Both the position numbers and the translations under genes were made by a program. Of a stretch of 64,000 bases of DNA, positions 1-64,000 are shown one piece after another. Under the pieces are notes generated by a model. The model saw only the letters and a list, made by a program, of their open reading frames with translations. It ran no database searches and had not been told where the DNA came from. The stretch comes from Fibrobacter sp. (GTDB lineage: Bacteria; Fibrobacterota; Fibrobacteria; Fibrobacterales; Fibrobacteraceae). Within the stretch, counting starts at the first letter, position 1. The number at the start of each line of letters is the position of its first letter. Location of the stretch: assembly GCA_024399065.1 (NCBI GenBank), contig JAKSIB010000001.1, positions 124,001 to 188,000 on the forward strand. The letters are read 5' to 3'.

Positions 1-519
1 AGCCCGTGGGTACGGCAGATTCAGGAAATGTCCGCTCAAATGGCTGCGGGTACCGACGCAAACCTGGGCGACGGCGAACCTAGCGAAGCCCCGCGTCCCA
101 CCATCTTCCAGCGCCTCCCAAGCATCGCACATGGATCCTTGAACATTGTCCGCGGCGTAATCCTCTATGTAATTATCGGTATCGGCATTGGTGCGGCCAT
201 GCATGGCTACGTGCCTACAGGATTTTTTGAGAATTTTCTTTCTTCGGAGCATTGGTACGCCGTTCCTCTGGCTGTGATTTTGGCGGTGCCCATGTATTCC
301 AATGCGGCCGGCGTTGTGCCCATTATCGAGGTGCTGGTGGCCAAGGGCGTTGCCATTGGAACAGCCCTCTCCTTCATGATGGCGGTGGTGGGGCTTTCTC
401 TACCTGAGGCCATGATGCTAAAGAAAGTCATGTCCCTAAAGCTTCTGCTGATTTTCTTCGGAACAGTTGCCCTGAGCATCATTGTGCTTGGACTGTTGTT
501 TAATGGGGTTGGAGTATAA
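1..519 (+). CDS. Predicted permease, ArsP_1/DUF318 (YraQ-like) family, 3' part
   Basis: The frame is open from base 1 with no plausible start, so this is the C-terminal part of a gene beginning outside the window. It shows a hydrophilic loop (about residues 10-45), then four to five hydrophobic segments. The run VPMYSNAAGVVP followed by a Gly-rich hydrophobic stretch resembles the second half of ArsP_1 permeases, inner-membrane proteins linked to export of metals or organoarsenicals. The substrate here cannot be read from sequence. It is followed by a promoter and an unrelated pseudogene, so it is the last gene of its transcript. Confidence 0.7.
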   Translation, partial: SPWVRQIQEMSAQMAAGTDANLGDGEPSEAPRPTIFQRLPSIAHGSLNIVRGVILYVIIGIGIGAAMHGYVPTGFFENFLSSEHWYAVPLAVILAVPMYSNAAGVVPIIEVLVAKGVAIGTALSFMMAVVGLSLPEAMMLKKVMSLKLLLIFFGTVALSIIVLGLLFNGVGV

Positions 520-546
520 GCGGCAATTTTTTTTGCGTCTTACCCC

Positions 547-577
547 TTGACCTTGAGTTAACTCTAGGTGTTATATT
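547..577 (+). promoter_or_regulatory. MerR-type promoter/operator, copy 1
   Basis: TTGACC and TATATT are separated by 19 bp, a long spacer typical of MerR-family-activated promoters. The spacer holds the perfect palindrome GAGTTAACTC within CCTTGAGTTAACTCTAGG. The same 18-base core lies at 4607-4624. The ATG of the following gene starts 7 nt after the -10 box. Confidence 0.75.
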
Positions 578-584
578 GGAGGGT

Positions 585-1515
585 ATGAAAAAGCTTTTAC
601 TGAAAATCCTGCCAATCTTTATTCTTGCAAATATGACTTACGCTCAGAAGCCCATCGATACCCATTCCCCAGTGGAGTCTTGAAAAGCATATCAAGTTTA
701 TGGATGCCGCCGGCATACAGACTTCCGTTTTAACATTGCCTGCGCCGCAACCTTGGTTTGGTGACAGCGTTGAAAGCGCTCAGCTGATCCGCAAAATAAA
801 TGAGGAAATGGCTGAAGTGAAGGCTATACATAAAGGCCGATTCCTTTTCTGTGCCACCTTGCCATTGCCTGATGTCGATGCAGCTATTCGCGAAGCCATT
901 TATGCTCTTGACACCTTGCACGCCGATGGTGTTAAGCTAGCCTCTAATAGCCGCGGGCTTTATTTGGGAGATCCCGCGCTTGACCCACTTATGAAGGTGC
1001 TGAATGAACGTGGGGCGGTTATCATTACCCACCCTCACAAGCCTTCTGCCGTAAATAAGGAATTGACTTCTGTTGTGCCGCTGGCTTCCTACGAATATCT
1101 GGCGGAAACCTCTCGGGCGGTGTTGAATATGGTGGGCCACAACATTACGGTTCGGTTCCCGAAGTTGAAAATCGTGGTGCCCCACTGCGGTTCTTTCTTG
1201 CCGCTGGCCGTGCCTCGCATGCAAAGCCTGATGCCCGTCATGAATAACGTTGGGTATTTGAAGGGCGTTGATATTGCCAAGAATTTGGAAGCTTTCTACT
1301 ACGATTTGGCAGGGGCTGCAACTCCAGAAACCATTCGTGAACTTTTGACAATTACCACCCCCGACCATCTGCTTTATGGAACGGATTATCCCTACGTCGC
1401 AGAACCGGTTCTGATAAAGAACTTGTCTATTCTAAAGAAAAACCTGCAAGAAATTGTTCCTCAAAATGTAGAACAGGTCCTGTACAAAAATGCTCAGAGT
1501 TTGTTTGGGGAGTAA
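585..1515 (+). pseudogene. Amidohydrolase (TIM-barrel, ACMSD-like family), disrupted near its N-terminus
   Basis: Translation from ATG 585 gives a signal peptide and then QKPIDTHS, the start of an amidohydrolase metal-binding segment, but stops at 681-683. The body continues in the +1 frame from about 664 (WSLEKHIKFMDAAGIQ) to 1515. It contains ITHPHKPS, a second His region (IVVPHCGSFLP) and the late GTDYPY metal-site motif. Intact relatives have a longer segment between the DTHSH motif and EKHIKF, so a deletion with a frame change is the simplest reading. An internal start at 700 is possible, but that product would lack the first metal ligands and the export signal. It lies directly behind the MerR-type promoter at 547-577. 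Confidence 0.75.
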
Positions 1516-1527
1516 ATCTCAATAACG

Positions 1528-2091
1528 TTATATTGTCTTAATCACTTTCGCAGGAACGCCGCCTACCACGGTTTTGGGGGCGACGTTTTTGTTTACTACG
1601 GCGCCTGCCGCAACAATGGCTCCGTCACCGATGGTAACGCCCGGGAGAATGGTTGCGTTGGAACCGATCCACACGTTTTTACCGATGTGGATGGGTTTGG
1701 GGTACATATCTCCGCGATGTTCCGGTTCGGGGGCGTGATTCAATGTGGCGAGAACGACGTTGTGACCGATGAGGGCACCGTCGTCGATGGTGATGCCACC
1801 TTGATCCTGGAATTTGCAGCCGGCGTTAATGAATACCCGTTTGCCGATTTTGATGTTTCTGCCGCAGTCCGTATTGAAGGGCGGGAACAGCCCGAAAGAT
1901 TCATCGACAGGCTCGCCGATCAGCTCCGAAAACAGCTTGCGGATTTCGGCAGGCTCGTGATAGCCTGTGTTAATTTCCGCAGTGATTTTCAAGGCCCGCT
2001 GGGACATTTCGTGCATAAGCAAATGGGTTTCACTTCCTGCGATGATTCGCGCGCCGGAGACCATGACCTTCTTGAATTCTTCCAGAGTCAT
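1528..2091 (-). CDS. Sugar O-acetyltransferase, maltose/galactoside acetyltransferase type
   Basis: 187 aa. The N-terminal helical cap (about 1-60) is followed by a left-handed beta-helix of hexapeptide repeats (about 70-185), with the motifs [29 protein letters not shown] (catalytic His in the NH pair), [17 protein letters not shown] and [10 protein letters not shown], and the typical ending GGVPAKVIK. It would transfer acetyl from acetyl-CoA to a sugar or similar hydroxyl acceptor in the cytoplasm; the acceptor is unknown. Its start codon overlaps the stop of the flavodoxin-like gene (TAATG), so the two are probably translationally coupled. It is the last gene of a three-gene minus-strand operon. 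Confidence 0.85.
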
Positions 2092-2627
2092 TAGACCTTA
2101 GATCCCTTCTTGTAGGCTTCGGCGAGAGCGACCTTGTTGCTTGCGGTTTCCTTGGGTTCGGAGGCGCTGGCGAAAACAGTTCCCTTCAGCTTGACGTTGT
2201 CGAAACAGGCAATCCAGCCTTTGATTCCGTTTATAGCGTTCTTTGGGGTGGTCTTTTCATTTTCGGCGGCGGTAGCCAGCAAGTAGATTTCGCGGAACTT
2301 GTATTCGCTAATGTAAAGGGAATTAGCGCGGTCCAGCATGGTCTTCAGCTGGCCGCACATTTCGTAGTAATAGATGGGCGTTGCGAAGACGATGACTTCG
2401 GCGTTCTTCATCTTTTCGGTGATTTCGTTGGCGTCGTCCTTGATGACGCACTTGCCCTTCTTTTGGCAGGCGAGGCAACCGCGACAGAATGCGATATTCT
2501 TGCCTTGCAGGGAAATGTATTCCACATCGTTACCGGCGTCCTTTGCGCCCTTGGCGAACTCTTTTGCAAGAATGTCGGAGTTGCTTCCCTTGCGGAGGCT
2601 AGAAGAAATAACAAGAACTTTTTTCAT
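2091..2627 (-). CDS. Flavodoxin-like FMN reductase with a Cys motif (iron-sulfur flavoprotein type)
   Basis: 178 aa. The N-terminus [19 protein letters not shown] is the FMN phosphate-binding loop of the NADPH-dependent FMN reductase fold. Cys48, Cys51, Cys54 and Cys60 form a CxxCxxCx5C motif as in iron-sulfur flavoproteins, and [13 protein letters not shown] is the second flavin contact. It probably transfers electrons between a pyridine nucleotide and small acceptors in the cytosol. A GGAG ribosome site lies 8 nt upstream of the ATG. Thirty-one bases separate it from the cyclophilin-like gene upstream, and it overlaps the acetyltransferase by one base. Confidence 0.85.
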
Positions 2628-2658
2628 TTGCGTGTCTCCATAAAAAATGCTGAGCGAA

Positions 2659-3183
2659 TTAAAGACTTTGGATTGTGATTTTCTTGGCGCCGGATTTCAG
2701 GGCGTCCTTTAAGCTGTCTGGATTTTCAAAAATTCCGATGTCGCTGTAGTTGTAGCCTGGATTGCTGAAGGTCTCGTAGAAAAAGACGAGGCAGTCGGAA
2801 CCATAAACCTTGATGTCGCCTTTCTTGATGGTGTCGGGAACGAAGCTTGTTGTCTTGAAACCGGAATCCAAATAGACATAGTATTCGTTGCCGTGAAGTT
2901 CCGTCATGGAAATTGTTAGGGGAAGTTTTTCCTTGAAACTTTGCGCGGTGGCGTTGTCTGCTAGGGTGGCAATGAATTCTTGAGAGCCGATGGTGATTTT
3001 GATTTTGTTCATTTCAATTTTTACCGTCGAAGAACTGCTGGCTTGAACGGATTGTGCGTTGGACGAACTGGTTTTAGCAGCGATTTCATTTGAACCTTGT
3101 TCCGCGTTTGACCCGGAATCGGCGCAGGCATACAAAGGCAGAAGCAATAGGCCTGCAAAAATAAAATTCAACAAATTTTTCAT
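2659..3183 (-). CDS. Cyclophilin-like fold lipoprotein
   Basis: 174 aa from ATG 3183; an upstream in-frame start at 3261 would bury the signal sequence, so it is rejected. The signal peptide ends in a lipobox (LPLYAC), followed by a Ser/Asn-rich linker to about residue 55. The rest (KIKITIGSQEFIATLADNA through DIGIFENP) matches the small cyclophilin-like domain found beside flavodoxins and aldo/keto reductases. It probably sits in the periplasm attached to a membrane; its activity is unknown. It is the first gene of the operon with the flavodoxin and acetyltransferase. On the minus strand, TTGCTA-N17-TATATT ends 6 nt before the ATG, so the mRNA may be leaderless. Confidence 0.75.
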   Translation of the reverse strand: MKNLLNFIFAGLLLLPLYACADSGSNAEQGSNEIAAKTSSSNAQSVQASSSSTVKIEMNKIKITIGSQEFIATLADNATAQSFKEKLPLTISMTELHGNEYYVYLDSGFKTTSFVPDTIKKGDIKVYGSDCLVFFYETFSNPGYNYSDIGIFENPDSLKDALKSGAKKITIQSL

Positions 3184-3189
3184 GTCACA

Positions 3190-3218
3190 AATATAGCGTT
3201 GTTTTGTTGAAATAGCAA
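3190..3218 (-). promoter_or_regulatory. Predicted promoter of the cyclophilin-like/flavodoxin/acetyltransferase operon
   Basis: Minus-strand TTGCTA (3213-3218), 17-bp spacer, TATATT (3190-3195). Only six bases separate the -10 box from the ATG at 3183, placing the expected transcript start at or next to the start codon. Confidence 0.5.
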
Positions 3219-3341
3219 ATACTTTGATTTTATATACTGTTATGCCTAAAAAGCATAGCAAAGTATAAAAATTAAGTATTTGCTTATTGTGATTTTCAGT
3301 TCTAAATTGTACCTTGCAAAAACATCTTCATAGGATTGAAA

Positions 3342-4529
3342 ATGAATTTCAAGAAATCTTCCTTTGGTAAAATTGTTACCGCTGCCGCAGTAATCTCTGT
3401 GGCAACCGCTTTCACCGCCTGTTGCGACAAGAGTGACGCAACTCAGACTGCAAAGGCTGCAAACGCAACTATCAACTACTCCGCAAACGAGACCGCTATG
3501 GCACAGAACGAAAAATTGGAACTGACTCAAGAATGGGACAAGGTTTTCCCCAAGAGCGAAAAGGTGGATCACAAGAAGGTGACCTTCACCAATAACTTCG
3601 GCATCACCTTGGCTGCCGATATGTACATCCCGAAGGATGCAAGCCTTGCTGTAAATGGTAAGTTCCCGGCCATCGCTGTTTCTGGCCCCTTCGGCGCCGT
3701 GAAGGAACAGTCCAGCGGTCTCTACGCACAGACCATGGCAGAAAAGGGTTACTTGACCATCGCATTTGACCCCAGCTTTACTGGCGAAAGCAGCGGCATG
3801 CCCCGCCGCGTGGCTTCTCCGGATATCAACACCGAAGATTTCATGGCCGCTGTAGATTTTCTCGGTGCTCAGGAAAATGTGGATGCTGAACGCATCGGCA
3901 TTATCGGTATTTGCGGTTGGGGTGGTATCGCCCTGAACGCCGCTGCCGCGGACACCCGCATCAAGGCAACTGTGGCAAGCACCATGTACGACATGACCCG
4001 CGTGGGTGGCAACGGTTACTTCGATTCTGCTGACAATGAAGAAGCCCGTTACGAAGGCCGCAAGGCTCTCGCAGCCCAGCGCGTAAAGGATCGCGCCGCA
4101 GGTTCCTATCTTCGTGCCGGTGGCGTTGTGGACCCGCTTCCGGATGATGCGCCCTACTTCGTGAAGGATTACTACGCTTATTACAAGACTCCTCGTGGTT
4201 ACCACAAGCGTTCTGGAAACTCCAACGATGGTTGGAATGCAACAGGCACCCAGGCTTATGCCAACGCCCGATTCCTCCGTTACACCAACGAAATTCGCTC
4301 CGCAGTTCTCGTGATGCACGGCGACAAGGCTCATTCCTTCTACTTCGGCAAGGATGCTTACAAGTACATGGTTGAAGGCAATCCCGCTGCAGGCATCAAG
4401 GCAAATCCGAATCCTTCCAACAAGGAACTTTTGGTGATTCCTGGCGCATCTCACGTGGATCTTTACGACAACATGGAAAAGATTCCTTTCGCAAAGCTTG
4501 ACGAATTCTTCAAGACTAACTTGAAGTAA
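3342..4529 (+). CDS. Alpha/beta hydrolase lipoprotein (dienelactone hydrolase/YcjY-like)
   Basis: 395 aa. ATG 3342 is preferred over TTG 3336 because AGGA lies 6 nt upstream. The signal peptide ends in lipobox AFTAC (Cys27). The alpha/beta hydrolase core shows an oxyanion region (VSGPFGAV), the nucleophile elbow GICGWGG with Cys191 in place of the usual Ser, an acid region near VMHGDKAHS, and a final His in GASHVDLY. A Cys nucleophile is normal in dienelactone hydrolase, so activity is plausible, but the substrate is unknown. It is probably periplasmic and membrane-anchored. It is monocistronic, ending at the terminator 4561-4588, and is divergent from the cyclophilin-like operon. Confidence 0.75.
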   Translation: MNFKKSSFGKIVTAAAVISVATAFTACCDKSDATQTAKAANATINYSANETAMAQNEKLELTQEWDKVFPKSEKVDHKKVTFTNNFGITLAADMYIPKDASLAVNGKFPAIAVSGPFGAVKEQSSGLYAQTMAEKGYLTIAFDPSFTGESSGMPRRVASPDINTEDFMAAVDFLGAQENVDAERIGIIGICGWGGIALNAAAADTRIKATVASTMYDMTRVGGNGYFDSADNEEARYEGRKALAAQRVKDRAAGSYLRAGGVVDPLPDDAPYFVKDYYAYYKTPRGYHKRSGNSNDGWNATGTQAYANARFLRYTNEIRSAVLVMHGDKAHSFYFGKDAYKYMVEGNPAAGIKANPNPSNKELLVIPGASHVDLYDNMEKIPFAKLDEFFKTNLK

Positions 4530-4560
4530 TTAGCGGGTTGCTGCGAAAATGCATTCTGAA

Positions 4561-4588
4561 AGAAGGTGGTTCGCTACCTTCTTTTTTT
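4561..4588 (+). terminator. Rho-independent terminator after the alpha/beta hydrolase
   Basis: Hairpin with AGAAGGT and ACCTTCT arms around a TTCG loop, followed by a T run. Confidence 0.8.
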
Positions 4589-4600
4589 ATAAAAAATGAT

Positions 4601-4631
4601 TTGACATTGAGTTAACTCTAGGTGTTAAATT
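4601..4631 (+). promoter_or_regulatory. MerR-type promoter/operator, copy 2
   Basis: TTGACA-N19-TAAATT, with the spacer carrying the same TTGAGTTAACTCTAGGTG core as 553-570. The second in-frame ATG of the next gene (4638) lies 6 nt after the -10 box. The shared operator implies one regulator for the aldo/keto reductase and the broken amidohydrolase; no MerR gene lies in the window. Confidence 0.8.
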
Positions 4632-4637
4632 ATGAAT

Positions 4638-5579
4638 ATGAAAAACCTCCTTTCAAGTTTTCTTGTGGCGTCGGTGACGTTTTTGCTGGGTTGCTCCAGC
4701 GAAAGTGTTGCTGCAAAAACTGCGGAAAATGAAACTCAGGTCAGCGGAGGTGAATCTGTGACCGTTGCAAATACAATCAAGTTGAATAGTGGCTACTCTA
4801 TGCCGGTTCTTGGTCTTGGAACCTGGACTATGAGCAATTCCTTTGCATCGGATGCTGTTTATGAAGCAATCAAGATGGGCTATCGTCTTTTTGATACGGC
4901 GGAATATTACGGCAACGAGAAGGGCGTTGGGGAAGGTGTTCGCCGTGCTATTAAGGATGGCCTTGTAAAGCGCGAAGATGTTTTCGTGACTACCAAGGTG
5001 ATGCCTGGCTATTACCGCAATCCGGAAAAGGCTATTGACGAATCCAATGAAACATTGGGCCTGGGTTACATCGACTTGATGCTAGTGCATCAGTCGGGGC
5101 CCAATGACGACGGCGTCTATAAGGCTTTGGAACACGGCGTTGCCGCAGGGAAAATTCGATCCATTGGAATTTCCAATTACTATACGGCGGAAGAATTTGA
5201 GCGTGTGACCGCAGGTGCAAAAATCAAGCCCGCTGTTGTGCAGAACGAAAATCATCCGCTGTACCAGAATACGGAATTCCAGAAATATGTAGCCAAGTAC
5301 GGTACCGTTGTGGAATCCTACTATCCACTCGGCGGTCGCGGGAATACCCAGAAAATTCTTGGCAATTCTACGCTGAAAGAAATCGCAAAAGCACACGGAA
5401 AGACCGCGGCTCAGGTGGATTTGCGCTGGCATATTCAGGCTGGCTACATCACCATTCCGGGAATCGATTCCTTGAAATATCTGGAAGAGAATTTCAACCT
5501 TTTTGACTTTGAATTGACTACTGAAGAAATGAAGAAGATTGGCGGAATGGATACGGGTCGCCGATTTGAAAACTGGTGA
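4638..5579 (+). CDS. Aldo/keto reductase lipoprotein
   Basis: 313 aa from ATG 4638 (an in-frame ATG at 4632 abuts the -10 box). The signal peptide ends in lipobox LLGC (Cys19), then a linker to about residue 45. The AKR barrel follows with the complete catalytic tetrad Asp86, Tyr91, Lys120 and His151 (DTAEYYG, VTTKVMPG, LMLVHQSGP). NADPH-binding residues are expected in the C-terminal half. It would reduce aldehydes or ketones. A lipid-anchored, exported AKR is unusual, because NADPH is cytoplasmic. It is controlled by the MerR-type promoter directly upstream and shows no Shine-Dalgarno. Confidence 0.85.
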   Translation: MKNLLSSFLVASVTFLLGCSSESVAAKTAENETQVSGGESVTVANTIKLNSGYSMPVLGLGTWTMSNSFASDAVYEAIKMGYRLFDTAEYYGNEKGVGEGVRRAIKDGLVKREDVFVTTKVMPGYYRNPEKAIDESNETLGLGYIDLMLVHQSGPNDDGVYKALEHGVAAGKIRSIGISNYYTAEEFERVTAGAKIKPAVVQNENHPLYQNTEFQKYVAKYGTVVESYYPLGGRGNTQKILGNSTLKEIAKAHGKTAAQVDLRWHIQAGYITIPGIDSLKYLEENFNLFDFELTTEEMKKIGGMDTGRRFENW

Positions 5580-5588
5580 TCTTGTTAT

Positions 5589-5675
5589 TTATTCCAGTTC
5601 CTGCTTCAACATTTCTAGGAAGAGCGCTGCCGGCTTACTGAAGGCAGCGTTCTTTTTATAGAGGGTAAATGCGAC
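5589..5675 (-). pseudogene. C-terminal remnant of a LysR-type regulator
   Basis: The minus strand encodes about 28 residues ending KKNAAFSKPAALFLEMLK plus four more and a stop. The intact LysR gene at 18864-19742 has the same C-terminus, and the DNA match is close. Upstream of about 5675 the similarity ends abruptly, so everything but the tail is gone. This implies a former LysR gene convergent with the aldo/keto reductase. Confidence 0.8.
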
Positions 5676-5770
5676 ATGAAAAGCCTAGAGTAATTACGAA
5701 GTCGTAAGTTGACCCATAGAAATCTCGAAATGCAAATGGAGTTGATTGCTTTGGGCTGATTCATCCAAAA

Positions 5771-5857
5771 GTGGCGTAAAGTGGATAATTTATTTTCAAT
5801 AACCAATCAGTAAGTGGGTGATAGTGGACATTTTCCTGATTCAGTGGAAAAATGTGG
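5771..5857 (+). repeat. Phased GTGG direct repeats (MraZ-box-like)
   Basis: GTGG occurs at 5771, 5781, 5814, 5824, 5844 and 5854, so each neighbouring pair is spaced exactly 10 bp. AAAGTGG begins the first two units. This resembles MraZ boxes, but no mraZ gene follows; the nearest gene is convergent. The surrounding 5676-5881 holds no other gene. Confidence 0.45.
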
Positions 5858-5881
5858 GGATTTTTAAGGATAATCAGAATA

Positions 5882-5907
5882 CAAAAACGCCACCCTTATG
5901 GGTGGCG
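5882..5907 (-). terminator. Terminator of the GIY-YIG/AAA+ operon
   Basis: Perfect stem CGCCACCC/GGGTGGCG with a 4-nt loop; on the minus strand it is followed by TTTTTG. It lies 7 nt after the stop of the GIY-YIG gene. Confidence 0.85.
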
Positions 5908-5913
5908 ATTATC

Positions 5914-6435
5914 TTATTTTAATTTATTGACGTAGTATTCTCGCTTGTCCAGCGTCACCTGCTCCCACCTTTCATCAATGGTGAACTTCATTTCCAGGAG
6001 ATTGGCAGAACATCCCATCGCCCTGATAAGCAGGGCCTCCACATCCTTGATGGATTCATTTGTATCGCCCTGCTTGACTTTTGCGATATTGGTCTGCACA
6101 TTGATAATACCCTCCTTGTTCGCTTTTGTGGAACAGACCTTCTTGAAACCGAACCAGGAAAAACGATCCCAGTTGTCCTTGTGTTCGTCGTAGGTGTGTT
6201 CCTTGAGCCTTTTACCTAGTCCGCGAAATTCGCTTTCGGCATTGGCGAGTCCTACGTAGTACGGGCCATAAGGTCCATAGAGAATGTAGATACCCTGCTG
6301 AAATTGAAAGTCGGCAACTTTGAGCGTATTCCTTGTTGCGCCTCGTCTTCCGAGAAGCTCGAACTTGTTGCCTGTACCAGGTGTCCAGACGACTTCGTCT
6401 CTGCGCCAGAAAAGTCCGTAGTTCAGTATTTCCAT
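5914..6435 (-). CDS. GIY-YIG superfamily nuclease-like protein
   Basis: 173 aa. GIYILYG (Gly48-Tyr50) and YYVG (60-62) form the GIY-YIG signature. Arg76 in LGKRLKEH and Glu133 in DVEALLIRAMG fit the catalytic Arg and metal-binding Glu, so a metal-dependent single-strand nicking activity is plausible. The N-terminal 45 residues are extra to the fold. It lies 28 nt downstream of the tandem AAA+ ATPase gene with a good AGGAG site, so it is the second gene of that operon. The pairing of a small nuclease with an ATPase motor beside a methylase suggests a defence role, which is inference. Confidence 0.75.
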   Translation of the reverse strand: MEILNYGLFWRRDEVVWTPGTGNKFELLGRRGATRNTLKVADFQFQQGIYILYGPYGPYYVGLANAESEFRGLGKRLKEHTYDEHKDNWDRFSWFGFKKVCSTKANKEGIINVQTNIAKVKQGDTNESIKDVEALLIRAMGCSANLLEMKFTIDERWEQVTLDKREYYVNKLK

Positions 6436-6463
6436 AAGGATACTCCTGTTTAAGTTGAATGTT

Positions 6464-8698
6464 CTAAAATCCCATTTTCCGATTTGCAGTAGAACCCGGT
6501 TTTTGCGCCACTTCCTCTAGCAAAGCTGCGGCTACACGGTCAGATGTCAATGTCGTAGGATCCATGTATTTCAAGGTTCCGTAGACGGCGTTGAAATCAC
6601 CAGGGGCGAGCATGGTTTGTTCCTGAATTCGTCTAGGGCATTCCAGGTTCGGGAAGAAGCAGTTCCATACTTCAGCGATTCCTTTCGGCTTCATGTAGTT
6701 GAATTTCAACTTCATGGCAAAACGGCGGCGGCAGGCATTATCCAGCACATCATTAAAGTTGGTGGCGGCGATAAAAACTCCCTTGAAATTTTCCATCTGA
6801 GTCAAGAGTTCGTTCACCCTTGACACTTCAAAGGATTGCAGAGCGCTTTCACGATTTCTCAGCAGGCTGTCTGCTTCGTCTAAGAAAAGAACAGCCTTCT
6901 TTTGTTCCGCCTCGCGGAACATTTTGCGGATATTTTTCTCAGTTTCCCCAACAAACATGCTTTCCAAATCACTGACTCTCTTGACGAGAAGTTTACGGTT
7001 CAGCTCCCTGGCGATGTACTTGGCGTATTCCGTCTTGCCGGTACCCGGCGGACCATAGAACAACATGTTCAAGGATTCTGCAGAATCACATTCCTTGAGC
7101 GTCGTCCATTTCACATCAAAGGCACGAATCACTTTCCAGATCTCATCTTGATTTCCGTCAATGTTCAGAACGTCCTTGGAATATCTGGGCGCATGGCTTG
7201 CGGAGTCTCGCTTTCCGTATTCCAACGGAATGCCGATAAGATTTGCCTGAGCCGTGGCCATCTGGCGAATAATCTCTGTTGCATTCAGCTCGGAACCCGA
7301 TTTTCGAAGTTCCTTCGCAAAGCAAATTGCCTGAGTAACACCGCCCGCAGTAATTGGAATTTCCTTGGAAATACTGACCATTTCCTCGTGGCTCAAAAGC
7401 TCTTGAGCGTCATGCTTTTTGATTACGGATTCCCAGATTTCAACACGCCGTTCAGCATCCAGTCTTTCAAAACAAATGGAGAAATCAAATCGTCTAAGGG
7501 TACTGTCTTCGATACCTCTTATTTCATTGCTGATCCAAATAACCGGAACCTTGATCTGCTCAAGAAAGAAATTCAGCGCACCCTTCTCGCAAAAGTTCAA
7601 GATGTAATCGGCTTCATCTACCAAGAGGATTACCTTATCGTTCCGAAACTTGTACGCGGCAAACAGGACGCTTTCCATTCGTTCAAAAATACCCGAGTCG
7701 CTGTTGTTTCCACGATGAGAACCTCGCGTGCTAAAATTGGTGAGAATGAGAGGGCGATTCAGCTCGCGGGCAATAGACTTTGCCAGCTCAGTTTTGCCGG
7801 TTCCTTCCACACCGTACAGGAAAACGTTCATTCCCTCACCTGGCTTTGCATGCTTGAGCATTTCAAACATGATGTCGACTTCTTTGCGGTCTCTCTTCAG
7901 CTGAGCGTATTCAACACAGTCGCCCTTATAGACTCTGTAGTAACAATCCTCGATATTTTCCCCTTCGCGACCATCTAAAAAATTCTGAATCCTGCCACTC
8001 AACGTCAGATTGTCATAATGGTCATTGATCAGAATTTTCATGCGCATCATGGTGGACGTTGGGGCGATAGCCTGTTCCAATTCCTTGCCATATTCCGGGA
8101 AAAGCTTCTTGATAAAAATGAGAGACGTTTCTTGTTCGTTCTTGTCACAAGTTCCACGGATATCATTGAGAATGGACTTGTCTTTAGTCCAAAGGTAAAG
8201 AAGCAATTCTCCTTCCAAATCCGTCAGGTCAAAGGCCTTCTTGATTTTATTGAAACGCTTGACAAAAGGGTCTCTTGGAGCGACACCCTTTTGGACAATT
8301 TTCAGGTACAGTTCCACAATGGAATCGTATATGAACTTTTTGCGGGAGGCCCTCAAGTCTTCAAATACATTTTGACTGTAACGGCATAAGTCATCCATGT
8401 TCATGGAGACCAAGGCGTCCTTCAGTTCATCATAGTAGCGCGCGAAACTATCCCGTTCGTCTTTACTCAATTTTTTACGCTCTTGATCCACTTCTTTCAA
8501 TATGAGGCGGGCGATGGATTTGGCGCCCTGATCCGGCAAAATTTCCAAGGGCTCGTGTATAGACATAGCAGGACCATACTTGAGCCGACGAGCCCAATAT
8601 TCAAAGCCCTTCACCATGTAGAGGCTTCTGTAATCAGTACCTTTGAGACCACCCTTCCTGATGGTATCGGCAACCTGCTTGAAATATTCCTTCTTCAT
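6464..8698 (-). CDS. Tandem AAA+ ATPase with helical N-terminal region
   Basis: 744 aa. Residues 1-285 are charged and helical with no recognised domain. AAA+ module 1 has Walker A GVEGTGKTE (296-304), Walker B ILLVDEAD (357-364), sensor 1 WISNE and Arg-rich LRRFDF. Module 2 has GPPGTGKTE (549-557), LFLDEAD (604-610), ATNFND and CRRRF. Both modules keep their key residues, so both probably hydrolyse ATP. This layout recalls Cdc48-like or McrB-like motors but the N-domain is distinct. It is divergent from the methylase gene across a 156-bp control region, and cotranscribed with the GIY-YIG gene. Confidence 0.85.
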   Translation of the reverse strand: MKKEYFKQVADTIRKGGLKGTDYRSLYMVKGFEYWARRLKYGPAMSIHEPLEILPDQGAKSIARLILKEVDQERKKLSKDERDSFARYYDELKDALVSMNMDDLCRYSQNVFEDLRASRKKFIYDSIVELYLKIVQKGVAPRDPFVKRFNKIKKAFDLTDLEGELLLYLWTKDKSILNDIRGTCDKNEQETSLIFIKKLFPEYGKELEQAIAPTSTMMRMKILINDHYDNLTLSGRIQNFLDGREGENIEDCYYRVYKGDCVEYAQLKRDRKEVDIMFEMLKHAKPGEGMNVFLYGVEGTGKTELAKSIARELNRPLILTNFSTRGSHRGNNSDSGIFERMESVLFAAYKFRNDKVILLVDEADYILNFCEKGALNFFLEQIKVPVIWISNEIRGIEDSTLRRFDFSICFERLDAERRVEIWESVIKKHDAQELLSHEEMVSISKEIPITAGGVTQAICFAKELRKSGSELNATEIIRQMATAQANLIGIPLEYGKRDSASHAPRYSKDVLNIDGNQDEIWKVIRAFDVKWTTLKECDSAESLNMLFYGPPGTGKTEYAKYIARELNRKLLVKRVSDLESMFVGETEKNIRKMFREAEQKKAVLFLDEADSLLRNRESALQSFEVSRVNELLTQMENFKGVFIAATNFNDVLDNACRRRFAMKLKFNYMKPKGIAEVWNCFFPNLECPRRIQEQTMLAPGDFNAVYGTLKYMDPTTLTSDRVAAALLEEVAQKPGSTANRKMGF

Positions 8699-8762
8699 TT
8701 TGGACCTCTTTTTTGCCTATTTGAAATTTTTACTGGGAAAATTTCAATCCATTATCTATATT

Positions 8763-8819
8763 TTAGGTATTGCTTTACCTAATTTTAAATATAAGTAAAT
8801 TTTCTGTCATAATCTGACA
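8763..8819. promoter_or_regulatory. Divergent control region with two inverted repeats
   Basis: Between the AAA+ and methylase genes, TTAGGTA-N6-TACCTAA lies at 8763-8782 and TGTCA-N5-TGACA at 8805-8819. The second overlaps the likely methylase promoter (ATTATAAAT at about 8819-8827). An identical TGTCA-N5-TGACA occurs before rtcB at 16224. Both divergent genes have similar leaders with AAAAGAGG before the ATG. Confidence 0.5.
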
Positions 8820-8854
8820 TTATAAATCGTTTTTTAGAGAAAAAAGAGGCAAAA

Positions 8855-10654
8855 ATGGGACAAAAGGACGTCAAAAAGTTGGTTCGCGACCTTCAGAATG
8901 CGGCAAAAAAGATTTCTTCCGGCAACGAGACCTATTTTGCGGCGGCATTCATGGCCTTTATGCTGCGTGAAAATCGCAACTACAACAGGTTCCTTTTGCC
9001 ATACGACGCCTTTGAACCGCCCAAGGACGCCCCGCAGGATGTCGTTGCAGCAGCAAAGAACTTTAATATTGCCCCAGTCTGGCAGGAGTTCCAAGACTCG
9101 TTCTCGGAATACTTCTGCGAAGATTACGAGAACGCCATTCATTTCATTGGAGAAAATTACAGTAAATCAGTTTCTGCGCCAGCAACACCGAAATCTGTTT
9201 CGGATTTGGCGATTGCTTTGTTGGATGTAAAGTCTAATGATTGCGTCATTGATATCGGTAGCGGATGCGGCAATTTTCTTACCCAGGCAAGTGTGAAACG
9301 TGACGTTGAACTTTGCGGAATCGAAAAGGATTCCTACGCTCACCTCATTTCCCTTTTACGACTGTATGTTTCTGGCGTCAGAAATTTTGAGAAGATAATT
9401 TCAGACGATGCTTTCAAGTGGCACCTTCCGGGATTTGACAAAGGAGGCCGACTGGGCCGGGCGTATCGCGTCTATAAGAATCCACGCAAGATATTTGCCA
9501 ACTATCCGTTTGCCGCCCGCGCAAAGGCTCTGGGTGATAACGCCACAAAATTCGCATGGGAACTGAAAAGGCAACTGGGACTTTCTCAGGACATTTATTC
9601 CGCGGATTGGATGTATAACGGCCTTGCCTGCATCATGATGGGGTTCCCAGGAATGGCCGTAACCGTGATGGGAGCAGGTAGTGCCTGGAAACAAAACGAC
9701 GCTATCGTACGAGAGACTTTTGTAAAAAAGGACCTGATTGATGCTGTCATCGAACTGCCTCCCAAAATTTTACCAGGGACTGCCGCTGATTTGTGCATGA
9801 TAGTATTCAAGCCCTGTTCCAAAGGAGTAAAGCTGATTGATGCCCGCAGCGAGGGAATTATCGGCCGTAGAGAAACTGTCCTTAATGAAGTGATGATCGA
9901 CCGCATCATGGATCTTTACAAAAATACAGAACCCACTACTGCGGAGGATTTGAAGAAAGCAAATTATTGCCTGATTGCAAGCCGATTTGAGGCTGAAAAA
10001 AACGCCATCGGCACAAACGTCGAGAACATGCCCCCCAAAAAAGGCTATGCAACAAGAGTGCTGGGTAATTTCTGCCAACTGAAACGCGGCGCCATGATTT
10101 CATCAGAAGAATTGGACGAAGCCTTGTGCAAAAAAAGTGTAGGTTTCCGCTATATGGTTCCTAGCAACATTGTCAATGGCGAAGTCGCGCAGAACTTGCC
10201 CTTCATTGACCCGTACCTTCTGAAACGGAGAGTCAATTTAAACCTGTACTGTGCAAAGCCTCAAAACATCGTGATGACAAAGAATGGGTTCCCTTGCCGA
10301 TTGGCTGTAATCCCTAATGATTCTCAGGATACCGCACCAGATCGGATTCTTGTGAACAACAACCTCTTCATTATCAATGTGGACGGAACCGTTGCGGATT
10401 CGGAATATGTGAAGCTATTCTTGGAAAGTTCTCGCGGCCAGTCACTCATCAAGAACAGTATGGTGGGTGGCAATGTGCAGACCATCGACCAAAAGGCATT
10501 CCTGAATATTGTGATTCCGTTACCCTCGCTGGACAAGCAAAAAGCATTCGTCAAAAAACACAACGCCACTCAAGCCCAAGTCAAGAAAATCCGCCAGCAA
10601 CTAGAAGAGGCCTTGAGTAAGGCCTCTGTGGAGTTGGATGAGGAGATGGGGTGA
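8855..10654 (+). CDS. N6-adenine DNA methylase (HsdM-like) with a fused specificity-type C-terminus
   Basis: 599 aa. The N-terminal helical part (1-110) resembles HsdM. SAM motif I is VIDIGSGCGNF (131-141), after the TP-x-SVSDL element. Motif IV is NYPF (216-219), where HsdM enzymes have NPPF. From about residue 395 the protein reads like a type I specificity subunit: RVLGNFCQLKRG, IPLPSLDKQKAF and a C-terminal coiled coil. One protein may therefore both recognise and modify DNA. The ending overlaps no neighbour; the PLD gene follows after 109 nt on the same strand. It is likely the self-marking component of a restriction-type system. Confidence 0.8.
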   Translation: MGQKDVKKLVRDLQNAAKKISSGNETYFAAAFMAFMLRENRNYNRFLLPYDAFEPPKDAPQDVVAAAKNFNIAPVWQEFQDSFSEYFCEDYENAIHFIGENYSKSVSAPATPKSVSDLAIALLDVKSNDCVIDIGSGCGNFLTQASVKRDVELCGIEKDSYAHLISLLRLYVSGVRNFEKIISDDAFKWHLPGFDKGGRLGRAYRVYKNPRKIFANYPFAARAKALGDNATKFAWELKRQLGLSQDIYSADWMYNGLACIMMGFPGMAVTVMGAGSAWKQNDAIVRETFVKKDLIDAVIELPPKILPGTAADLCMIVFKPCSKGVKLIDARSEGIIGRRETVLNEVMIDRIMDLYKNTEPTTAEDLKKANYCLIASRFEAEKNAIGTNVENMPPKKGYATRVLGNFCQLKRGAMISSEELDEALCKKSVGFRYMVPSNIVNGEVAQNLPFIDPYLLKRRVNLNLYCAKPQNIVMTKNGFPCRLAVIPNDSQDTAPDRILVNNNLFIINVDGTVADSEYVKLFLESSRGQSLIKNSMVGGNVQTIDQKAFLNIVIPLPSLDKQKAFVKKHNATQAQVKKIRQQLEEALSKASVELDEEMG

Positions 10655-10763
10655 GAGGGAGAATAAAAAAAAGAATTTGTTTACGCACAATTGCTTGAAT
10701 TGATTTAAATTGGAAAAGTAAAGTTAAAAAACAGAAGAATCCTATTGAAGGGAGTGAACAAAG

Positions 10764-12227
10764 ATGAAATTCTTATCTACGGGCAAATGCTTTAAGGACA
10801 ATAAAAAGCCTACTAAGGTAGGATATTTGGGGAAAAGAACAATTGAAGCTTCTGGAAAACTTCAAAAACTCATAATAGTGTCCGCATATACAGATGCAGC
10901 TCTTATAAACAAAGCTATATCTTGGTTTGGCAAAGAGCGTGATTGTCGTGGTCGAGGGCATATTGCAATATATCTTGATGCTGACTCTAGTCGTTATTAC
11001 TCTTCTTCAAAAGAAAAAACACGTCTTAATGAACTTGCAAGAATGATCAAACAAAGATTTGATAAGAATAGTGGAATTTACTTAGTAAATTGTTCGGCAT
11101 TATTTCACTCTAAATTCATATTAAGCGAATCAACTACACATTGTCAAGTTGTTTTAGGATCTATCAATTTTACAAGCCGAGCTTTTGAAAAAAACGAGGA
11201 AATAGCATTATCTTATTGTTGGTCAAAAAAGCCAAGTCATCCTACTGAAGAAGCTTTGAAAAATAAATTGGAAAGTTATATAGGAGCGTTAGATTGTTCA
11301 AAGATCCCCAATAGCACTGAAAAAAAGAAGATTTTCTCAGTACGAAGTCAACTGTTAAACGGATCGTTGTATAACGAGTTAAAAGAACAAGCTTCGTTCA
11401 GATTTGATTTGCATCTGCCAGACGAGTATTTGAGTTACTTGAACGCGAAAAGAAAGAAAAATGATGACATTCCCCTTGACATAAAAACATCGGGTTCTGT
11501 ATCACTGGAATATCTTCTTCAAATTGCAGGGATTGAAACGAAATTTTACGAAAAAAATGTTTCTCGTGGACGAAAAAATTGGAAAAATTACGCTATAGAA
11601 ACCTGTTTTGGTTTTTGGGTGCCAAACGGATACAAATCCTCCGCTGTTGAAATTGATATTGGAAAATTCGCTAATCAAAAAAAGAATAAGCTAAATGATC
11701 TTTATTCTAAAGTCAATACTAATAAGGAAAAATTAGTTGATTCTTTCATGAATTTGATGGAAAAAATAAAGGAAGATAGAAAACAGTATTTTAAAAATTC
11801 GATTGGCATAAATGGAGAATACTCGCCACATAACGAAAATGACAACTGGATATACGACAGAGAACCAAGTACGTCCATTCAAAAAGATGTGAGTGATTGG
11901 ATCAAAGGAATTACAAATAAGATAAATCCTAGTAATAAAAGATATAAGGATTATCAACAACGTTTGTGTCGAGGTGTTTCAGTAGTAAATGTTCCTGATG
12001 TATGGACGGAAGATCCCTTGTCTACAGAAGAATTTGAAAGCTCTCTTTACGATTCCATAAAATACTATTTATCTGTAAAAGACAAGGTTGTAAAAAAAAT
12101 ATGTTCAGTCATTGACGGCAAAATAAAAGAGACAATGCCTGACTATCTCGCCAGCAAACTGACTCAAACACAAATTCTTGAGGCTTTCAGTAATGCGAGT
12201 TTTTTGATAGAGGAAGAAAAAAAATAG
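10764..12227 (+). CDS. Phospholipase D-like nuclease
   Basis: 487 aa. His115-x-Lys117 followed by GSINFTS (132-138) is the HKD half-motif of the PLD superfamily. One copy is visible, so activity may need a dimer, as in BfiI-type and Nuc endonucleases. The part after about residue 190 is Lys-rich, has no recognised motif, and could bind DNA. The gene is clearly richer in A+T than its neighbours, a sign of transfer. GGGAG precedes the ATG at 10764. It follows the methylase in the same direction, so it may be the cutting partner; restriction function is inference. Confidence 0.7.
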   Translation: MKFLSTGKCFKDNKKPTKVGYLGKRTIEASGKLQKLIIVSAYTDAALINKAISWFGKERDCRGRGHIAIYLDADSSRYYSSSKEKTRLNELARMIKQRFDKNSGIYLVNCSALFHSKFILSESTTHCQVVLGSINFTSRAFEKNEEIALSYCWSKKPSHPTEEALKNKLESYIGALDCSKIPNSTEKKKIFSVRSQLLNGSLYNELKEQASFRFDLHLPDEYLSYLNAKRKKNDDIPLDIKTSGSVSLEYLLQIAGIETKFYEKNVSRGRKNWKNYAIETCFGFWVPNGYKSSAVEIDIGKFANQKKNKLNDLYSKVNTNKEKLVDSFMNLMEKIKEDRKQYFKNSIGINGEYSPHNENDNWIYDREPSTSIQKDVSDWIKGITNKINPSNKRYKDYQQRLCRGVSVVNVPDVWTEDPLSTEEFESSLYDSIKYYLSVKDKVVKKICSVIDGKIKETMPDYLASKLTQTQILEAFSNASFLIEEEKK

Positions 12228-12277
12228 AGCGCTCTTTTTACTTTTTGATGAACTGTTGAATAACTGATGTCAAAAAC

Positions 12278-12307
12278 AAAAACGCAGCTCTAAAGGGCTG
12301 CGTTTTT
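12278..12307. terminator. Bidirectional terminator between PLD and HNH genes
   Basis: Stem AAAACGCAGC/GCTGCGTTTT with a short loop and A/T runs on both sides, between convergent genes. Confidence 0.85.
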
Positions 12308-12318
12308 GAGTTAGCGGA

Positions 12319-13299
12319 TTATTTTTCCCTATCTTGCCACACATTTTTCCTATGATAGGACATGAATCGTTTCTGATTAGCGTTAAGCTTTTTTCTTAGT
12401 TTTAAATCTTTTGATAATCCAAGGATTTCCCAATCTTTTTTCTTCACCTTTTTAGAAATTTTGATTGTTCCGTTATCTTCAAAAGTTATTAATCCCTTAT
12501 CAAAAAGAGCGTCAAAATTAGCCGTAAGAATCAATCCATTATCTGGAGAAATTCTGTCTTTAGCGGTATCGCATTTCTTCCATGGTTTTGCATGACTTGC
12601 AATTAAAACGCCCTTTGTTGTGCAACTAGAGACGGCACAAGCGTTATCCCATTTTTTCATTAAATCATCTTTGTATTTTCCATGACCAACTCGAGCATCA
12701 ATAACAGCTTTTCGAGTCGTGTCATCCAAAATGGTCTCATCAAGAGACGGAAGGAATGTTTCAAAAAAATTCTTTATAGCACAAATTGCACCATCTTTTT
12801 TTATATCAAAATAGTACGAAAGGTATCCCCAATTATTTTTTCCAACACTCAGTTTCTTTATTTCTTCATTTTCCAAGCACAAGGCAACCCTTCGACAAAC
12901 ATTTCCGTTTTCATTTTCGGTTGTATATTCAGCAATCAAAGTATTGAAATTATCGATTTTGTATGTTTCAATTTCTGTGCTAAATAAACAAACGGGAATA
13001 GATCTATCTGTCGCATATCTCAAAAAATCTTCAGATTTCATTTTTTCAGTGAAGTCAACAGCAAAACAATATCTTATCCCGCCTTCTTCTTTTGGCTTGC
13101 AAGAGTCAACCCACAATTCCACGGGATATTCTTTTCCCTTTATTTTTATGCAGTCCAATTCAACAAACTGATACTTGTCGCCGTCTTCACCTTCGCCAAA
13201 AGAATTGAAAGGGTATTTTGTGCATCCAACTTCTAGTAATTCGTCCTCATACATTTTTACAAATTTTTTGAGCGCCTCGTTAAGTTCTTTTGCGGACAT
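12319..13299 (-). CDS. HNH endonuclease
   Basis: 326 aa from ATG 13299, which has AGGAG 6 nt upstream; the longer in-frame start at 13320 is less likely. The C-terminal part is an HNH_2-type domain: Cys221 and Cys226, ASHAKPW (His236), then DRISPDNGLIL and DALFDKGLI (254-271). The N-terminal 200 residues have no recognised motif and may recognise DNA or bind a partner. Similar proteins are common as stand-alone restriction or Mrr-like enzymes. The gene is A+T-rich like the PLD gene and converges on it, so it looks like part of the same island. Confidence 0.8.
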   Translation of the reverse strand: MSAKELNEALKKFVKMYEDELLEVGCTKYPFNSFGEGEDGDKYQFVELDCIKIKGKEYPVELWVDSCKPKEEGGIRYCFAVDFTEKMKSEDFLRYATDRSIPVCLFSTEIETYKIDNFNTLIAEYTTENENGNVCRRVALCLENEEIKKLSVGKNNWGYLSYYFDIKKDGAICAIKNFFETFLPSLDETILDDTTRKAVIDARVGHGKYKDDLMKKWDNACAVSSCTTKGVLIASHAKPWKKCDTAKDRISPDNGLILTANFDALFDKGLITFEDNGTIKISKKVKKKDWEILGLSKDLKLRKKLNANQKRFMSYHRKNVWQDREK

Positions 13300-13503
13300 A
13301 ATGATCTCCTTTATTTTCAATTAATATAAACTTTTTTCAAGAAAAGATTAAATGTCGTTGACCAGAAACACTTCAAAAGCTCTTGTTCAATGATATTTCG
13401 ATGCTGTTTGATAACGTCTCGTAAAAGTTATAATAATGTCATCTTTTGACACTTTTCCCAATCTATATTTACCTGTGAGCCAGTCACGAAAAATGGGGGC
13501 GGC

Positions 13504-14043
13504 ATGTCAAAATGTATTCTCAAGAGTATACGTCGAGAGGTTTCTGAATACGGGTTTGATCCAGAAGCTTTCAATGCCGAAATTTCGGTTCTTACGGAAA
13601 AGGGCAAAACCCTTTACTTTACAATTGTGGACTTGGATGACACTCCGAGAATCTACAGGACCACGAGAAGTATTTTTGAAAAAGTCTTGAATAGTGGCAT
13701 GAAAAATTCGGATGAAGCAAGCCGTCTTTCCGAAGACGAACTGGAGGAAGCGGGCAGCAAATACTTTACCAAATTATTTGAAAAGCATGGTGTTTGTCGC
13801 GGAGATAGTTACGAAGTCTTTTATTGCGACGATGCCGTTGGCGGCGAATACCGCGAGGCCATCCGGGCGCTGATTTACCTGGTCTGTTGTTGCGACATGG
13901 AATTTGAGCATATTTCCAAAGAGTGGATTGACAAGACCATCGGCGATTTCGAAATCCCCATGTGCGATGTGGAACAGGCTTCTAACCTCGGCATTGAACT
14001 AGAAGAACTTTATGAAGACGACGATGAAGACGAATCAATTTAA
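13504..14043 (+). CDS. Acidic protein of unknown function
   Basis: 179 aa. The family is not recognised. The protein is soluble, strongly acidic, with two neighbouring Cys (LVCCCDMEFE) and a tail of Asp and Glu (EELYEDDDEDE). There is no signal peptide or membrane segment. A start in the other frame at 13436 gives a shorter shadow and was discarded. The 204 bases before it hold the HNH promoter region and nothing else clear. The next feature starts 23 nt downstream, so the two may be cotranscribed. Confidence 0.6.
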   Translation: MSKCILKSIRREVSEYGFDPEAFNAEISVLTEKGKTLYFTIVDLDDTPRIYRTTRSIFEKVLNSGMKNSDEASRLSEDELEEAGSKYFTKLFEKHGVCRGDSYEVFYCDDAVGGEYREAIRALIYLVCCCDMEFEHISKEWIDKTIGDFEIPMCDVEQASNLGIELEELYEDDDEDESI

Positions 14044-14066
14044 ACCGATAACTCGTAGGAGTCTTT

Positions 14067-14397
14067 ATGAAAGTTGTTATCCTTACCTGGAATCCGGCGA
14101 ATTCCGATTTCAAAATTGAAGATATTTGACCACGATTTGGACACTAGCAGCCTGGATCGTTTGAAAGAGGATTTGGAATGTCGCCTTGGCTACTCGTTGA
14201 AGTGGGACGAGAAAGTTCCACCAACGGATCCGCGTAAAGGGTTCTATTTAACTTATGAGCATGGTGGCATTTCCATTAACGATCATGGCGTTGCCGGCGT
14301 CACGCTAAATTACTATGAGATCAGCAAAGAGAGATGGGTCTTGCAATATCCGAATTATTTGAATTCTGCACTAAAATCCAAGAAAAAGAAGCAGTAA
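14067..14397 (+). pseudogene. Frameshifted EVE-like (PUA-fold) gene fragment
   Basis: From ATG 14067 (AGGAG upstream) the product begins MKVVILTWNPANSDFKIEDI and then stops. Its start matches that of the next gene (STYVLSWNPKKSNF). The next frame is open from within this stretch to 14397, reading FDHDLDTSSLDRLKEDLE and on to a Lys-rich end. A one-base change or a fusion of two unrelated pieces would explain it. The second part has no recognised domain and is much shorter than the neighbouring paralogue. Confidence 0.55.
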
Positions 14398-14470
14398 AAA
14401 TTGCTTTTATCGGCTTTTTTTTTCATTTGATGGTAAATTTAGAGAGAGCAAATAAGTTACAGGAGATTTT

Positions 14471-15289
14471 ATGAGTACTTATGTTTTGAGTTGGAACCCG
14501 AAAAAATCAAATTTCAGAGCAAACGACTTAAAAAAGGCGTTTAAAGAATACGGGGAATCAGATGAGTACGTCCTTAAGTGGGGAATCTCCAAAAACACCT
14601 CGTTTGAAAATGGGGATAGATTCTTTTTAGTACGCCAAGAGAATGGCAAAGCTGATGTTATAATGAGTGGCGAGGCTGCTTCCTGGGCTGACTACGACAA
14701 TAACGATAAAAGGTTTATAGATTTACGGCCCGATTACATTGTCGATCCTAAAAAATCGATCCTTGAGAATTCCGAACTGAAAAAGAAACTTCCAAAAATC
14801 AAATGGGATGAGTTTCGTGATGAAATAGAATTGAGCGATTCTAATGCGGAGAAGTTGGAATGGCTTTGGGTCGAGACCCTGTATAAAGAAGCTCCTTCCG
14901 CAACTCAAAAAATTTACTATAAGAATTGTCCCGCTTTAATTGGATATAGCGTGCAAAAGGAAACCGGGACTGCCTGCGAAATTTGTCGTCAGGACATCAA
15001 TGAGATCTTTGATACGAGTTTCATGGATAAAATTAATCTTAGTCCATTGGCATATGGTGTATATATGTTCCCGTCCGCTCGAACAGCCAAGTCGGCAAGG
15101 TCGTTATTCCATACGATATGTCCTAGTTGCAAGGCTGTTTATAACATGCTTTGCTTAGTAGAAAACAATAGCCAGCCTTTGGCCATTGAATGGCTGAGAA
15201 CGATTTTGAAGAAAGCTCCTCTAAAAAAGGAATCTTCGCAGAGTAAATCTCGTTTACCCACGCAACAGGATATTGAGTTCCCTGAATAA
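14471..15289 (+). CDS. EVE-like N-terminal domain protein with zinc-finger/HNH-like C-terminus
   Basis: 272 aa. Residues 1-95 (YVLSWNPKKSNF, NGDRFFLVRQ, VIMSGEAASW) look like an EVE/PUA-type fold, which reads modified bases in restriction and RNA systems. The C-terminal part has Cys169-x2-Cys172 and His214-x2-Cys217-x2-Cys220, a zinc-binding frame as in HNH enzymes, but no clear catalytic His-Asn pair is seen. AGGAG lies 6 nt before the ATG. It sits next to a broken paralogue and the defence island, so a role in sensing foreign or modified nucleic acid is a reasonable guess. Confidence 0.6.
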   Translation: MSTYVLSWNPKKSNFRANDLKKAFKEYGESDEYVLKWGISKNTSFENGDRFFLVRQENGKADVIMSGEAASWADYDNNDKRFIDLRPDYIVDPKKSILENSELKKKLPKIKWDEFRDEIELSDSNAEKLEWLWVETLYKEAPSATQKIYYKNCPALIGYSVQKETGTACEICRQDINEIFDTSFMDKINLSPLAYGVYMFPSARTAKSARSLFHTICPSCKAVYNMLCLVENNSQPLAIEWLRTILKKAPLKKESSQSKSRLPTQQDIEFPE

Positions 15290-15399
15290 TGGGGTATTTT
15301 TCCCTTTCGCTTTGAACTATTAAGTATTTCTTAATGGTTGCCTCTGGTGGTAATTCTTCACCTTCGTATGTATTTTGTCATTGAAGATGACTATTAATT

Positions 15400-15437
15400 A
15401 ACCTACTACAATTATTCATATTTGTAGTAGGTTTTTT
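15400..15437. terminator. Strong terminator
   Basis: Perfect 12-bp stem AACCTACTACAA/TTGTAGTAGGTT, 10-nt loop, then TTTT. It lies between two convergent genes; the remaining bases of 15290-15534 show nothing. Confidence 0.85.
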
Positions 15438-15534
15438 GTACAACTAAGGAATTTGCGTTCTTTACCGAAAGAATTGCTTGCACAGAAATTATAAAGAATT
15501 GTCTGGCATCAAACTTACTTGAGGCTCAGGTGGT

Positions 15535-16164
15535 TTACCCTGATTCCTTCTGACAGCGGTGGTCGTAGAAAAGTTCCCGTTCAGCCAGCTCAAATAGATT
15601 GAAACCATTCTTGGAAAAGAAGTGGTCCTGACCGGGGACAACTTCTACTTTGACATTTTCTCGTTCGTATAGCTTGAACAGATCGACCGTTCCGATGGAC
15701 GGATCTTCGCTGCCGAACACGAATGTCATTTTTTCGCCTGCAAATCTTTTCGTGGCGGCGCAAAGTTTGGGCGTGTTTATCATGAGGGGCGGATTGATTA
15801 ATAACAGCCGCTTCACTTGCGGAATTTTTGTCCAGTCCATGCAACCCTGGGATGCCCCCTTTGAAAATCCCATGAAATAGATTTCGGCTTGATCAAAGTT
15901 TTCAATGACAGTTTCTAATACTTGCATTGCGTGAGTTGCCTGGTTTATGCCGCATTCCGGATTGGAGCCGCAAACAACCGTAATGCCATATTTTTCCCTG
16001 GCGTTTAATGCGATGCTCAGGTATTTATCGTGGTAGCCGTTCATGGAGCCATGTGCTCCGGCCTTGATGAAGAGAATCTTTTGAGAATCTCCAAATACAA
16101 AACCGTAGTCGACGCTTGCATCGTCAACTTCGAAAGAGAGAATTTTGTCAAAGGATTTGTTCAT
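15535..16164 (-). CDS. Alpha/beta hydrolase fold protein
   Basis: 209 aa, no signal peptide. The nucleophile elbow is GFSKG (around residue 99), the acid is probably Asp in FGSEDPS, and the base is His in PGQDHFF near the C-terminus, so a complete triad is present. The early strand ILFIKAGAHGSMNG would form the oxyanion region. The size fits small cytosolic esterases or dienelactone-hydrolase-like enzymes. The substrate is unknown. It is divergent from rtcB, sharing a 157-bp intergenic region that contains an inverted repeat. Confidence 0.7.
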   Translation of the reverse strand: MNKSFDKILSFEVDDASVDYGFVFGDSQKILFIKAGAHGSMNGYHDKYLSIALNAREKYGITVVCGSNPECGINQATHAMQVLETVIENFDQAEIYFMGFSKGASQGCMDWTKIPQVKRLLLINPPLMINTPKLCAATKRFAGEKMTFVFGSEDPSIGTVDLFKLYERENVKVEVVPGQDHFFSKNGFNLFELAERELFYDHRCQKESG

Positions 16165-16223
16165 GAGCTAGGGGATACATAAGGTGGGATTCTTCCGACC
16201 ACAAAAATGTAGAAATTTTATAT

Positions 16224-16238
16224 TGTCAAAATATGACA
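16224..16238. promoter_or_regulatory. TGTCA-N5-TGACA inverted repeat before rtcB
   Basis: The same arms and 5-nt spacing occur at 8805-8819 before the methylase gene. It lies 84 nt before the rtcB start, in the divergent intergenic region. Confidence 0.4.
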
Positions 16239-16321
16239 TTTACTATTAATTATATTATCCGGTGATAGCAATAAGTTTGACGAGTTTCATTTTTCCGCCG
16301 ATATGTTCTATGAGGTAGAAT

Positions 16322-17485
16322 ATGCAAATAGAAGGCAAGTTCACCGGGGCAAGCATTTTTGCAAACACTATTGAGCCTGAAACTATTGAACAGGTGAAGC
16401 GTGTTTGCGACCATCCCATTTTCAGGGATTGCAGCATCAAGGTGATGCCCGATTGTCACGCAGGCGCGGGCTGCGTCATCGGCTTTACATCGGATATGCC
16501 GCACTATGGAGAAATCATCCCGAACATCATCGGCGTGGATCAGAGTTGCGGAATGTACGTGGTGAAGTTGGAAGAATCGCCACTCCTGAACGATTACGAA
16601 AAACTTGACAAGGTCATCCGCGGGCACGTGCCCTGCGGCTTTGACGGGCGTGACGCCGTCAGTGAAGAAGTTCCTGAAGACTTGTACGAAGATGTCCGTC
16701 GTATTTCCACAGACATCCTGAAAGACAATTACGTTACCCACTTGAAGAAAATCGGATCCCTGGGCGGCGGCAATCATTTTATTTCCATCGAGAAGGGCGA
16801 AACCGGAACCTATCTGATTATCCACAGCGGTTCCCGAAACTTCGGAAACAAATTGGCAGTTCATTTCCAGAGTATCGCCAATGAAAAGCATTGCTACGGT
16901 GAAGGCGTTCTGAAGACACTCTCGTACATCGACGGCAAGGACGCCGAGGAATACCTGAAGTGCGCCAATGTGTGCAGGCGTTTTGCCCATTGGTCCCGAA
17001 AGATTATGGCGAAGACGATTATGGTGGGCATGCGCTGGAAAGAAGAAAGTTCCTTTGAAACGCTCCACAACTACATCGGAAACGACAACATCATTCGCAA
17101 GGGCGCGATCAGCTGCAATGCCGATGAGAAGGTTCTGATTCCGCTGAACATGCGAGACGGTTCGCTGATTTGCGTTGGCAAGGGTAACGCAGAATGGAAC
17201 AACAGTGGCCCCCACGGCGCAGGCAGAGTTCTTTCACGCACCGCGGCTCGCGAAACGCTTTCCATGAAGGAATACAAGAGCACCATGGAAGGCATCTGGA
17301 CCAGCTGCGTAAACGTTTCAACCATCGACGAATCTCCCATGGCCTACAAGAACGGCGACGAAATCAAGTCGCTCATCCAGAGTACCGCCGCAGTCGTTGA
17401 TCACCTGAAGCCCGTTTACAACTTCAAGTGCGCCGAAGACGCCTCGTTCATCAAAAGGCGAAAAGAAAAGATGAAGGAAAGGTGA
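16322..17485 (+). CDS. rtcB: RtcB-family RNA ligase
   Basis: 387 aa. RtcB joins RNA 2',3'-cyclic phosphate or 3'-phosphate ends to 5'-OH ends using GTP and Mn2+. Visible signatures: MPDCHAGAGCVIGFT, GVDQSCGMY (Cys76 metal ligand; usual relatives read GVDIGCGM), SLGGGNHFI, HSGSRNFG, and PHGAGRVLSRTAARE, where His298 is the expected guanylylation site. The length is shorter than the roughly 410-480 aa of E. coli and archaeal RtcB, as in the compact bacterial branch. GAGG lies 6 nt upstream. No archease or RtcA gene is adjacent. It probably acts in RNA repair in the cytoplasm. Confidence 0.9.
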   Translation: MQIEGKFTGASIFANTIEPETIEQVKRVCDHPIFRDCSIKVMPDCHAGAGCVIGFTSDMPHYGEIIPNIIGVDQSCGMYVVKLEESPLLNDYEKLDKVIRGHVPCGFDGRDAVSEEVPEDLYEDVRRISTDILKDNYVTHLKKIGSLGGGNHFISIEKGETGTYLIIHSGSRNFGNKLAVHFQSIANEKHCYGEGVLKTLSYIDGKDAEEYLKCANVCRRFAHWSRKIMAKTIMVGMRWKEESSFETLHNYIGNDNIIRKGAISCNADEKVLIPLNMRDGSLICVGKGNAEWNNSGPHGAGRVLSRTAARETLSMKEYKSTMEGIWTSCVNVSTIDESPMAYKNGDEIKSLIQSTAAVVDHLKPVYNFKCAEDASFIKRRKEKMKER

Positions 17486-17648
17486 ACAAAGAAAAACATG
17501 AATAGAACAGGTCAACTTTGCGGCCCTTGATTGTTCAGGTAATATTTTATATATTGGATTGCACCACCACTGAGTGCGTTGCCGGACGTAGACCTGTTTA
17601 GTTTCGTCCTAAAGTTGATACATTCACATTTAGCGAAAGGAAATGGCA

Positions 17649-17774
17649 ATGGCTCTCAATATGAAACCTGTGGTGATTCGCCGGTCTCAGGTGAACGAAT
17701 TCCTGAAATATCTGTCTGAGGGGAAAAATCCCCAGGAATCTCAGGATCGTTCCGCAAAGCCTGCGTCCAAGTAA
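17649..17774 (+). CDS. Small protein (41 aa) preceding the GNAT gene
   Basis: ATG 17649 has AAAGGAA 7 nt upstream; an ATG at 17643 is also in frame. The product starts MALNMKPVVIRRSQVNEF, is basic at the N-terminus and ends in a Ser/Lys-rich tail. No family is recognised. It ends 3 nt before the GNAT start, so it is translated from the same mRNA and may be coupled. An antitoxin role for the GNAT protein is possible but unsupported by any motif. Confidence 0.5.
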   Translation: MALNMKPVVIRRSQVNEFLKYLSEGKNPQESQDRSAKPASK

Positions 17775-17777
17775 TCC

Positions 17778-18347
17778 ATGAACCTAGATTCAATTGTAAT
17801 GCTTCCCTGCCAAAGGGAAGATTTTTTACGCATTTCAGAAAAAGGATGTTTTTGTTATCCCCCCTTGGATCCAACGCAAGATGACGACCCCGTTTCTCTA
17901 GATTCGTTCTTTTGCAATGTAGCGCCCTGTGAGGATGAAGACCATTTTTTCAGGACCTACAAGTTTGTAGAAAACGGACGGGAAGACGACATTCTTGCAC
18001 TTGCTAGCATCGCAAATTCGAGCATAACCTTTGATACATACGAGGATACGCCGGATTCGTTACAAGGTTCAGGCTATAACGAAGCGTTTCCTGCAGTCAT
18101 GCTTTCTGCATTTGGTGTAAGGTTGGATCTTCAAAAGAAAGGTATCGGAAAAAGGGCGTTTGAATTACTTTTGGAGGGTATTCGCAAACATTCTTTCGCT
18201 GGAGTTCGACTCTTGACCCTCCATCCCTTGCCAGAAGCGGTTCGCTTTTATCTCGGAAGAGATTGCAAACCTTTTTACGACGAAGAAGGTTTGGAGGTGG
18301 AATCCATGGTACTGGATGTCTGGAAAAAGGAAAGTAAGGAATTATGA
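17778..18347 (+). CDS. GNAT-family N-acetyltransferase
   Basis: 189 aa. The acetyl-CoA-binding motif A is seen as VRLDLQKKGIGKRAFELL (about residues 113-130, Q-x-x-G-x-G type), preceded by a beta strand and followed by the motif B region RLLTLHPLPEAVRFYLG. The N-terminal half is poorly conserved and probably binds the acceptor, which is unknown. It begins 3 nt after a 41-aa ORF and overlaps the SLOG-like gene by four bases (ATGA), so the three form a compact operon. Confidence 0.75.
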   Translation: MNLDSIVMLPCQREDFLRISEKGCFCYPPLDPTQDDDPVSLDSFFCNVAPCEDEDHFFRTYKFVENGREDDILALASIANSSITFDTYEDTPDSLQGSGYNEAFPAVMLSAFGVRLDLQKKGIGKRAFELLLEGIRKHSFAGVRLLTLHPLPEAVRFYLGRDCKPFYDEEGLEVESMVLDVWKKESKEL

Positions 18348-18883
18348 CGACTAAGACTAAATGTTATGCCGGCATTGGCAATCGTGATTTGACTGGGGCT
18401 GTTGACGGATGTTACGGCCTGCCGATTCAAAAGGTGTTGCGCCACCTGGCCGTGGAGCTGGAGAAGCTGGGATACACGCTGTATAGTGGCGGGGCCAAGG
18501 GCTGCGATGCCGCCTTCGAGAGCGGCGTTTTGGATCCTGCCCACAAGCAAATCTTTACGGCGAAGGATGCAACCGACGAGACACGTGCCGTCGCTAGGGC
18601 ACACAAGCTGCCCGAAGAAATTCTGTTGGGTCGAAAACTGGACCTTTACGCCCGCGAAGTGTTTCAAATTTTTGGAGCTGACCAGAATACTCCGGTGGAC
18701 TTTGTGCTGTGTTATACCCGCGATGGGTGTGAAAGTCATGAGACCCGTTCCATAAAAACAGGGGGCACAGGCTTCGCCATCGAACTTGCCAGCCGCAAGG
18801 GTATCCCTGTGATAAACTTGAAGAATGCAAACTGGGAACAGAGATTACATGAATTACTAGAATTTATTCCAGTTCCTGCTTGA
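18344..18883 (+). CDS. SLOG/DprA-like Rossmann-fold protein
   Basis: 179 aa. CYAGIGNRDL near the N-terminus and YSGGAKGCDAAFE (about 46-58) form the nucleotide- or ligand-binding loops of the SLOG/LOG superfamily, which includes DprA, YpsA and TIR-linked sensors. FVLCYTRDG and GGTGFAIELASRKGIPVINL follow as in DprA-like folds. It may bind a nucleotide derivative or nucleic acid. It overlaps the GNAT stop by four bases, and its 3' end overlaps the convergent LysR gene by 20 bases. Confidence 0.7.
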   Translation: MTTKTKCYAGIGNRDLTGAVDGCYGLPIQKVLRHLAVELEKLGYTLYSGGAKGCDAAFESGVLDPAHKQIFTAKDATDETRAVARAHKLPEEILLGRKLDLYAREVFQIFGADQNTPVDFVLCYTRDGCESHETRSIKTGGTGFAIELASRKGIPVINLKNANWEQRLHELLEFIPVPA

Positions 18884-19742
18884 GCATTTCCAGGAAGAGC
18901 GCTGCCGGCTTACTGAAGGCGGCGTTCTTTTTATAGACGGCCACCAGGCCCACTTCTCGGGCGGGTCGCAGCGGGATGAACTTCAGCTCGCTATCTTCAG
19001 AAGTGCTGATGATTTTGTCTAGGCCAAGGGCACAGCCTACGCCTTCCTTTACCATGAGGGAGGCGTTAAAGAGCAAGTTGTATGTGGCGATGACATTCAG
19101 GGGAATGCGGCCCAGCCAGCCGGAAAATTCGTTGCTCCTGAAGGACTGCCTAGAAACAATCAGCGGAATTTTTGTTAGGTCTGCGGGCCTTATAAATTTG
19201 CGTTCTGCAAGTTCCGAATCTCTGCGAACGAGGAGCCCCCAGGTGTCTTTGCTTTGCAGGGCAAGGTAATCGTACTTTTGCTTGTTTACAGGCTCGATGA
19301 GAATGCCGAAATCCAGTAAGCCCTGGTCCAGTTTTTCGGTAACATCTGCGGCGTTTCCGCTGAACAGGTTCAGGCGGACTTGAGGATGTTTTTCGTTGAA
19401 TTTCTTGAAGACTTTGGCGATGACTCGCATGCCGTCGGTTTCCCCGCCGCCCACGAAAATGTCGCCGGTCAGTTCCTGTTGGCTTGCGACCTTGAATTCG
19501 TTTGCGGTGCGTTCTGCAAGGGCTACGATTTCTTCGGCTCTCTTGCGGAAGAGAATGCCGTCTTCGGTAAGGATGGTCTTCTTGTTGGAACGCTCAAACA
19601 GCTTTACGCCCAGCTCTTCTTCCAGTTCCTGCATTTGGCGGGAAAGTGTTGGCTGGGTGACGAACAGTACGTCGCTTGCCGCCTTGGAAATGCTTTCTTC
19701 CTGGGCGACGGCTAAGAAGTATTTGAGGGTTCGAAGTTCCAT
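18864..19742 (-). CDS. LysR-type transcriptional regulator
   Basis: 292 aa, full length for the family. The N-terminal winged helix-turn-helix is clear: LRTLKYFLAVAQEESISKAASD, TQPTLSRQMQELEEELG, LFERSNKKTILTEDG. The effector-binding domain covers about residues 90-290. A related gene once stood at 5589, where only the C-terminus remains. It lies next to a flavin reductase (31 nt downstream of its stop), so it may control that gene or the aldo/keto reductase group, by analogy with the remnant's position. The target is not shown by sequence. Confidence 0.85.
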   Translation of the reverse strand: MELRTLKYFLAVAQEESISKAASDVLFVTQPTLSRQMQELEEELGVKLFERSNKKTILTEDGILFRKRAEEIVALAERTANEFKVASQQELTGDIFVGGGETDGMRVIAKVFKKFNEKHPQVRLNLFSGNAADVTEKLDQGLLDFGILIEPVNKQKYDYLALQSKDTWGLLVRRDSELAERKFIRPADLTKIPLIVSRQSFRSNEFSGWLGRIPLNVIATYNLLFNASLMVKEGVGCALGLDKIISTSEDSELKFIPLRPAREVGLVAVYKKNAAFSKPAALFLEMLKQELE

Positions 19743-19772
19743 GGAGTGAAATAACCTTCAAGGGAGGGGTAG

Positions 19773-20333
19773 TTACTTTATGGATTTTCCGTCGCTGAAG
19801 GCGTTACCGATGCGGTCTCCAATGGAGTAGTAGCCGTGATTGGCGGTGTCGTAGCAGATGGGGTTCAGCTTTTTTACGTCCACTTTACCGTTTTCATCTA
19901 GGATGGATTCGTCGGCGGTGACGTTGACGATTTCACCTAGCAAAAGTTCGGGTTCCTCGGCATAGCTTATGAGCTTGCATTCCAGAGTTAGGGGGAGTTC
20001 TGCGATGAGCGGGGCGTCCACATGTTCGCTTTTGACGGCGGTGAGACCGGATTTGGCGAATTTATCTGCAACTTTGTGACCGCTGGCGATTCCCAGGTAA
20101 TCGATAGCCTTAATGTCTTTTTCGGTAGCCATACTAATGGTAAAGAACTTGCGAGCCTTGATATTGTCCATGGTTTTGTGGCTATTGGCCACGTAGATGG
20201 CAATCTGGTTCATGTCACTGACGCTGCCCCAGGCGGCTACCATGGCGTTGGCGGAACCATCTTCGTTGTAGGTTCCGATAACCAGAACGGGCTGGGGATA
20301 CAAATAGGGCTTGACGCCAAGATCTTTACGCAT
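19773..20333 (-). CDS. Flavin reductase-like protein (FMN-binding split barrel)
   Basis: 186 aa from ATG 20333, which has GGGAG upstream; 54 upstream in-frame residues were rejected as non-coding because they lie over the promoter region. PVLVIGTYNEDGSANAMVAAW is the FMN-binding loop, FFTISMATEK and SGHKVADKFAKSGL continue the split-barrel signature. It probably binds FMN and acts as a small redox protein in the cytosol. It is divergent from glutathione peroxidase across a region with a perfect palindrome, suggesting joint redox control. Confidence 0.8.
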   Translation of the reverse strand: MRKDLGVKPYLYPQPVLVIGTYNEDGSANAMVAAWGSVSDMNQIAIYVANSHKTMDNIKARKFFTISMATEKDIKAIDYLGIASGHKVADKFAKSGLTAVKSEHVDAPLIAELPLTLECKLISYAEEPELLLGEIVNVTADESILDENGKVDVKKLNPICYDTANHGYYSIGDRIGNAFSDGKSIK

Positions 20334-20434
20334 AGAAACTCCCTTTTTTTCGGAAAATATATATAAAAGGTGAGTTTTTAGTGCTCTTGCAAATGGAATA
20401 TCTTGCATAATAATGATATTGCTCCTTTTTAGTA

Positions 20435-20464
20435 TTGTATCGTGCACGATATATTTTATATATT
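20435..20464. promoter_or_regulatory. Glutathione peroxidase promoter with perfect palindrome
   Basis: TATCGTGCACGATA (20438-20451) is a perfect 14-bp palindrome overlapping a candidate -35 TTGTAT (20435-20440); the -10 is TATATT (20459-20464). MarR-family redox sensors bind palindromes of this kind, so a MarR/OhrR-type repressor is a guess. Confidence 0.55.
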
Positions 20465-20505
20465 GTGCATAAACGAAGAAGGGCTGCTTAAACAAAGGAG
20501 TTCTT

Positions 20506-21063
20506 ATGTCCCAGGATATTTATCAATTTACGGTGAAGAATAACAAGGGTGAAGATGTTTCTCTTTCTCAGTTCAGGGGCAAGGTGCTGCTGATTGTGAA
20601 TACGGCTACCAAGTGCGGGTTTACGCCTCAGTACAACGACCTGGATGAACTTTACGATAAGTACGGCCCGCAGGGTCTGGAAATTCTTGACTTTCCCTGC
20701 AATCAGTTCGGCAGCCAGGCGCCTGGCTCCGACGAGGAAATTCAGGAATTCTGCACTTTACGTTTTAGCACCAAGTTCCCCCGCTTCCAGAAGATTGATG
20801 TGAACGGCGAAAATGCTATTCCTCTTTATCAGTGGCTTAAGGCTCAGACTGGCGTGAAGAAGTTCAGCCTGAAGCATCCGCTGATGAGTCTGGTGACCAT
20901 CATGGCATCCAAGGCCAACAAGCAGTCCTCCGGGGATAACGATATCCGCTGGAACTTTACTAAGTTCCTGGTAAGTGCCGATGGTGAAGTGCTGGGCCGT
21001 TTTGAACCTGCGGTTACCGGCAAGGATTTGGAACCGGCTATTCAGAAGGCTTTAAGCAAGTAA
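20506..21063 (+). CDS. gpx: Glutathione peroxidase family protein (thiol peroxidase)
   Basis: 185 aa. The peroxidatic residue is Cys37 in NTATKCGFTPQY, so this is a cysteine, not selenocysteine, enzyme. Gln67 (FPCNQFG) and Trp in RWNFTKFLV complete the catalytic set. It reduces H2O2 or organic hydroperoxides; bacterial homologues often use thioredoxin as reductant. AAAGGAG precedes the ATG. It has its own promoter overlapped by a palindrome and is divergent from the flavin reductase. No partner gene follows: next comes a 285-bp control region for metY. Confidence 0.9.
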   Translation: MSQDIYQFTVKNNKGEDVSLSQFRGKVLLIVNTATKCGFTPQYNDLDELYDKYGPQGLEILDFPCNQFGSQAPGSDEEIQEFCTLRFSTKFPRFQKIDVNGENAIPLYQWLKAQTGVKKFSLKHPLMSLVTIMASKANKQSSGDNDIRWNFTKFLVSADGEVLGRFEPAVTGKDLEPAIQKALSK

Positions 21064-21155
21064 TATTTCTCAAAATACGTTGTGTAGATCATTTTTAGTA
21101 TGAATATAAGGCTCCGATTGGCTAAAATTGGGGCTTTTATAGAATTCTCCGTTGT

Positions 21156-21231
21156 CTTGCTATAGGTAATTTCTATAGCAAGCCGCTTTAATGAAAAAAA
21201 TATGACTTTTTCCTACTAAACCTATTGGAAA
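21156..21231 (+). promoter_or_regulatory. metY control region with two inverted repeats
   Basis: CTTGCTATAG-N7-CTATAGCAAG (21156-21182, perfect 10-bp arms) and TTTCCTA-N9-TTGGAAA (21209-21231). The second pattern recurs as TTTCCTA-N9-TAGGAAA at 25525 before the LysR gene, and TTGCTATAG at 25569. This fits LysR operator pairs for sulfur metabolism. Confidence 0.6.
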
Positions 21232-21348
21232 GGTGGGGAAATGGTTTTACATTATAGCCGTTGGTTTGAAAGACCTACAAAAATGGTAGGAAACAAACCT
21301 GAAAGTTTTAATAATAATGACAAACATTCCAGTACGGAGGAATAACAC

Positions 21349-22629
21349 ATGTCTCAGAATCTTCACTTTGAAACTCTTCAGCTCCACGTTGGCCAGGAAT
21401 CCGCAGACCCCGCAACCGATTCTCGCGCAGTTCCTATTTACGCAACCACCTCTTACGTTTTCCACAACTCCCAGCATGCCGCTGACCGTTTCGGCCTTCG
21501 CGATGCCGGTAACATTTACGGTCGCTTGACCAACTCCACCCAGGGCGTTTTCGAACAGCGTATCGCTGCCCTGGAAGGTGGTTCCGCAGCTCTCGCCGTT
21601 GCATCCGGTGCTGCTGCCATTACTTATGCCATTGAAGCTCTCGCTCAGGCTGGCGATCACGTGGTTGCCCAGAAGACCATTTACGGTGGCTCCTACAACT
21701 TGCTGAAGCACACCTTGGCTCCTTTCGGCGTCAGCACTTCTTTCGTTGACACTCACAACCTGGCTGAAGTGGAAGCTGCCATCAAGGAAAACACCAAGAT
21801 CCTTTACCTGGAAACTCTTGGTAATCCCAACTCTGATGTTTCTGATATTGACGCACTTATTGAACTCGGTCACAAGCACGGCCTCGCCGTTATCGTCGAC
21901 AACACCTTCGGCACTCCGTATCTGTTCCGCCCCATCGAACACGGCGCAGACGTTGTTGTTCATTCCGCTACTAAGTTCATCGGCGGTCACGGTACCACTC
22001 TCGGCGGCATCATCATTGAATCCGGTAAGACCAACTGGAAGTCTGGCAAGTTCCCCACCATCGCTAACCCCAACGTGAGCTACCACGGCGTAAGCTTCGC
22101 CGACGCTGTTCCGGGTGCCGCATTCGTGACCTACATCCGCGCCATTCTCCTTCGCGACCAGGGCGCTGCAATTTCCCCGTTTGCTGCATGGGCTCTCATC
22201 CAGGGTACTGAAACCTTGTCCCTGCGTATCGAACGCCATGTGGAAAATACCAAGAAGGTTGTGGAATTCCTTTCCAAGCACCCGAAGGTTGCATCCGTTA
22301 GCCACCCCAGCCTGCCGTCTCATCCGGATCACGAAAACTTCAAGAAGTATTTCCCCAAGGGTGGCGCCTCCATCTTTACCTTTGAAATCAAGGGCGGTCA
22401 GGCCGAAGCCTGGAAGTTCATTGATAGCCTGAAGATCTTTAGCCTCTTGGCAAACGTTGCCGATGTGAAGAGCCTGGTGATTCATCCGTACACCACCACT
22501 CATTCCGAACTGAACGAAGAAGAATTCAAGGAACAGAATATCACTCCGTCCACCATCCGCCTCTCCATCGGTACCGAACACATCGATGACATTATTGCGG
22601 ACCTCGCTCAGGCACTGGAACAAGTGTAA
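21349..22629 (+). CDS. metY: O-acetylhomoserine sulfhydrylase
   Basis: 426 aa, normal for the Cys/Met metabolism PLP family. The N-terminus FETLQLHVGQESADPATDSRAVPIYATTSYVF is typical of MetY. YGRLTNSTQ marks the phosphate and substrate site, and Lys209 in SATKFIGGHGT binds PLP. It makes homocysteine from O-acetylhomoserine and sulfide in the cytoplasm; some members also make cysteine from O-acetylserine. AGGAGGAAT precedes the start. Downstream, after a repeat-rich spacer, lies cysK on the same strand, so the pair supplies sulfur amino acids. Two inverted repeats upstream suggest LysR control. Confidence 0.93.
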   Translation: MSQNLHFETLQLHVGQESADPATDSRAVPIYATTSYVFHNSQHAADRFGLRDAGNIYGRLTNSTQGVFEQRIAALEGGSAALAVASGAAAITYAIEALAQAGDHVVAQKTIYGGSYNLLKHTLAPFGVSTSFVDTHNLAEVEAAIKENTKILYLETLGNPNSDVSDIDALIELGHKHGLAVIVDNTFGTPYLFRPIEHGADVVVHSATKFIGGHGTTLGGIIIESGKTNWKSGKFPTIANPNVSYHGVSFADAVPGAAFVTYIRAILLRDQGAAISPFAAWALIQGTETLSLRIERHVENTKKVVEFLSKHPKVASVSHPSLPSHPDHENFKKYFPKGGASIFTFEIKGGQAEAWKFIDSLKIFSLLANVADVKSLVIHPYTTTHSELNEEEFKEQNITPSTIRLSIGTEHIDDIIADLAQALEQV

Positions 22630-22630
22630 A

Positions 22631-22770
22631 TAGACGAGAGAACGTTCGCTGTGCTCACTACAGACGAGAGACGAAAGAAAAATAATGACGGCGGAGCCGT
22701 TTAATATAGAGCGCCTTTGGCGCCAAATTAAATCTCTCGTCTTTCGTCTACCAGGGGCAACGCCCCGGTC
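22631..22770. repeat. Intergenic repeat cluster (REP-like) between metY and cysK
   Basis: AGACGAGAGACGAAAGA (22662-22678) and its near inverse TCTCTCGTCTTTCGTCTA (22733-22750) form a long inverted repeat; TAGACGAGAGA at 22631 is an additional unit. Inside are small palindromes GGCGGAGCC and GGCGCC; GGGGCAACGCCCC follows just outside. No coding potential is seen. It may be a mobile or folded intergenic element. Confidence 0.55.
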
Positions 22771-22798
22771 TAAAACCTAAACATAAAGGAATTTCAAA

Positions 22799-23731
22799 AT
22801 GTCTAAGATTTATACTTCTGCAGATCAGCTGATTGGTCACACTCCTCTTCTGGAACTTACTCACATCGAAGCCGCTAACAATCTCGGTGCGAAGGTTCTG
22901 GCAAAGCTTGAATATTTCAACCCCGCTGGCTCCGTGAAGGACCGTATCGCCAAGGGCATTCTGGATGACGCTGAAAAGTCCGGCAAGCTGAAGCCCGGTG
23001 CAGTGATTATCGAACCGACCTCCGGTAACACTGGCATTGGCCTTGCTTCCGTTGCTGCAGCCCGCGGCTACCGCATCATCATCGTGATGCCCGAAACCAT
23101 GAGCGTTGAACGCCGCCAGATCATCAAGGCCTACGGTGCAGAACTTGTTCTTACCGAAGGCGCCAAGGGCATGAAGGGTGCTATCGCCCGTGCCAACGAA
23201 CTGGCTGCAGAAATTCCTAACAGCTTTATCCCGGGCCAGTTCGTGAACCCGGCAAACCCGGCAACTCACCGTGCCTCTACCGGCCCGGAAATCTGGGAAG
23301 ACACCGACGGTAAGGTGGATATCTTTGTTGCCGGTGTGGGTACCGGTGGTACCGTCACGGGCGTTGGCGAATATCTGAAGTCCCAGAACCCCAACGTGAA
23401 GGTTGTGGCTGTTGAACCCGCTTCCTCTCCGGTACTTTCCAAGGGTGTTGCTGGCGCTCACAAGATCCAGGGCATTGGCGCAGGTTTCGTTCCTGACACC
23501 TTGAACACCAAGGTCTATGACGAAATCATCGCAGTGGAAAACGAAGCCGCATTCGAAGCCGGCCGCGAAATCGGCCACAAGGAAGGCGTGCTGGTGGGCA
23601 TCTCTTCTGGTGCCGCCCTTTGGGCCGCCAAGGAACTGGCAAAGCGTCCGGAAAACAAGGGCAAGACCATCGTGGCTCTGCTCCCGGATACCGGCGACCG
23701 CTACCTTTCTACCGCATTGTTCGCTGAGTAA
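22799..23731 (+). CDS. cysK: Cysteine synthase A
   Basis: 310 aa, full length. Lys47 in [10 protein letters not shown] binds [14 protein letters not shown] is the substrate loop, [12 protein letters not shown] binds the PLP phosphate, and [11 protein letters not shown] is near the C-terminus. It converts O-acetylserine and sulfide to cysteine. AAAGGAA precedes the ATG. It lies 169 nt after metY and is followed by a strong terminator, then a deleted copy of itself, so gene duplication occurred here. Confidence 0.95.
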
Positions 23732-23833
23732 TTGGGAATCTCTGGGCTTGATTTGTCTCCGTAACAAGTCTAGAGAATCTGCTTTAAGGCCGTAAGGGCC
23801 CGCTCATTCCACACGTTGGATGACATTTGAGTG

Positions 23834-23873
23834 AAAAACGCTTGAAAGTATCATTTGCTTTCAGGCGTTTTTT
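23834..23873 (+). terminator. Terminator downstream of cysK
   Basis: AAAACGC-T-TGAAAG paired with CTTTCA-G-GCGTTTT around a 9-nt loop, with a run of seven T. Confidence 0.85.
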
Positions 23874-23883
23874 TAATATTTGG

Positions 23884-24321
23884 GGTATAACTCCTCTTTT
23901 GGAACTTTGCAATATCGAAAAGAAAAACAATTTGGAAGCCAAGCTTTTGGCAAAGCTGGAGTATCTGAAGTCCAAGAATCCCAACGTGAAGATTGTGGCT
24001 GTGGAGCCTGCTACATCGCCGTTGCTGACCAAGGGCGTTGCCGGCCCCCATAAACTGCAGGGTATCGGTGCGAACTTTGTTCCCGAGATTTTGAACACCA
24101 AGATTCTTGATGAAATCATTGCCGTTGAAGCTGAAGATGCATTTGCCTGCGGTCGAGAAATTGGAAAGAATGAAGGTGTGCTGGTGGGAATTTCCGCTGG
24201 CGCTGCTCTTTGGGTCGCCAAGGAACTGGCCAAGCGTCCGGAAAACAAGGACAAGAATATTGTGGTTTTACTGCCCGATATTGGTGACCGTTATCTCTCC
24301 ACAGAATTGTTTGCGGAATAA
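23884..24321 (+). pseudogene. cysK paralogue with large internal deletion
   Basis: The frame reads ITPLLELCNIEKKN to LAKLEY (matching CysK 14-39), then jumps in frame to LKSKNPNVKIVAVEP (matching CysK from about 198) and continues to the natural C-terminus [16 protein letters not shown] and LFAE. About 155 residues with the PLP lysine and the substrate loop are missing, so it cannot be a cysteine synthase. The sequence differs from cysK in many codons, so the duplication is not recent. The start codon and promoter were lost; the cysK terminator abuts it. Confidence 0.85.
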
Positions 24322-24358
24322 GGTTGAGACTGCAAAGTTATTTTACTATCTTTTTGGT

Positions 24359-25483
24359 ATGGAAATAAATTCTTCTAATATCGGTGCAGGCAAGAAAGTT
24401 ATTGTTGGCCTTTCTGGCGGTGTGGATTCCGCCTTGGCAGCTTACTTGCTGAAACAGCAGGGCTACGAAGTAGCTGGCGTTACTATGGCCACTTGGGATG
24501 GCTCCATCAAGAACATGCCCCATGTGGAAGGTCGCGAAGGTTGCTATGGCCCCGGTGAAGAAGAAAATATTGCCCAGGCGAAGTCTGTTGCAGACCGTCT
24601 GGGAATACCCCACTATGTGGTGAGTGTTACCGACGAGTACAAGCGCGAAGTGCTGGATTACTTCCGTGCGGAATACCGTGCCGGCCGCACCCCGAACCCA
24701 TGCGTTCGCTGCAATCAGAACATCAAGTTCAGGGCTTTGCAAGTTGCAACCCGCCGCATGGGGGTTGACTTTGATTACTTTGCCACAGGGCATTACGCTC
24801 GCCTGGATTTCAAGAACCCGCAGGAACCGTTTCTTTATGCGGCCTTGGACGATTCCAAGGATCAGACTTATTTCCTTTCTCGCCTTACTGCAGAACAGCT
24901 TTCTACAGTGATTTTCCCCCTAGGCGGAATGAAGAAAACCGATGTGAAGGCTTTGGCTGCAGAAATCGGCTGGGTGGATTTTGCTACAAAGAAAGAGAGC
25001 CAGGACTTTTTGGAATGCGGCGACTACACCGTGCTTTTTGATGAGTCTGACGAAGTGCCCGGCGACTTTGTGGACATGAACGGCAAGGTGCTGGGCAAGC
25101 ATCGTGGAATCATTCATTATACCATCGGTCAGCGAAAGGGCCTGAACATCGGTGGACTTCCTGAACCTTACTTTGTTGTAAGTATCGACGTAAAAAAGAA
25201 CCAGGTGGTTCTTGGTCCTCGCAGTGTTCTTTCTTGCACTGAGGTTTCTGCCGTAGATTTGAACTTGATGGTTGATTCTGACAGTCCTCTGCTGAAGCAA
25301 CCGCTCACGGCTCACATTCGCCTGGGCCACAAGGGTTCTTTAGCTCGCATTACTGAACTTGACGTAGCTTCGGGCCGCATCAGTGTTCACTTTGACGAAC
25401 CTCAATTTGCTTCTGCTCCGGGACAGATTCTTGTGCTGTACGCCGGCCAGGGAATTGTGGCTTCTGGCATTATCACGAAATAA
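24359..25483 (+). CDS. mnmA: tRNA-specific 2-thiouridylase
   Basis: 374 aa. The PP-loop SGGVDSALAAYLL (about 19-31) activates the tRNA uridine by adenylation, ATWDG and TPNPCVRCNQNIKF follow, and Cys115 or Cys118 with Cys220 (FLECGDY) are the expected sulfur relay cysteines. GQRKGLNIGG and VVLGP mark the C-terminal domains. It makes 2-thiouridine at the wobble position 34 of Lys, Glu and Gln tRNAs. The open frame extends upstream to 24107, but that part overlaps the cysK pseudogene in another frame, so ATG 24359 is chosen. It needs a sulfur donor, which fits the neighbouring sulfur genes. Confidence 0.93.
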   Translation: MEINSSNIGAGKKVIVGLSGGVDSALAAYLLKQQGYEVAGVTMATWDGSIKNMPHVEGREGCYGPGEEENIAQAKSVADRLGIPHYVVSVTDEYKREVLDYFRAEYRAGRTPNPCVRCNQNIKFRALQVATRRMGVDFDYFATGHYARLDFKNPQEPFLYAALDDSKDQTYFLSRLTAEQLSTVIFPLGGMKKTDVKALAAEIGWVDFATKKESQDFLECGDYTVLFDESDEVPGDFVDMNGKVLGKHRGIIHYTIGQRKGLNIGGLPEPYFVVSIDVKKNQVVLGPRSVLSCTEVSAVDLNLMVDSDSPLLKQPLTAHIRLGHKGSLARITELDVASGRISVHFDEPQFASAPGQILVLYAGQGIVASGIITK

Positions 25484-25524
25484 TTTTCGAAGTAGATGAG
25501 CGAAAAAGGGAAAAAACTCCTTTA

Positions 25525-25577
25525 TTTCCTACAATATCTATAGGAAAATTTAAACTATTATACTATATTTGCTATAG
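25525..25577 (+). promoter_or_regulatory. LysR operator region shared in pattern with metY
   Basis: TTTCCTA-N9-TAGGAAA at 25525-25547 and TTGCTATAG at 25569-25577 repeat the two motifs seen before metY. They lie 50-100 bp before the LysR gene start, suggesting autoregulation. Confidence 0.6.
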
Positions 25578-25627
25578 AAAGCGCCGATACCGTAAAACGG
25601 GCGCAAAAATTGTTCCGCGGAGAAAAC

Positions 25628-26566
25628 ATGACTCTTCAGCAATTACGTTACGCCATCGGCATTGCCAAGGTAGGCTCCTTCAATAAGGCGGCAGAAGCCT
25701 TGTTCATTTCTCAGCCTTCCTTGACTGCGGCTATTCACGACTTGGAAGAAGAAATCGGCATCGTTATCTTCAATCGTTCCAGCCGCGGTGTGACCCTCAC
25801 TCCCGAAGGTGAAGAATTTATTGCTCAGGCAAATCAGCTTTACCATCATTACGAAACGGTTCTTGAAAATTACAACAAGGCGGAACAGAAAAAGAAGAAG
25901 TTTGCTGTTTCCACTCAGCACTATTCTTTTGCGGTGAAGTCCTTTGTGGACCTGGTGAAGCGTTATAATATCGATGATTACGAATTTGCCATTCGCGAGA
26001 CCAAGACCAAGGAAGTCATTGATGATGTGGCTGCCCTTAAGAGTGAAATCGGTATTTTGTACTTGAGCGATTTCAACCGCAAGTACATTACTTATTTGCT
26101 GAAGGAACATGACCTGGAATTCCACAAGCTTATTGATTGTCATGCTTACGCCTATATGTGGAAGGATCATCCGCTAGCCAAGAAGAAGTCGGTGAACTTG
26201 GATGACCTTTCCCAGTATCCCTGCCTTTCCTTTGAACAGAGCGAAAGCGGCAGCTACTATTTTGCCGAAGAAATCCTCAGTACCAACGAATATCATAAGA
26301 CCATCAAGGCCAATGACCGTGCCACCATGCTGAATTTGATGGTGGGCCTCAATGGTTATACCCTTTGTTCTGGCATTATCAGCGAAGAAATCAACGGTTC
26401 CGACTATGTGGCCGTGCCTTTCAAGGACGCCAAGGGTGAAGACGACCGCACCATGGAAATTGGCTATATCGTGAAGAAAAACTTCATGCTCAGCACTATT
26501 TGCCGATTCTACATCCAGGAAATGGAAAAATACCTGCAGGTTTACACCTCGGAGCACAAGAAATAG
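25628..26566 (+). CDS. LysR-type regulator, probable sulfur-metabolism regulator
   Basis: 312 aa from ATG 25628 (GGAG 6 nt upstream); ATG 25610 lacks a good ribosome site. The winged helix is clear: LQQLRYAIGIAKVGSFNKAAEAL, SQPSLTAAIHDLEEEIG, RSSRGVTLTPEGEEF. The effector domain covers about 95-300. It shares operator motifs with the metY region, sits next to metY, cysK and mnmA, and is probably autoregulated. This resembles CysB or CbL-like regulators in role, but the family branch is not established from sequence. Confidence 0.8.
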   Translation: MTLQQLRYAIGIAKVGSFNKAAEALFISQPSLTAAIHDLEEEIGIVIFNRSSRGVTLTPEGEEFIAQANQLYHHYETVLENYNKAEQKKKKFAVSTQHYSFAVKSFVDLVKRYNIDDYEFAIRETKTKEVIDDVAALKSEIGILYLSDFNRKYITYLLKEHDLEFHKLIDCHAYAYMWKDHPLAKKKSVNLDDLSQYPCLSFEQSESGSYYFAEEILSTNEYHKTIKANDRATMLNLMVGLNGYTLCSGIISEEINGSDYVAVPFKDAKGEDDRTMEIGYIVKKNFMLSTICRFYIQEMEKYLQVYTSEHKK

Positions 26567-26590
26567 AGGTTTTTGCGAATTTCTTGATAG

Positions 26591-26618
26591 AAAAAGCCGG
26601 TTTTTGACCGGCTTTTTT
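26591..26618 (+). terminator. Terminator of the LysR gene
   Basis: AAAAGCCGG/CCGGCTTTT stem with a 7-nt loop and six T. Confidence 0.85.
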
Positions 26619-26781
26619 GCTGAGCTGAGTTTACACGGTTTTTGCACATAAAGTAAGGGTGTTCTCGGTTTCAGGAACACTTTGTAATGTTTTTTTTGAC
26701 AACTTTATCCAAGGCCTAAAACCCTCGAAAATGACGAATTTTGCCTAAAAACGGCAATTTTGTGACCATTATCACGGTTGG

Positions 26782-26848
26782 CTTGGATAAAACGTCCATA
26801 GGGATTTTTCAAAATGGTTTCTTTTTGTTAACCCAAAGTCTATCTTAT
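26782..26848 (+). promoter_or_regulatory. Hemicellulose regulon operator A and TA-box, before the TIGR02147 gene
   Basis: Operator CTTGGATAAAACGTCCATA (26782-26800), centre 26791, and TATCTTAT at 26841-26848, 50 bp further. The gene starts at 26874. Confidence 0.6.
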
Positions 26849-26873
26849 TAATGTTAAATTTGGGTAAATAATT

Positions 26874-27737
26874 ATGGTTACTTTTTCTGACATAGCAGAT
26901 TACCGCGACTTCTTGAAGTCGTACTACGATCGTAAGAAGGCTGAGATGCCTTTCTACAGTTATCGTATGATGGGCGACAAGCTGGGATTGGATTCCAGCT
27001 ACCTGTATCGCGTGCTGCAGAAGAAGCAGCATCTGCCTGCTCATGCCTTGGCCTCCGCCAAGGAAATTTTGGCTTTGTCTGGCCGTGAAGCAGAATACTT
27101 CGACCTGCTCTACACCGCTGCAGTGACTAAGGATAAGGGTAAACGTGAAGAATTGATTGCCAAGGCGTTGTCCCTTCGCGACGTTGACCGCCATAGTCTG
27201 CAGGCTGCTGAACTTAAGGTGCTCGAAAACTGGTGGATTCCGGCTGTTCGCGCCTACTTGGAACTTAATGGCGGGGTTGTGAACCTCAAGCAGATCGCCC
27301 ATGACATCTGCCCGCCCATTTCCGAAGCCCAGGCCCAGGAAGCAATTGATACTCTTATGGAAGTTGGCCTCGTCAAGAAGATGGCTTCTGGCCGTCTGGC
27401 CCTGACCGATGCCCATTTGACCGCCGGCGGACCCGAAAAGAAGGTCGCAGTACGTAAATTCCAGAAGCAAGTGCTCTCTTTGGCCAGCGATTCTCTGGAT
27501 AACGTCCCCGTTGACGAAAGAAATATTTCTACTCTTACCTTATCCGTTGATCAGGCATGCTTCGACGACTTGGGTGATATGCTTCGTGAATTCCGCCGTT
27601 TGGTCCAGAAGCGTGTCGACAGTTCCAAGAGCCCTGATCGTGTTATGCAACTTTCTATGGCGTTCTATCCTGTGGCCCGAAAGGGAGGGGTGGCTTCCGT
27701 CAAGGATACGGAGGATGGAACAAGGGAGTCTAAATGA
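26874..27737 (+). CDS. TIGR02147-family (DUF4423-like) protein, candidate regulator
   Basis: 287 aa, no signal peptide. The N-terminus DYRDFLKSYYDRKK and YSYRMMGDKLGLDSSYLYRV resembles an HTH of lambda-repressor type, followed by helices and REAEYFDLL (about 60-90). The C-terminal part (LTLSVDQACFDDLGDMLREFRRLVQ) is a conserved unknown domain of TIGR02147 proteins. The family is common in Fibrobacter, and its function is not established. Its stop overlaps the start of a lipoprotein gene by four bases. The regulon operator lies in front of it, so autoregulation and a role as activator of this cluster are plausible. Confidence 0.75.
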   Translation: MVTFSDIADYRDFLKSYYDRKKAEMPFYSYRMMGDKLGLDSSYLYRVLQKKQHLPAHALASAKEILALSGREAEYFDLLYTAAVTKDKGKREELIAKALSLRDVDRHSLQAAELKVLENWWIPAVRAYLELNGGVVNLKQIAHDICPPISEAQAQEAIDTLMEVGLVKKMASGRLALTDAHLTAGGPEKKVAVRKFQKQVLSLASDSLDNVPVDERNISTLTLSVDQACFDDLGDMLREFRRLVQKRVDSSKSPDRVMQLSMAFYPVARKGGVASVKDTEDGTRESK

Positions 27738-28996
27738 AGCGTTGGGTGTGTTGTCATAAAGGATTAGTTGCAATGGGCGCAGTCAGTGCGTTCCTTGTGG
27801 GTTGTGGTTTCATGGGAGACCAGGCGTCTTCGACGTTTGAAACGGAAAATTCCGTAGCGCTGAGTGTCCAGCTGGCTGACGGTTCTCCGGCTGCACGCTC
27901 CTTGGTTAAGGTGCGTCCCGCAGATTACCTGGCTGGAACTTCCAATATTGATGGCGTCGATGCAGCTGATTTTAAGGATTCCATTGCTGGAATCTTTAAC
28001 GGCAAGACGGACGACCGGGGCCGGTTGAACGTGCCCAAACTGAAATCCGGCAAGTATGCCGTGGAAGTTGAAAACGAAAAATCCAAGGGTTTTGCTCGCT
28101 TTGATGTAACTCCTTCGGAATGCGATTCTTTGGATGTTGGCCTGGCCAAGTCTGGTTCCATGGTGGGCCAGGTGGTTATGCCTGCAGGCCTGACTTCTGT
28201 GAAGGTGGGTATCCGCGGTCTTGATTACGTTGTTGAAACTGACGAGTTCGGTAACTTTGAATTTGAAGACCTGCCTGCCGGTAGCTTCAAGGCAGTTGGC
28301 TTTACCTATTCCACTTCCGATTACATCAATGAGGAAGGCGAGGCTGACACCTACGAAAGCTTCCAGGCATTTGGCGTGACCAGCGTCGTAGTGAAGTCCG
28401 AAGAAACGAAGGAAGATGTGCAGATCGGTTATCGCAAGGAAACCGTGAAGGATACCTTGCCCTACATTATGCTTTCTGACTTTGAGGATAGCACCTACGG
28501 TTGGTACTCTTCTTACTCCAGATTCTCCAAGATGAAACTTAGCGCTGTGGAAGGCGGCGGTAAGTACGGCCTGGTAGCCCATATGGATTGCCATTCCGAC
28601 TCCTTGTACACCTGGACTATGATGGGACACAACTTTGCCAAGTACCATGATTTCAGCAGCTTGGATTCTGTGGTTCTCTATGCAAAGGGCAAAAACCCTG
28701 ATGGAGACTCCATGTGGGTCAGCATCTCCTTCGATGTCCATGCCGACAGCGCTTCGGGATACGAATCTGGCAAGGCTTGGGCTCACAAGGCTATTACTGA
28801 AGACTGGACAAAGATTGTTGTGAAGCCTAAGGACCTGGTGCCGACCGATTCCAACAAGACCGGTGGTAACCTGGGCTGGGATGCTGTCAAGGATCATATC
28901 AACAGCTTCGGTATCTTTGCCGCCCGTGTAAATACCGGTGATTATGACGTCTGGATCGATGATGTTGAAATCTTCGGCGTCAAAGGTCTGAACTAG
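27734..28996 (+). CDS. Lipoprotein with carboxypeptidase-regulatory-like and jelly-roll carbohydrate-binding-like domains
   Basis: 420 aa. The signal peptide ends in lipobox FLVGC (Cys24). Two Ig-like repeats (about 35-130 and 135-220) resemble the CarboxypepD_reg type, e.g. VVETDEFGNFEFEDLPAGSF. Residues 240-415 (MLSDFEDSTYGWYSSY to VWIDDVEIFGV) resemble a CBM11/CIA30-like jelly roll that could bind a glycan. It overlaps the TIGR02147 gene by ATGA, so the two are made together. The protein may sense a polysaccharide outside the inner membrane. How a signal would reach the cytoplasmic partner is unknown, since no membrane-spanning segment follows the signal peptide. Confidence 0.7.
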   Translation: MKRWVCCHKGLVAMGAVSAFLVGCGFMGDQASSTFETENSVALSVQLADGSPAARSLVKVRPADYLAGTSNIDGVDAADFKDSIAGIFNGKTDDRGRLNVPKLKSGKYAVEVENEKSKGFARFDVTPSECDSLDVGLAKSGSMVGQVVMPAGLTSVKVGIRGLDYVVETDEFGNFEFEDLPAGSFKAVGFTYSTSDYINEEGEADTYESFQAFGVTSVVVKSEETKEDVQIGYRKETVKDTLPYIMLSDFEDSTYGWYSSYSRFSKMKLSAVEGGGKYGLVAHMDCHSDSLYTWTMMGHNFAKYHDFSSLDSVVLYAKGKNPDGDSMWVSISFDVHADSASGYESGKAWAHKAITEDWTKIVVKPKDLVPTDSNKTGGNLGWDAVKDHINSFGIFAARVNTGDYDVWIDDVEIFGVKGLN

Positions 28997-29020
28997 CCTC
29001 CGATTCCCGACGAATTTTAA

Positions 29021-29050
29021 AAGCTCTCCCTTTCGGGGAGGGCTTTTTTT
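29021..29050 (+). terminator. Terminator of the TIGR02147/lipoprotein operon
   Basis: AAGCTCTCCC and GGGGAGGGCTT arms around a TTTC loop, then seven T. Confidence 0.85.
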
Positions 29051-29092
29051 GCTTGTGCGGCCTGCATTCCTGGTTTGAAAAGCCACCCTTCC

Positions 29093-29160
29093 TATGGATA
29101 ACTTGTCCATAGAAAGTGCTTGTTTATGCGGGAAAACGCGGTTTTTTCAAGATATCTTTA
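29093..29160 (+). promoter_or_regulatory. Regulon operator B and TA-box, before GH43
   Basis: Operator TATGGATAACTTGTCCATA (29093-29111), centre 29102; TATCTTTA at 29153, 51 bp further. The GH43 gene starts at 29206. Confidence 0.75.
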
Positions 29161-29205
29161 GAGCATAGAATAAGGCCGGGTGTGTTTAAGCCTTAAGGAG
29201 TAAAT

Positions 29206-31464
29206 ATGAATCTTTTCAAGAAAGTCATCGGGACTACCTTTGCCGCAGGTCTTGCCACCTTCGGCTTGGCATACAACCCGATTTCTACCTACCATTATCT
29301 GGCTGACCCTGCTGCAGCTGCCGATGATGAATACTTCTATGTCATTACCGACTCTGATGACCCGGCCCCGTACAATTCCAACGGCTACGAAATCAAGGCT
29401 CTCTATGGTTTCCGTACCAAGGACATGCAGAACTGGACTGACTTCGGTATTATTTACGACGCCCGTAAGGTTGATGGCGTGGGCGCTATCTGGGCATCTG
29501 GTATTGCCAAGAATCCTAATGACGGTCGACTCTATATTGTGTTCCCCGATGGCGGTGGTGGCGGCATTGTTTTGATTGGTGCCGACAGTCTTGCCGGCCC
29601 GTGGACCAACCCTCTTTCTGGCGGCAAGCGCTTGATTGGTTGGGGTGGCGGCGCCATCTCTGGCTGCGACAATATTGGCTGGTGCTTCGACCCGGCAATC
29701 TTCTTTGATGACAATGGCGACGGCTACTTCACTTTCGGTGGCGGTAGCAGTGACCAGCGTCCGGCTCGCGACAACGATAATAACATCTTCAATATTTATA
29801 AGCTCGACAAGGATATGAAGAGCTACAACCCCAATACCAAGGTGGAATTGAAGATTGGTGGTCCGAAGGCCATGGAAGCTTCCTATATCCATAAGTACAA
29901 GGACAATTACTACCTGTCCTACAGTACTGCAGATTTGCGTATTGCTTACGGTATGTCCAAGAGCCCCACAGGTCCTTATACTTATAAGGGTATCTTCATG
30001 GGCAACCCCAACATTGGTGGCCAGAATATCAACGCCAATAACAACAACCATCATGGTGTTGCTGAATTCAAGGGCCATTGGTACGTTGCTTACCATGACC
30101 GTCGTATTGCTAACGGTTACGACGGCTTGGAAAAGATTCCGGCTGAAGATGGCATGCCCAACCCGAACGCAGCATACCACCGTAGCGTTAGCGTTGATGA
30201 ATTCACCTACGCTGCAGATGGTTCCATGAACTCCCTGACCTTCACTAAGGAAGGTCCGGAACAGATTGAAAACTTTGATCCGTATGATTGGTATCCGGCT
30301 CTCACCAGCTCCAAGCAGAAGGGCATCCGTAGCCGTTCCGACTGGGCTCCGGGTAAGGTTGCTTCTTCTCTCTTGCTCCCGCTTTCTACCAAGGAATCCT
30401 GGATCCGCGTTAGTGGTGTCGACTTCGGCACTGCTGCAACGGGCTTTACTGTAGAAGCTGCCAGCGCTGCAGATGACAACAAGATTGAAATCCATACCGG
30501 TTCTGCTACCGGCGCCTTGGCTGGCACCTGTACTCTTAAGAACACTGGCTCCAAGACCAGCTTTGCAGAAACCTCCTGCGATATGGATGGCCTTAAGGGC
30601 ATTGTAGATTACGTGTTCTTGGTGTTTAAGGGCTCCAAGGATTCTACTATGGCTATCAAGGCATGGGGCTTCCAGGGTAGCGGAACTACTCCTCCGGAAC
30701 CGCAGAAGGCTTATAACGAAACTAATACCCCGTGGGCAATTCCTGGCGTAATCCAGATGGAAGACTTTGACGTTCCGGGCGTGGGCCGCGGCGGCGATCT
30801 CAAGTCCTTCCAGGATAACGATGCAGAAAACCACGGTGATTCTGACTACCGCAAGGATGACGCACCTTCTGTTGATTTGTACAAGAAGTCTGGCGATCGC
30901 GTTGTCGTAGGCTACATCCAGAAGGATGAATGGCTTGAATACACCGTGAATGTTGCCAAGACCGGTACTTACACCATGTACGCAGCTGTCGCTTCTGATG
31001 GTGGTTCCTCCTTCAAGCTTTCTATCGATGGTAAGGACATCACCGAAGATATCGCCGTGCCTGCCGCCCAGAAGACTGATTCTGAGGAACAGAACTTCGA
31101 CGACTACGCAAAGGTCAAGGCCAACGTGAAGCTTGAAGCTGGTGAACATATCCTCCGTTTCACCGCAACTGCCGACTGGTTCGACATTGACTTTATCAAC
31201 TTCGAGGAAGGTGAAGATGCTCCGGATCCGCACCAGATTGGTACTGAAGCAATTGGCACTACTGTTGCCTTTGAAAAGGGTGCACACATGAACTACGATG
31301 TGTTCGACCTGAAGGGTAACAAGCTGGCATCCTTCAAGGCTACCTCCATGGCAGAGGCTGGTGCTATGTGGCAGAACTCTGCCGAAGCCGCCAAGGTTCA
31401 GGGCATTAGCCTCATTCGTAACCGCGCCAGTGGCAAGGCTGCTCGAGTTCGCTCCATCCGTTAA
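29206..31464 (+). CDS. GH43 glycosidase with two CBM6-type modules and C-terminal sorting-like domain
   Basis: 752 aa. Signal peptide about 1-22. The GH43 five-bladed propeller (about 25-350) has Asp34 in the LADPAA general-base motif, FDPAIFFDD (transition-state Asp) and Glu224 in KAMEASYIHKY. A first CBM6-like domain covers about 380-490 and a second, TPWAIPG through DFINFEEG, about 506-668. The last 70 residues are the basic terminal module of the cluster. The reaction is likely arabinofuranosidase or beta-xylosidase on arabinoxylan side chains; the exact specificity cannot be fixed. AAGGAG precedes the ATG. It is the first gene of the glycosidase run. Confidence 0.88.
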   Translation: MNLFKKVIGTTFAAGLATFGLAYNPISTYHYLADPAAAADDEYFYVITDSDDPAPYNSNGYEIKALYGFRTKDMQNWTDFGIIYDARKVDGVGAIWASGIAKNPNDGRLYIVFPDGGGGGIVLIGADSLAGPWTNPLSGGKRLIGWGGGAISGCDNIGWCFDPAIFFDDNGDGYFTFGGGSSDQRPARDNDNNIFNIYKLDKDMKSYNPNTKVELKIGGPKAMEASYIHKYKDNYYLSYSTADLRIAYGMSKSPTGPYTYKGIFMGNPNIGGQNINANNNNHHGVAEFKGHWYVAYHDRRIANGYDGLEKIPAEDGMPNPNAAYHRSVSVDEFTYAADGSMNSLTFTKEGPEQIENFDPYDWYPALTSSKQKGIRSRSDWAPGKVASSLLLPLSTKESWIRVSGVDFGTAATGFTVEAASAADDNKIEIHTGSATGALAGTCTLKNTGSKTSFAETSCDMDGLKGIVDYVFLVFKGSKDSTMAIKAWGFQGSGTTPPEPQKAYNETNTPWAIPGVIQMEDFDVPGVGRGGDLKSFQDNDAENHGDSDYRKDDAPSVDLYKKSGDRVVVGYIQKDEWLEYTVNVAKTGTYTMYAAVASDGGSSFKLSIDGKDITEDIAVPAAQKTDSEEQNFDDYAKVKANVKLEAGEHILRFTATADWFDIDFINFEEGEDAPDPHQIGTEAIGTTVAFEKGAHMNYDVFDLKGNKLASFKATSMAEAGAMWQNSAEAAKVQGISLIRNRASGKAARVRSIR

Positions 31465-31495
31465 GCGATAAAAGATCTCCATAAACACACATCCA

Positions 31496-31536
31496 AAAAG
31501 GCATCCCGGTATTCCGGGGTGCCTTTATTTTTTGAC
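31496..31536 (+). terminator. Terminator after GH43
   Basis: AAAGGCATCCCGG/CCGGGGTGCCTTT stem with a 4-nt loop and a T run. Confidence 0.85.
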
Positions 31537-31616
31537 AGAAAAGTTTCCTTTTCTTTGCAAAAATTGCAAAAAGTGGCGAATTTTGACTAAAAATGCCATT
31601 TTGTGCAAAAAAAGCT

Positions 31617-31684
31617 TATGGATAATTAATCCATGAAAGGTGTATTTCAATGTGGAATAAGAGGCGGTAATAAGGGTATCTTTA
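31617..31684 (+). promoter_or_regulatory. Regulon operator C and TA-box, before GH30
   Basis: Operator TATGGATAATTAATCCATG (31617-31635), centre 31626; TATCTTTA at 31677, 51 bp further. Confidence 0.7.
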
Positions 31685-31728
31685 GGTTTGAAGGGTATGT
31701 GGTGTGCCCTTGTAAAAAGTAGGGATAT

Positions 31729-33888
31729 ATGTTTGGGAAAAAAATTTCTAAACTCGGATTTGTGTGCGCACTCGCCGGCGCATTTGGTCTTTCCAACGCT
31801 TCTACCGTCAATGTGGACCTGAGTGAAGAACACCAGGTGATTCGCGGTTTCGGCGGCATGGTTCACAATACATGGCAGGGTGGCGCTGGCCTTTCTGAAG
31901 CCGATGCCAAGATCGCTTTCGGTACTGGTGATGGTACCATCGGTTTGAATACCCTTCGTATTCCGGTTTATGCCAATACCAACGACTTCAGCAAGGAAGT
32001 TCAGGCCGCAAAGTATGCAAAGAAGTACGCCGGTGATGATTTTATCCTGTACGCTACTCCTTGGACTTCTCCTTATGCTGGTGCAAATCAGCACATGGCA
32101 TCCAGCAACTACCAGAAGTATGTGGATCATCTGAACAACTTCACCGCTTACATGAAGAACCAGGGAGTTCCTCTGTATGCAATTTCTATCAGTAACGAAC
32201 CGGACTGGTGCGGCGAATGGGCTTGCTGGTCTGCTGATGAAATTTATAACTTCACCAAGGGTTACGCCGATCAGATGCGTAAGAACGGCACCAAGGTGAT
32301 TTCTACCGAATCCTTTGCCTACCAGAAGAAACTTTACGACCAGGTTCTGAACGACGCCAATGCCCTTAAGAACTGGGACATTCTCGGAGCCCACTTCTAC
32401 GCCAGTGATGCTAAGACCGCTGATTCCTGGTTCCAGTACTCTCTTGCTGACCAGAAGAAGGTGGAACGCTGGATGACCGAACACTACACAGAAAGCCAGG
32501 GTAGCGGTAACTACTGGCGTACCGTGATGGGTACCGGCGACCAGGCTAACGCATACAAGGTGGATACCGTTCGCGCCATGGACGTGGGCTACGAAATTCA
32601 TCGTGCAATGGTTGTGGGCAACTTCAATCAGTATACTTGGTGGTATGTCCGTCGTTGCTACGGTTTGATCATGGAAAAGGACTTTGGTAACAAGCTTTCC
32701 ATTCCGTCCAATGAAATCGGCAAGATTTCCAAGCGTGGTTACATCATGTCCCAGTTTGCTCGTTTCATCCGTCCGGGTGCAATCCGCGTGGGTGCTACTG
32801 CAAAACCGGAAGCTGAAGTTTACGCATCTGCTTACAAGAGCGCTGATGGCGACTCTACCATTGTTGTTCTCGTAAACCGCGATTTCAAGAATGCAAAGAC
32901 TGTGACTGTGAACGTGAAGGGTGCAGACATTGAAACCTTCCACATGTACACTACCAGCGAATCCAAAAATGCCAAGTACGAAGGCGAAATCGAAGTTAAG
33001 AATGGTTCCGCAACCATCAAGATGGAATCCGGTTCCTCCAATAAGGACTGTATCGTTACTCTCGTCGGTGTTGGTCCCCAGGTTGTGATTCCGCAGGAAC
33101 CTCATAACGCTACCAAGACTGCTTGGGCAATTCCGGGCAAGATTCAGGCTGAAGACTTTGACGTTCCGGGTGCAGGCAAGGATGAAAACGGCAACAGCAA
33201 CGCATCCTTCTACGAAAACGATTCTGAAAATCACGGTGACAGCAAGTATCGTGCAGAAGATGCCGCTGGCGTTGATATTTACACCAAGAAGTTCGGCGAC
33301 GTGATTGGTTACAACCAGGCTGGCGAATGGTACGAATACACTGTTGACGTGAAGAAGGATGGCGACTACACCATGTTCTCCTACGTCGCATCCAGCAATG
33401 GTACTGCAAGTTTCCAGATCTTTATGGATAACAAGGCTATTACCGATACTATCGTGGTTCCCAAGACTGTAACTGCAACTGAAGGTGACTTCAATGAATT
33501 TGGCAAGATCCAGAGCAACGTGAAGCTTACTGCCGGTAAGCATGTCATGAAATTCCTGGTCACTGGCGACTGGATGGACGTTGACTACTTCACCTTCGTG
33601 GAAGGTGCTAACGCTACAGATCCGGAACCGGATACCACTGGTAACGGCGAAACTCCGGTTGATCCGGAAGATCCCGAAAATCCCCAGGTTATTGGTGCAG
33701 TTCAGTTCCAGGCTATTACCGCTCCCACTACCTTTGGAATCTACGACCTCTCCGGTGAATTCCTCGGCAGCGTCAAGGCAAGCGACAAGGTGGAACTCCG
33801 CTCCAAGGCAACTTCCATTGTGGACCGCTCCGGTGTTTACATGGTGAAGTCTGCTGGCCGCGTAATGCGCATGACTCTTACCAAGTAA
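31729..33888 (+). CDS. GH30 xylanase (subfamily 8-like) with CBM6
   Basis: 719 aa. Signal peptide about 1-24. Clan GH-A barrel with a beta side domain: the RGFGGM motif of GH30, the acid/base Glu157 in SISNEPDW, and the nucleophile Glu251 in WMTEHYTE. It is expected to hydrolyse the xylan backbone, in subfamily 8 near glucuronic-acid substitutions; whether the Arg needed for that recognition is kept was not resolved. The CBM6 covers about 462-625 and the terminal module about 660-719. An AGGGA site precedes the ATG at the right distance. Confidence 0.88.
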   Translation: MFGKKISKLGFVCALAGAFGLSNASTVNVDLSEEHQVIRGFGGMVHNTWQGGAGLSEADAKIAFGTGDGTIGLNTLRIPVYANTNDFSKEVQAAKYAKKYAGDDFILYATPWTSPYAGANQHMASSNYQKYVDHLNNFTAYMKNQGVPLYAISISNEPDWCGEWACWSADEIYNFTKGYADQMRKNGTKVISTESFAYQKKLYDQVLNDANALKNWDILGAHFYASDAKTADSWFQYSLADQKKVERWMTEHYTESQGSGNYWRTVMGTGDQANAYKVDTVRAMDVGYEIHRAMVVGNFNQYTWWYVRRCYGLIMEKDFGNKLSIPSNEIGKISKRGYIMSQFARFIRPGAIRVGATAKPEAEVYASAYKSADGDSTIVVLVNRDFKNAKTVTVNVKGADIETFHMYTTSESKNAKYEGEIEVKNGSATIKMESGSSNKDCIVTLVGVGPQVVIPQEPHNATKTAWAIPGKIQAEDFDVPGAGKDENGNSNASFYENDSENHGDSKYRAEDAAGVDIYTKKFGDVIGYNQAGEWYEYTVDVKKDGDYTMFSYVASSNGTASFQIFMDNKAITDTIVVPKTVTATEGDFNEFGKIQSNVKLTAGKHVMKFLVTGDWMDVDYFTFVEGANATDPEPDTTGNGETPVDPEDPENPQVIGAVQFQAITAPTTFGIYDLSGEFLGSVKASDKVELRSKATSIVDRSGVYMVKSAGRVMRMTLTK

Positions 33889-33934
33889 TCTTTTCTGGAA
33901 AATGAATTTCTCTCTCTAGTTTTTCATTGAGTCG

Positions 33935-33960
33935 AAGCGCCCCTCCGGGGGCGCTTTTTT
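33935..33960 (+). terminator. Terminator after GH30
   Basis: AAGCGCCCC/GGGGGCGCTT stem with a 3-nt loop and six T. Confidence 0.85.
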
Positions 33961-34040
33961 ACTGCTTTTACAGAAAAGAAACAATTTTTTTGGGGAAAAT
34001 GGAGTAGTTTTATACGTGCAACACTTAAAGGAGTGATATA

Positions 34041-35669
34041 ATGGGTGTGATTAAAAATCTTTCCAAGTCTATGGCTGTAGTAGGAACAGCTTTTGGCTTG
34101 TCTCTATTGGCTGCTCCCGCTCAGGCTGCGCCCAATCCCAATTTCCACATTTACATCGCATACGGCCAATCCAATATGGCTGGCGCAGGTCCTATTCAGT
34201 CTGGTGACCAGGACCCCATGGATAACTTTGTGATGATTTCCGGTGTCGACTGTAACTCCCGTAAGGGCGGCACCAACATCAAGCTTGCCAAGGGCCAGTG
34301 GTCCAAGGCGGTTCCTCCCATGTTCCATTGCCAGGAAGGCCTCTCTGTTGCCGACTACTTTGGCAGAACCATGGCGAAGGAAATGCCCAACGTAACCATC
34401 GGTATTATTCCGGTGGCTGTGGGTGGCGCCTCCATCAAGCTTTTCGACAAGGCTCAGTGGCAGAGCTATGTGAACTCTTCTGAAAGCTGGCTTGCCAACT
34501 GGGCTAAGGATTACGATTCCCAGGGTAACGATTACGCCGCTATTATCAGCTTGGCCAAGAAGGCTCAGGAAGTGGGCGTCATCAAGGGTTTCATTTTCCA
34601 TCAGGGCGAAACTGATGGCGGCATGAGCAACTGGGAACAGATTGTTCAGAAGACTTATAACGACATGCGCAACGATTTGGGCATTAAGGAAGAACTGCCT
34701 TTTGTCGCTGGTGAAATGGTTTACAATGGCGCTTGCCATGGCATGAGCACCCGCGTGAATGGCCTCTCCAAGTACTTTGCAAAATTCGGTGTTGCAAAGT
34801 CCCAGGGCACGGGCATGCAGAGCGACCGTTTGCACTTCGACCATGATGGTTATGTGGAAATGGGCAAGCGCTATGCTACCGAAATGCTGAAGCTTATTGA
34901 CAAGACCGTGGACATGGATGCGCCCCAGGTTGTGGTGCCGCTCTATGGTGGTGGCTCTGCAGGCAATATCCCTCCTGAAGAATACGGCCCCTATGGTGAT
35001 GTTTTCAAGATTCCTGGCAAGGTTCAGGCTGAAGACTACAACAAGGGCGGTTCCGGTGTAGCTTACTCCGACATGGATGCGGTAAATCAGGGCGACGAAT
35101 ACCGCGGTGACGGCGTTGACATTTACAAGGCCGGCATGGGCATGGCTGTGGGTTACTGCCAGAAGGGCGAATGGATGAAGTATTCTGTTCACGTGGAAGA
35201 AGACGGTGAATACGAAATGATTGGCCGTCTGGCTGGTGACAATGGCACCGGTGCTATTTCCGTGTATCTTGGTAACGACAAGATTGGTGAAACCATGGTT
35301 TCCGAAAAGGGTCCGGATTATGACACCTATTCTGATATCAGCGGTGGCAAGGTAACCCTGAAGGCTGGCGATTACGATCTCAAGATCCAGATTGAAGTGG
35401 ACTGGGTGAATATCGACTACGTGGAATTCAAGAAGGTTGACGCTACGGTGGTCACTCCGACAGATACCACTGCAAAGGACACTTCTGCTGTTGGACCGTC
35501 TGAAAGCATCAAGGCCTCTCTCATGGCAGCAGGTGCTTTGAACATGGATAACGCCCAGTACTTTGACATGCGTGGCCATCGCGTAAGCAAGGCCACTGCC
35601 CAGAAGCAAGGTGTCTATCTGGTTCGTGTTCCTGGTGCAAAGACCTTCGTTATCCGTAACGAAAAGTAA
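34041..35669 (+). CDS. CE6 acetylxylan esterase with CBM6 (first copy)
   Basis: 542 aa. Signal peptide about 1-29. The esterase domain opens with IAYGQSNMAG, where Ser44 is the nucleophile; IIPVAVGGASI, FHQGETDGG and LHFDHDGY (His268 in the acid/base region) are CE6 motifs. It should remove acetyl groups from xylan, exposing the backbone to the xylanases. CBM6 covers about 325-475 and the terminal module about 500-542. This gene has a TAGTTTTA box at 34005 but no regulon operator at the usual distance. F. succinogenes has two such enzymes (Axe6A/Axe6B); which this is was not determined. Confidence 0.9.
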   Translation: MGVIKNLSKSMAVVGTAFGLSLLAAPAQAAPNPNFHIYIAYGQSNMAGAGPIQSGDQDPMDNFVMISGVDCNSRKGGTNIKLAKGQWSKAVPPMFHCQEGLSVADYFGRTMAKEMPNVTIGIIPVAVGGASIKLFDKAQWQSYVNSSESWLANWAKDYDSQGNDYAAIISLAKKAQEVGVIKGFIFHQGETDGGMSNWEQIVQKTYNDMRNDLGIKEELPFVAGEMVYNGACHGMSTRVNGLSKYFAKFGVAKSQGTGMQSDRLHFDHDGYVEMGKRYATEMLKLIDKTVDMDAPQVVVPLYGGGSAGNIPPEEYGPYGDVFKIPGKVQAEDYNKGGSGVAYSDMDAVNQGDEYRGDGVDIYKAGMGMAVGYCQKGEWMKYSVHVEEDGEYEMIGRLAGDNGTGAISVYLGNDKIGETMVSEKGPDYDTYSDISGGKVTLKAGDYDLKIQIEVDWVNIDYVEFKKVDATVVTPTDTTAKDTSAVGPSESIKASLMAAGALNMDNAQYFDMRGHRVSKATAQKQGVYLVRVPGAKTFVIRNEK

Positions 35670-35697
35670 GCGAAATTCTCGAAAATTGCGAAATTAG

Positions 35698-35725
35698 GGC
35701 AAAAACTGCGGTTTTTGCCTTTTTT
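35698..35725 (+). terminator. Terminator after the first CE6
   Basis: GGCAAAAAC/GTTTTTGCC stem with a short loop and six T. Confidence 0.85.
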
Positions 35726-35726
35726 G

Positions 35727-35794
35727 CGTTGATATATTGTCCATAAGTTCTTGCTCTGGATAGTCGATTTTACCCCCAAAAAGGGGTAATTTTA
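35727..35794 (+). promoter_or_regulatory. Regulon operator D (weaker) and TA-box, before the second CE6
   Basis: Right arm TTGTCCATA (35737-35745) is intact; the left arm is degenerate (CGTTGATAT). Centre 35736; TAATTTTA at 35787, 51 bp further. Confidence 0.55.
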
Positions 35795-35822
35795 AGTTTG
35801 TAAAGAACTCAAGGAGCATTTA

Positions 35823-37433
35823 ATGGGTGTGTTTAAGAAACTGGGCTGCGCTGCTGCAGCAATGACTTTCGGTCTGTCCATGTTTGCGGCTAGTGCAAAT
35901 GCCGCCCCGAACCCGAATTTCCACATTTATATCGCTTACGGTCAGTCCAATATGGCTGGTAACGGCGAAATTGACCCCTCTGTCGATCAGGCTCAGGACC
36001 CCAAGAACTTTATCATGCTGGCTTCCCATAATGCAAATGCCGGCAATCGTACGGGAAAAACCACGCAATCCATTAAGACTGGCGAATGGTATCCGGCTAT
36101 CCCGCCTATGTTCCATGCATTTGAACAGCTTTCTCCCGCAGACTATTTTGGCCGCGCCATGGTGGACTCCCTGCCGGGCGTAACCGTGGGTATTATCCCG
36201 GTGGCTGTGGGTGGCGTCAGCATTCGTGCCTTCCTTTTGGATCAGTATGCCGCTTATTTTGATGGCGATGGCAGAAGCTTTAAGGGTTGGGCCGGTGACT
36301 ACGGTGGAAACCCCATGGGCCGTATTTTGGAACTTGCCAAGAAGGCTAAGGAAGTTGGTGTTATCAAGGGTGTCCTTTTCCACCAGGGTGAAAGCGATGG
36401 TGTAGATGACAACTGGCGTAACCGTGTTTATGCTTCCTATAAGACCATTATCGATGAACTGGACTTGGATGAAAACGAAGTTCCCTTCGTTGCTGGTGAA
36501 ATGCTCCAGGCACAGGGTGCTTGCTGCGGTAGCAAGAATCCCGGCATTGCTCAGCTCAAGACCAAGTTTAAGAAGTTCGGCTTGGCTTCTTCCCAGGGAC
36601 TTGCCGGTAATGGTAAGGACCCCTACCACTTCGGTCGTTCCGGTGTGATTGAACTGGGTAAGCGCTATTGCTCCGAAATGCTGAAGCTTATCGACAGAAC
36701 TATTGACCCCAACGCTCCGGCAGTAAACGTGGTTGATCCTACTCAGTCTACCGTTCCTGATGCTCCTCCTGAAGAATATGGTCCTTACTATGGTGAACCT
36801 ATGACCATTCCGGGCCAGATCCAGGCCGAAGACTACAACAAGGGTGGTGCTGGCAAGGCTTACTATGACCTGGACAAGGGTAATAGCGAAGGCAAGTACC
36901 GTAAGGACGATGTGGACGTGAAGCAGCCCAATAAGGGTATGGCTGTTGGCTCTTGCCGAAAGGGTGAATGGCTCAAGTACACCGTGAAAGTTGAAGAAGC
37001 CGGTGAATATGAAATTTCTGCTCTTATTGCTGGTGACAACAAGACTGGTGGCTTTGTTCTCTACATGGACGATGAACGTATCGGTGATGAAATTGTCAAT
37101 GCTGGCTTGGGCTGGGATGACGAAGGCTATTCCATGGTAAGCGGTGGCAAGGCTACCTTGGCTGCTGGCGAACACGAACTGAAGCTTGAAATCACCAACG
37201 ACTGGGTCGATATTGACTACGTTGAATTCAAGAAGGTTGAAGCTGCCAACAACGATACTACTCCAGATGCAATCTGCCAGAAGATCGTTGTGAATGCTTC
37301 CCAGGATATGTCCAAGGCTCAGTACTTTGACATGCAGGGCAATCGCATTAGCAAGTCCGACACTAAGAATTTGGGCGTCTATATGGTTCACATTCCTGGT
37401 GGCAAGACCTTCATGATGCGTACCGAAAAGTAA
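35823..37433 (+). CDS. CE6 acetylxylan esterase with CBM6 (second copy)
   Basis: 536 aa, a paralogue of the preceding gene with the same layout. Signal peptide about 1-29; IAYGQSNMAG with nucleophile Ser42; IIPVAVGGVSI; FHQGESDGV; and a C-terminal His in YHFGRSGVIELGKRY. The CBM6 covers about 325-480 and the short terminal module (YFDMQGNRISKS to RTEK) about 495-536. Both esterases carry the same type of terminal module, which differs from that of the GH43 and GH27 enzymes. AAGGAG precedes the ATG. The product would deacetylate xylan; specificity differences to copy 1 are not visible. Confidence 0.9.
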   Translation: MGVFKKLGCAAAAMTFGLSMFAASANAAPNPNFHIYIAYGQSNMAGNGEIDPSVDQAQDPKNFIMLASHNANAGNRTGKTTQSIKTGEWYPAIPPMFHAFEQLSPADYFGRAMVDSLPGVTVGIIPVAVGGVSIRAFLLDQYAAYFDGDGRSFKGWAGDYGGNPMGRILELAKKAKEVGVIKGVLFHQGESDGVDDNWRNRVYASYKTIIDELDLDENEVPFVAGEMLQAQGACCGSKNPGIAQLKTKFKKFGLASSQGLAGNGKDPYHFGRSGVIELGKRYCSEMLKLIDRTIDPNAPAVNVVDPTQSTVPDAPPEEYGPYYGEPMTIPGQIQAEDYNKGGAGKAYYDLDKGNSEGKYRKDDVDVKQPNKGMAVGSCRKGEWLKYTVKVEEAGEYEISALIAGDNKTGGFVLYMDDERIGDEIVNAGLGWDDEGYSMVSGGKATLAAGEHELKLEITNDWVDIDYVEFKKVEAANNDTTPDAICQKIVVNASQDMSKAQYFDMQGNRISKSDTKNLGVYMVHIPGGKTFMMRTEK

Positions 37434-37461
37434 TCGGAAAAGATCTTAATACATCCTCTCT

Positions 37462-37493
37462 GACAGCTCGCTACGGCGGGCTGTCTTTTTTTT
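37462..37493 (+). terminator. Terminator after the second CE6
   Basis: GACAGCTCGC/GCGGGCTGTC stem, TACG loop, then eight T. Confidence 0.85.
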
Positions 37494-37687
37494 GAAAATG
37501 GTGGAATTTTATGAATAATGTGGATTTTCTGCTGTAAAACCATGCTTTTTTCGGTATTGTAGTTTTTGAGAAAATCGCAAAAGTAATTGTTTTAGGTGGG
37601 TGTAAATTCCTCTTCCACTTAGGTAATTTATAGTTGTGAGCCTGCGCCATCTGTGTTTGCGCGGGACACAAAAACGGGAATGATGGG

Positions 37688-39676
37688 ATGATTAAAAATT
37701 TCAAAATGAAATCTGTTCTGGCTGCCGCTGCTGTAGCCACGATGTCTACTGGCGCTTTTGCTGCCACTACCTTGAAAGTTGACCTTACCGATAGCATTCG
37801 CCCGGTAACTCATGTGGGCTCCGGCTCTCTTTATGGCTTTACTGAAAGCCTCCCCAGCAATGTGGATGCTGATGTTGCTCCCCTTAAGCCGAATGTATTC
37901 CTGGCTCCGGCCCGTAGCGGTTCCGGTCGTCAGCAGGGTATTGGTGGCGCCTTCCTGATTTCTCCCCGCCTTGCAAAGACTACTGCAAAGGTGCAGATTC
38001 GTTTGGCAGACATTTTGCCGGGTTGGCCGTACAAGTATCAGAACTGGGATCATTGGAAGAAGGAAGTGACTTCTGTTGTGAACGACAAGAAGTCCGCTGC
38101 TACCCAGAATTTTGATGGTTATGAAATCTGGAATGAACCTAACGATACCTGGAAGGGCTCCAATAATTTCGAGGCTGATTTGTGGAAACCCACTTATCAA
38201 TTGCTTCGTCAGCTGGATCCGGGTGCAAAGATTATTGGACCTTCCTACTCTTTCTACAACTCCACCAGAATGGAAAACTTCCTGAAGTATTGCGTCCAGA
38301 ACAACTGCGTTCCCGATGTAATTAGCTGGCATCAGTGGGGCTCCGAAGGCTTGGTGGGTGCAATCGAAAATCTCCGCGCCCTCGAAAAGAAGCTTGGCAT
38401 TTCTCCCCGCGCCATCAGCATTAACGAATACTCTTCCAGCAAGCATGAACTGGAAGGATGCCCGGGCGTTTCTGTTCCGTTCCTTGCAAAGTTTGAACGC
38501 CATGGTGTTGAAAGTGCAATGATTTCCTGGTGGTTCGTACCGCTGCCGGGTCGCTTGGGCAGCCTCTTGACCGCACAGAATCAGCGTGGCGGTGGTTGGC
38601 ATATGTACAAGTGGTATGGCGACATGTCTGGCTACATGGCAAAGGTAACCCCGCCTAACGACAAGAGCGATGGCGTTGATGGTTTTGCCGCTGTAGATGC
38701 AAAGCAGAATTACGCAAGTTTGGTGTTAGGAGGAAACACTTTAGGTGACATTGACGTTGTCTTCGAAAAGGTCCCCTCTTTCTTGGGCGGCAAGATGAAG
38801 GCCATCGTTGAACGCGTGGTATGGGAAAACAAGGACAAGGCTGTTGCGAAGACCGATACCCTTTCTGTGAAGGAAGTGACTTTGAACGGTCCGTCCGTCA
38901 CCATCCCGGTGAAGATTGAAAACGCCTACTACGCCTATCGTGTTTACTTGACTCCGATCAATGTTCCGCTGGAACCGTACAAGGGTGAAATTGCAATCCC
39001 GGGTAAGGTGGAAGCAGAAAATTATGACAAGGCTGGCCAGGGTTTCTCCTACTACGATATGGATATGGAAAACAAGAGCGGTTCCTATCGCGATGACGGT
39101 GTGGATATCGAAGGAGTTGACTGCAATAATGATGGAAGCTGCAAGAGCTATGTGATTGGCTACACCCAGGAAGGTGAATGGCTGAAGTACTCCGTGAATG
39201 TGGCTGCCGATGGTGAATATGCAATTTCTGCAAATGTTGCTACTTCCGCCGACACCAAGGGATTCAAGTTGTTCATGGATGACAAGGAAATTGCCGGTGA
39301 CTACACTGTACCCGCAACAGGCGAAGGCTGGAGCGACTACAAGGTGATCGAAGTGGGCAAGGCAAACCTCACTGCAGGCAAGCATGTGCTGAAACTGCAG
39401 ATTGTAGGCAGCTACGTGAATATCGACTGGGTGGAATTCAAGGATGCCTCCAAGATTGAAGAACCTGTGGTTGAACCGGAAGATCCTGAAGATCCTGAAA
39501 ATCCGGCCTCTATCTTTACGGGCGACCTTGCTGTCAGAATCCAGAACAGCGCAATGGCTGAATATTTCAACATGAACGGCAAACGCGTAAGCAAGTCCAT
39601 GATGATGCAGAAGGCTGGTGTGTATTTGGTTCGTATTCCTGGCAAGAAGACTTACATCATCCGCACCGAAAAGTAA
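37688..39676 (+). CDS. Clan GH-A glycosidase (GH39-like) with CBM6
   Basis: 662 aa. Signal peptide about 1-25. The catalytic part (about 30-430) has Glu150 in EIWNEPND (acid/base) and Glu247 in ISINEYSS (candidate nucleophile), the clan GH-A arrangement; the fold and spacing fit GH39-type enzymes, but GH30 or a new family cannot be excluded. It should attack a xylosidic or arabinosidic bond, unknown which. The CBM6 covers about 432-595 with an extra Asp/Asn-rich loop (VDCNNDGSCKSY), and the terminal module about 615-662, of the CE6 type. No operator is found before it. GGAATGATGGG lies upstream of the ATG. Confidence 0.8.
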   Translation: MIKNFKMKSVLAAAAVATMSTGAFAATTLKVDLTDSIRPVTHVGSGSLYGFTESLPSNVDADVAPLKPNVFLAPARSGSGRQQGIGGAFLISPRLAKTTAKVQIRLADILPGWPYKYQNWDHWKKEVTSVVNDKKSAATQNFDGYEIWNEPNDTWKGSNNFEADLWKPTYQLLRQLDPGAKIIGPSYSFYNSTRMENFLKYCVQNNCVPDVISWHQWGSEGLVGAIENLRALEKKLGISPRAISINEYSSSKHELEGCPGVSVPFLAKFERHGVESAMISWWFVPLPGRLGSLLTAQNQRGGGWHMYKWYGDMSGYMAKVTPPNDKSDGVDGFAAVDAKQNYASLVLGGNTLGDIDVVFEKVPSFLGGKMKAIVERVVWENKDKAVAKTDTLSVKEVTLNGPSVTIPVKIENAYYAYRVYLTPINVPLEPYKGEIAIPGKVEAENYDKAGQGFSYYDMDMENKSGSYRDDGVDIEGVDCNNDGSCKSYVIGYTQEGEWLKYSVNVAADGEYAISANVATSADTKGFKLFMDDKEIAGDYTVPATGEGWSDYKVIEVGKANLTAGKHVLKLQIVGSYVNIDWVEFKDASKIEEPVVEPEDPEDPENPASIFTGDLAVRIQNSAMAEYFNMNGKRVSKSMMMQKAGVYLVRIPGKKTYIIRTEK

Positions 39677-39716
39677 GATCGAATTTTAAATCATACATAA
39701 CATCACAACCCGAAAA

Positions 39717-39748
39717 AGGTAGTCCGAGAAATCGGGCTATCTTTTTTT
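39717..39748 (+). terminator. Terminator after the GH39-like gene
   Basis: AGGTAGTCCGA/TCGGGCTATCT stem, GAAA loop, seven T. Confidence 0.85.
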
Positions 39749-39893
39749 GCATAGGGCGACGGCGGCAGAAAATTTTCAAAAAGGTTTCTGTAATTTTTAT
39801 AACAGTTTTTTAAGAGTTTGTTTACAAAAATATCCACAAAGTGTGATGAAACTCATGGTTTCTGAAATTTTCATTTTGTAGTTTAAGCCCATC

Positions 39894-39980
39894 ATGAAAA
39901 CGAAAGAAAACATCGCCGTTATCAAGCATATCGCAATTTTCTGTGGCCTTGCCGTTGTGCTGGGTTTCCTTTACGGTTAA
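39894..39980 (+). CDS. Possible 28-aa single-membrane-segment protein
   Basis: ATG 39894 to stop 39980 gives a 28-residue product, MKTKENIAVIKHIAIF and then a short hydrophobic stretch ending in GFLYG. The profile (charged N-terminus, then one helix) is that of a small membrane protein. There is no Shine-Dalgarno, but TTTGTAG lies upstream. It falls in the intergenic region before operator E; it may be a chance ORF. Confidence 0.35.
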   Translation: MKTKENIAVIKHIAIFCGLAVVLGFLYG

Positions 39981-40002
39981 TCTGCGTTAAATGCTTTTTT
40001 CC

Positions 40003-40070
40003 TATGGACAAACTGTCCATGGAAACTCCTTTTCTACCCTGAAAATATCTTCCATTTGGGAATATTTTTA
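40003..40070 (+). promoter_or_regulatory. Regulon operator E and TA-box, before the second GH43
   Basis: Operator TATGGACAAACTGTCCATG (40003-40021), centre 40012; TATTTTTA at 40063, 51 bp further. Confidence 0.75.
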
Positions 40071-40099
40071 TACCTGTAAAACCGTAAAAACGGATTGGT

Positions 40100-42436
40100 A
40101 TGGGTATGAAAAAAGAAAATTTGAAAATCATCAAGCAGACCGTTGGCTTGCTGGCTTTTGCCGCAGTTCTTGCTCTGCCTGGAATGAGTGACGCTGCAAC
40201 TGTCAAAAATCCTGTCATTTGGTCTGATTCTCCGGACCCGTCTATTGTCCGCGTGGAAGACAATTACTACATGGTGACTACCACCATGCATTATGCACCG
40301 GGTATTCCTATTTTCAAGAGTACCGATTTGGCCCAGTGGCGCACTGTTGGCTATGTGTACGAAACCCTGACCAATAACGATAACATGAACCTCAACGGTG
40401 GCAAGGATGCCTACGGTAAGGGCTCCTGGGCCTCCAGCATCCGTTATCGCGAAAGTGACGGTTACTACTACGTTTTGACTCCGTCTTATACCACCAATAA
40501 GACTCATCTTTACAAGACCAAGGATATTGAAGCCGGTCCCTGGAGTGAAATCCAGTTGCCTTTCTATCATGACCCTTCCTTGTTCTTTGATGACGATGGA
40601 ACTGCATGGGTTTTCTATGGTTCTGGCGACCAGATCAGCTATGTTCAGCTGAACAACGATGCTTCTGGCGTTAAGGCTGGTGGCCGCAGCGGTAAGGTTG
40701 GCGGCGTTAGCGTTAACAAGGTTACCGGTACCACCAATTACTATGTGCAGCAGGAAGGCTCTCACATGGAAAAGGTGAATGGCGAATATTACTTGTTCAC
40801 CATTTCCTGGCCTGCAGGCGCCTGCCGTACTGAAATTGTTTACCGTTCCAAGAGCCTTTTGGATGGCTTCTCCGGACGAATTTTCCTCCAGAGCAATGGC
40901 GTTGCCCAGGGTGGTATCTTTGATACTCCTGATGGCAAGTGGTATGCTCTCCTGTTCCGCGATTCTGGTCCTGTCGGCCGTATTTCTCACTTGGTTCCCA
41001 CCGTCTGGAAGGATGGCTGGCCGGAACCTGCTGGCGGCACCAGAAGCGCTCCCGCAACTTTGGATTTGCCCAACGATGTTGAACCGGGCTATGGCATGGT
41101 TACTTCCGATGACTTCGACGGTGACGAACTCCCGTTGGAATGGCAGTGGAACCACAACCCGGATAACTCCAAGTGGAAACTCACCGATGGCAAGCTCCGT
41201 ATTACCACTGGCCGCGTTGACAGCCGTATTACCAACGTAAAGAATATGCTGACTCAGCGTACCTTTGGCCCTAAGTGTGTTGGCCGCACCTTGGTCGATG
41301 GCGCCAACATGAAGGATGGTGACGTTGCTGGTCTCGCTGCATGGCAGGACAACAAGGGTATGGTTGCTCTCGCTAAGGAAAATGGTGGCTACAAGGTTGT
41401 AATGTACAGCGGCACCAAGGATGGTGAAAAGCGTGAAGCAACACAGAACCTTTCCGGTTCCAAGGTTTACCTCCGCGTTGACTTTGACATTCCTATCGAC
41501 AAGGGTACTGCTTCTTTCTACTACAGCGAAGATGGCAGCACCTGGAACAAGATTGGTACCAACGTTTCTTTGAGCTTCGACTTGCACATGTTCGTGGGTA
41601 ACCGTTTCGGCCTCTTCAACTGGGCAACAAAAACTGCCGGTGGTTCCGTTGACTTTGACTGGTTCAAGATTGGCGTGAACGAAAAGGACGAAATCTATCT
41701 GGACGACATTACTGCAGAACCGATTCCGCAGACTGCACACAATGCAACTCAGACTCCGTGGGCAATTCCTGGCCAGATTGAAGCTGAAGACTTCGATGAT
41801 CCGGGTAAGGGCAAGGGTGCTGCTTCCTACTCTGAAAGCGATGCCGACAACCACGGTGATAGCAAGTATCGCGATGGCACTGGCGTTGACCTGTATGCAA
41901 AGGCAACCGGCGTGGTCGTTGGCTATATCCAGAAGGGCGAATGGTTGGAATACACCATCAACGTAGCAAAGGAAGGCGACTACACTATGTTTGCTGCAGT
42001 GGCTTCTGATGGCGGCTCTAGCTTCAGCCTTTCTATCGATGGCAAGGATATTACCGAAGAAATCGCTGTTCCTGCTGCAAAGAAGGAAGAAGGTGCAGAA
42101 CAGAACTTTGATGACTATAGCAAGGTGAAAGCTAATGTGGTTCTGCCTGCTGGCGTACACGTGCTCCGCTTCACTGCAACTGCAGACTGGTTCGACGTGG
42201 ACTACATCAACTTTGCTGAAGGCAAGGATGCCGAGGATCCGGCTCCGATTTTGCCTCCGGAAGATCCTGAAGCAATTGGCCAGAGCGTGAAGGGCTTGGT
42301 TGATGTGGAAGCTTCTGCAAAGTACTTCGACCTTCGCGGAAACCGCGTGAACAAGGCTTCTGCTATGAAGGCCGGCGTTTACCTGGTGAAGACCTCCAAG
42401 GGTGCTTTCCTGGAACGCGTCGAAAAGAGCCGTTAA
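40100..42436 (+). CDS. GH43 alpha-L-arabinofuranosidase/beta-xylosidase with beta-sandwich domain and CBM6
   Basis: 778 aa. Signal peptide about 1-32. GH43 propeller about 35-330: Asp46 in SDSPDPSIVR, FYHDPSLFFDDDG (Asp) and Glu219 in VQQEGSHMEK. Next a beta-sandwich domain (about 345-545, DDFDGDELPLEWQW through DFDWFKIGV), as in GH43 enzymes with a concanavalin-like partner. Then CBM6 (about 545-705) and a terminal module (KYFDLRGNRVNKAS) about 725-778. The layout matches the characterised F. succinogenes arabinofuranosidase (GH43, a second domain, CBM6, FPm-1), so removal of arabinose from arabinoxylan is the best guess. ATG 40106 is an alternative start. Confidence 0.88.
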   Translation: MGMKKENLKIIKQTVGLLAFAAVLALPGMSDAATVKNPVIWSDSPDPSIVRVEDNYYMVTTTMHYAPGIPIFKSTDLAQWRTVGYVYETLTNNDNMNLNGGKDAYGKGSWASSIRYRESDGYYYVLTPSYTTNKTHLYKTKDIEAGPWSEIQLPFYHDPSLFFDDDGTAWVFYGSGDQISYVQLNNDASGVKAGGRSGKVGGVSVNKVTGTTNYYVQQEGSHMEKVNGEYYLFTISWPAGACRTEIVYRSKSLLDGFSGRIFLQSNGVAQGGIFDTPDGKWYALLFRDSGPVGRISHLVPTVWKDGWPEPAGGTRSAPATLDLPNDVEPGYGMVTSDDFDGDELPLEWQWNHNPDNSKWKLTDGKLRITTGRVDSRITNVKNMLTQRTFGPKCVGRTLVDGANMKDGDVAGLAAWQDNKGMVALAKENGGYKVVMYSGTKDGEKREATQNLSGSKVYLRVDFDIPIDKGTASFYYSEDGSTWNKIGTNVSLSFDLHMFVGNRFGLFNWATKTAGGSVDFDWFKIGVNEKDEIYLDDITAEPIPQTAHNATQTPWAIPGQIEAEDFDDPGKGKGAASYSESDADNHGDSKYRDGTGVDLYAKATGVVVGYIQKGEWLEYTINVAKEGDYTMFAAVASDGGSSFSLSIDGKDITEEIAVPAAKKEEGAEQNFDDYSKVKANVVLPAGVHVLRFTATADWFDVDYINFAEGKDAEDPAPILPPEDPEAIGQSVKGLVDVEASAKYFDLRGNRVNKASAMKAGVYLVKTSKGAFLERVEKSR

Positions 42437-42510
42437 TTTAGACGCTGGCGCAGCGTAAAAAATGAGGCGCGCCTCGAAATCGCCGCTTCTAGAAATTTCA
42501 TACCTCCAAT

Positions 42511-42547
42511 AAGCCTTGTCGCAAATCCCTGCGGCAGGGCTTTTTTT
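42511..42547 (+). terminator. Terminator after GH43
   Basis: AAGCCTTGTCGC paired with GCGGCAGGGCTT, 8-nt loop, then seven T. Confidence 0.8.
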
Positions 42548-42579
42548 GTTGAAATTCACGAAGAAAAAAGAAGGTCTCC

Positions 42580-42647
42580 TATGGATAACTTGTCCACGGG
42601 AATTTGTTTTAGGGTAGGGCATTTGGAAGCCTATTAAGATAATTTTT
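42580..42647 (+). promoter_or_regulatory. Regulon operator F and TA-box, before the third GH43
   Basis: Operator TATGGATAACTTGTCCACG (42580-42598), centre 42589; TAATTTTT at 42640, 51 bp further. Confidence 0.7.
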
Positions 42648-42679
42648 GAAAAAAACTGATGGGATAAATGGGAGATTCC

Positions 42680-44809
42680 ATGAAAAAAAGTTTCAAATCT
42701 GTAAAGTTGGCTGCCTCTGTCTGTGGCCTCGCGATGTTTGGCCTTGCTTCTAACGCCATGGCCGATAATCCGTTTATTCAGACTTATTATTCTCCGGACC
42801 CGGCTCCGGTTGTATTTGGCGATACTCTTTGCTCTTATTCCGGTAACGATGAAGGCGGTTCTTTCTTTACCATGCACGGTTGGCGCGTGTCCTGCACCAC
42901 CGATATGGTGAACTGGACCGATATGAATACCCTGATTCTCGAAGCGGGCGACTTTAATGGCAGCGCCAAAAAGAATGGTGACTGGGCAGCTCAGGTTATT
43001 CGCCGTAAAAATGCGGAAGGTGTTTACAAGTATTACTACTACGTAACCGTGGAATCGACCCGCGGTGGCCGCGCCATTAACGTGGCTGTGTCTGATTACA
43101 AGGAAGGCCCCTTTAAGGACGCCCTGAATGGCAAGCACTTGGCAGGCCCCAACTGGGACTACATCGACCCTACCGTATGGATCGATGACGATGGCCAGGC
43201 TTACCTCTACTGGGGTAACCCCAAGCTTTACTATTGCCCTCTTAAGGACAACATGATCGAATGTGACGGTAAGGAAAAGGTCACCGACATGGCTTCCTTT
43301 AACGGCAAGTATACCGAAGGTCCGTGGATTCACAAGCGCGGCAAGAAGTATTACATGATTTACGCTGCCGGCGGCATTCCGGAATCCATTGACTACTCCT
43401 GGAGTGATTCTCCCACCGGACCGTGGGAATACAAGGGCGTGATTATGCCTAGCGCCGAACCGGGTTCTGCCTTTACTGTTCATTCCGGCATTGTAGATTT
43501 CAAGGGCCGTAGCTTCTTCTTCTATCATAACCAGCGTCGCGTTCCCAGCGCAGGCGGCTATTCCCGTACTTCTGCTGTTGAAGAATTCACCTGGGGCGCC
43601 GACGGTACCATTCCCACTATCCGTATGACGGATGAAGGTGTTACCAAGCCTATCAAGAATCTTGACCCCTACGAAAAGGTTCAGGCAGAAACCAAGGCTT
43701 GGATGGATGGAATTACTGTTGATAAGGCCGGTGGTTACACCATCATCAAGAATGTGGATGTTGAAGGCAAGACCGTATTCCTTACCAACATGAATTCTGG
43801 TTCCTGGACTAAGGTCCGTTCTGTGGATATGGGTGATGGTGCAGACAATATTGTGGTTTGTACCAAGGGTGCATCCGGTGTCATTGAGCTTCACTCCGGT
43901 TCTGCAACAGGTCCGCTGATGTCTACCATCAATGTTCCTGCAAGCTCTGATTGGCAGGAAAGTTCTTTCCCTGTAACAGGCGCTGAAGGCGTTGCTGACC
44001 TGTATTTTGTTTTCAAGTCCGGCAACTTCAAATTTGACTACTGGTATATGGAAAGTACAGCACAGGCTGTTCCACAGGAACCGTTCTCCGGCAAGGCGGC
44101 TGCCATTCCTGGCATTATTCAGGCTGAAGAATTCGATAAGCCGGGCAAGGGCCGCGGAAATCAGTCTTTCAGCGACAAGGATGCTGAAAACCACGGCGAT
44201 AGCGACATGCGTGCCGATGACGCTCCTTCAGTTGATCTTTACAAGAAGTCCGATGACCGCGTTGTCGTAGGCTACATTCAGGAAGGTGAATGGCTGGAAT
44301 ACACGGTGGATGTTGCAGAAGCTGGCGATTATACCATGTTTGCTGCAGTCGCCTCCGATGGTGGCTCCAACTTCAGCGTGTCTATTGACGGTGAAGTTGC
44401 TGTCGAAAAATTTGATGTTCCTGCCGCCAAGAAGGAAAATGAAACCGCACAGAATTTTGATGACTATGCCAAAGTTGGTGCAAATGTGAAGTTCTCCGCT
44501 GGCAAGCATATTGTGCGCATCACTGCTACTTCCGATTGGTTTGATATAGACTACTTCAACTTTGTGAAGGGAAAGGATGCCGACGATGACAAGCCTTTGT
44601 CCGGTGAAACGGAAGCATTGCGCGGATCAGTAAAATTTGTTGTTTCTTCACAGACGTTCGACGTGTTCAATATGCTGGGCAAGAAACTTGGCACTGTGCA
44701 GCTGAATGGCGAATCTGCCAAGGAAGCCCTCTCCCAGGCTGGCTTCGGCAAGGGCGTGTACATGCTCCGTAGCGCAGGCAAGAATATGATGGTGAATACT
44801 GTCAGATAG
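42680..44809 (+). CDS. GH43 glycosidase with two CBM6-type modules
   Basis: 709 aa from ATG 42680, which follows GGGAG at the right distance; the in-frame ATG 42668 overlaps that site and is rejected. Signal peptide about 1-28. The GH43 domain (about 30-330) has Asp40 in SPDPAPVV, DPTVWIDDDG and Glu213 in YTEGPWIH. A first CBM6-like domain (about 345-465) and a typical CBM6 (about 475-645) follow, then the terminal module (about 655-709; VFNMLGKKLGTVQL). Likely an arabinofuranosidase or xylosidase. The catalytic domain is not closely similar to the two other GH43 enzymes, suggesting different side-chain specificity. Confidence 0.87.
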   Translation: MKKSFKSVKLAASVCGLAMFGLASNAMADNPFIQTYYSPDPAPVVFGDTLCSYSGNDEGGSFFTMHGWRVSCTTDMVNWTDMNTLILEAGDFNGSAKKNGDWAAQVIRRKNAEGVYKYYYYVTVESTRGGRAINVAVSDYKEGPFKDALNGKHLAGPNWDYIDPTVWIDDDGQAYLYWGNPKLYYCPLKDNMIECDGKEKVTDMASFNGKYTEGPWIHKRGKKYYMIYAAGGIPESIDYSWSDSPTGPWEYKGVIMPSAEPGSAFTVHSGIVDFKGRSFFFYHNQRRVPSAGGYSRTSAVEEFTWGADGTIPTIRMTDEGVTKPIKNLDPYEKVQAETKAWMDGITVDKAGGYTIIKNVDVEGKTVFLTNMNSGSWTKVRSVDMGDGADNIVVCTKGASGVIELHSGSATGPLMSTINVPASSDWQESSFPVTGAEGVADLYFVFKSGNFKFDYWYMESTAQAVPQEPFSGKAAAIPGIIQAEEFDKPGKGRGNQSFSDKDAENHGDSDMRADDAPSVDLYKKSDDRVVVGYIQEGEWLEYTVDVAEAGDYTMFAAVASDGGSNFSVSIDGEVAVEKFDVPAAKKENETAQNFDDYAKVGANVKFSAGKHIVRITATSDWFDIDYFNFVKGKDADDDKPLSGETEALRGSVKFVVSSQTFDVFNMLGKKLGTVQLNGESAKEALSQAGFGKGVYMLRSAGKNMMVNTVR

Positions 44810-44849
44810 TCGAATCGGTCGCACGAAAAAATTCTCACTACTCCTTATT

Positions 44850-44879
44850 GAACCCTCGCGAATGCGGGGGTTCTTTTTT
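44850..44879 (+). terminator. Terminator after the third GH43
   Basis: GAACCCTCGC/GCGGGGGTTC stem, GAAT loop, six T. Confidence 0.85.
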
Positions 44880-44896
44880 GCTTTTTGGGTCGCCGC

Positions 44897-44964
44897 CGTT
44901 GACAATCCGTCCATAGGAATGCACTGGCGAGGGTGTTTTTTGATTTGTTCTGGAAATATTTTTG
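44897..44964 (+). promoter_or_regulatory. Regulon operator G and TA-box, before the beta-helix enzyme
   Basis: Operator CGTTGACAATCCGTCCATA (44897-44915), centre 44906; TATTTTTG at 44957, 51 bp further. Confidence 0.65.
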
Positions 44965-44992
44965 TATTGGGTGTAGAAAAAAAGGATGATCT

Positions 44993-47602
44993 ATGAATAA
45001 GAAGTTCATTTTTGGTTTGATGGCATTGTTGGGCTGCGCCTCAACTTCCCTTGCTGCTACTGAATTTTTCGTTTCACCGTCGGGTAACGACGCTGCCGAA
45101 GGTACCAAGGCTGCACCTTTCAAGACCATTGAAAAGGCCCAGAAGGCTGTTCGTGCTATTAACGGCACCATGACCGATGACATTACGGTCTACCTCCGCG
45201 AAGGAACCTACGCTCTCGCAAATACAATTAAGTTTACCGAAGCCGATGGCGGTAAGAATGGCCACTATGTGCGTTATAAGGCTTTTGGTGATGAACGCCC
45301 CTTGATTACTGGCGGTATGCCTATTACCGGCTGGACCTTGCACGATGAAAAGAATAACATCTGGAAGGCGGAAGGTGTCGATGGCCGTTTCCGTCAGCTT
45401 TACGTGAATAATCGTAAGGCAGTCCGCGCTTGTTTCCCCAATGTGATTGCTGCAAGCGACAAGGGCCTTGGCGGTTTTGACCATGACTTTGTGCGCCTTA
45501 CCAAGGTGGACTCTACCGGCCGCGCCTTTGACGTGAATGCCGACTACATCAAGAATATCAAGAATATCGAAGATGTTGAAATCCACTTGATGATCGCCTG
45601 GTCCGAAAACATTTTGCGCCTTGAAAAGGCCCAAGTGAACGGCGGTACCGCAAAGCTTATTCCCAAGGATCCGGAACGTACCAAGTTGTTCCATCGCGCA
45701 TACCCCATGCTGGGTACCGCCTTCATGAGCAATCCGCCCAAGCAGCAGGCTTTCTATCTTGAAAACTCCTACGACTTGATCGATGCGGAAGGGGAATGGT
45801 ACCTGGACGAAAAGACCCACACTTTGTATTACAAGCCCCGTTCTGGTGAAAGCATGGCTTCCGCCAATGTGGTTGCTCCCCGCATCAATACTTTGTTCAG
45901 TGTCTTGGGTAAGGATACCAAGACCAAGGTGGGCTACATGGCTTTCGAAGGCTTGACCTTTGCCCACTCCAACTACACCCGCCCCAGCGAAGAAGGCTTC
46001 CTGGATTTGCAGGCAGCCAACTTCAATGTGGATGTCTTGCCGGATCCGGGTCGCGGAAACTGGGAAAAGCTGAACAGTAACAAGTATTTGCTGTGGCGCC
46101 CCGATGCCGCCTTCCGTGTAGAAAATGCCCATCACTTTTTGGTGCAGGGTTGCGTCTTCTCCCAGATTGCAGCTACTGGCCTTGATTTTGTTAGCGGAAC
46201 AAACGACGACTTGATTCAGGGCAACGCCTTCTTTGAAGTGGGTGCCGCTGGCATTATGCTGGGCAAGTTTGCTCCCGACTCCCTCAGCGAAATTCATGAA
46301 GGTTACAACCCCTCTGACAAGGACGAGATCAGCACCCGCGATACCATCAAGAACAATCTGGTGACAAACGTGACCAACGAACATCAGGGTGCCGTAGGTA
46401 TTGGCGCTGGCTACCCCCGTTACGTTGTCATTGAACATAACGAAGTTTCCTACACCTACTACTCTGGAATTTCTGTTGGCTTTGGCTGGACCAAGAAGGA
46501 AACTGCCATGACCAACAATCACATCAACTGGAACAACATCCATCACATTGCCCGCTTGCTATGCGACTCCGGTCCGATCTACACCTTGTCCAACCAGGGC
46601 ACCGGCAGCGAAATCCAGCACAACTACATTCACGACAATGGAACTTCCAAGTGGGCGGACTACTGGAATGTGCCCATCTATTTGGACGAAGGCTCCAGCG
46701 GCTTTACTGTGAAGGAAAACGTGTTCAAGAATTCTCCCGCAGGTGTGGGCCAGAACCAGGCTGGACAAAATACTCTTCAGCAGACCAACGACTACTACAG
46801 CGCCGACGTTGTGAATAATGCAGGCATCGAAAAGTCTTTCCAGTACATTCGCGAAATCAAGGAAATTCCTATGGCTGATTTTACTGGCGCCATGACTCAG
46901 GAACCCTTCAAGTCTGTAATGACTTTGCCGGGCAAGATTGAGCTGGAAGATTATGATAACGGTGGCAGTGGCGTTGCTTACTCTGATAACGATCTTGAAA
47001 ATCAGGGCAAGGTATACCGTGAAGACGGTGTTGACGTTGTTGGCCTCGAATGTGCCGATACTTTGAACACTGTTGATTGCAAGGGCTACGCCATTGGTTA
47101 CACCAATCCGGGCGAATGGATGGAATACTCTATTAAGGCAGAATCTTCTGCTGAATATATGTTCCGTGCCCGTGTCGCAAGTGGTCTTGATGTGGCAAGC
47201 TTTATGCTGTTCGTTGACGGGTCCGCAGTGACCGATACCGTCAAGATTCCTCAGGGTGAAGACTGGGTAACCTATACCGAAATTGATGGCAAGACTGCCA
47301 TGATCGAAAAGGGTGAACACATTCTCCGCGTGAAGATCACCGGTACCTATGGCAACCTTGACTGGATTCAGTTCGCCTTGACTGAGGATGATCTTGCAAT
47401 TAAGCCTGCTTATCACGTGAACTTCTTCGAAGGCGCTCAGCAGTATCGTGTATACAACATGAACGGCGCTCTTCTCGGAAGCGTTTACGCCGACTCTCAT
47501 GAGGTGATGGCCAAGACCCGTCAGTTCGTAAAGCAGAGCGGTATGTACGTTGTGAAGGCTGCTCGCGGTAATCAAATGTTCCGCGTCAACGTGATGAAAT
47601 AG
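44993..47602 (+). CDS. Right-handed beta-helix glycosidase (GH141-like) with CBM6
   Basis: 869 aa. Signal peptide about 1-22. The catalytic part (about 23-640) begins FFVSPSGNDAAEGTKAAPFKTIEKA, continues with FRQLYVNNRKAVRACFPN, and has repeated coils such as ATGLDFVSGTNDDLIQGNAF; this matches the parallel beta-helix fold and, most closely by eye, GH141 (fucosidase or xylanase members are known). GH120 is an alternative. Catalytic residues could not be assigned. CBM6 covers about 640-800 and the terminal module about 810-869. It would act on a substituted xylan or fucosylated side chain. Confidence 0.72.
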   Translation: MNKKFIFGLMALLGCASTSLAATEFFVSPSGNDAAEGTKAAPFKTIEKAQKAVRAINGTMTDDITVYLREGTYALANTIKFTEADGGKNGHYVRYKAFGDERPLITGGMPITGWTLHDEKNNIWKAEGVDGRFRQLYVNNRKAVRACFPNVIAASDKGLGGFDHDFVRLTKVDSTGRAFDVNADYIKNIKNIEDVEIHLMIAWSENILRLEKAQVNGGTAKLIPKDPERTKLFHRAYPMLGTAFMSNPPKQQAFYLENSYDLIDAEGEWYLDEKTHTLYYKPRSGESMASANVVAPRINTLFSVLGKDTKTKVGYMAFEGLTFAHSNYTRPSEEGFLDLQAANFNVDVLPDPGRGNWEKLNSNKYLLWRPDAAFRVENAHHFLVQGCVFSQIAATGLDFVSGTNDDLIQGNAFFEVGAAGIMLGKFAPDSLSEIHEGYNPSDKDEISTRDTIKNNLVTNVTNEHQGAVGIGAGYPRYVVIEHNEVSYTYYSGISVGFGWTKKETAMTNNHINWNNIHHIARLLCDSGPIYTLSNQGTGSEIQHNYIHDNGTSKWADYWNVPIYLDEGSSGFTVKENVFKNSPAGVGQNQAGQNTLQQTNDYYSADVVNNAGIEKSFQYIREIKEIPMADFTGAMTQEPFKSVMTLPGKIELEDYDNGGSGVAYSDNDLENQGKVYREDGVDVVGLECADTLNTVDCKGYAIGYTNPGEWMEYSIKAESSAEYMFRARVASGLDVASFMLFVDGSAVTDTVKIPQGEDWVTYTEIDGKTAMIEKGEHILRVKITGTYGNLDWIQFALTEDDLAIKPAYHVNFFEGAQQYRVYNMNGALLGSVYADSHEVMAKTRQFVKQSGMYVVKAARGNQMFRVNVMK

Positions 47603-47607
47603 TTTTT

Positions 47608-47648
47608 AAAGGGCGGATTTCCTGCCAAAAATGAGGAATTTTCGCCCT
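47608..47648 (+). terminator. Hairpin after the beta-helix gene
   Basis: AGGGCG...TTTCCT paired with AGGAA...CGCCCT around a central loop; no strong T run, so it is a weak terminator or mRNA end protector. Confidence 0.45.
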
Positions 47649-47659
47649 ATATTCCTTGC

Positions 47660-47727
47660 CATTGACAAGTTATCCATGAGAATAGTTGAAAAGACAAAAC
47701 TTTTGGTTTAAACTTTTGGTAACTTTG
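47660..47727 (+). promoter_or_regulatory. Orphan regulon operator H and TA-box without a gene
   Basis: Operator CATTGACAAGTTATCCATG (47660-47678), centre 47669; TAACTTTG at 47720, 51 bp further. The following transcript (about 47735 on) has a ribosome-site-like AAGGA but no start codon before the terminator at 47773. Confidence 0.65.
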
Positions 47728-47772
47728 TCGTGTAAACGTTAAGGAATAAAAGTTTCCTACATCACACCCGAA

Positions 47773-47808
47773 GGCACCCTGGGCAATCCCGCCCGGGGTG
47801 TCTTTTTT
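47773..47808 (+). terminator. Terminator of the orphan transcription unit
   Basis: GGCACCCTGGGC/GCCCGGGGTGTC stem with a 6-nt loop and six T, within 50 bp of the orphan promoter. Confidence 0.85.
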
Positions 47809-47866
47809 GTGTCGAAAATTTTTCGACCATCAGCCGTCAATTATCCCTTGGAAAAAAGTGTTGTGG

Positions 47867-51853
<3,987 letters not shown>

Positions 51854-51912
51854 TAAGCGCCTAGCAAAAAAGTTGCTCCTATTCATAATCCCGTTTCCTA
51901 GAGATTATGAAG

Positions 51913-51943
51913 AAAAAGTCACCGGTTCGCCGGTGGCTTTTTT
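51913..51943 (+). terminator. Terminator after GH2
   Basis: AAAAGTCACCGG/CCGGTGGCTTTT stem, TTCG loop, T run. Confidence 0.85.
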
Positions 51944-52030
51944 ATGCTCCGGGTCGATGGAAAGTTCCGCGCTTTTTGAAAACTACACCTTTGAAAACCT
52001 TGCAAAAATGGTTTGTAGGAATCGCGAACC

Positions 52031-52098
52031 CTTTGACAAACTGTCCATGAGACTTTGTTCATAGCTGTTGGAATCATGGTTTTGAAGGGGTATCTTTA
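52031..52098 (+). promoter_or_regulatory. Regulon operator J and TA-box, before GH95
   Basis: Operator CTTTGACAAACTGTCCATG (52031-52049), centre 52040; TATCTTTA at 52091, 51 bp further. Confidence 0.65.
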
Positions 52099-52129
52099 TG
52101 CTTGTGAATGTGGGCAAAAAGAGGTCTTT

Positions 52130-55100
52130 ATGTTTTCTAGAAATTTGCTGTTCGGTTTGGGTCTGGGTTTTGCGACTCTCACCATTCCTGGTTTTGTTGC
52201 TCCCGTGGTGGCGGCACCTACAACATCCCATGTACTTTGGTACAATAGTGATGCCGGTACCACGTTTACCAACGCATTGCCTATCGGTAACGGCTATATG
52301 GGCGGCATGGTCTATGGCGGTGTCAGCAAGGACGTCATCAACCTGAACGAAGGTACCGTCTGGAACAGTGGCCCCGGCAGCAACAACAAGAGCGGTTCTG
52401 CAAGCAAACTTGGCCAAATTCGTAATGCCCTTTTCTCCGGGGATTACAAAACCGCTGAAGATATGACAGGTAGTTTTTCTACCTATGACATTGCAAAGTT
52501 CCAGCCTGTAGGCGACTTGGTTCTGGATTTTGGTCACACGGGTACAGATTACCGCCGTGAACTGGATTTGGAAACCGCCATCGCCAAGACCACTTATACC
52601 TCTGGTGGCGTCAAGTATACCCGCGAATATTTTGCGAACTATCCTGATAACGTCATCGTCATTCGCATTTCTGCAGACGCAACCGGCAAGGTAAACTTTA
52701 GTGCTTCCCTCACAACGCCCCATACCAACAAGAGCATCAAGAATGTAGGTTCCGATGCGTTAACTCTAGATGCCACCATCAATTCCATCAAGTTCCAGAC
52801 CCGCTTTGTGGTAAAGGCCGACGGCGGTAAGGTTTCCGCAGGTTACAATTCTGTCAAGGTTGAAGGCGCAAATTCCGCCTACATCATCTTGAATACAGGT
52901 ACAAACTTTGTCTCCTTCAATAACGTTTCCGCAAACGCCGGTGAACGCGCCGAAGCTGCTGTCACTGCTGCCAGCAAAAAAACTTATGACCAGCTGAAGG
53001 CTGCCCACTTGAAGGATTATCAGGAATTGTACAACCGAGTGCGTTTGAACCTGGGTACTCCCGCTTCCAACGCAGGCAATATTACCTCCAGCCGCGTCAA
53101 GGCATTTAATACCACCGACGACCCTTCCTTCGTGGAACTTTACTACCAGTTCGGTCGTTACCTCATGATTTCCAGTTCCCGTAAGGGTGGCCAGCCCGCT
53201 AACCTTCAGGGCATCTGGAATAACGAAATGAATCCTTCCTGGGGTAGTAAGTACACCACCAACATCAACTTGGAAATGAACTATTGGATGGTGGAATCCG
53301 CCAACCTTCAGGAATGCGGTGTGCCGCTGTTTGACAAGATCAAGTCTCTTGTTTCTCAAGGTTCTAAGAGTGCCAAGGAAATTTGGGGAACAGACCGCGG
53401 TTGGGTTGTCCATCATAATACCGACCTTTGGAACCGCACGGGACCTGTGGATGGTTCCTGGGGCGTGTGGCCTTCTGGCGCAGGCTGGCTCAGCACCCAC
53501 CTGTGGGAACATTACCTTTTCACTGGGGATAAGCAGTTCCTGAAGGATGCCTACTCCACCATGAAGGGCGCCGCTGAATTCTACCTCACCACCATGGTGG
53601 AGGAACCGGTTTCTGGTCACAAGTATTTGGTCACTGCACCTAGCGATTCTCCGGAAAATACCCACGGTGGCTACAACGTCTGTTTTGGCCCCACTATGGA
53701 CATTCAGATTGCTCGCGACGCCTTCAACAACGCAATTGAGGCTTCCAAGATCCTGGGCGTAGATGCAGACCTCCGTGCAGATTTTGAAGCTGCAGTGAAG
53801 AAGCTTCCGCCTAATCAGATTGGTAAGTATGGCCAGCTGATGGAATGGTTCGAGGACTGGGATGATCCCCGTAGCGATCACCGACATGTTTCCCACCTTT
53901 ACGGCCTTTTCCCCAGTGCCCAGATTTCTGTGGATGGAACTGCCAAGGAAGCCGAGGCTGCAAAGACCACTTTGACCCAGCGTGGTGACAATGCTACCGG
54001 TTGGTCCTTGGCTTGGAAGATCAACTTGTGGGCTCGTCTTCAGGATGGCGATCATGCCTATAAGCTGGTTCGTAACCTCCTTACTCCGGACCGTACCTAC
54101 AATAACCTTTTTGACGCCCATCCGCCTTTCCAGATTGATGGTAACTTCGGTGCTGTTTCCGGCATTAACGAAATGTTTATCCAGAGTCAGGGCGGCAAGA
54201 TTCGCGTTTTGCCGGCACTTCCTTCCAAGTGGGGGAGCGGTAGCATCGCAGGTCTCAAGGCCCGTGGCGGCGTGACCGTGGATTCCATGGCTTGGAATAA
54301 CGGCAAGTTGACCTACCTTGGTTTGAGCACTTCCAACAAGGATAACCTGAATATTGAATACAATGGCAACTTGGTCAGTACCACCACTATGGCTGGCGGC
54401 AAGTACGAATTTGATGGTAACCTGAAAATGACCAACGAACCCTTCGAGGCTGTGGTTCTCCCCGCTACTATTGAAGCGGAAGATTATGTGGCCATGGATG
54501 GCGTGGTCATTGAACCGGACGAATCAGGCGAACCTAACATCGGCTGGATTGAAGACGGCGACTGGTCGGAATACCTGGTGAAGGCTCCTGTGGCTGGTAA
54601 GTATATCGTGAAAGTTCGTGTGGCTTCCGGTGCCGACGAAAACAGCACCATTACTGTTTCTAACGAAGCGGGAAAGGCCCTCGCAACTATTACAGTAGAT
54701 GCCTCCAAGACGGATGGCTGGAATGACTGGTACGAAGAATCGGCCTCTATCGAGCTTCCTGCCGGCGAACAGACTCTCCGCTTTACCTACAACGGTGATG
54801 GCTTCCTCATGAATGTGGACAAGATCGGCTTTGAGGCCGACCCCATGGCGATTCCGGAAGTTGCCGCACGCAGCGTCAATTCCCTGGAAGTTTCCCGTGT
54901 TCCCATGGCCCGCGCAAGTGTCGCCCTTATGGTGAAGGCCCCTGCCGGCGAAAGCTATACCGTCCGCCTTTTGGATGTGGATGGCCGCCAGGTGGGTGTC
55001 TCCCGCGGAATTGGTTCCAACGGTACAAACCTGGTAGAATTTGGCGCATCGGAAAGGCTTCCTAGGGGCAATTATATCGCCATAGTCCGTTGCGGTTCCC

Positions 55101-55132
55101 GCCAGAAGTCTCTGCGCTTGTCCGCATTCTAA
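52130..55132 (+). CDS. GH95 alpha-L-fucosidase/galactosidase with a CBM6/35-like module
   Basis: 1000 aa from ATG 52130 (GAGG 5 nt upstream); the earlier in-frame ATG 52055 lies between the operator and its box. Signal peptide about 1-28. GH95 (about 32-770): N-terminal beta domain with LPIGNGYMGGMVYGG and NLNEGTVWNSGP, then the alpha-barrel with LQGIWNNEMNPSWGSKYT, INLEMNYW and DNATGWSLAWKINLWARL. It should remove alpha-L-fucose, or alpha-L-galactose, from hemicellulose or pectin side chains. A different CBM6/35-like domain follows (about 780-900), then a terminal module with LPRGNYIAIVR. Confidence 0.87.
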   Translation: MFSRNLLFGLGLGFATLTIPGFVAPVVAAPTTSHVLWYNSDAGTTFTNALPIGNGYMGGMVYGGVSKDVINLNEGTVWNSGPGSNNKSGSASKLGQIRNALFSGDYKTAEDMTGSFSTYDIAKFQPVGDLVLDFGHTGTDYRRELDLETAIAKTTYTSGGVKYTREYFANYPDNVIVIRISADATGKVNFSASLTTPHTNKSIKNVGSDALTLDATINSIKFQTRFVVKADGGKVSAGYNSVKVEGANSAYIILNTGTNFVSFNNVSANAGERAEAAVTAASKKTYDQLKAAHLKDYQELYNRVRLNLGTPASNAGNITSSRVKAFNTTDDPSFVELYYQFGRYLMISSSRKGGQPANLQGIWNNEMNPSWGSKYTTNINLEMNYWMVESANLQECGVPLFDKIKSLVSQGSKSAKEIWGTDRGWVVHHNTDLWNRTGPVDGSWGVWPSGAGWLSTHLWEHYLFTGDKQFLKDAYSTMKGAAEFYLTTMVEEPVSGHKYLVTAPSDSPENTHGGYNVCFGPTMDIQIARDAFNNAIEASKILGVDADLRADFEAAVKKLPPNQIGKYGQLMEWFEDWDDPRSDHRHVSHLYGLFPSAQISVDGTAKEAEAAKTTLTQRGDNATGWSLAWKINLWARLQDGDHAYKLVRNLLTPDRTYNNLFDAHPPFQIDGNFGAVSGINEMFIQSQGGKIRVLPALPSKWGSGSIAGLKARGGVTVDSMAWNNGKLTYLGLSTSNKDNLNIEYNGNLVSTTTMAGGKYEFDGNLKMTNEPFEAVVLPATIEAEDYVAMDGVVIEPDESGEPNIGWIEDGDWSEYLVKAPVAGKYIVKVRVASGADENSTITVSNEAGKALATITVDASKTDGWNDWYEESASIELPAGEQTLRFTYNGDGFLMNVDKIGFEADPMAIPEVAARSVNSLEVSRVPMARASVALMVKAPAGESYTVRLLDVDGRQVGVSRGIGSNGTNLVEFGASERLPRGNYIAIVRCGSRQKSLRLSAF

Positions 55133-55168
55133 AAATCAAGGGAAAATGCCTAAAAACGGCTTTTATCC

Positions 55169-55236
55169 CATTGACAATATGTCCATAGAAGGTGTGGTTT
55201 CGCCATGCCTTTTTTAGTGATAAACGGGTAATTTTA
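55169..55236 (+). promoter_or_regulatory. Regulon operator K and TA-box, before GH27
   Basis: Operator CATTGACAATATGTCCATA (55169-55187), centre 55178; TAATTTTA at 55229, 51 bp further. Confidence 0.7.
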
Positions 55237-55263
55237 GGCATAGGTTGAATAAAAGGAGATGTT

Positions 55264-57204
55264 ATGTTTGGGTTGAAAAAAACATTAAGTTTTGCCGCTG
55301 TAGCTGCAGCCATGTTTGCGGTTCAGGCAAATGCTCACCCCGATAGCTTGGTGCTTACGCCCCCTCTGGGCTGGAACAGCTGGAACGTGTTCCACGAAAA
55401 CATTAACGAGAACCAGATCAAGGAAGTTGCCGACGCCATGGTTTCTTCTGGCCTTCGCGATGCAGGTTACATCTATCTGAACTTGGATGACAACTGGATG
55501 GATACCAAACGCGATGCCAATGGTGACCTTCAGAACCATCCCAAGACTTTCCCCAGCGGTATGAAGGCTCTGGCCGATTACATTCATAAGAAGGGGCTCA
55601 AGTTCGGTGTTTATGGCGACCGCGGTAAACGTACCTGCCATCACTATAACAGCAACTGGGACAGTGAAAACGGCTCCTACATGCACGAAGATCAGGACGC
55701 CAAGAAGTTTGCCGAATGGGGCGTTGACTACCTGAAGTACGATAACTGCGACCCGGCTCCCGGTTCCAACCAGGAAGCGGATTACACCCGTATGAGTAAG
55801 GCTCTCCGTAATTCCGGCCGTGACATCGTGTTCAGTATTTGCGCCTGGGAATATAAGGACTGGATGCCGAAAATTGCCCACCTGTGGCGTACCACTTTCG
55901 ATATCGGCCCCGAATGGCGTTCTACCTCTTGGTACCGCGGCGTTTATGAAATTATCGACGCCAACAACAAGTACTGGCAGATTGCAAAGCCGGGTAACTG
56001 GAATGACCCGGACATGCTGGAAGTGGATAACAGAAACCTGACTTATGAAGAACAGAAGTCCCAGATGACCATGTGGTCCATTATGGCGGCTCCTATCATG
56101 ATCAGTTCCGATGTCCGCAAGATGAGCGACCAGGTGAAGGACCTTTACCTGAACAAGGATATGATTGCCATTAACCAGGATTCCCTGGGCGTTCAGGGCC
56201 ATCGCATTTCCAATGTGGACGGCAAGCAGGTCTGGACCAAGCCCTTGCGCAATGGTGACCTCGCTGTAGCCCTCCTGAATGACAATACCTCTACCCAGAC
56301 TATCGAAGTTAACTTTAAGGATATTGGCGTAGAAGGCGAGGTGGAAGTCCGTGATGCTTGGCAGAAGAAGGATCTTGGTCCTAGATCTAGTGTTTCGGCA
56401 GAAGTTCCTGCTCACGGTTCTGTGTTGCTACGCCTTGTTGTAAAGCCGGTTCCCCGCGAACCGTTCAAGGGCAAGCCCTTTGCCATTCCGGGCAAGATTG
56501 AAATGGAAGATTTCGACATTTCCGGTACTGGCGCAGGTAACACTTCCTTCTACGAAAAAGATGCAGAAGATCACGGCGAAACCGATTACCGTAAAGGTAC
56601 TGGCGTAGACATCTACAAGAAGGCTACTGGCTACATTGTTGGCTACAACCAGGAAGGTGAATGGCTGGAATACACTGTAAACGTTGCTGAAACAGGAGAA
56701 TACACCATGTTTGCCGCTGTTGCCTCCGCCAACGAAACCTCAGGTTTCAAACTCTCTATGGATGGTGAAGACATTACCAAGGAAATCACCGTTCCGAAGG
56801 CAGTTTCTGGTGAAGATAATTATGATGACTACAACAAGGTTGAAGCCAAGGTGAATCTGACAAAGGGTGAACACATTCTTCGATTCACTGTGACTGGCGA
56901 CTGGATGGATATCGACTACATCGACTTCACCAGTGATGGTGTTGACCCGAACCCCATTTGCAAGGACGCCGATGGCAACGTGGTTGATTGTACACAAGCT
57001 ATTTCTGGCGCAGTCAACTTTGTTGCAAATTCTGCCCGCGATTTCAATGTGTTCTCTGCAACCGGTAAGCACTTGGGTCGCATCAATATGGTTGGCTCTA
57101 GCCGAGTTGCCGCAGAATCTATGAAGTCCGCTGGTTTTGCAAACGGTGTCTACATGGTCCGCGAAGTCAATGGCTTCAAGACCATGCAGGTACAAGTAAA
57201 GTAA
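55264..57204 (+). CDS. GH27 alpha-galactosidase with CBM6
   Basis: 646 aa. Signal peptide about 1-24. GH27 barrel (about 28-300) and beta domain to 400: LTPPLGWNSWN, LNLDDNWM, nucleophile Asp160 in YLKYDNCDP, and the acid/base region WNDPDMLEV (about 248). It should release terminal alpha-1,6-galactose from galactomannan or other hemicelluloses. CBM6 covers about 402-565, terminal module about 585-646 (VFSATGKHLGRINM). AAAGGAG precedes the ATG. The terminal module is nearly the same as in the GH5 neighbour, suggesting duplication by exchange of 3' parts. Confidence 0.93.
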   Translation: MFGLKKTLSFAAVAAAMFAVQANAHPDSLVLTPPLGWNSWNVFHENINENQIKEVADAMVSSGLRDAGYIYLNLDDNWMDTKRDANGDLQNHPKTFPSGMKALADYIHKKGLKFGVYGDRGKRTCHHYNSNWDSENGSYMHEDQDAKKFAEWGVDYLKYDNCDPAPGSNQEADYTRMSKALRNSGRDIVFSICAWEYKDWMPKIAHLWRTTFDIGPEWRSTSWYRGVYEIIDANNKYWQIAKPGNWNDPDMLEVDNRNLTYEEQKSQMTMWSIMAAPIMISSDVRKMSDQVKDLYLNKDMIAINQDSLGVQGHRISNVDGKQVWTKPLRNGDLAVALLNDNTSTQTIEVNFKDIGVEGEVEVRDAWQKKDLGPRSSVSAEVPAHGSVLLRLVVKPVPREPFKGKPFAIPGKIEMEDFDISGTGAGNTSFYEKDAEDHGETDYRKGTGVDIYKKATGYIVGYNQEGEWLEYTVNVAETGEYTMFAAVASANETSGFKLSMDGEDITKEITVPKAVSGEDNYDDYNKVEAKVNLTKGEHILRFTVTGDWMDIDYIDFTSDGVDPNPICKDADGNVVDCTQAISGAVNFVANSARDFNVFSATGKHLGRINMVGSSRVAAESMKSAGFANGVYMVREVNGFKTMQVQVK

Positions 57205-57231
57205 TTGTCTGACGAAGCATGGTAAGACATT

Positions 57232-57262
57232 AAAGTTCCGGGAGAAATTCCGGAACTTTTTG
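57232..57262 (+). terminator. Terminator after GH27
   Basis: AAAGTTCCGG/CCGGAACTTT stem with an 8-nt loop, then T. Confidence 0.8.
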
Positions 57263-57263
57263 C

Positions 57264-57331
57264 TATTGATAAATCATCAAAGGAAGTTTTCGCAAAGGGC
57301 TTTTTTATGGCGCTTTATGAAAATATCTTTG
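57264..57331 (+). promoter_or_regulatory. Regulon operator L (divergent sequence) and TA-box, before GH5
   Basis: TATTGATAAATCATCAAAG (57264-57282), centre 57273, an inverted repeat TTGATAAATCATCAA. TATCTTTG at 57324, 51 bp further. The position fits although the arms differ, so it is the weakest sequence match but a good spacing match. Confidence 0.45.
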
Positions 57332-57408
57332 ATGTTGTGAGGTTGCCGTGGTGGGCTCCTCTTGGTTAGCGAGTGTTTTTGGGAAAACCTCGTATAGGGA
57401 GAAAAAAA

Positions 57409-59199
57409 ATGGGATTTTCTAAGGTTTTAAAAGCGGCCTCCGTGGCAGCTTCCATTGCGGCAATATCTGCCACCAGTTCCTTCGCAGTTACAAATCAGTT
57501 CCGTGGTACAAACTGGGCTGACAAACGCGACAACTTCGTTTCCGATGTGTTGAAACTTTCCGGTATGACCGGAACTGAAGATTATCAGGCTGCCTATGCG
57601 CTGTCCGATCGTGTCATGAGCCAGTTTGTAGAAAAACTGGGCATCAACAGTTTGCGCATTCCTATTAACGAACCTACCGCTTCCAAGAATTGGAGCGCCT
57701 ACAAGGGCATTATTGATGGTATTTTGGCTCATGGCCGTATGCTTATCGGTTACTGGGGCCCTGCACAGCCCGCTGGCCCCAAGAATATGGACGACTGGTG
57801 GAAAATGTGGGATACCGTTGTCAAGGAATACGGCAGCAATCCCGATGCCTATTTTGAAATATTTAACGAACCCCACATGTACAGCAAGACTGAACTTCGT
57901 GACTTGTACGCAAAGTGGCTGGCCCGTTATCCGGATCTTCCCCGCGATCACGTTTTGCTGGATGGTTCCGGCCTGGCATGGAATGTGCCTGATATTGCCG
58001 ACGACCCCCGCTTTGACGGTTGCCTTTTTGCAGTGCACGAATACACCTTCTGGAACATGAGTATTACCACCGAACAGGGCTGGATGAACAGTTTCAAGGG
58101 CAAGGTGGGCAAGTATGCCGACCGCACCGTGGCTACCGAATGGGGTGGCGCCATGGGCCCTGGTGACAAGAACGGTGTCCATTACGAAATCATGGATTAC
58201 AACGATCCCAATCCTAAGAATTACTTCATGGCTTACATTCGCGGCATGTCCGAGCAGCTGCGTCAATGGAAGATGGGTAGCTTCTACTGGGTGGGCCTCC
58301 GCGATGGGGACTGGTACAGCATGGTGACCCGTTCTGGGGAAGGTGCCAACACCACCTTGAATATTGTGAACCAGTCCGGTGTAGACCGCATGCAGTATTC
58401 CTGGACTGACACTGTTGAAGTGAAGCCTGTTCCCCAGGAACCGTTCAAGGGCCAGGCTCTCGCCATTCCTGGAACCATCCAGATGGAAGACTTCGATATT
58501 CCGGGCGTAGGCAAGGACAATGATTCCTACAAGGATGATTCTGAGAACCACGGTGATTCCGACTACCGTAAGGATACCGGCGTCGATTTGTACGCAAAGT
58601 CCAATGACCGCATTGTGGTGGGTTATAACCAGGCTGGCGAATGGCTGGAATACACTGTGAACGTCGCTGAAGATGGTGATTATACCATGTTTGCCGCCGT
58701 TGCCTCTGCAAATAATACTTCTAGCTTCAAGCTGTCCATGGATGGCAAGGACATTACCGATACCATCAAGGTTCCCCAGGCTACCGCTGGCGAAGATAAC
58801 TACGATGATTACAATAAGGTCAGTGCAAACGTCACCCTGACTAAGGGTGAACATATCATGCGCTTTACTGTTACGGGTAGCTGGATGGATATTGACTATA
58901 TCAACTTCGTAAAGGGCAAGGATGGCGAAGACGATTCTCCCATTCCTGGTAAGGAAGAAGAAAAGAAGGAAGAAGATGACAGTCAGTCTATCGGTTTCGC
59001 AGGCTCCTTGAACCTTGATTTCTCCGCATCCCAGGAATTCAATGTGTTCGCCGTTACCGGTAAGCACCTTGGTCGCGTCCAGCTCACAGGCTCCACTGCA
59101 CAGGAACTCTCCAGTTCCCTCAAGGACGCAGGCTTTGCCAACGGCATGTACATGGTTCGTGGAAATCACGGCAATGTAACTCGCGTGCAGGTTAAGTAG
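57409..59199 (+). CDS. GH5 endo-glycanase with CBM6
   Basis: 596 aa from ATG 57409 (GGGAG 7 nt upstream). Signal peptide about 1-27. The GH5 barrel (about 30-340) has LRIPINEP, Glu154 in EIFNEPHM (acid/base) and Glu244 in VATEWGG (nucleophile). The subfamily is not settled: endoglucanase, mannanase and xylanase branches all share these motifs. CBM6 covers about 345-505; an acidic linker (EEEKKEEDD) at about 518-526 precedes the terminal module (about 530-596). The cut backbone is likely beta-glucan, mannan or xylan. Confidence 0.87.
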   Translation: MGFSKVLKAASVAASIAAISATSSFAVTNQFRGTNWADKRDNFVSDVLKLSGMTGTEDYQAAYALSDRVMSQFVEKLGINSLRIPINEPTASKNWSAYKGIIDGILAHGRMLIGYWGPAQPAGPKNMDDWWKMWDTVVKEYGSNPDAYFEIFNEPHMYSKTELRDLYAKWLARYPDLPRDHVLLDGSGLAWNVPDIADDPRFDGCLFAVHEYTFWNMSITTEQGWMNSFKGKVGKYADRTVATEWGGAMGPGDKNGVHYEIMDYNDPNPKNYFMAYIRGMSEQLRQWKMGSFYWVGLRDGDWYSMVTRSGEGANTTLNIVNQSGVDRMQYSWTDTVEVKPVPQEPFKGQALAIPGTIQMEDFDIPGVGKDNDSYKDDSENHGDSDYRKDTGVDLYAKSNDRIVVGYNQAGEWLEYTVNVAEDGDYTMFAAVASANNTSSFKLSMDGKDITDTIKVPQATAGEDNYDDYNKVSANVTLTKGEHIMRFTVTGSWMDIDYINFVKGKDGEDDSPIPGKEEEKKEEDDSQSIGFAGSLNLDFSASQEFNVFAVTGKHLGRVQLTGSTAQELSSSLKDAGFANGMYMVRGNHGNVTRVQVK

Positions 59200-59249
59200 T
59201 CTTGGGCTTATTCGCTAAGCCTAGAAGATCCTTTCATACACACTCCAGA

Positions 59250-59279
59250 AACCTTCCCCAGAAATGGGGGAGGTTTTTT
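59250..59279 (+). terminator. Terminator after GH5
   Basis: AACCTTCCCC/GGGGGAGGTT stem with a 6-nt loop and six T. Confidence 0.85.
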
Positions 59280-59335
59280 GCAAAAAAAAGAACTTTTGGT
59301 TCCGTTGTTCTAAATGCTCCCGAAAATTTCTTGGG

Positions 59336-59512
59336 ATTGCTGCTGTAGATCAGCCCGTAGTTGCCGAAGACGTAGCTAAGGTTGTCAAGGAAGATCCCCG
59401 TGCAGATCGCGCCAAGGAACGCTTTGAACGCAAGGATGCCAAGAAGGCGATTATGGCTGACCGTGATGCTGCCAAGGCTGAACGTAAAGCTAACCGCACA
59501 AAAGACATATAA
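59336..59512 (+). pseudogene. Truncated small charged exported protein
   Basis: From about 59336 the frame reads IAAVDQPVVAEDVAKVV and then a run of Arg, Lys, Asp and Glu to the stop at 59512, a highly charged helix. The AAVDQP start looks like the end of a signal peptide and a mature N-terminus, but upstream sequence encodes a Cys/Lys-rich stretch over the GH5 terminator and no export signal. An ATG at 59264 is in frame but sits in that terminator. The 5' part of a small periplasmic protein gene seems to have been lost. Confidence 0.5.
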
Positions 59513-59531
59513 TGCCATAATCAATCACAAG

Positions 59532-59559
59532 AAAACCACAGAATTCGTTCTGTGGTTTT
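59532..59559. terminator. Bidirectional terminator
   Basis: Perfect AAAACCACAGAA/TTCTGTGGTTTT stem with a TTCG loop, after the small remnant. Confidence 0.85.
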
Positions 59560-59614
59560 TGTTTTTTTGCAGAAAGCCTATGCCAAGCCAGGTTGGAAAC
59601 GACTTTCGGCATTA

Positions 59615-59649
59615 CAAAAAAGTACGGAGTCTGTTGCCAGGCTCCGTAC
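59615..59649 (-). terminator. Terminator of the GH16 gene
   Basis: GTACGGAG and CTCCGTAC arms; on the minus strand the stem is followed by TTTTTT, 29 nt after the GH16 stop. Confidence 0.75.
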
Positions 59650-59677
59650 GGGGGTGTTTTTGGGTGTTTTTGGGGCT

Positions 59678-60877
59678 CTACTTCTTCATGAATCTCAGGG
59701 TCTGCTTCTTGCTGCCCTGCTTGATATTCACGAAGTACTGACCTGCCGGCAACATTTCCACGGAGACCGTGTGGTTGCCTGCGTCAAAATTCTTTACTTC
59801 CCTTGCCACGACCTTACCCAGGACGCTTACGATTTCCAGGCTGACTTCGCCAGCGGAAGGAATGCTCAGCATGAGGGAAGAGTTCTTAACCTCTGCATGG
59901 AAGGCTGCGCTCTGGCCCATGGCTTCAATGCCCATGCCCGGAACACTGCTGGAGGACTGTGCCGGCCATACGGTATTGCTGGAGGAAGATGCGGGCATCG
60001 GAGCACTGCTGGAAGACTTCGGCTGCGGAGCGCTGCTAGAAGACTTGGGCTGCGGTGCTATGCTGCTGGAGCTTGCCACAGGGGAGGCTTCGTTATCTAC
60101 GGGCACCTTGCCGGTGAAACGTTCCTGACCCTTTCTAGTGAGGGCGAGGATCAGCATGCCATCCTGGGAGTAAATGTTGTTTTCGGTAAGGTCTACGCGG
60201 TTGCCGTCGAAGGTCCAGTCACCCTTGCCCCAGCGGGAGGAATTAAAGGTGTCGAAATTGTCGGTCCAATCCAAGGTAAAGTCGGAACCGTTGGGACCCT
60301 GGCCCGGAGTGTACTTGTAACGCTTCACCCAGTTGATGAACTGGAACACCGGCAACTGGTCTGTGGCAAAGTTGCCGACCCATTCCACGGATTCAGAGGA
60401 CCACAAGTTGAAGCGGATGCCCTGTGCCTTGGTCAAGTTTGAAACCTGGCCGCCAACATCCTTACGAACTTCCTTGCCGTCCAGAGTCCAGCGGACATAA
60501 TCCGGGGTCCATTCCAAACCGTAAGTATGGAAGCCTGCGTTTGCTGCGGGGCTAACAGAGTGATGCTTTTCGCTAGTGACCTGTGCACCGGCTCTACCGG
60601 TGATGATGTTGGACTGGAAGCTGCCCGGATTCTTGCCCAGGACTTCAATGTCCACTTCCACCCAGGGGCGGCCATCGGCAATTTCGGAGCCGTTGGCATA
60701 GAGGAACATGGAGCTGACGGTTCCGGAGATTGCGCCCATGTACATACGGGCTTCGTACTTGCCGTACATCCATTCGTCAAGGCTGTAAAGTTCTGCGCCG
60801 GAAAAGTCTTTTGCCATTGCGTTACCCATAAAAAGAACAGAAACTGCTGCCGCTGCGGCTAATTTCTTGAGACTCAT
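59678..60877 (-). CDS. GH16 beta-1,3-1,4-glucanase (lichenase), circularly permuted, with Ser-rich linker and sorting-like domain
   Basis: 399 aa. Signal peptide about 1-22. The mature enzyme starts KDFSGAELY and carries the catalytic motif early: Glu74, Asp76 and Glu78 in PWVEVDIEVLG, and TDNFDTFNSSRW comes near the end, the permuted order of the F. succinogenes lichenase. It cuts mixed-linkage beta-glucan. Residues 262-315 are Ser/Pro repeats (PQPKSSSSAPQPKSSSS), typical of the family. The last about 75 residues are a sorting-like module (GEVSLEIVSVLGKVV, LPAGQYFVNI). It has no CBM6, stands on the opposite strand, and its own upstream TATTTTTA lies at 60911-60918. Confidence 0.93.
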   Translation of the reverse strand: MSLKKLAAAAAVSVLFMGNAMAKDFSGAELYSLDEWMYGKYEARMYMGAISGTVSSMFLYANGSEIADGRPWVEVDIEVLGKNPGSFQSNIITGRAGAQVTSEKHHSVSPAANAGFHTYGLEWTPDYVRWTLDGKEVRKDVGGQVSNLTKAQGIRFNLWSSESVEWVGNFATDQLPVFQFINWVKRYKYTPGQGPNGSDFTLDWTDNFDTFNSSRWGKGDWTFDGNRVDLTENNIYSQDGMLILALTRKGQERFTGKVPVDNEASPVASSSSIAPQPKSSSSAPQPKSSSSAPMPASSSSNTVWPAQSSSSVPGMGIEAMGQSAAFHAEVKNSSLMLSIPSAGEVSLEIVSVLGKVVAREVKNFDAGNHTVSVEMLPAGQYFVNIKQGSKKQTLRFMKK

Positions 60878-60997
60878 AGTGTCCTCTCTTGGTTTTTCCC
60901 ATACGTTGTCTAAAAATAAAATGAACTATGTGCTCAGAATTCGCTTGCAAGATTTAAAACAAACAGAGTGTATCAACTGTGTTTGTTTTTAGTCACT

Positions 60998-61065
60998 TTT
61001 GGATAAAATGTCCATGGGATAAGCAAAAAAACAGCTAAAATTCGCCGCTTTGTGAAATAACTTTA
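60998..61065 (+). promoter_or_regulatory. Regulon operator M and TA-box, before the first GH10
   Basis: Operator TTTGGATAAAATGTCCATG (60998-61016), centre 61007; TAACTTTA at 61058, 51 bp further. It lies between the divergent GH16 and GH10 genes but points to GH10. Confidence 0.65.
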
Positions 61066-61105
61066 ACAAAAAGGAAGTTTGGGATATCCCCAAAAGGAGT
61101 GATTT

Positions 61106-62992
61106 ATGAGTAAGATTATTTCTATCGCCATTGCAGGTCTCGCTGCTGCATCCGTTTCCCATGCAGCTCTTGCTGATGGTGGCGCCAAGTTCCTCGGCAA
61201 CATTACAACCAGTAGCCAGATTCGCTCCGATATGGGAACCTACTGGAACCAGATTACCAACGAAAACGGTTGTAAGTGGGGGTCTATCCATTCTACCGAT
61301 GCCAATGGCAATAGCGTATTCAATTTCAACGGCTTTGATAGCTGCGAAAATGGTTATAAGTGGGCTAAGGCTGAACCGGGCCGTACTTTCAAGTTCCACG
61401 CCTTGATCTGGGGTTCCCAGAAGCCTAATTTCCTCTGCACCAAGAAGAACCCGGGCATTACCAAGGAAAAGACCTTGAAGTACATTACCGAATGGTTCGA
61501 TGCCGTGGCAGCTAAGTTCCCGGATCTTGAATACATTGATGTTGTTAACGAAGCAATCTGGTCTGGTGACCCGGTGAACGGTAACTATCACTCTGGCTAT
61601 AGCAAGCCTGCTGCAGGTGCCGAAGGCATCAGTACCGACGACCCGGAATGTGGAGGCACCTATATCGTTCAGGCTTTGGGTGGAGACGACATCGTCAACA
61701 ACAAGCACCAGTACAATTTCGTGAAGAAGGCTTTCGAAATGGCCCGTGAACGCTGGCCCAAGGCAAAGCTCATCTATAACGACTATAACACCCTCTCTTG
61801 GCAGATGAACGAAGGTATCGAAATGGTGCAGACCCTGCTCAAGAACGGCGCTCCCATCGACTTCTACGGCCAGCAGGCCCATGACTGTAAGGGTATGAGC
61901 AAGTCTGATTTCGAAAGCAAGCTCACCCGAATCCATAACGAAACTGGTCTTCCGTTGCTGATCTCCGAATACGATATCGGCGAAGCTGACGACCAGAAGC
62001 AGAAGAATGACTATGCAAACCAGATTCCGTTCATGTGGGAAACCCCGTGGATCGGCGGTATCACCATCTGGGGCTACATCAATGGTGCCACCTGGGCTGC
62101 AAATACCGGTATCATGGAAAAGGACGGCAGAAAGCGTCCGGCAATGGTTTGGCTTGAAGAATATTTCGCAAATAACCTGGACAAGGGTAAGAACGAAACT
62201 GCTACTCCTATTGAACCCGTTCCGCAGGAACCGTTCAAGGGTGCTCCTATTGCAATTCCGGGCAAGGTTGAAGTGGAAGACTTCGATAAGTCTGGCGTAG
62301 GTAAAGATGAAGCTGGCAACAGCAACATTTCCTACAGCGAAAAGGATTCCGAAAACCACGGTGATGTAAAGGACTACCGTGCAGACGCTGCTGGCGTTGA
62401 CCTTTACAAGAAGGCTACCGGCATTATCCTCGGTTACACCCAGGCTGGCGAATGGCTGGAATACACCGTAAACGTGGCTGAAACCGGTACCTACACCATG
62501 TTTGCCGCTGTGGCTTCTGCTGGTGGCTCCGCATTCTCCCTCTCCATGGATGGCGAAGCTATCACCAAGACCATCGAGGTCCCCAAGGCTGCTGAAGGTG
62601 AAGACAACTACGATGACTACAACAAGGTCACCGCAAACGTGAACCTCACCGCAGGTAAGCACGTCCTCCGCCTCAACATCGAAAAGGACTGGATGGATAT
62701 CGACTACATCACCTTCAAGGCCGGCGAAAATGCCGAAGATGATGAGCCCATCACCAAGGACCCCTCCGCAGCCATCAAGCCTGTTGTGCAGAATGCCCAG
62801 CTTAACACGGTCGCCCGCGATGACTACGACCTGTTCACCATGGATGGTGCTTTTGTAAGCCGTCTTACCGCCTACGGTATGGATGCCGCTGTTGAAACGG
62901 TCAAGCAGAATGGTGCTGGTGTGGCCAAGGGTGTTTACTTCCTCCGCTCCAAGGCCACGGGCAATCTTCAGACCGTCCGTATCGCAAAGTAA
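61106..62992 (+). CDS. GH10 endo-beta-1,4-xylanase with CBM6
   Basis: 628 aa. Signal peptide about 1-23. The GH10 barrel (about 26-360) has FHALIWGSQKP, acid/base Glu149 in DVVNEAIWSG, YNDYNT, GQQAHD and nucleophile Glu288 in LLISEYDIGE, with the WGY strand following. It hydrolyses the xylan backbone to short oligomers. CBM6 covers about 375-548 and the terminal module about 565-628 (LFTMDGAFVSRLTAYG). AAAGGAG precedes the ATG. The following gene is a tandem paralogue. Confidence 0.95.
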   Translation: MSKIISIAIAGLAAASVSHAALADGGAKFLGNITTSSQIRSDMGTYWNQITNENGCKWGSIHSTDANGNSVFNFNGFDSCENGYKWAKAEPGRTFKFHALIWGSQKPNFLCTKKNPGITKEKTLKYITEWFDAVAAKFPDLEYIDVVNEAIWSGDPVNGNYHSGYSKPAAGAEGISTDDPECGGTYIVQALGGDDIVNNKHQYNFVKKAFEMARERWPKAKLIYNDYNTLSWQMNEGIEMVQTLLKNGAPIDFYGQQAHDCKGMSKSDFESKLTRIHNETGLPLLISEYDIGEADDQKQKNDYANQIPFMWETPWIGGITIWGYINGATWAANTGIMEKDGRKRPAMVWLEEYFANNLDKGKNETATPIEPVPQEPFKGAPIAIPGKVEVEDFDKSGVGKDEAGNSNISYSEKDSENHGDVKDYRADAAGVDLYKKATGIILGYTQAGEWLEYTVNVAETGTYTMFAAVASAGGSAFSLSMDGEAITKTIEVPKAAEGEDNYDDYNKVTANVNLTAGKHVLRLNIEKDWMDIDYITFKAGENAEDDEPITKDPSAAIKPVVQNAQLNTVARDDYDLFTMDGAFVSRLTAYGMDAAVETVKQNGAGVAKGVYFLRSKATGNLQTVRIAK

Positions 62993-63020
62993 GCGAAAAG
63001 CTTGAAAAACCATAAAATAT

Positions 63021-63052
63021 GGCTCCTTTCGGTAGAAAGGGGTCGTTTTTTT
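63021..63052 (+). terminator. Terminator after the first GH10
   Basis: GGCTCCTTTC/GAAAGGGGTC stem with a short loop and seven T. Confidence 0.8.
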
Positions 63053-63163
63053 ATGGATAGACGTAGATAAATTGTGTGGAAAAAACTTTTTACTGTTGTC
63101 TAGAAATGACTGAAAATGCCTGAATTTATGTAAAAAACGATGATTTTGCCTGTTTCTTTGCGG

Positions 63164-63232
63164 TATGGACAATTTGTCCATAGAACCATGGCGCAGATGG
63201 GGTCCGATATTCCATTTTGGAGGATAGATTTG
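63164..63232 (+). promoter_or_regulatory. Regulon operator N (best palindrome) and TA-box, before the second GH10
   Basis: TATGGACAATTTGTCCATA (63164-63182) is a perfect palindrome around its central base; TAGATTTG at 63225, 52 bp past the centre. Confidence 0.8.
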
Positions 63233-63276
63233 AATTCAGGTGTATGGGTAAAACCCATAAAAAGGATGGATGTAGT

Positions 63277-64000
63277 ATGAAAAAACAAATTTCTCTTGCT
63301 GCGATTGGGTTGGCTACAGCTATGGCTGTGCCGGCTTTTGCTGGTCCGGGTCTCGCCGATGGAGCTGCAAAGTTCGTCGGTAACATTACACAGTCTAACA
63401 CCGCTCCTGGTCCTAACGATACGTACACCAAGCTGTGGAACCAGGCTACTGCTGAAAACGGCTGTAAGTGGGGCTCTATCGAAGGCACCCGCGGCCGCTA
63501 CAACTGGGCTGGTTGCGATGCAGCCTATAACTGGGCAAAGAACAACGGCGGTCACTTCAAGTTCCATGCTCTTCTCTGGGGTTCTCAGTATCCTGGCTGG
63601 CTCGAAAGCTTGAGCGTCGATGATACCAAGAAGGCCATTACCGCATGGTTTGATGCTGTAAAGCAGCATTATCCCGATCTTGAAATGATTGACGTGGCAA
63701 ACGAAGCTATTCGTACTGGCAATGGTCAGTATCATTCCAACTATACCAAGACCAAGATTATCCAGGCTATGGGTGGCGATAACAATGGTGACTACGCCTT
63801 CCTTACCACAGCTTTCAAGATGGCTCGTGAACGTTGGCCCAAGGCAATCTTGATCTATAACGACTATAACACCATTCAGTGGAACGTGGACCAGGGTATC
63901 AACCTGATCAACACCATCAGAAAGAATGGCGCTCCTGTTGACGGTTACGGCCTCCAGGCTCACGACTTGATGAGCCAGGGTGGTGGCGCCAACGGTACTG
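63277..64000 (+). CDS. GH10 endo-beta-1,4-xylanase, 3'-truncated by the window
   Basis: At least 241 aa, open to the window end. Signal peptide about 1-22 (MKKQISLAAIGLATAM and on). The catalytic domain aligns with the preceding enzyme: LADGAAKFVGNI, FHALLWGSQYP, acid/base Glu143 in DVANEAIRTG, YNDYNT and GLQAHD; the nucleophile lies beyond the edge. A CBM6 and terminal module are expected from the pattern but not seen. It is a tandem duplicate of the first GH10 with an intact regulon operator in front. AAAGGATG lies before the ATG. Confidence 0.93.
   Translation, partial: MKKQISLAAIGLATAMAVPAFAGPGLADGAAKFVGNITQSNTAPGPNDTYTKLWNQATAENGCKWGSIEGTRGRYNWAGCDAAYNWAKNNGGHFKFHALLWGSQYPGWLESLSVDDTKKAITAWFDAVKQHYPDLEMIDVANEAIRTGNGQYHSNYTKTKIIQAMGGDNNGDYAFLTTAFKMARERWPKAILIYNDYNTIQWNVDQGINLINTIRKNGAPVDGYGLQAHDLMSQGGGANGT

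Follow-up and report, generated by a model that had tools for sequence, protein, structure and literature searches.

The region studied here probably belongs to an acquired island of composite make-up, which lies at a LysR 3' end and holds several unrelated defence- and stress-type genes and not one system. The window is the whole stretch of 64,000 nucleotides that was analysed; it comes from a rumen-type Fibrobacter chromosome. The acquired block within it spans 13.2 kb (5666-18861) and the studied genes form its left part. The basis of the composite reading is directly observed: the borders of the block, an empty site in one genome, alternative cargo in another, the gene families present and the absence of co-occurrence of these genes within the bacterial family.

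The island is flanked by a 79-bp direct repeat, with copies at 5587-5665 and 18862-18940 that are identical at 74 of 79 positions (94%). The right copy lies inside the LysR gene (18864-19742), at its 3' end; the left copy, which marks the left border, duplicates that end. In the sister genome G054, of the same genus, one copy of the repeat is found versus two here. This genome is collinear with window positions 1624-5583 and 18841-19753 (93-96% identity), and between the collinear flanks a single gene for a 158-aa flavodoxin-like protein takes the place of the 13 kb. The stretch that borders the left repeat on its outer side here (5565-5586) runs straight into the LysR end in G028 and G108. 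Because of this direct junction, the start of the island was placed at the repeat.

At the same LysR 3' end, G028 carries an Eco57I-type methyltransferase (MTase) and a BsuBI/PstI endonuclease (L269:12696-15151; one genome only). Given the empty site in G054 and this restriction-modification (R-M) pair in G028, an island at a site receiving defence cargo is therefore well supported. The LysR 3' end takes different cargo in different Fibrobacter genomes and may be a cargo hotspot. Fibrobacter genomes are reported to contain 9.8 defence systems on average (PMC11834463). A composite island acquired at such a site is consistent with this high number and ordinary in kind. No integrase was found among the island genes, and a promoter scan across the island detected no excess of promoter-like matches over shuffled sequence. 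Elsewhere in the window there is another direct repeat of about 363 bp (23369-23731 and 23959-24321, 75% identical).

A sequence-only reading of this DNA had proposed a candidate defence island at 5914-13299, formed by GIY-YIG, AAA+, methylase, PLD and HNH genes. All five ORFs were found in their places with the domains ascribed to them, the GIY-YIG protein by its motif residues and the other four by Pfam. They are not chance ORFs, since they are long and conserved and have homologues. The genes do lie in the proposed interval, but the island continues to 18861 and is bounded by the repeat. As a discrete acquired block with restriction-type genes at a cargo site the defence island stands, but as one four-gene system it is not supported. 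What had been a vague possible new system is now an island with defined borders, and its insertion site can be used to sample defence cargo across Fibrobacter.

The AAA+ gene (6464-8698, minus strand) encodes a tandem ATPase of 744 aa with both Walker sites intact. PF00004 matches it in two stretches (E=1.5e-45), and 11 full-length relatives could be aligned at 28-48% identity. Its N-terminal region, used as a query, matched in 47 of the 111 genomes of the family. The sequence-only reading had suggested listing the neighbours of such homologues. Among 22 loci searched within 9 kb, a WYL regulator is present in 11, a SLOG gene in 6 and a hydrolase in 6, while a homologue of the MTase, PLD, GIY or HNH gene is present in none (0/22). 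The gene set thus does not recur around these 22 AAA+ relatives. On a Desulfosarcina plasmid (L086) a relative of the AAA+ gene lies divergent to a WYL gene. In L038 a single protein encoded downstream of AAA+ (L038:12279-13436) joins the hydrolase to a YpsA-like SLOG domain. In L042 and L046 the AAA+ gene, and in L063 the MTase-TRD gene, directly adjoins RecC- and RecB-like genes.

The right part of the island contains relatives of these neighbours. An alpha/beta-hydrolase-like protein (15535-16164, minus strand; fold assigned by eye, no Pfam match) is 52% identical to L047_8, a member of the hydrolase family that accompanies the AAA+ gene elsewhere in Fibrobacter. It is followed by an RtcB-family RNA ligase (16322-17485, plus strand; PF01139, E=4.7e-49) and, further on, by a SLOG/DprA-like nucleotide-binding protein (18344-18883, plus strand; motif by eye, no Pfam match). 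WYL, SLOG and RtcB genes have been tied to nucleotide or RNA-damage signalling (PMC4012209, PMC9503650). The WYL, SLOG and hydrolase neighbours, together with RtcB in the island, therefore point to the AAA+ protein being part of a stress or conflict module. Such a module (AAA+, hydrolase, RtcB and SLOG) would respond to nucleotide or RNA damage, with the AAA+ protein as its putative protein remodeller. Here as for the other island genes, the mechanism is inferred from families and context.

Four more ORFs, all on the plus strand, complete the island. Three belong to no family: orf6 (13504-14043, 179 aa), which has a distant homologue near the AAA+ gene in L038, and, by Pfam scan, orf7 (14074-14397, 107 aa) and orf8 (14471-15289, 272 aa, with a Cys/His-rich C-terminus). 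The AF2 model of orf8 from a single sequence was uninformative (pLDDT 38). By eye it appears to combine a PUA/EVE-type N-terminus with the Cys/His-rich C-terminus, a reading without database or fold support. The fourth (17778-18347) is a weak match to GNAT-like acetyltransferases (PF00583, E=0.014, under the cut-off).

The GIY-YIG-type nuclease (5914-6435, minus strand, 173 aa) has no Pfam profile match. Three aligned homologues share its GIY...Y[VI]G motif and the residues Arg76, His80 and Glu133 without change. None of the 111 family genomes has a homologue, and in the phylum one weak relative was found. The best relatives are a gene on a Methylobacterium extorquens megaplasmid, which adjoins a putative dinB (read by eye), and phage genes. 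The phage homologues, one of them annotated "endonuclease II", lie near terminase and portal genes, and the relatives are mostly phage orphans. The protein would then be an orphan nuclease of phage origin.

The HNH gene (12319-13320, minus strand) encodes a 333-aa endonuclease with a C-terminal domain of the VcaM4I type; the ORF reaches 13320 from a TTG start, or 13299 from the ATG that the sequence-only reading had used. It matches HNH_2 (PF13391, E=3e-9), and residues 195-329 match VcaM4I 177-307 (6yex chain A, E=3.9e-18) with the catalytic His224 aligned. Across the N-terminal ~190 residues there is no Pfam EVE match, and the PDB match spans 195-329 only. It may be a stand-alone restriction nuclease, probably triggered through an N-terminal domain that senses modified DNA, as VcaM4I is through its EVE domain.

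The methylase gene (8855-10654, plus strand, 599 aa) is a fusion of an N6-MTase (PF02384, E=2.9e-20) with one target-recognition domain (TRD), detected by the Specificity_I and Methylase_S models at residues of about 390-590 (gamma-class M~S). The AF2 model has a pLDDT of 88, and its PDB matches are complete MTases including 7eew, PacII and CamA. Motif IV reads NYPF (residues 216-219); the typical form according to a review is NPP(Y/F/W) (PMC3874165). Genome contigs were scanned with an alignment of five members, which yielded 80 loci of this family, of which 53 were examined. HsdM/HsdR homologues are present in 37 of the 53, and these or a gene of ~176 aa (s176) in 41. A frequent gene order is fusion - s176 - HsdM - HsdS - HsdR. 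This five-gene type I R-M operon, opened by the fusion with altered motif IV, recurs across L089-L136 (e.g. L096:8331-16750); its s176 is uncharacterised and without a Pfam match.

Canonical motif IV was found in none of the 44 aligned family members versus 40 of 41 HsdM-type proteins from the same loci. The forms found include NYPF (14), DYPW (5) and NYPL (5), and the second position is taken by Tyr in 30 members and by Phe in 5. Since the family never has the canonical motif, the suggestion in the sequence-only reading that the methylase marks self DNA is doubtful. NYPF is no proof of inactivity, because the KsgA/Erm RNA methyltransferases also lack Pro at the second position (PMC3814359); that methylation may persist counts against the composite reading. 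A "dead MTase" was rejected for the window protein, in whose motif IV the Asn, the Phe and the second Pro are retained; KsgA/Erm provide the parallel for its non-Pro second residue. The HSVF, QCQF, FPTW or DAPL seen in relatives suggests catalytic loss in some members.

Orphan relatives reduced to the TRD/C-terminal part were found in L302, L303, L304 and L331. The window protein appears to be an orphan whose family stands at the head of type I R-M operons, and recognition of a DNA half-site as a regulator or sensor would be a more likely role for it than genome protection by methylation. A broader reading can be put forward only tentatively: that methylase-TRD proteins in which motif IV is altered or lost form a widespread family, co-opted for DNA recognition in a sensor or regulator role. 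This family would usually open type I R-M operons, often with s176, and its orphan and TRD-only forms would pair with AAA+ genes amid SLOG/WYL/RtcB stress genes, the island being one such case. These methylase-like proteins, most of which accompany type I R-M systems, may not methylate at all; they may be sensors, regulators or slow enzymes, and annotation of them as self-marking methylases could be wrong.

The AAA+ and M~S genes are divergent and separated by 156 bp (8699-8854). The sequence-only reading had joined the two arms. A divergent AAA+/orphan M~S pair does recur, in Ruminococcus flavefaciens (L114 with a gap of 205 bp, L124 with 109 bp) and in a viral contig (L306, 260 bp), but with another AAA+ family: profiles of the Ruminococcus and window proteins align over one AAA domain only, and assignment to the same family was rejected for this reason. 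The recurrence hints at a function for this pair at least, and it counts against a purely composite island. It is a lead only, since the cases are few and the Ruminococcus loci are related.

The composite reading has as its closest rival a two-part module in which the AAA+ protein and the divergent M~S cooperate. The M~S would bind DNA by its TRD and repress the divergent promoter or recruit the AAA+ protein, and SLOG, WYL and RtcB would give the stress signal. Besides the recurrence of the pair, the surroundings favour it: a UPF0227 hydrolase lies near the pair in both L114 and L124, a SLOG gene adjoins the AAA+ gene in L114, and RtcB and WYL are nearby in L124. A 5-kb faecal contig (L331) carries an AAA+ gene, a WYL gene and a TRD-only M~S relative, and the L304 protein is another TRD-only form. 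The Ruminococcus orphans have HSVF, HSPF and QCQF as motif IV. Against it, the AAA+ families differ, the tandem AAA+ family is found without M~S in 22 loci, and besides the window there are only two independent lineages, L114 and L124 being closely related. Overall, the two-part module seems rather unlikely. No AAA+ match was found in the 41 R-M- or s176-linked loci of the M~S family. The orphan MTase-TRD gene of L114 adjoins a set of three genes, among them one for a PLD-like protein and one for a DEAD-type helicase (L114:10687-16995), and on the Desulfosarcina plasmid the AAA+ gene is followed by a similar PLD/helicase set.

The PLD gene (10764-12227, plus strand) encodes a nuclease-like protein of 487 aa that matches PLDc_2 (PF13091, 28.4 bits, cut-off 27), with HxK and GSxN residues invariant in three homologues. 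Of two relatives found in Fibrobacter, one (L066) is located within a type I R-M locus; viral contigs yielded none. The protein could be a dimeric nuclease drawn from a type I R-M-associated pool. As the sequence-only reading had noted, the PLD and HNH genes are A+T-rich (G+C 33% and 34%, against 48% for the window).

PLD-type restriction enzymes are known, for example BfiI. The M~S and PLD genes might form a compact two-gene R-M pair, in which the M~S methylates a site and the PLD protein cuts unmethylated DNA. They are adjacent on one strand with a 109-bp gap and could be one operon, which is a further point against the composite reading. The conserved PLD active site, the complete predicted M~S fold and the PLD relative in the R-M locus agree with such a pair. 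It is nevertheless unlikely: the two genes were together in no other locus examined, their G+C differs strongly (47% for M~S versus 33%) and motif IV of the M~S is atypical.

It is very improbable that the genes form a single undescribed defence system of four or five genes, in which methylation marks self, the AAA+ protein is the motor and three nucleases are effectors: they are physically close in an island context, but no second locus with the set was found in family genomes or on plasmids (the co-occurrence test covered mainly one bacterial family, 111 genomes), and the homologues of each gene lie in differing contexts, unrelated ones for AAA+ and mostly phages for GIY-YIG. Within the family this is the outcome that the sequence-only reading had named as refuting its proposal.

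Among the closest known systems, the island shares with type I R-M and gamma-class M~S the N6-MTase domain, TRD and C-terminal helix, with a fold like 7eew, PacII and CamA, and M~S family members open type I operons. It differs in that a single TRD is fused to M and motif IV is NYPF, not NPP(Y/F/W). HsdR, HsdS, HsdM and s176 were not found in the window, nor was an HsdR translocase/nuclease ORF among the island genes and their neighbours. The HNH domain with its catalytic His is shared with VcaM4I, an EVE-HNH modification-dependent endonuclease, but for the N-terminal ~190 residues the Pfam scan gave no EVE match. The AAA domain resembles the anti-phage ATPase of IetAS/IteA (PADLOC IetA E=2e-50, NCBIfam IteA E=2e-46), but the window protein is tandem and scores 158.9 against an IteA equivalog cut-off of 510 bits. 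A subtilisin-like protease partner, as in IetAS, was absent among the scanned neighbours of the AAA+ gene. The MTase/TRD and PLD domains resemble single components of MADS (mad2/mad5), BREX and DISARM, but scores are far under the NCBIfam cut-offs for MADS, and no other core genes of the three systems were seen among the neighbours. RtcB and SLOG-like genes in the island, and WYL and YpsA-like SLOG in relatives, are shared with the RtcB/WYL/SLOG conflict and RNA-repair neighbourhoods (PMC4012209, PMC9503650). ADP-ribosylation enzymes were not found here, and the neighbourhood is instead centred on the AAA+ gene and the hydrolase family. What is unusual in detail is the MTase-TRD family with its altered motif and its divergent AAA+ partners.
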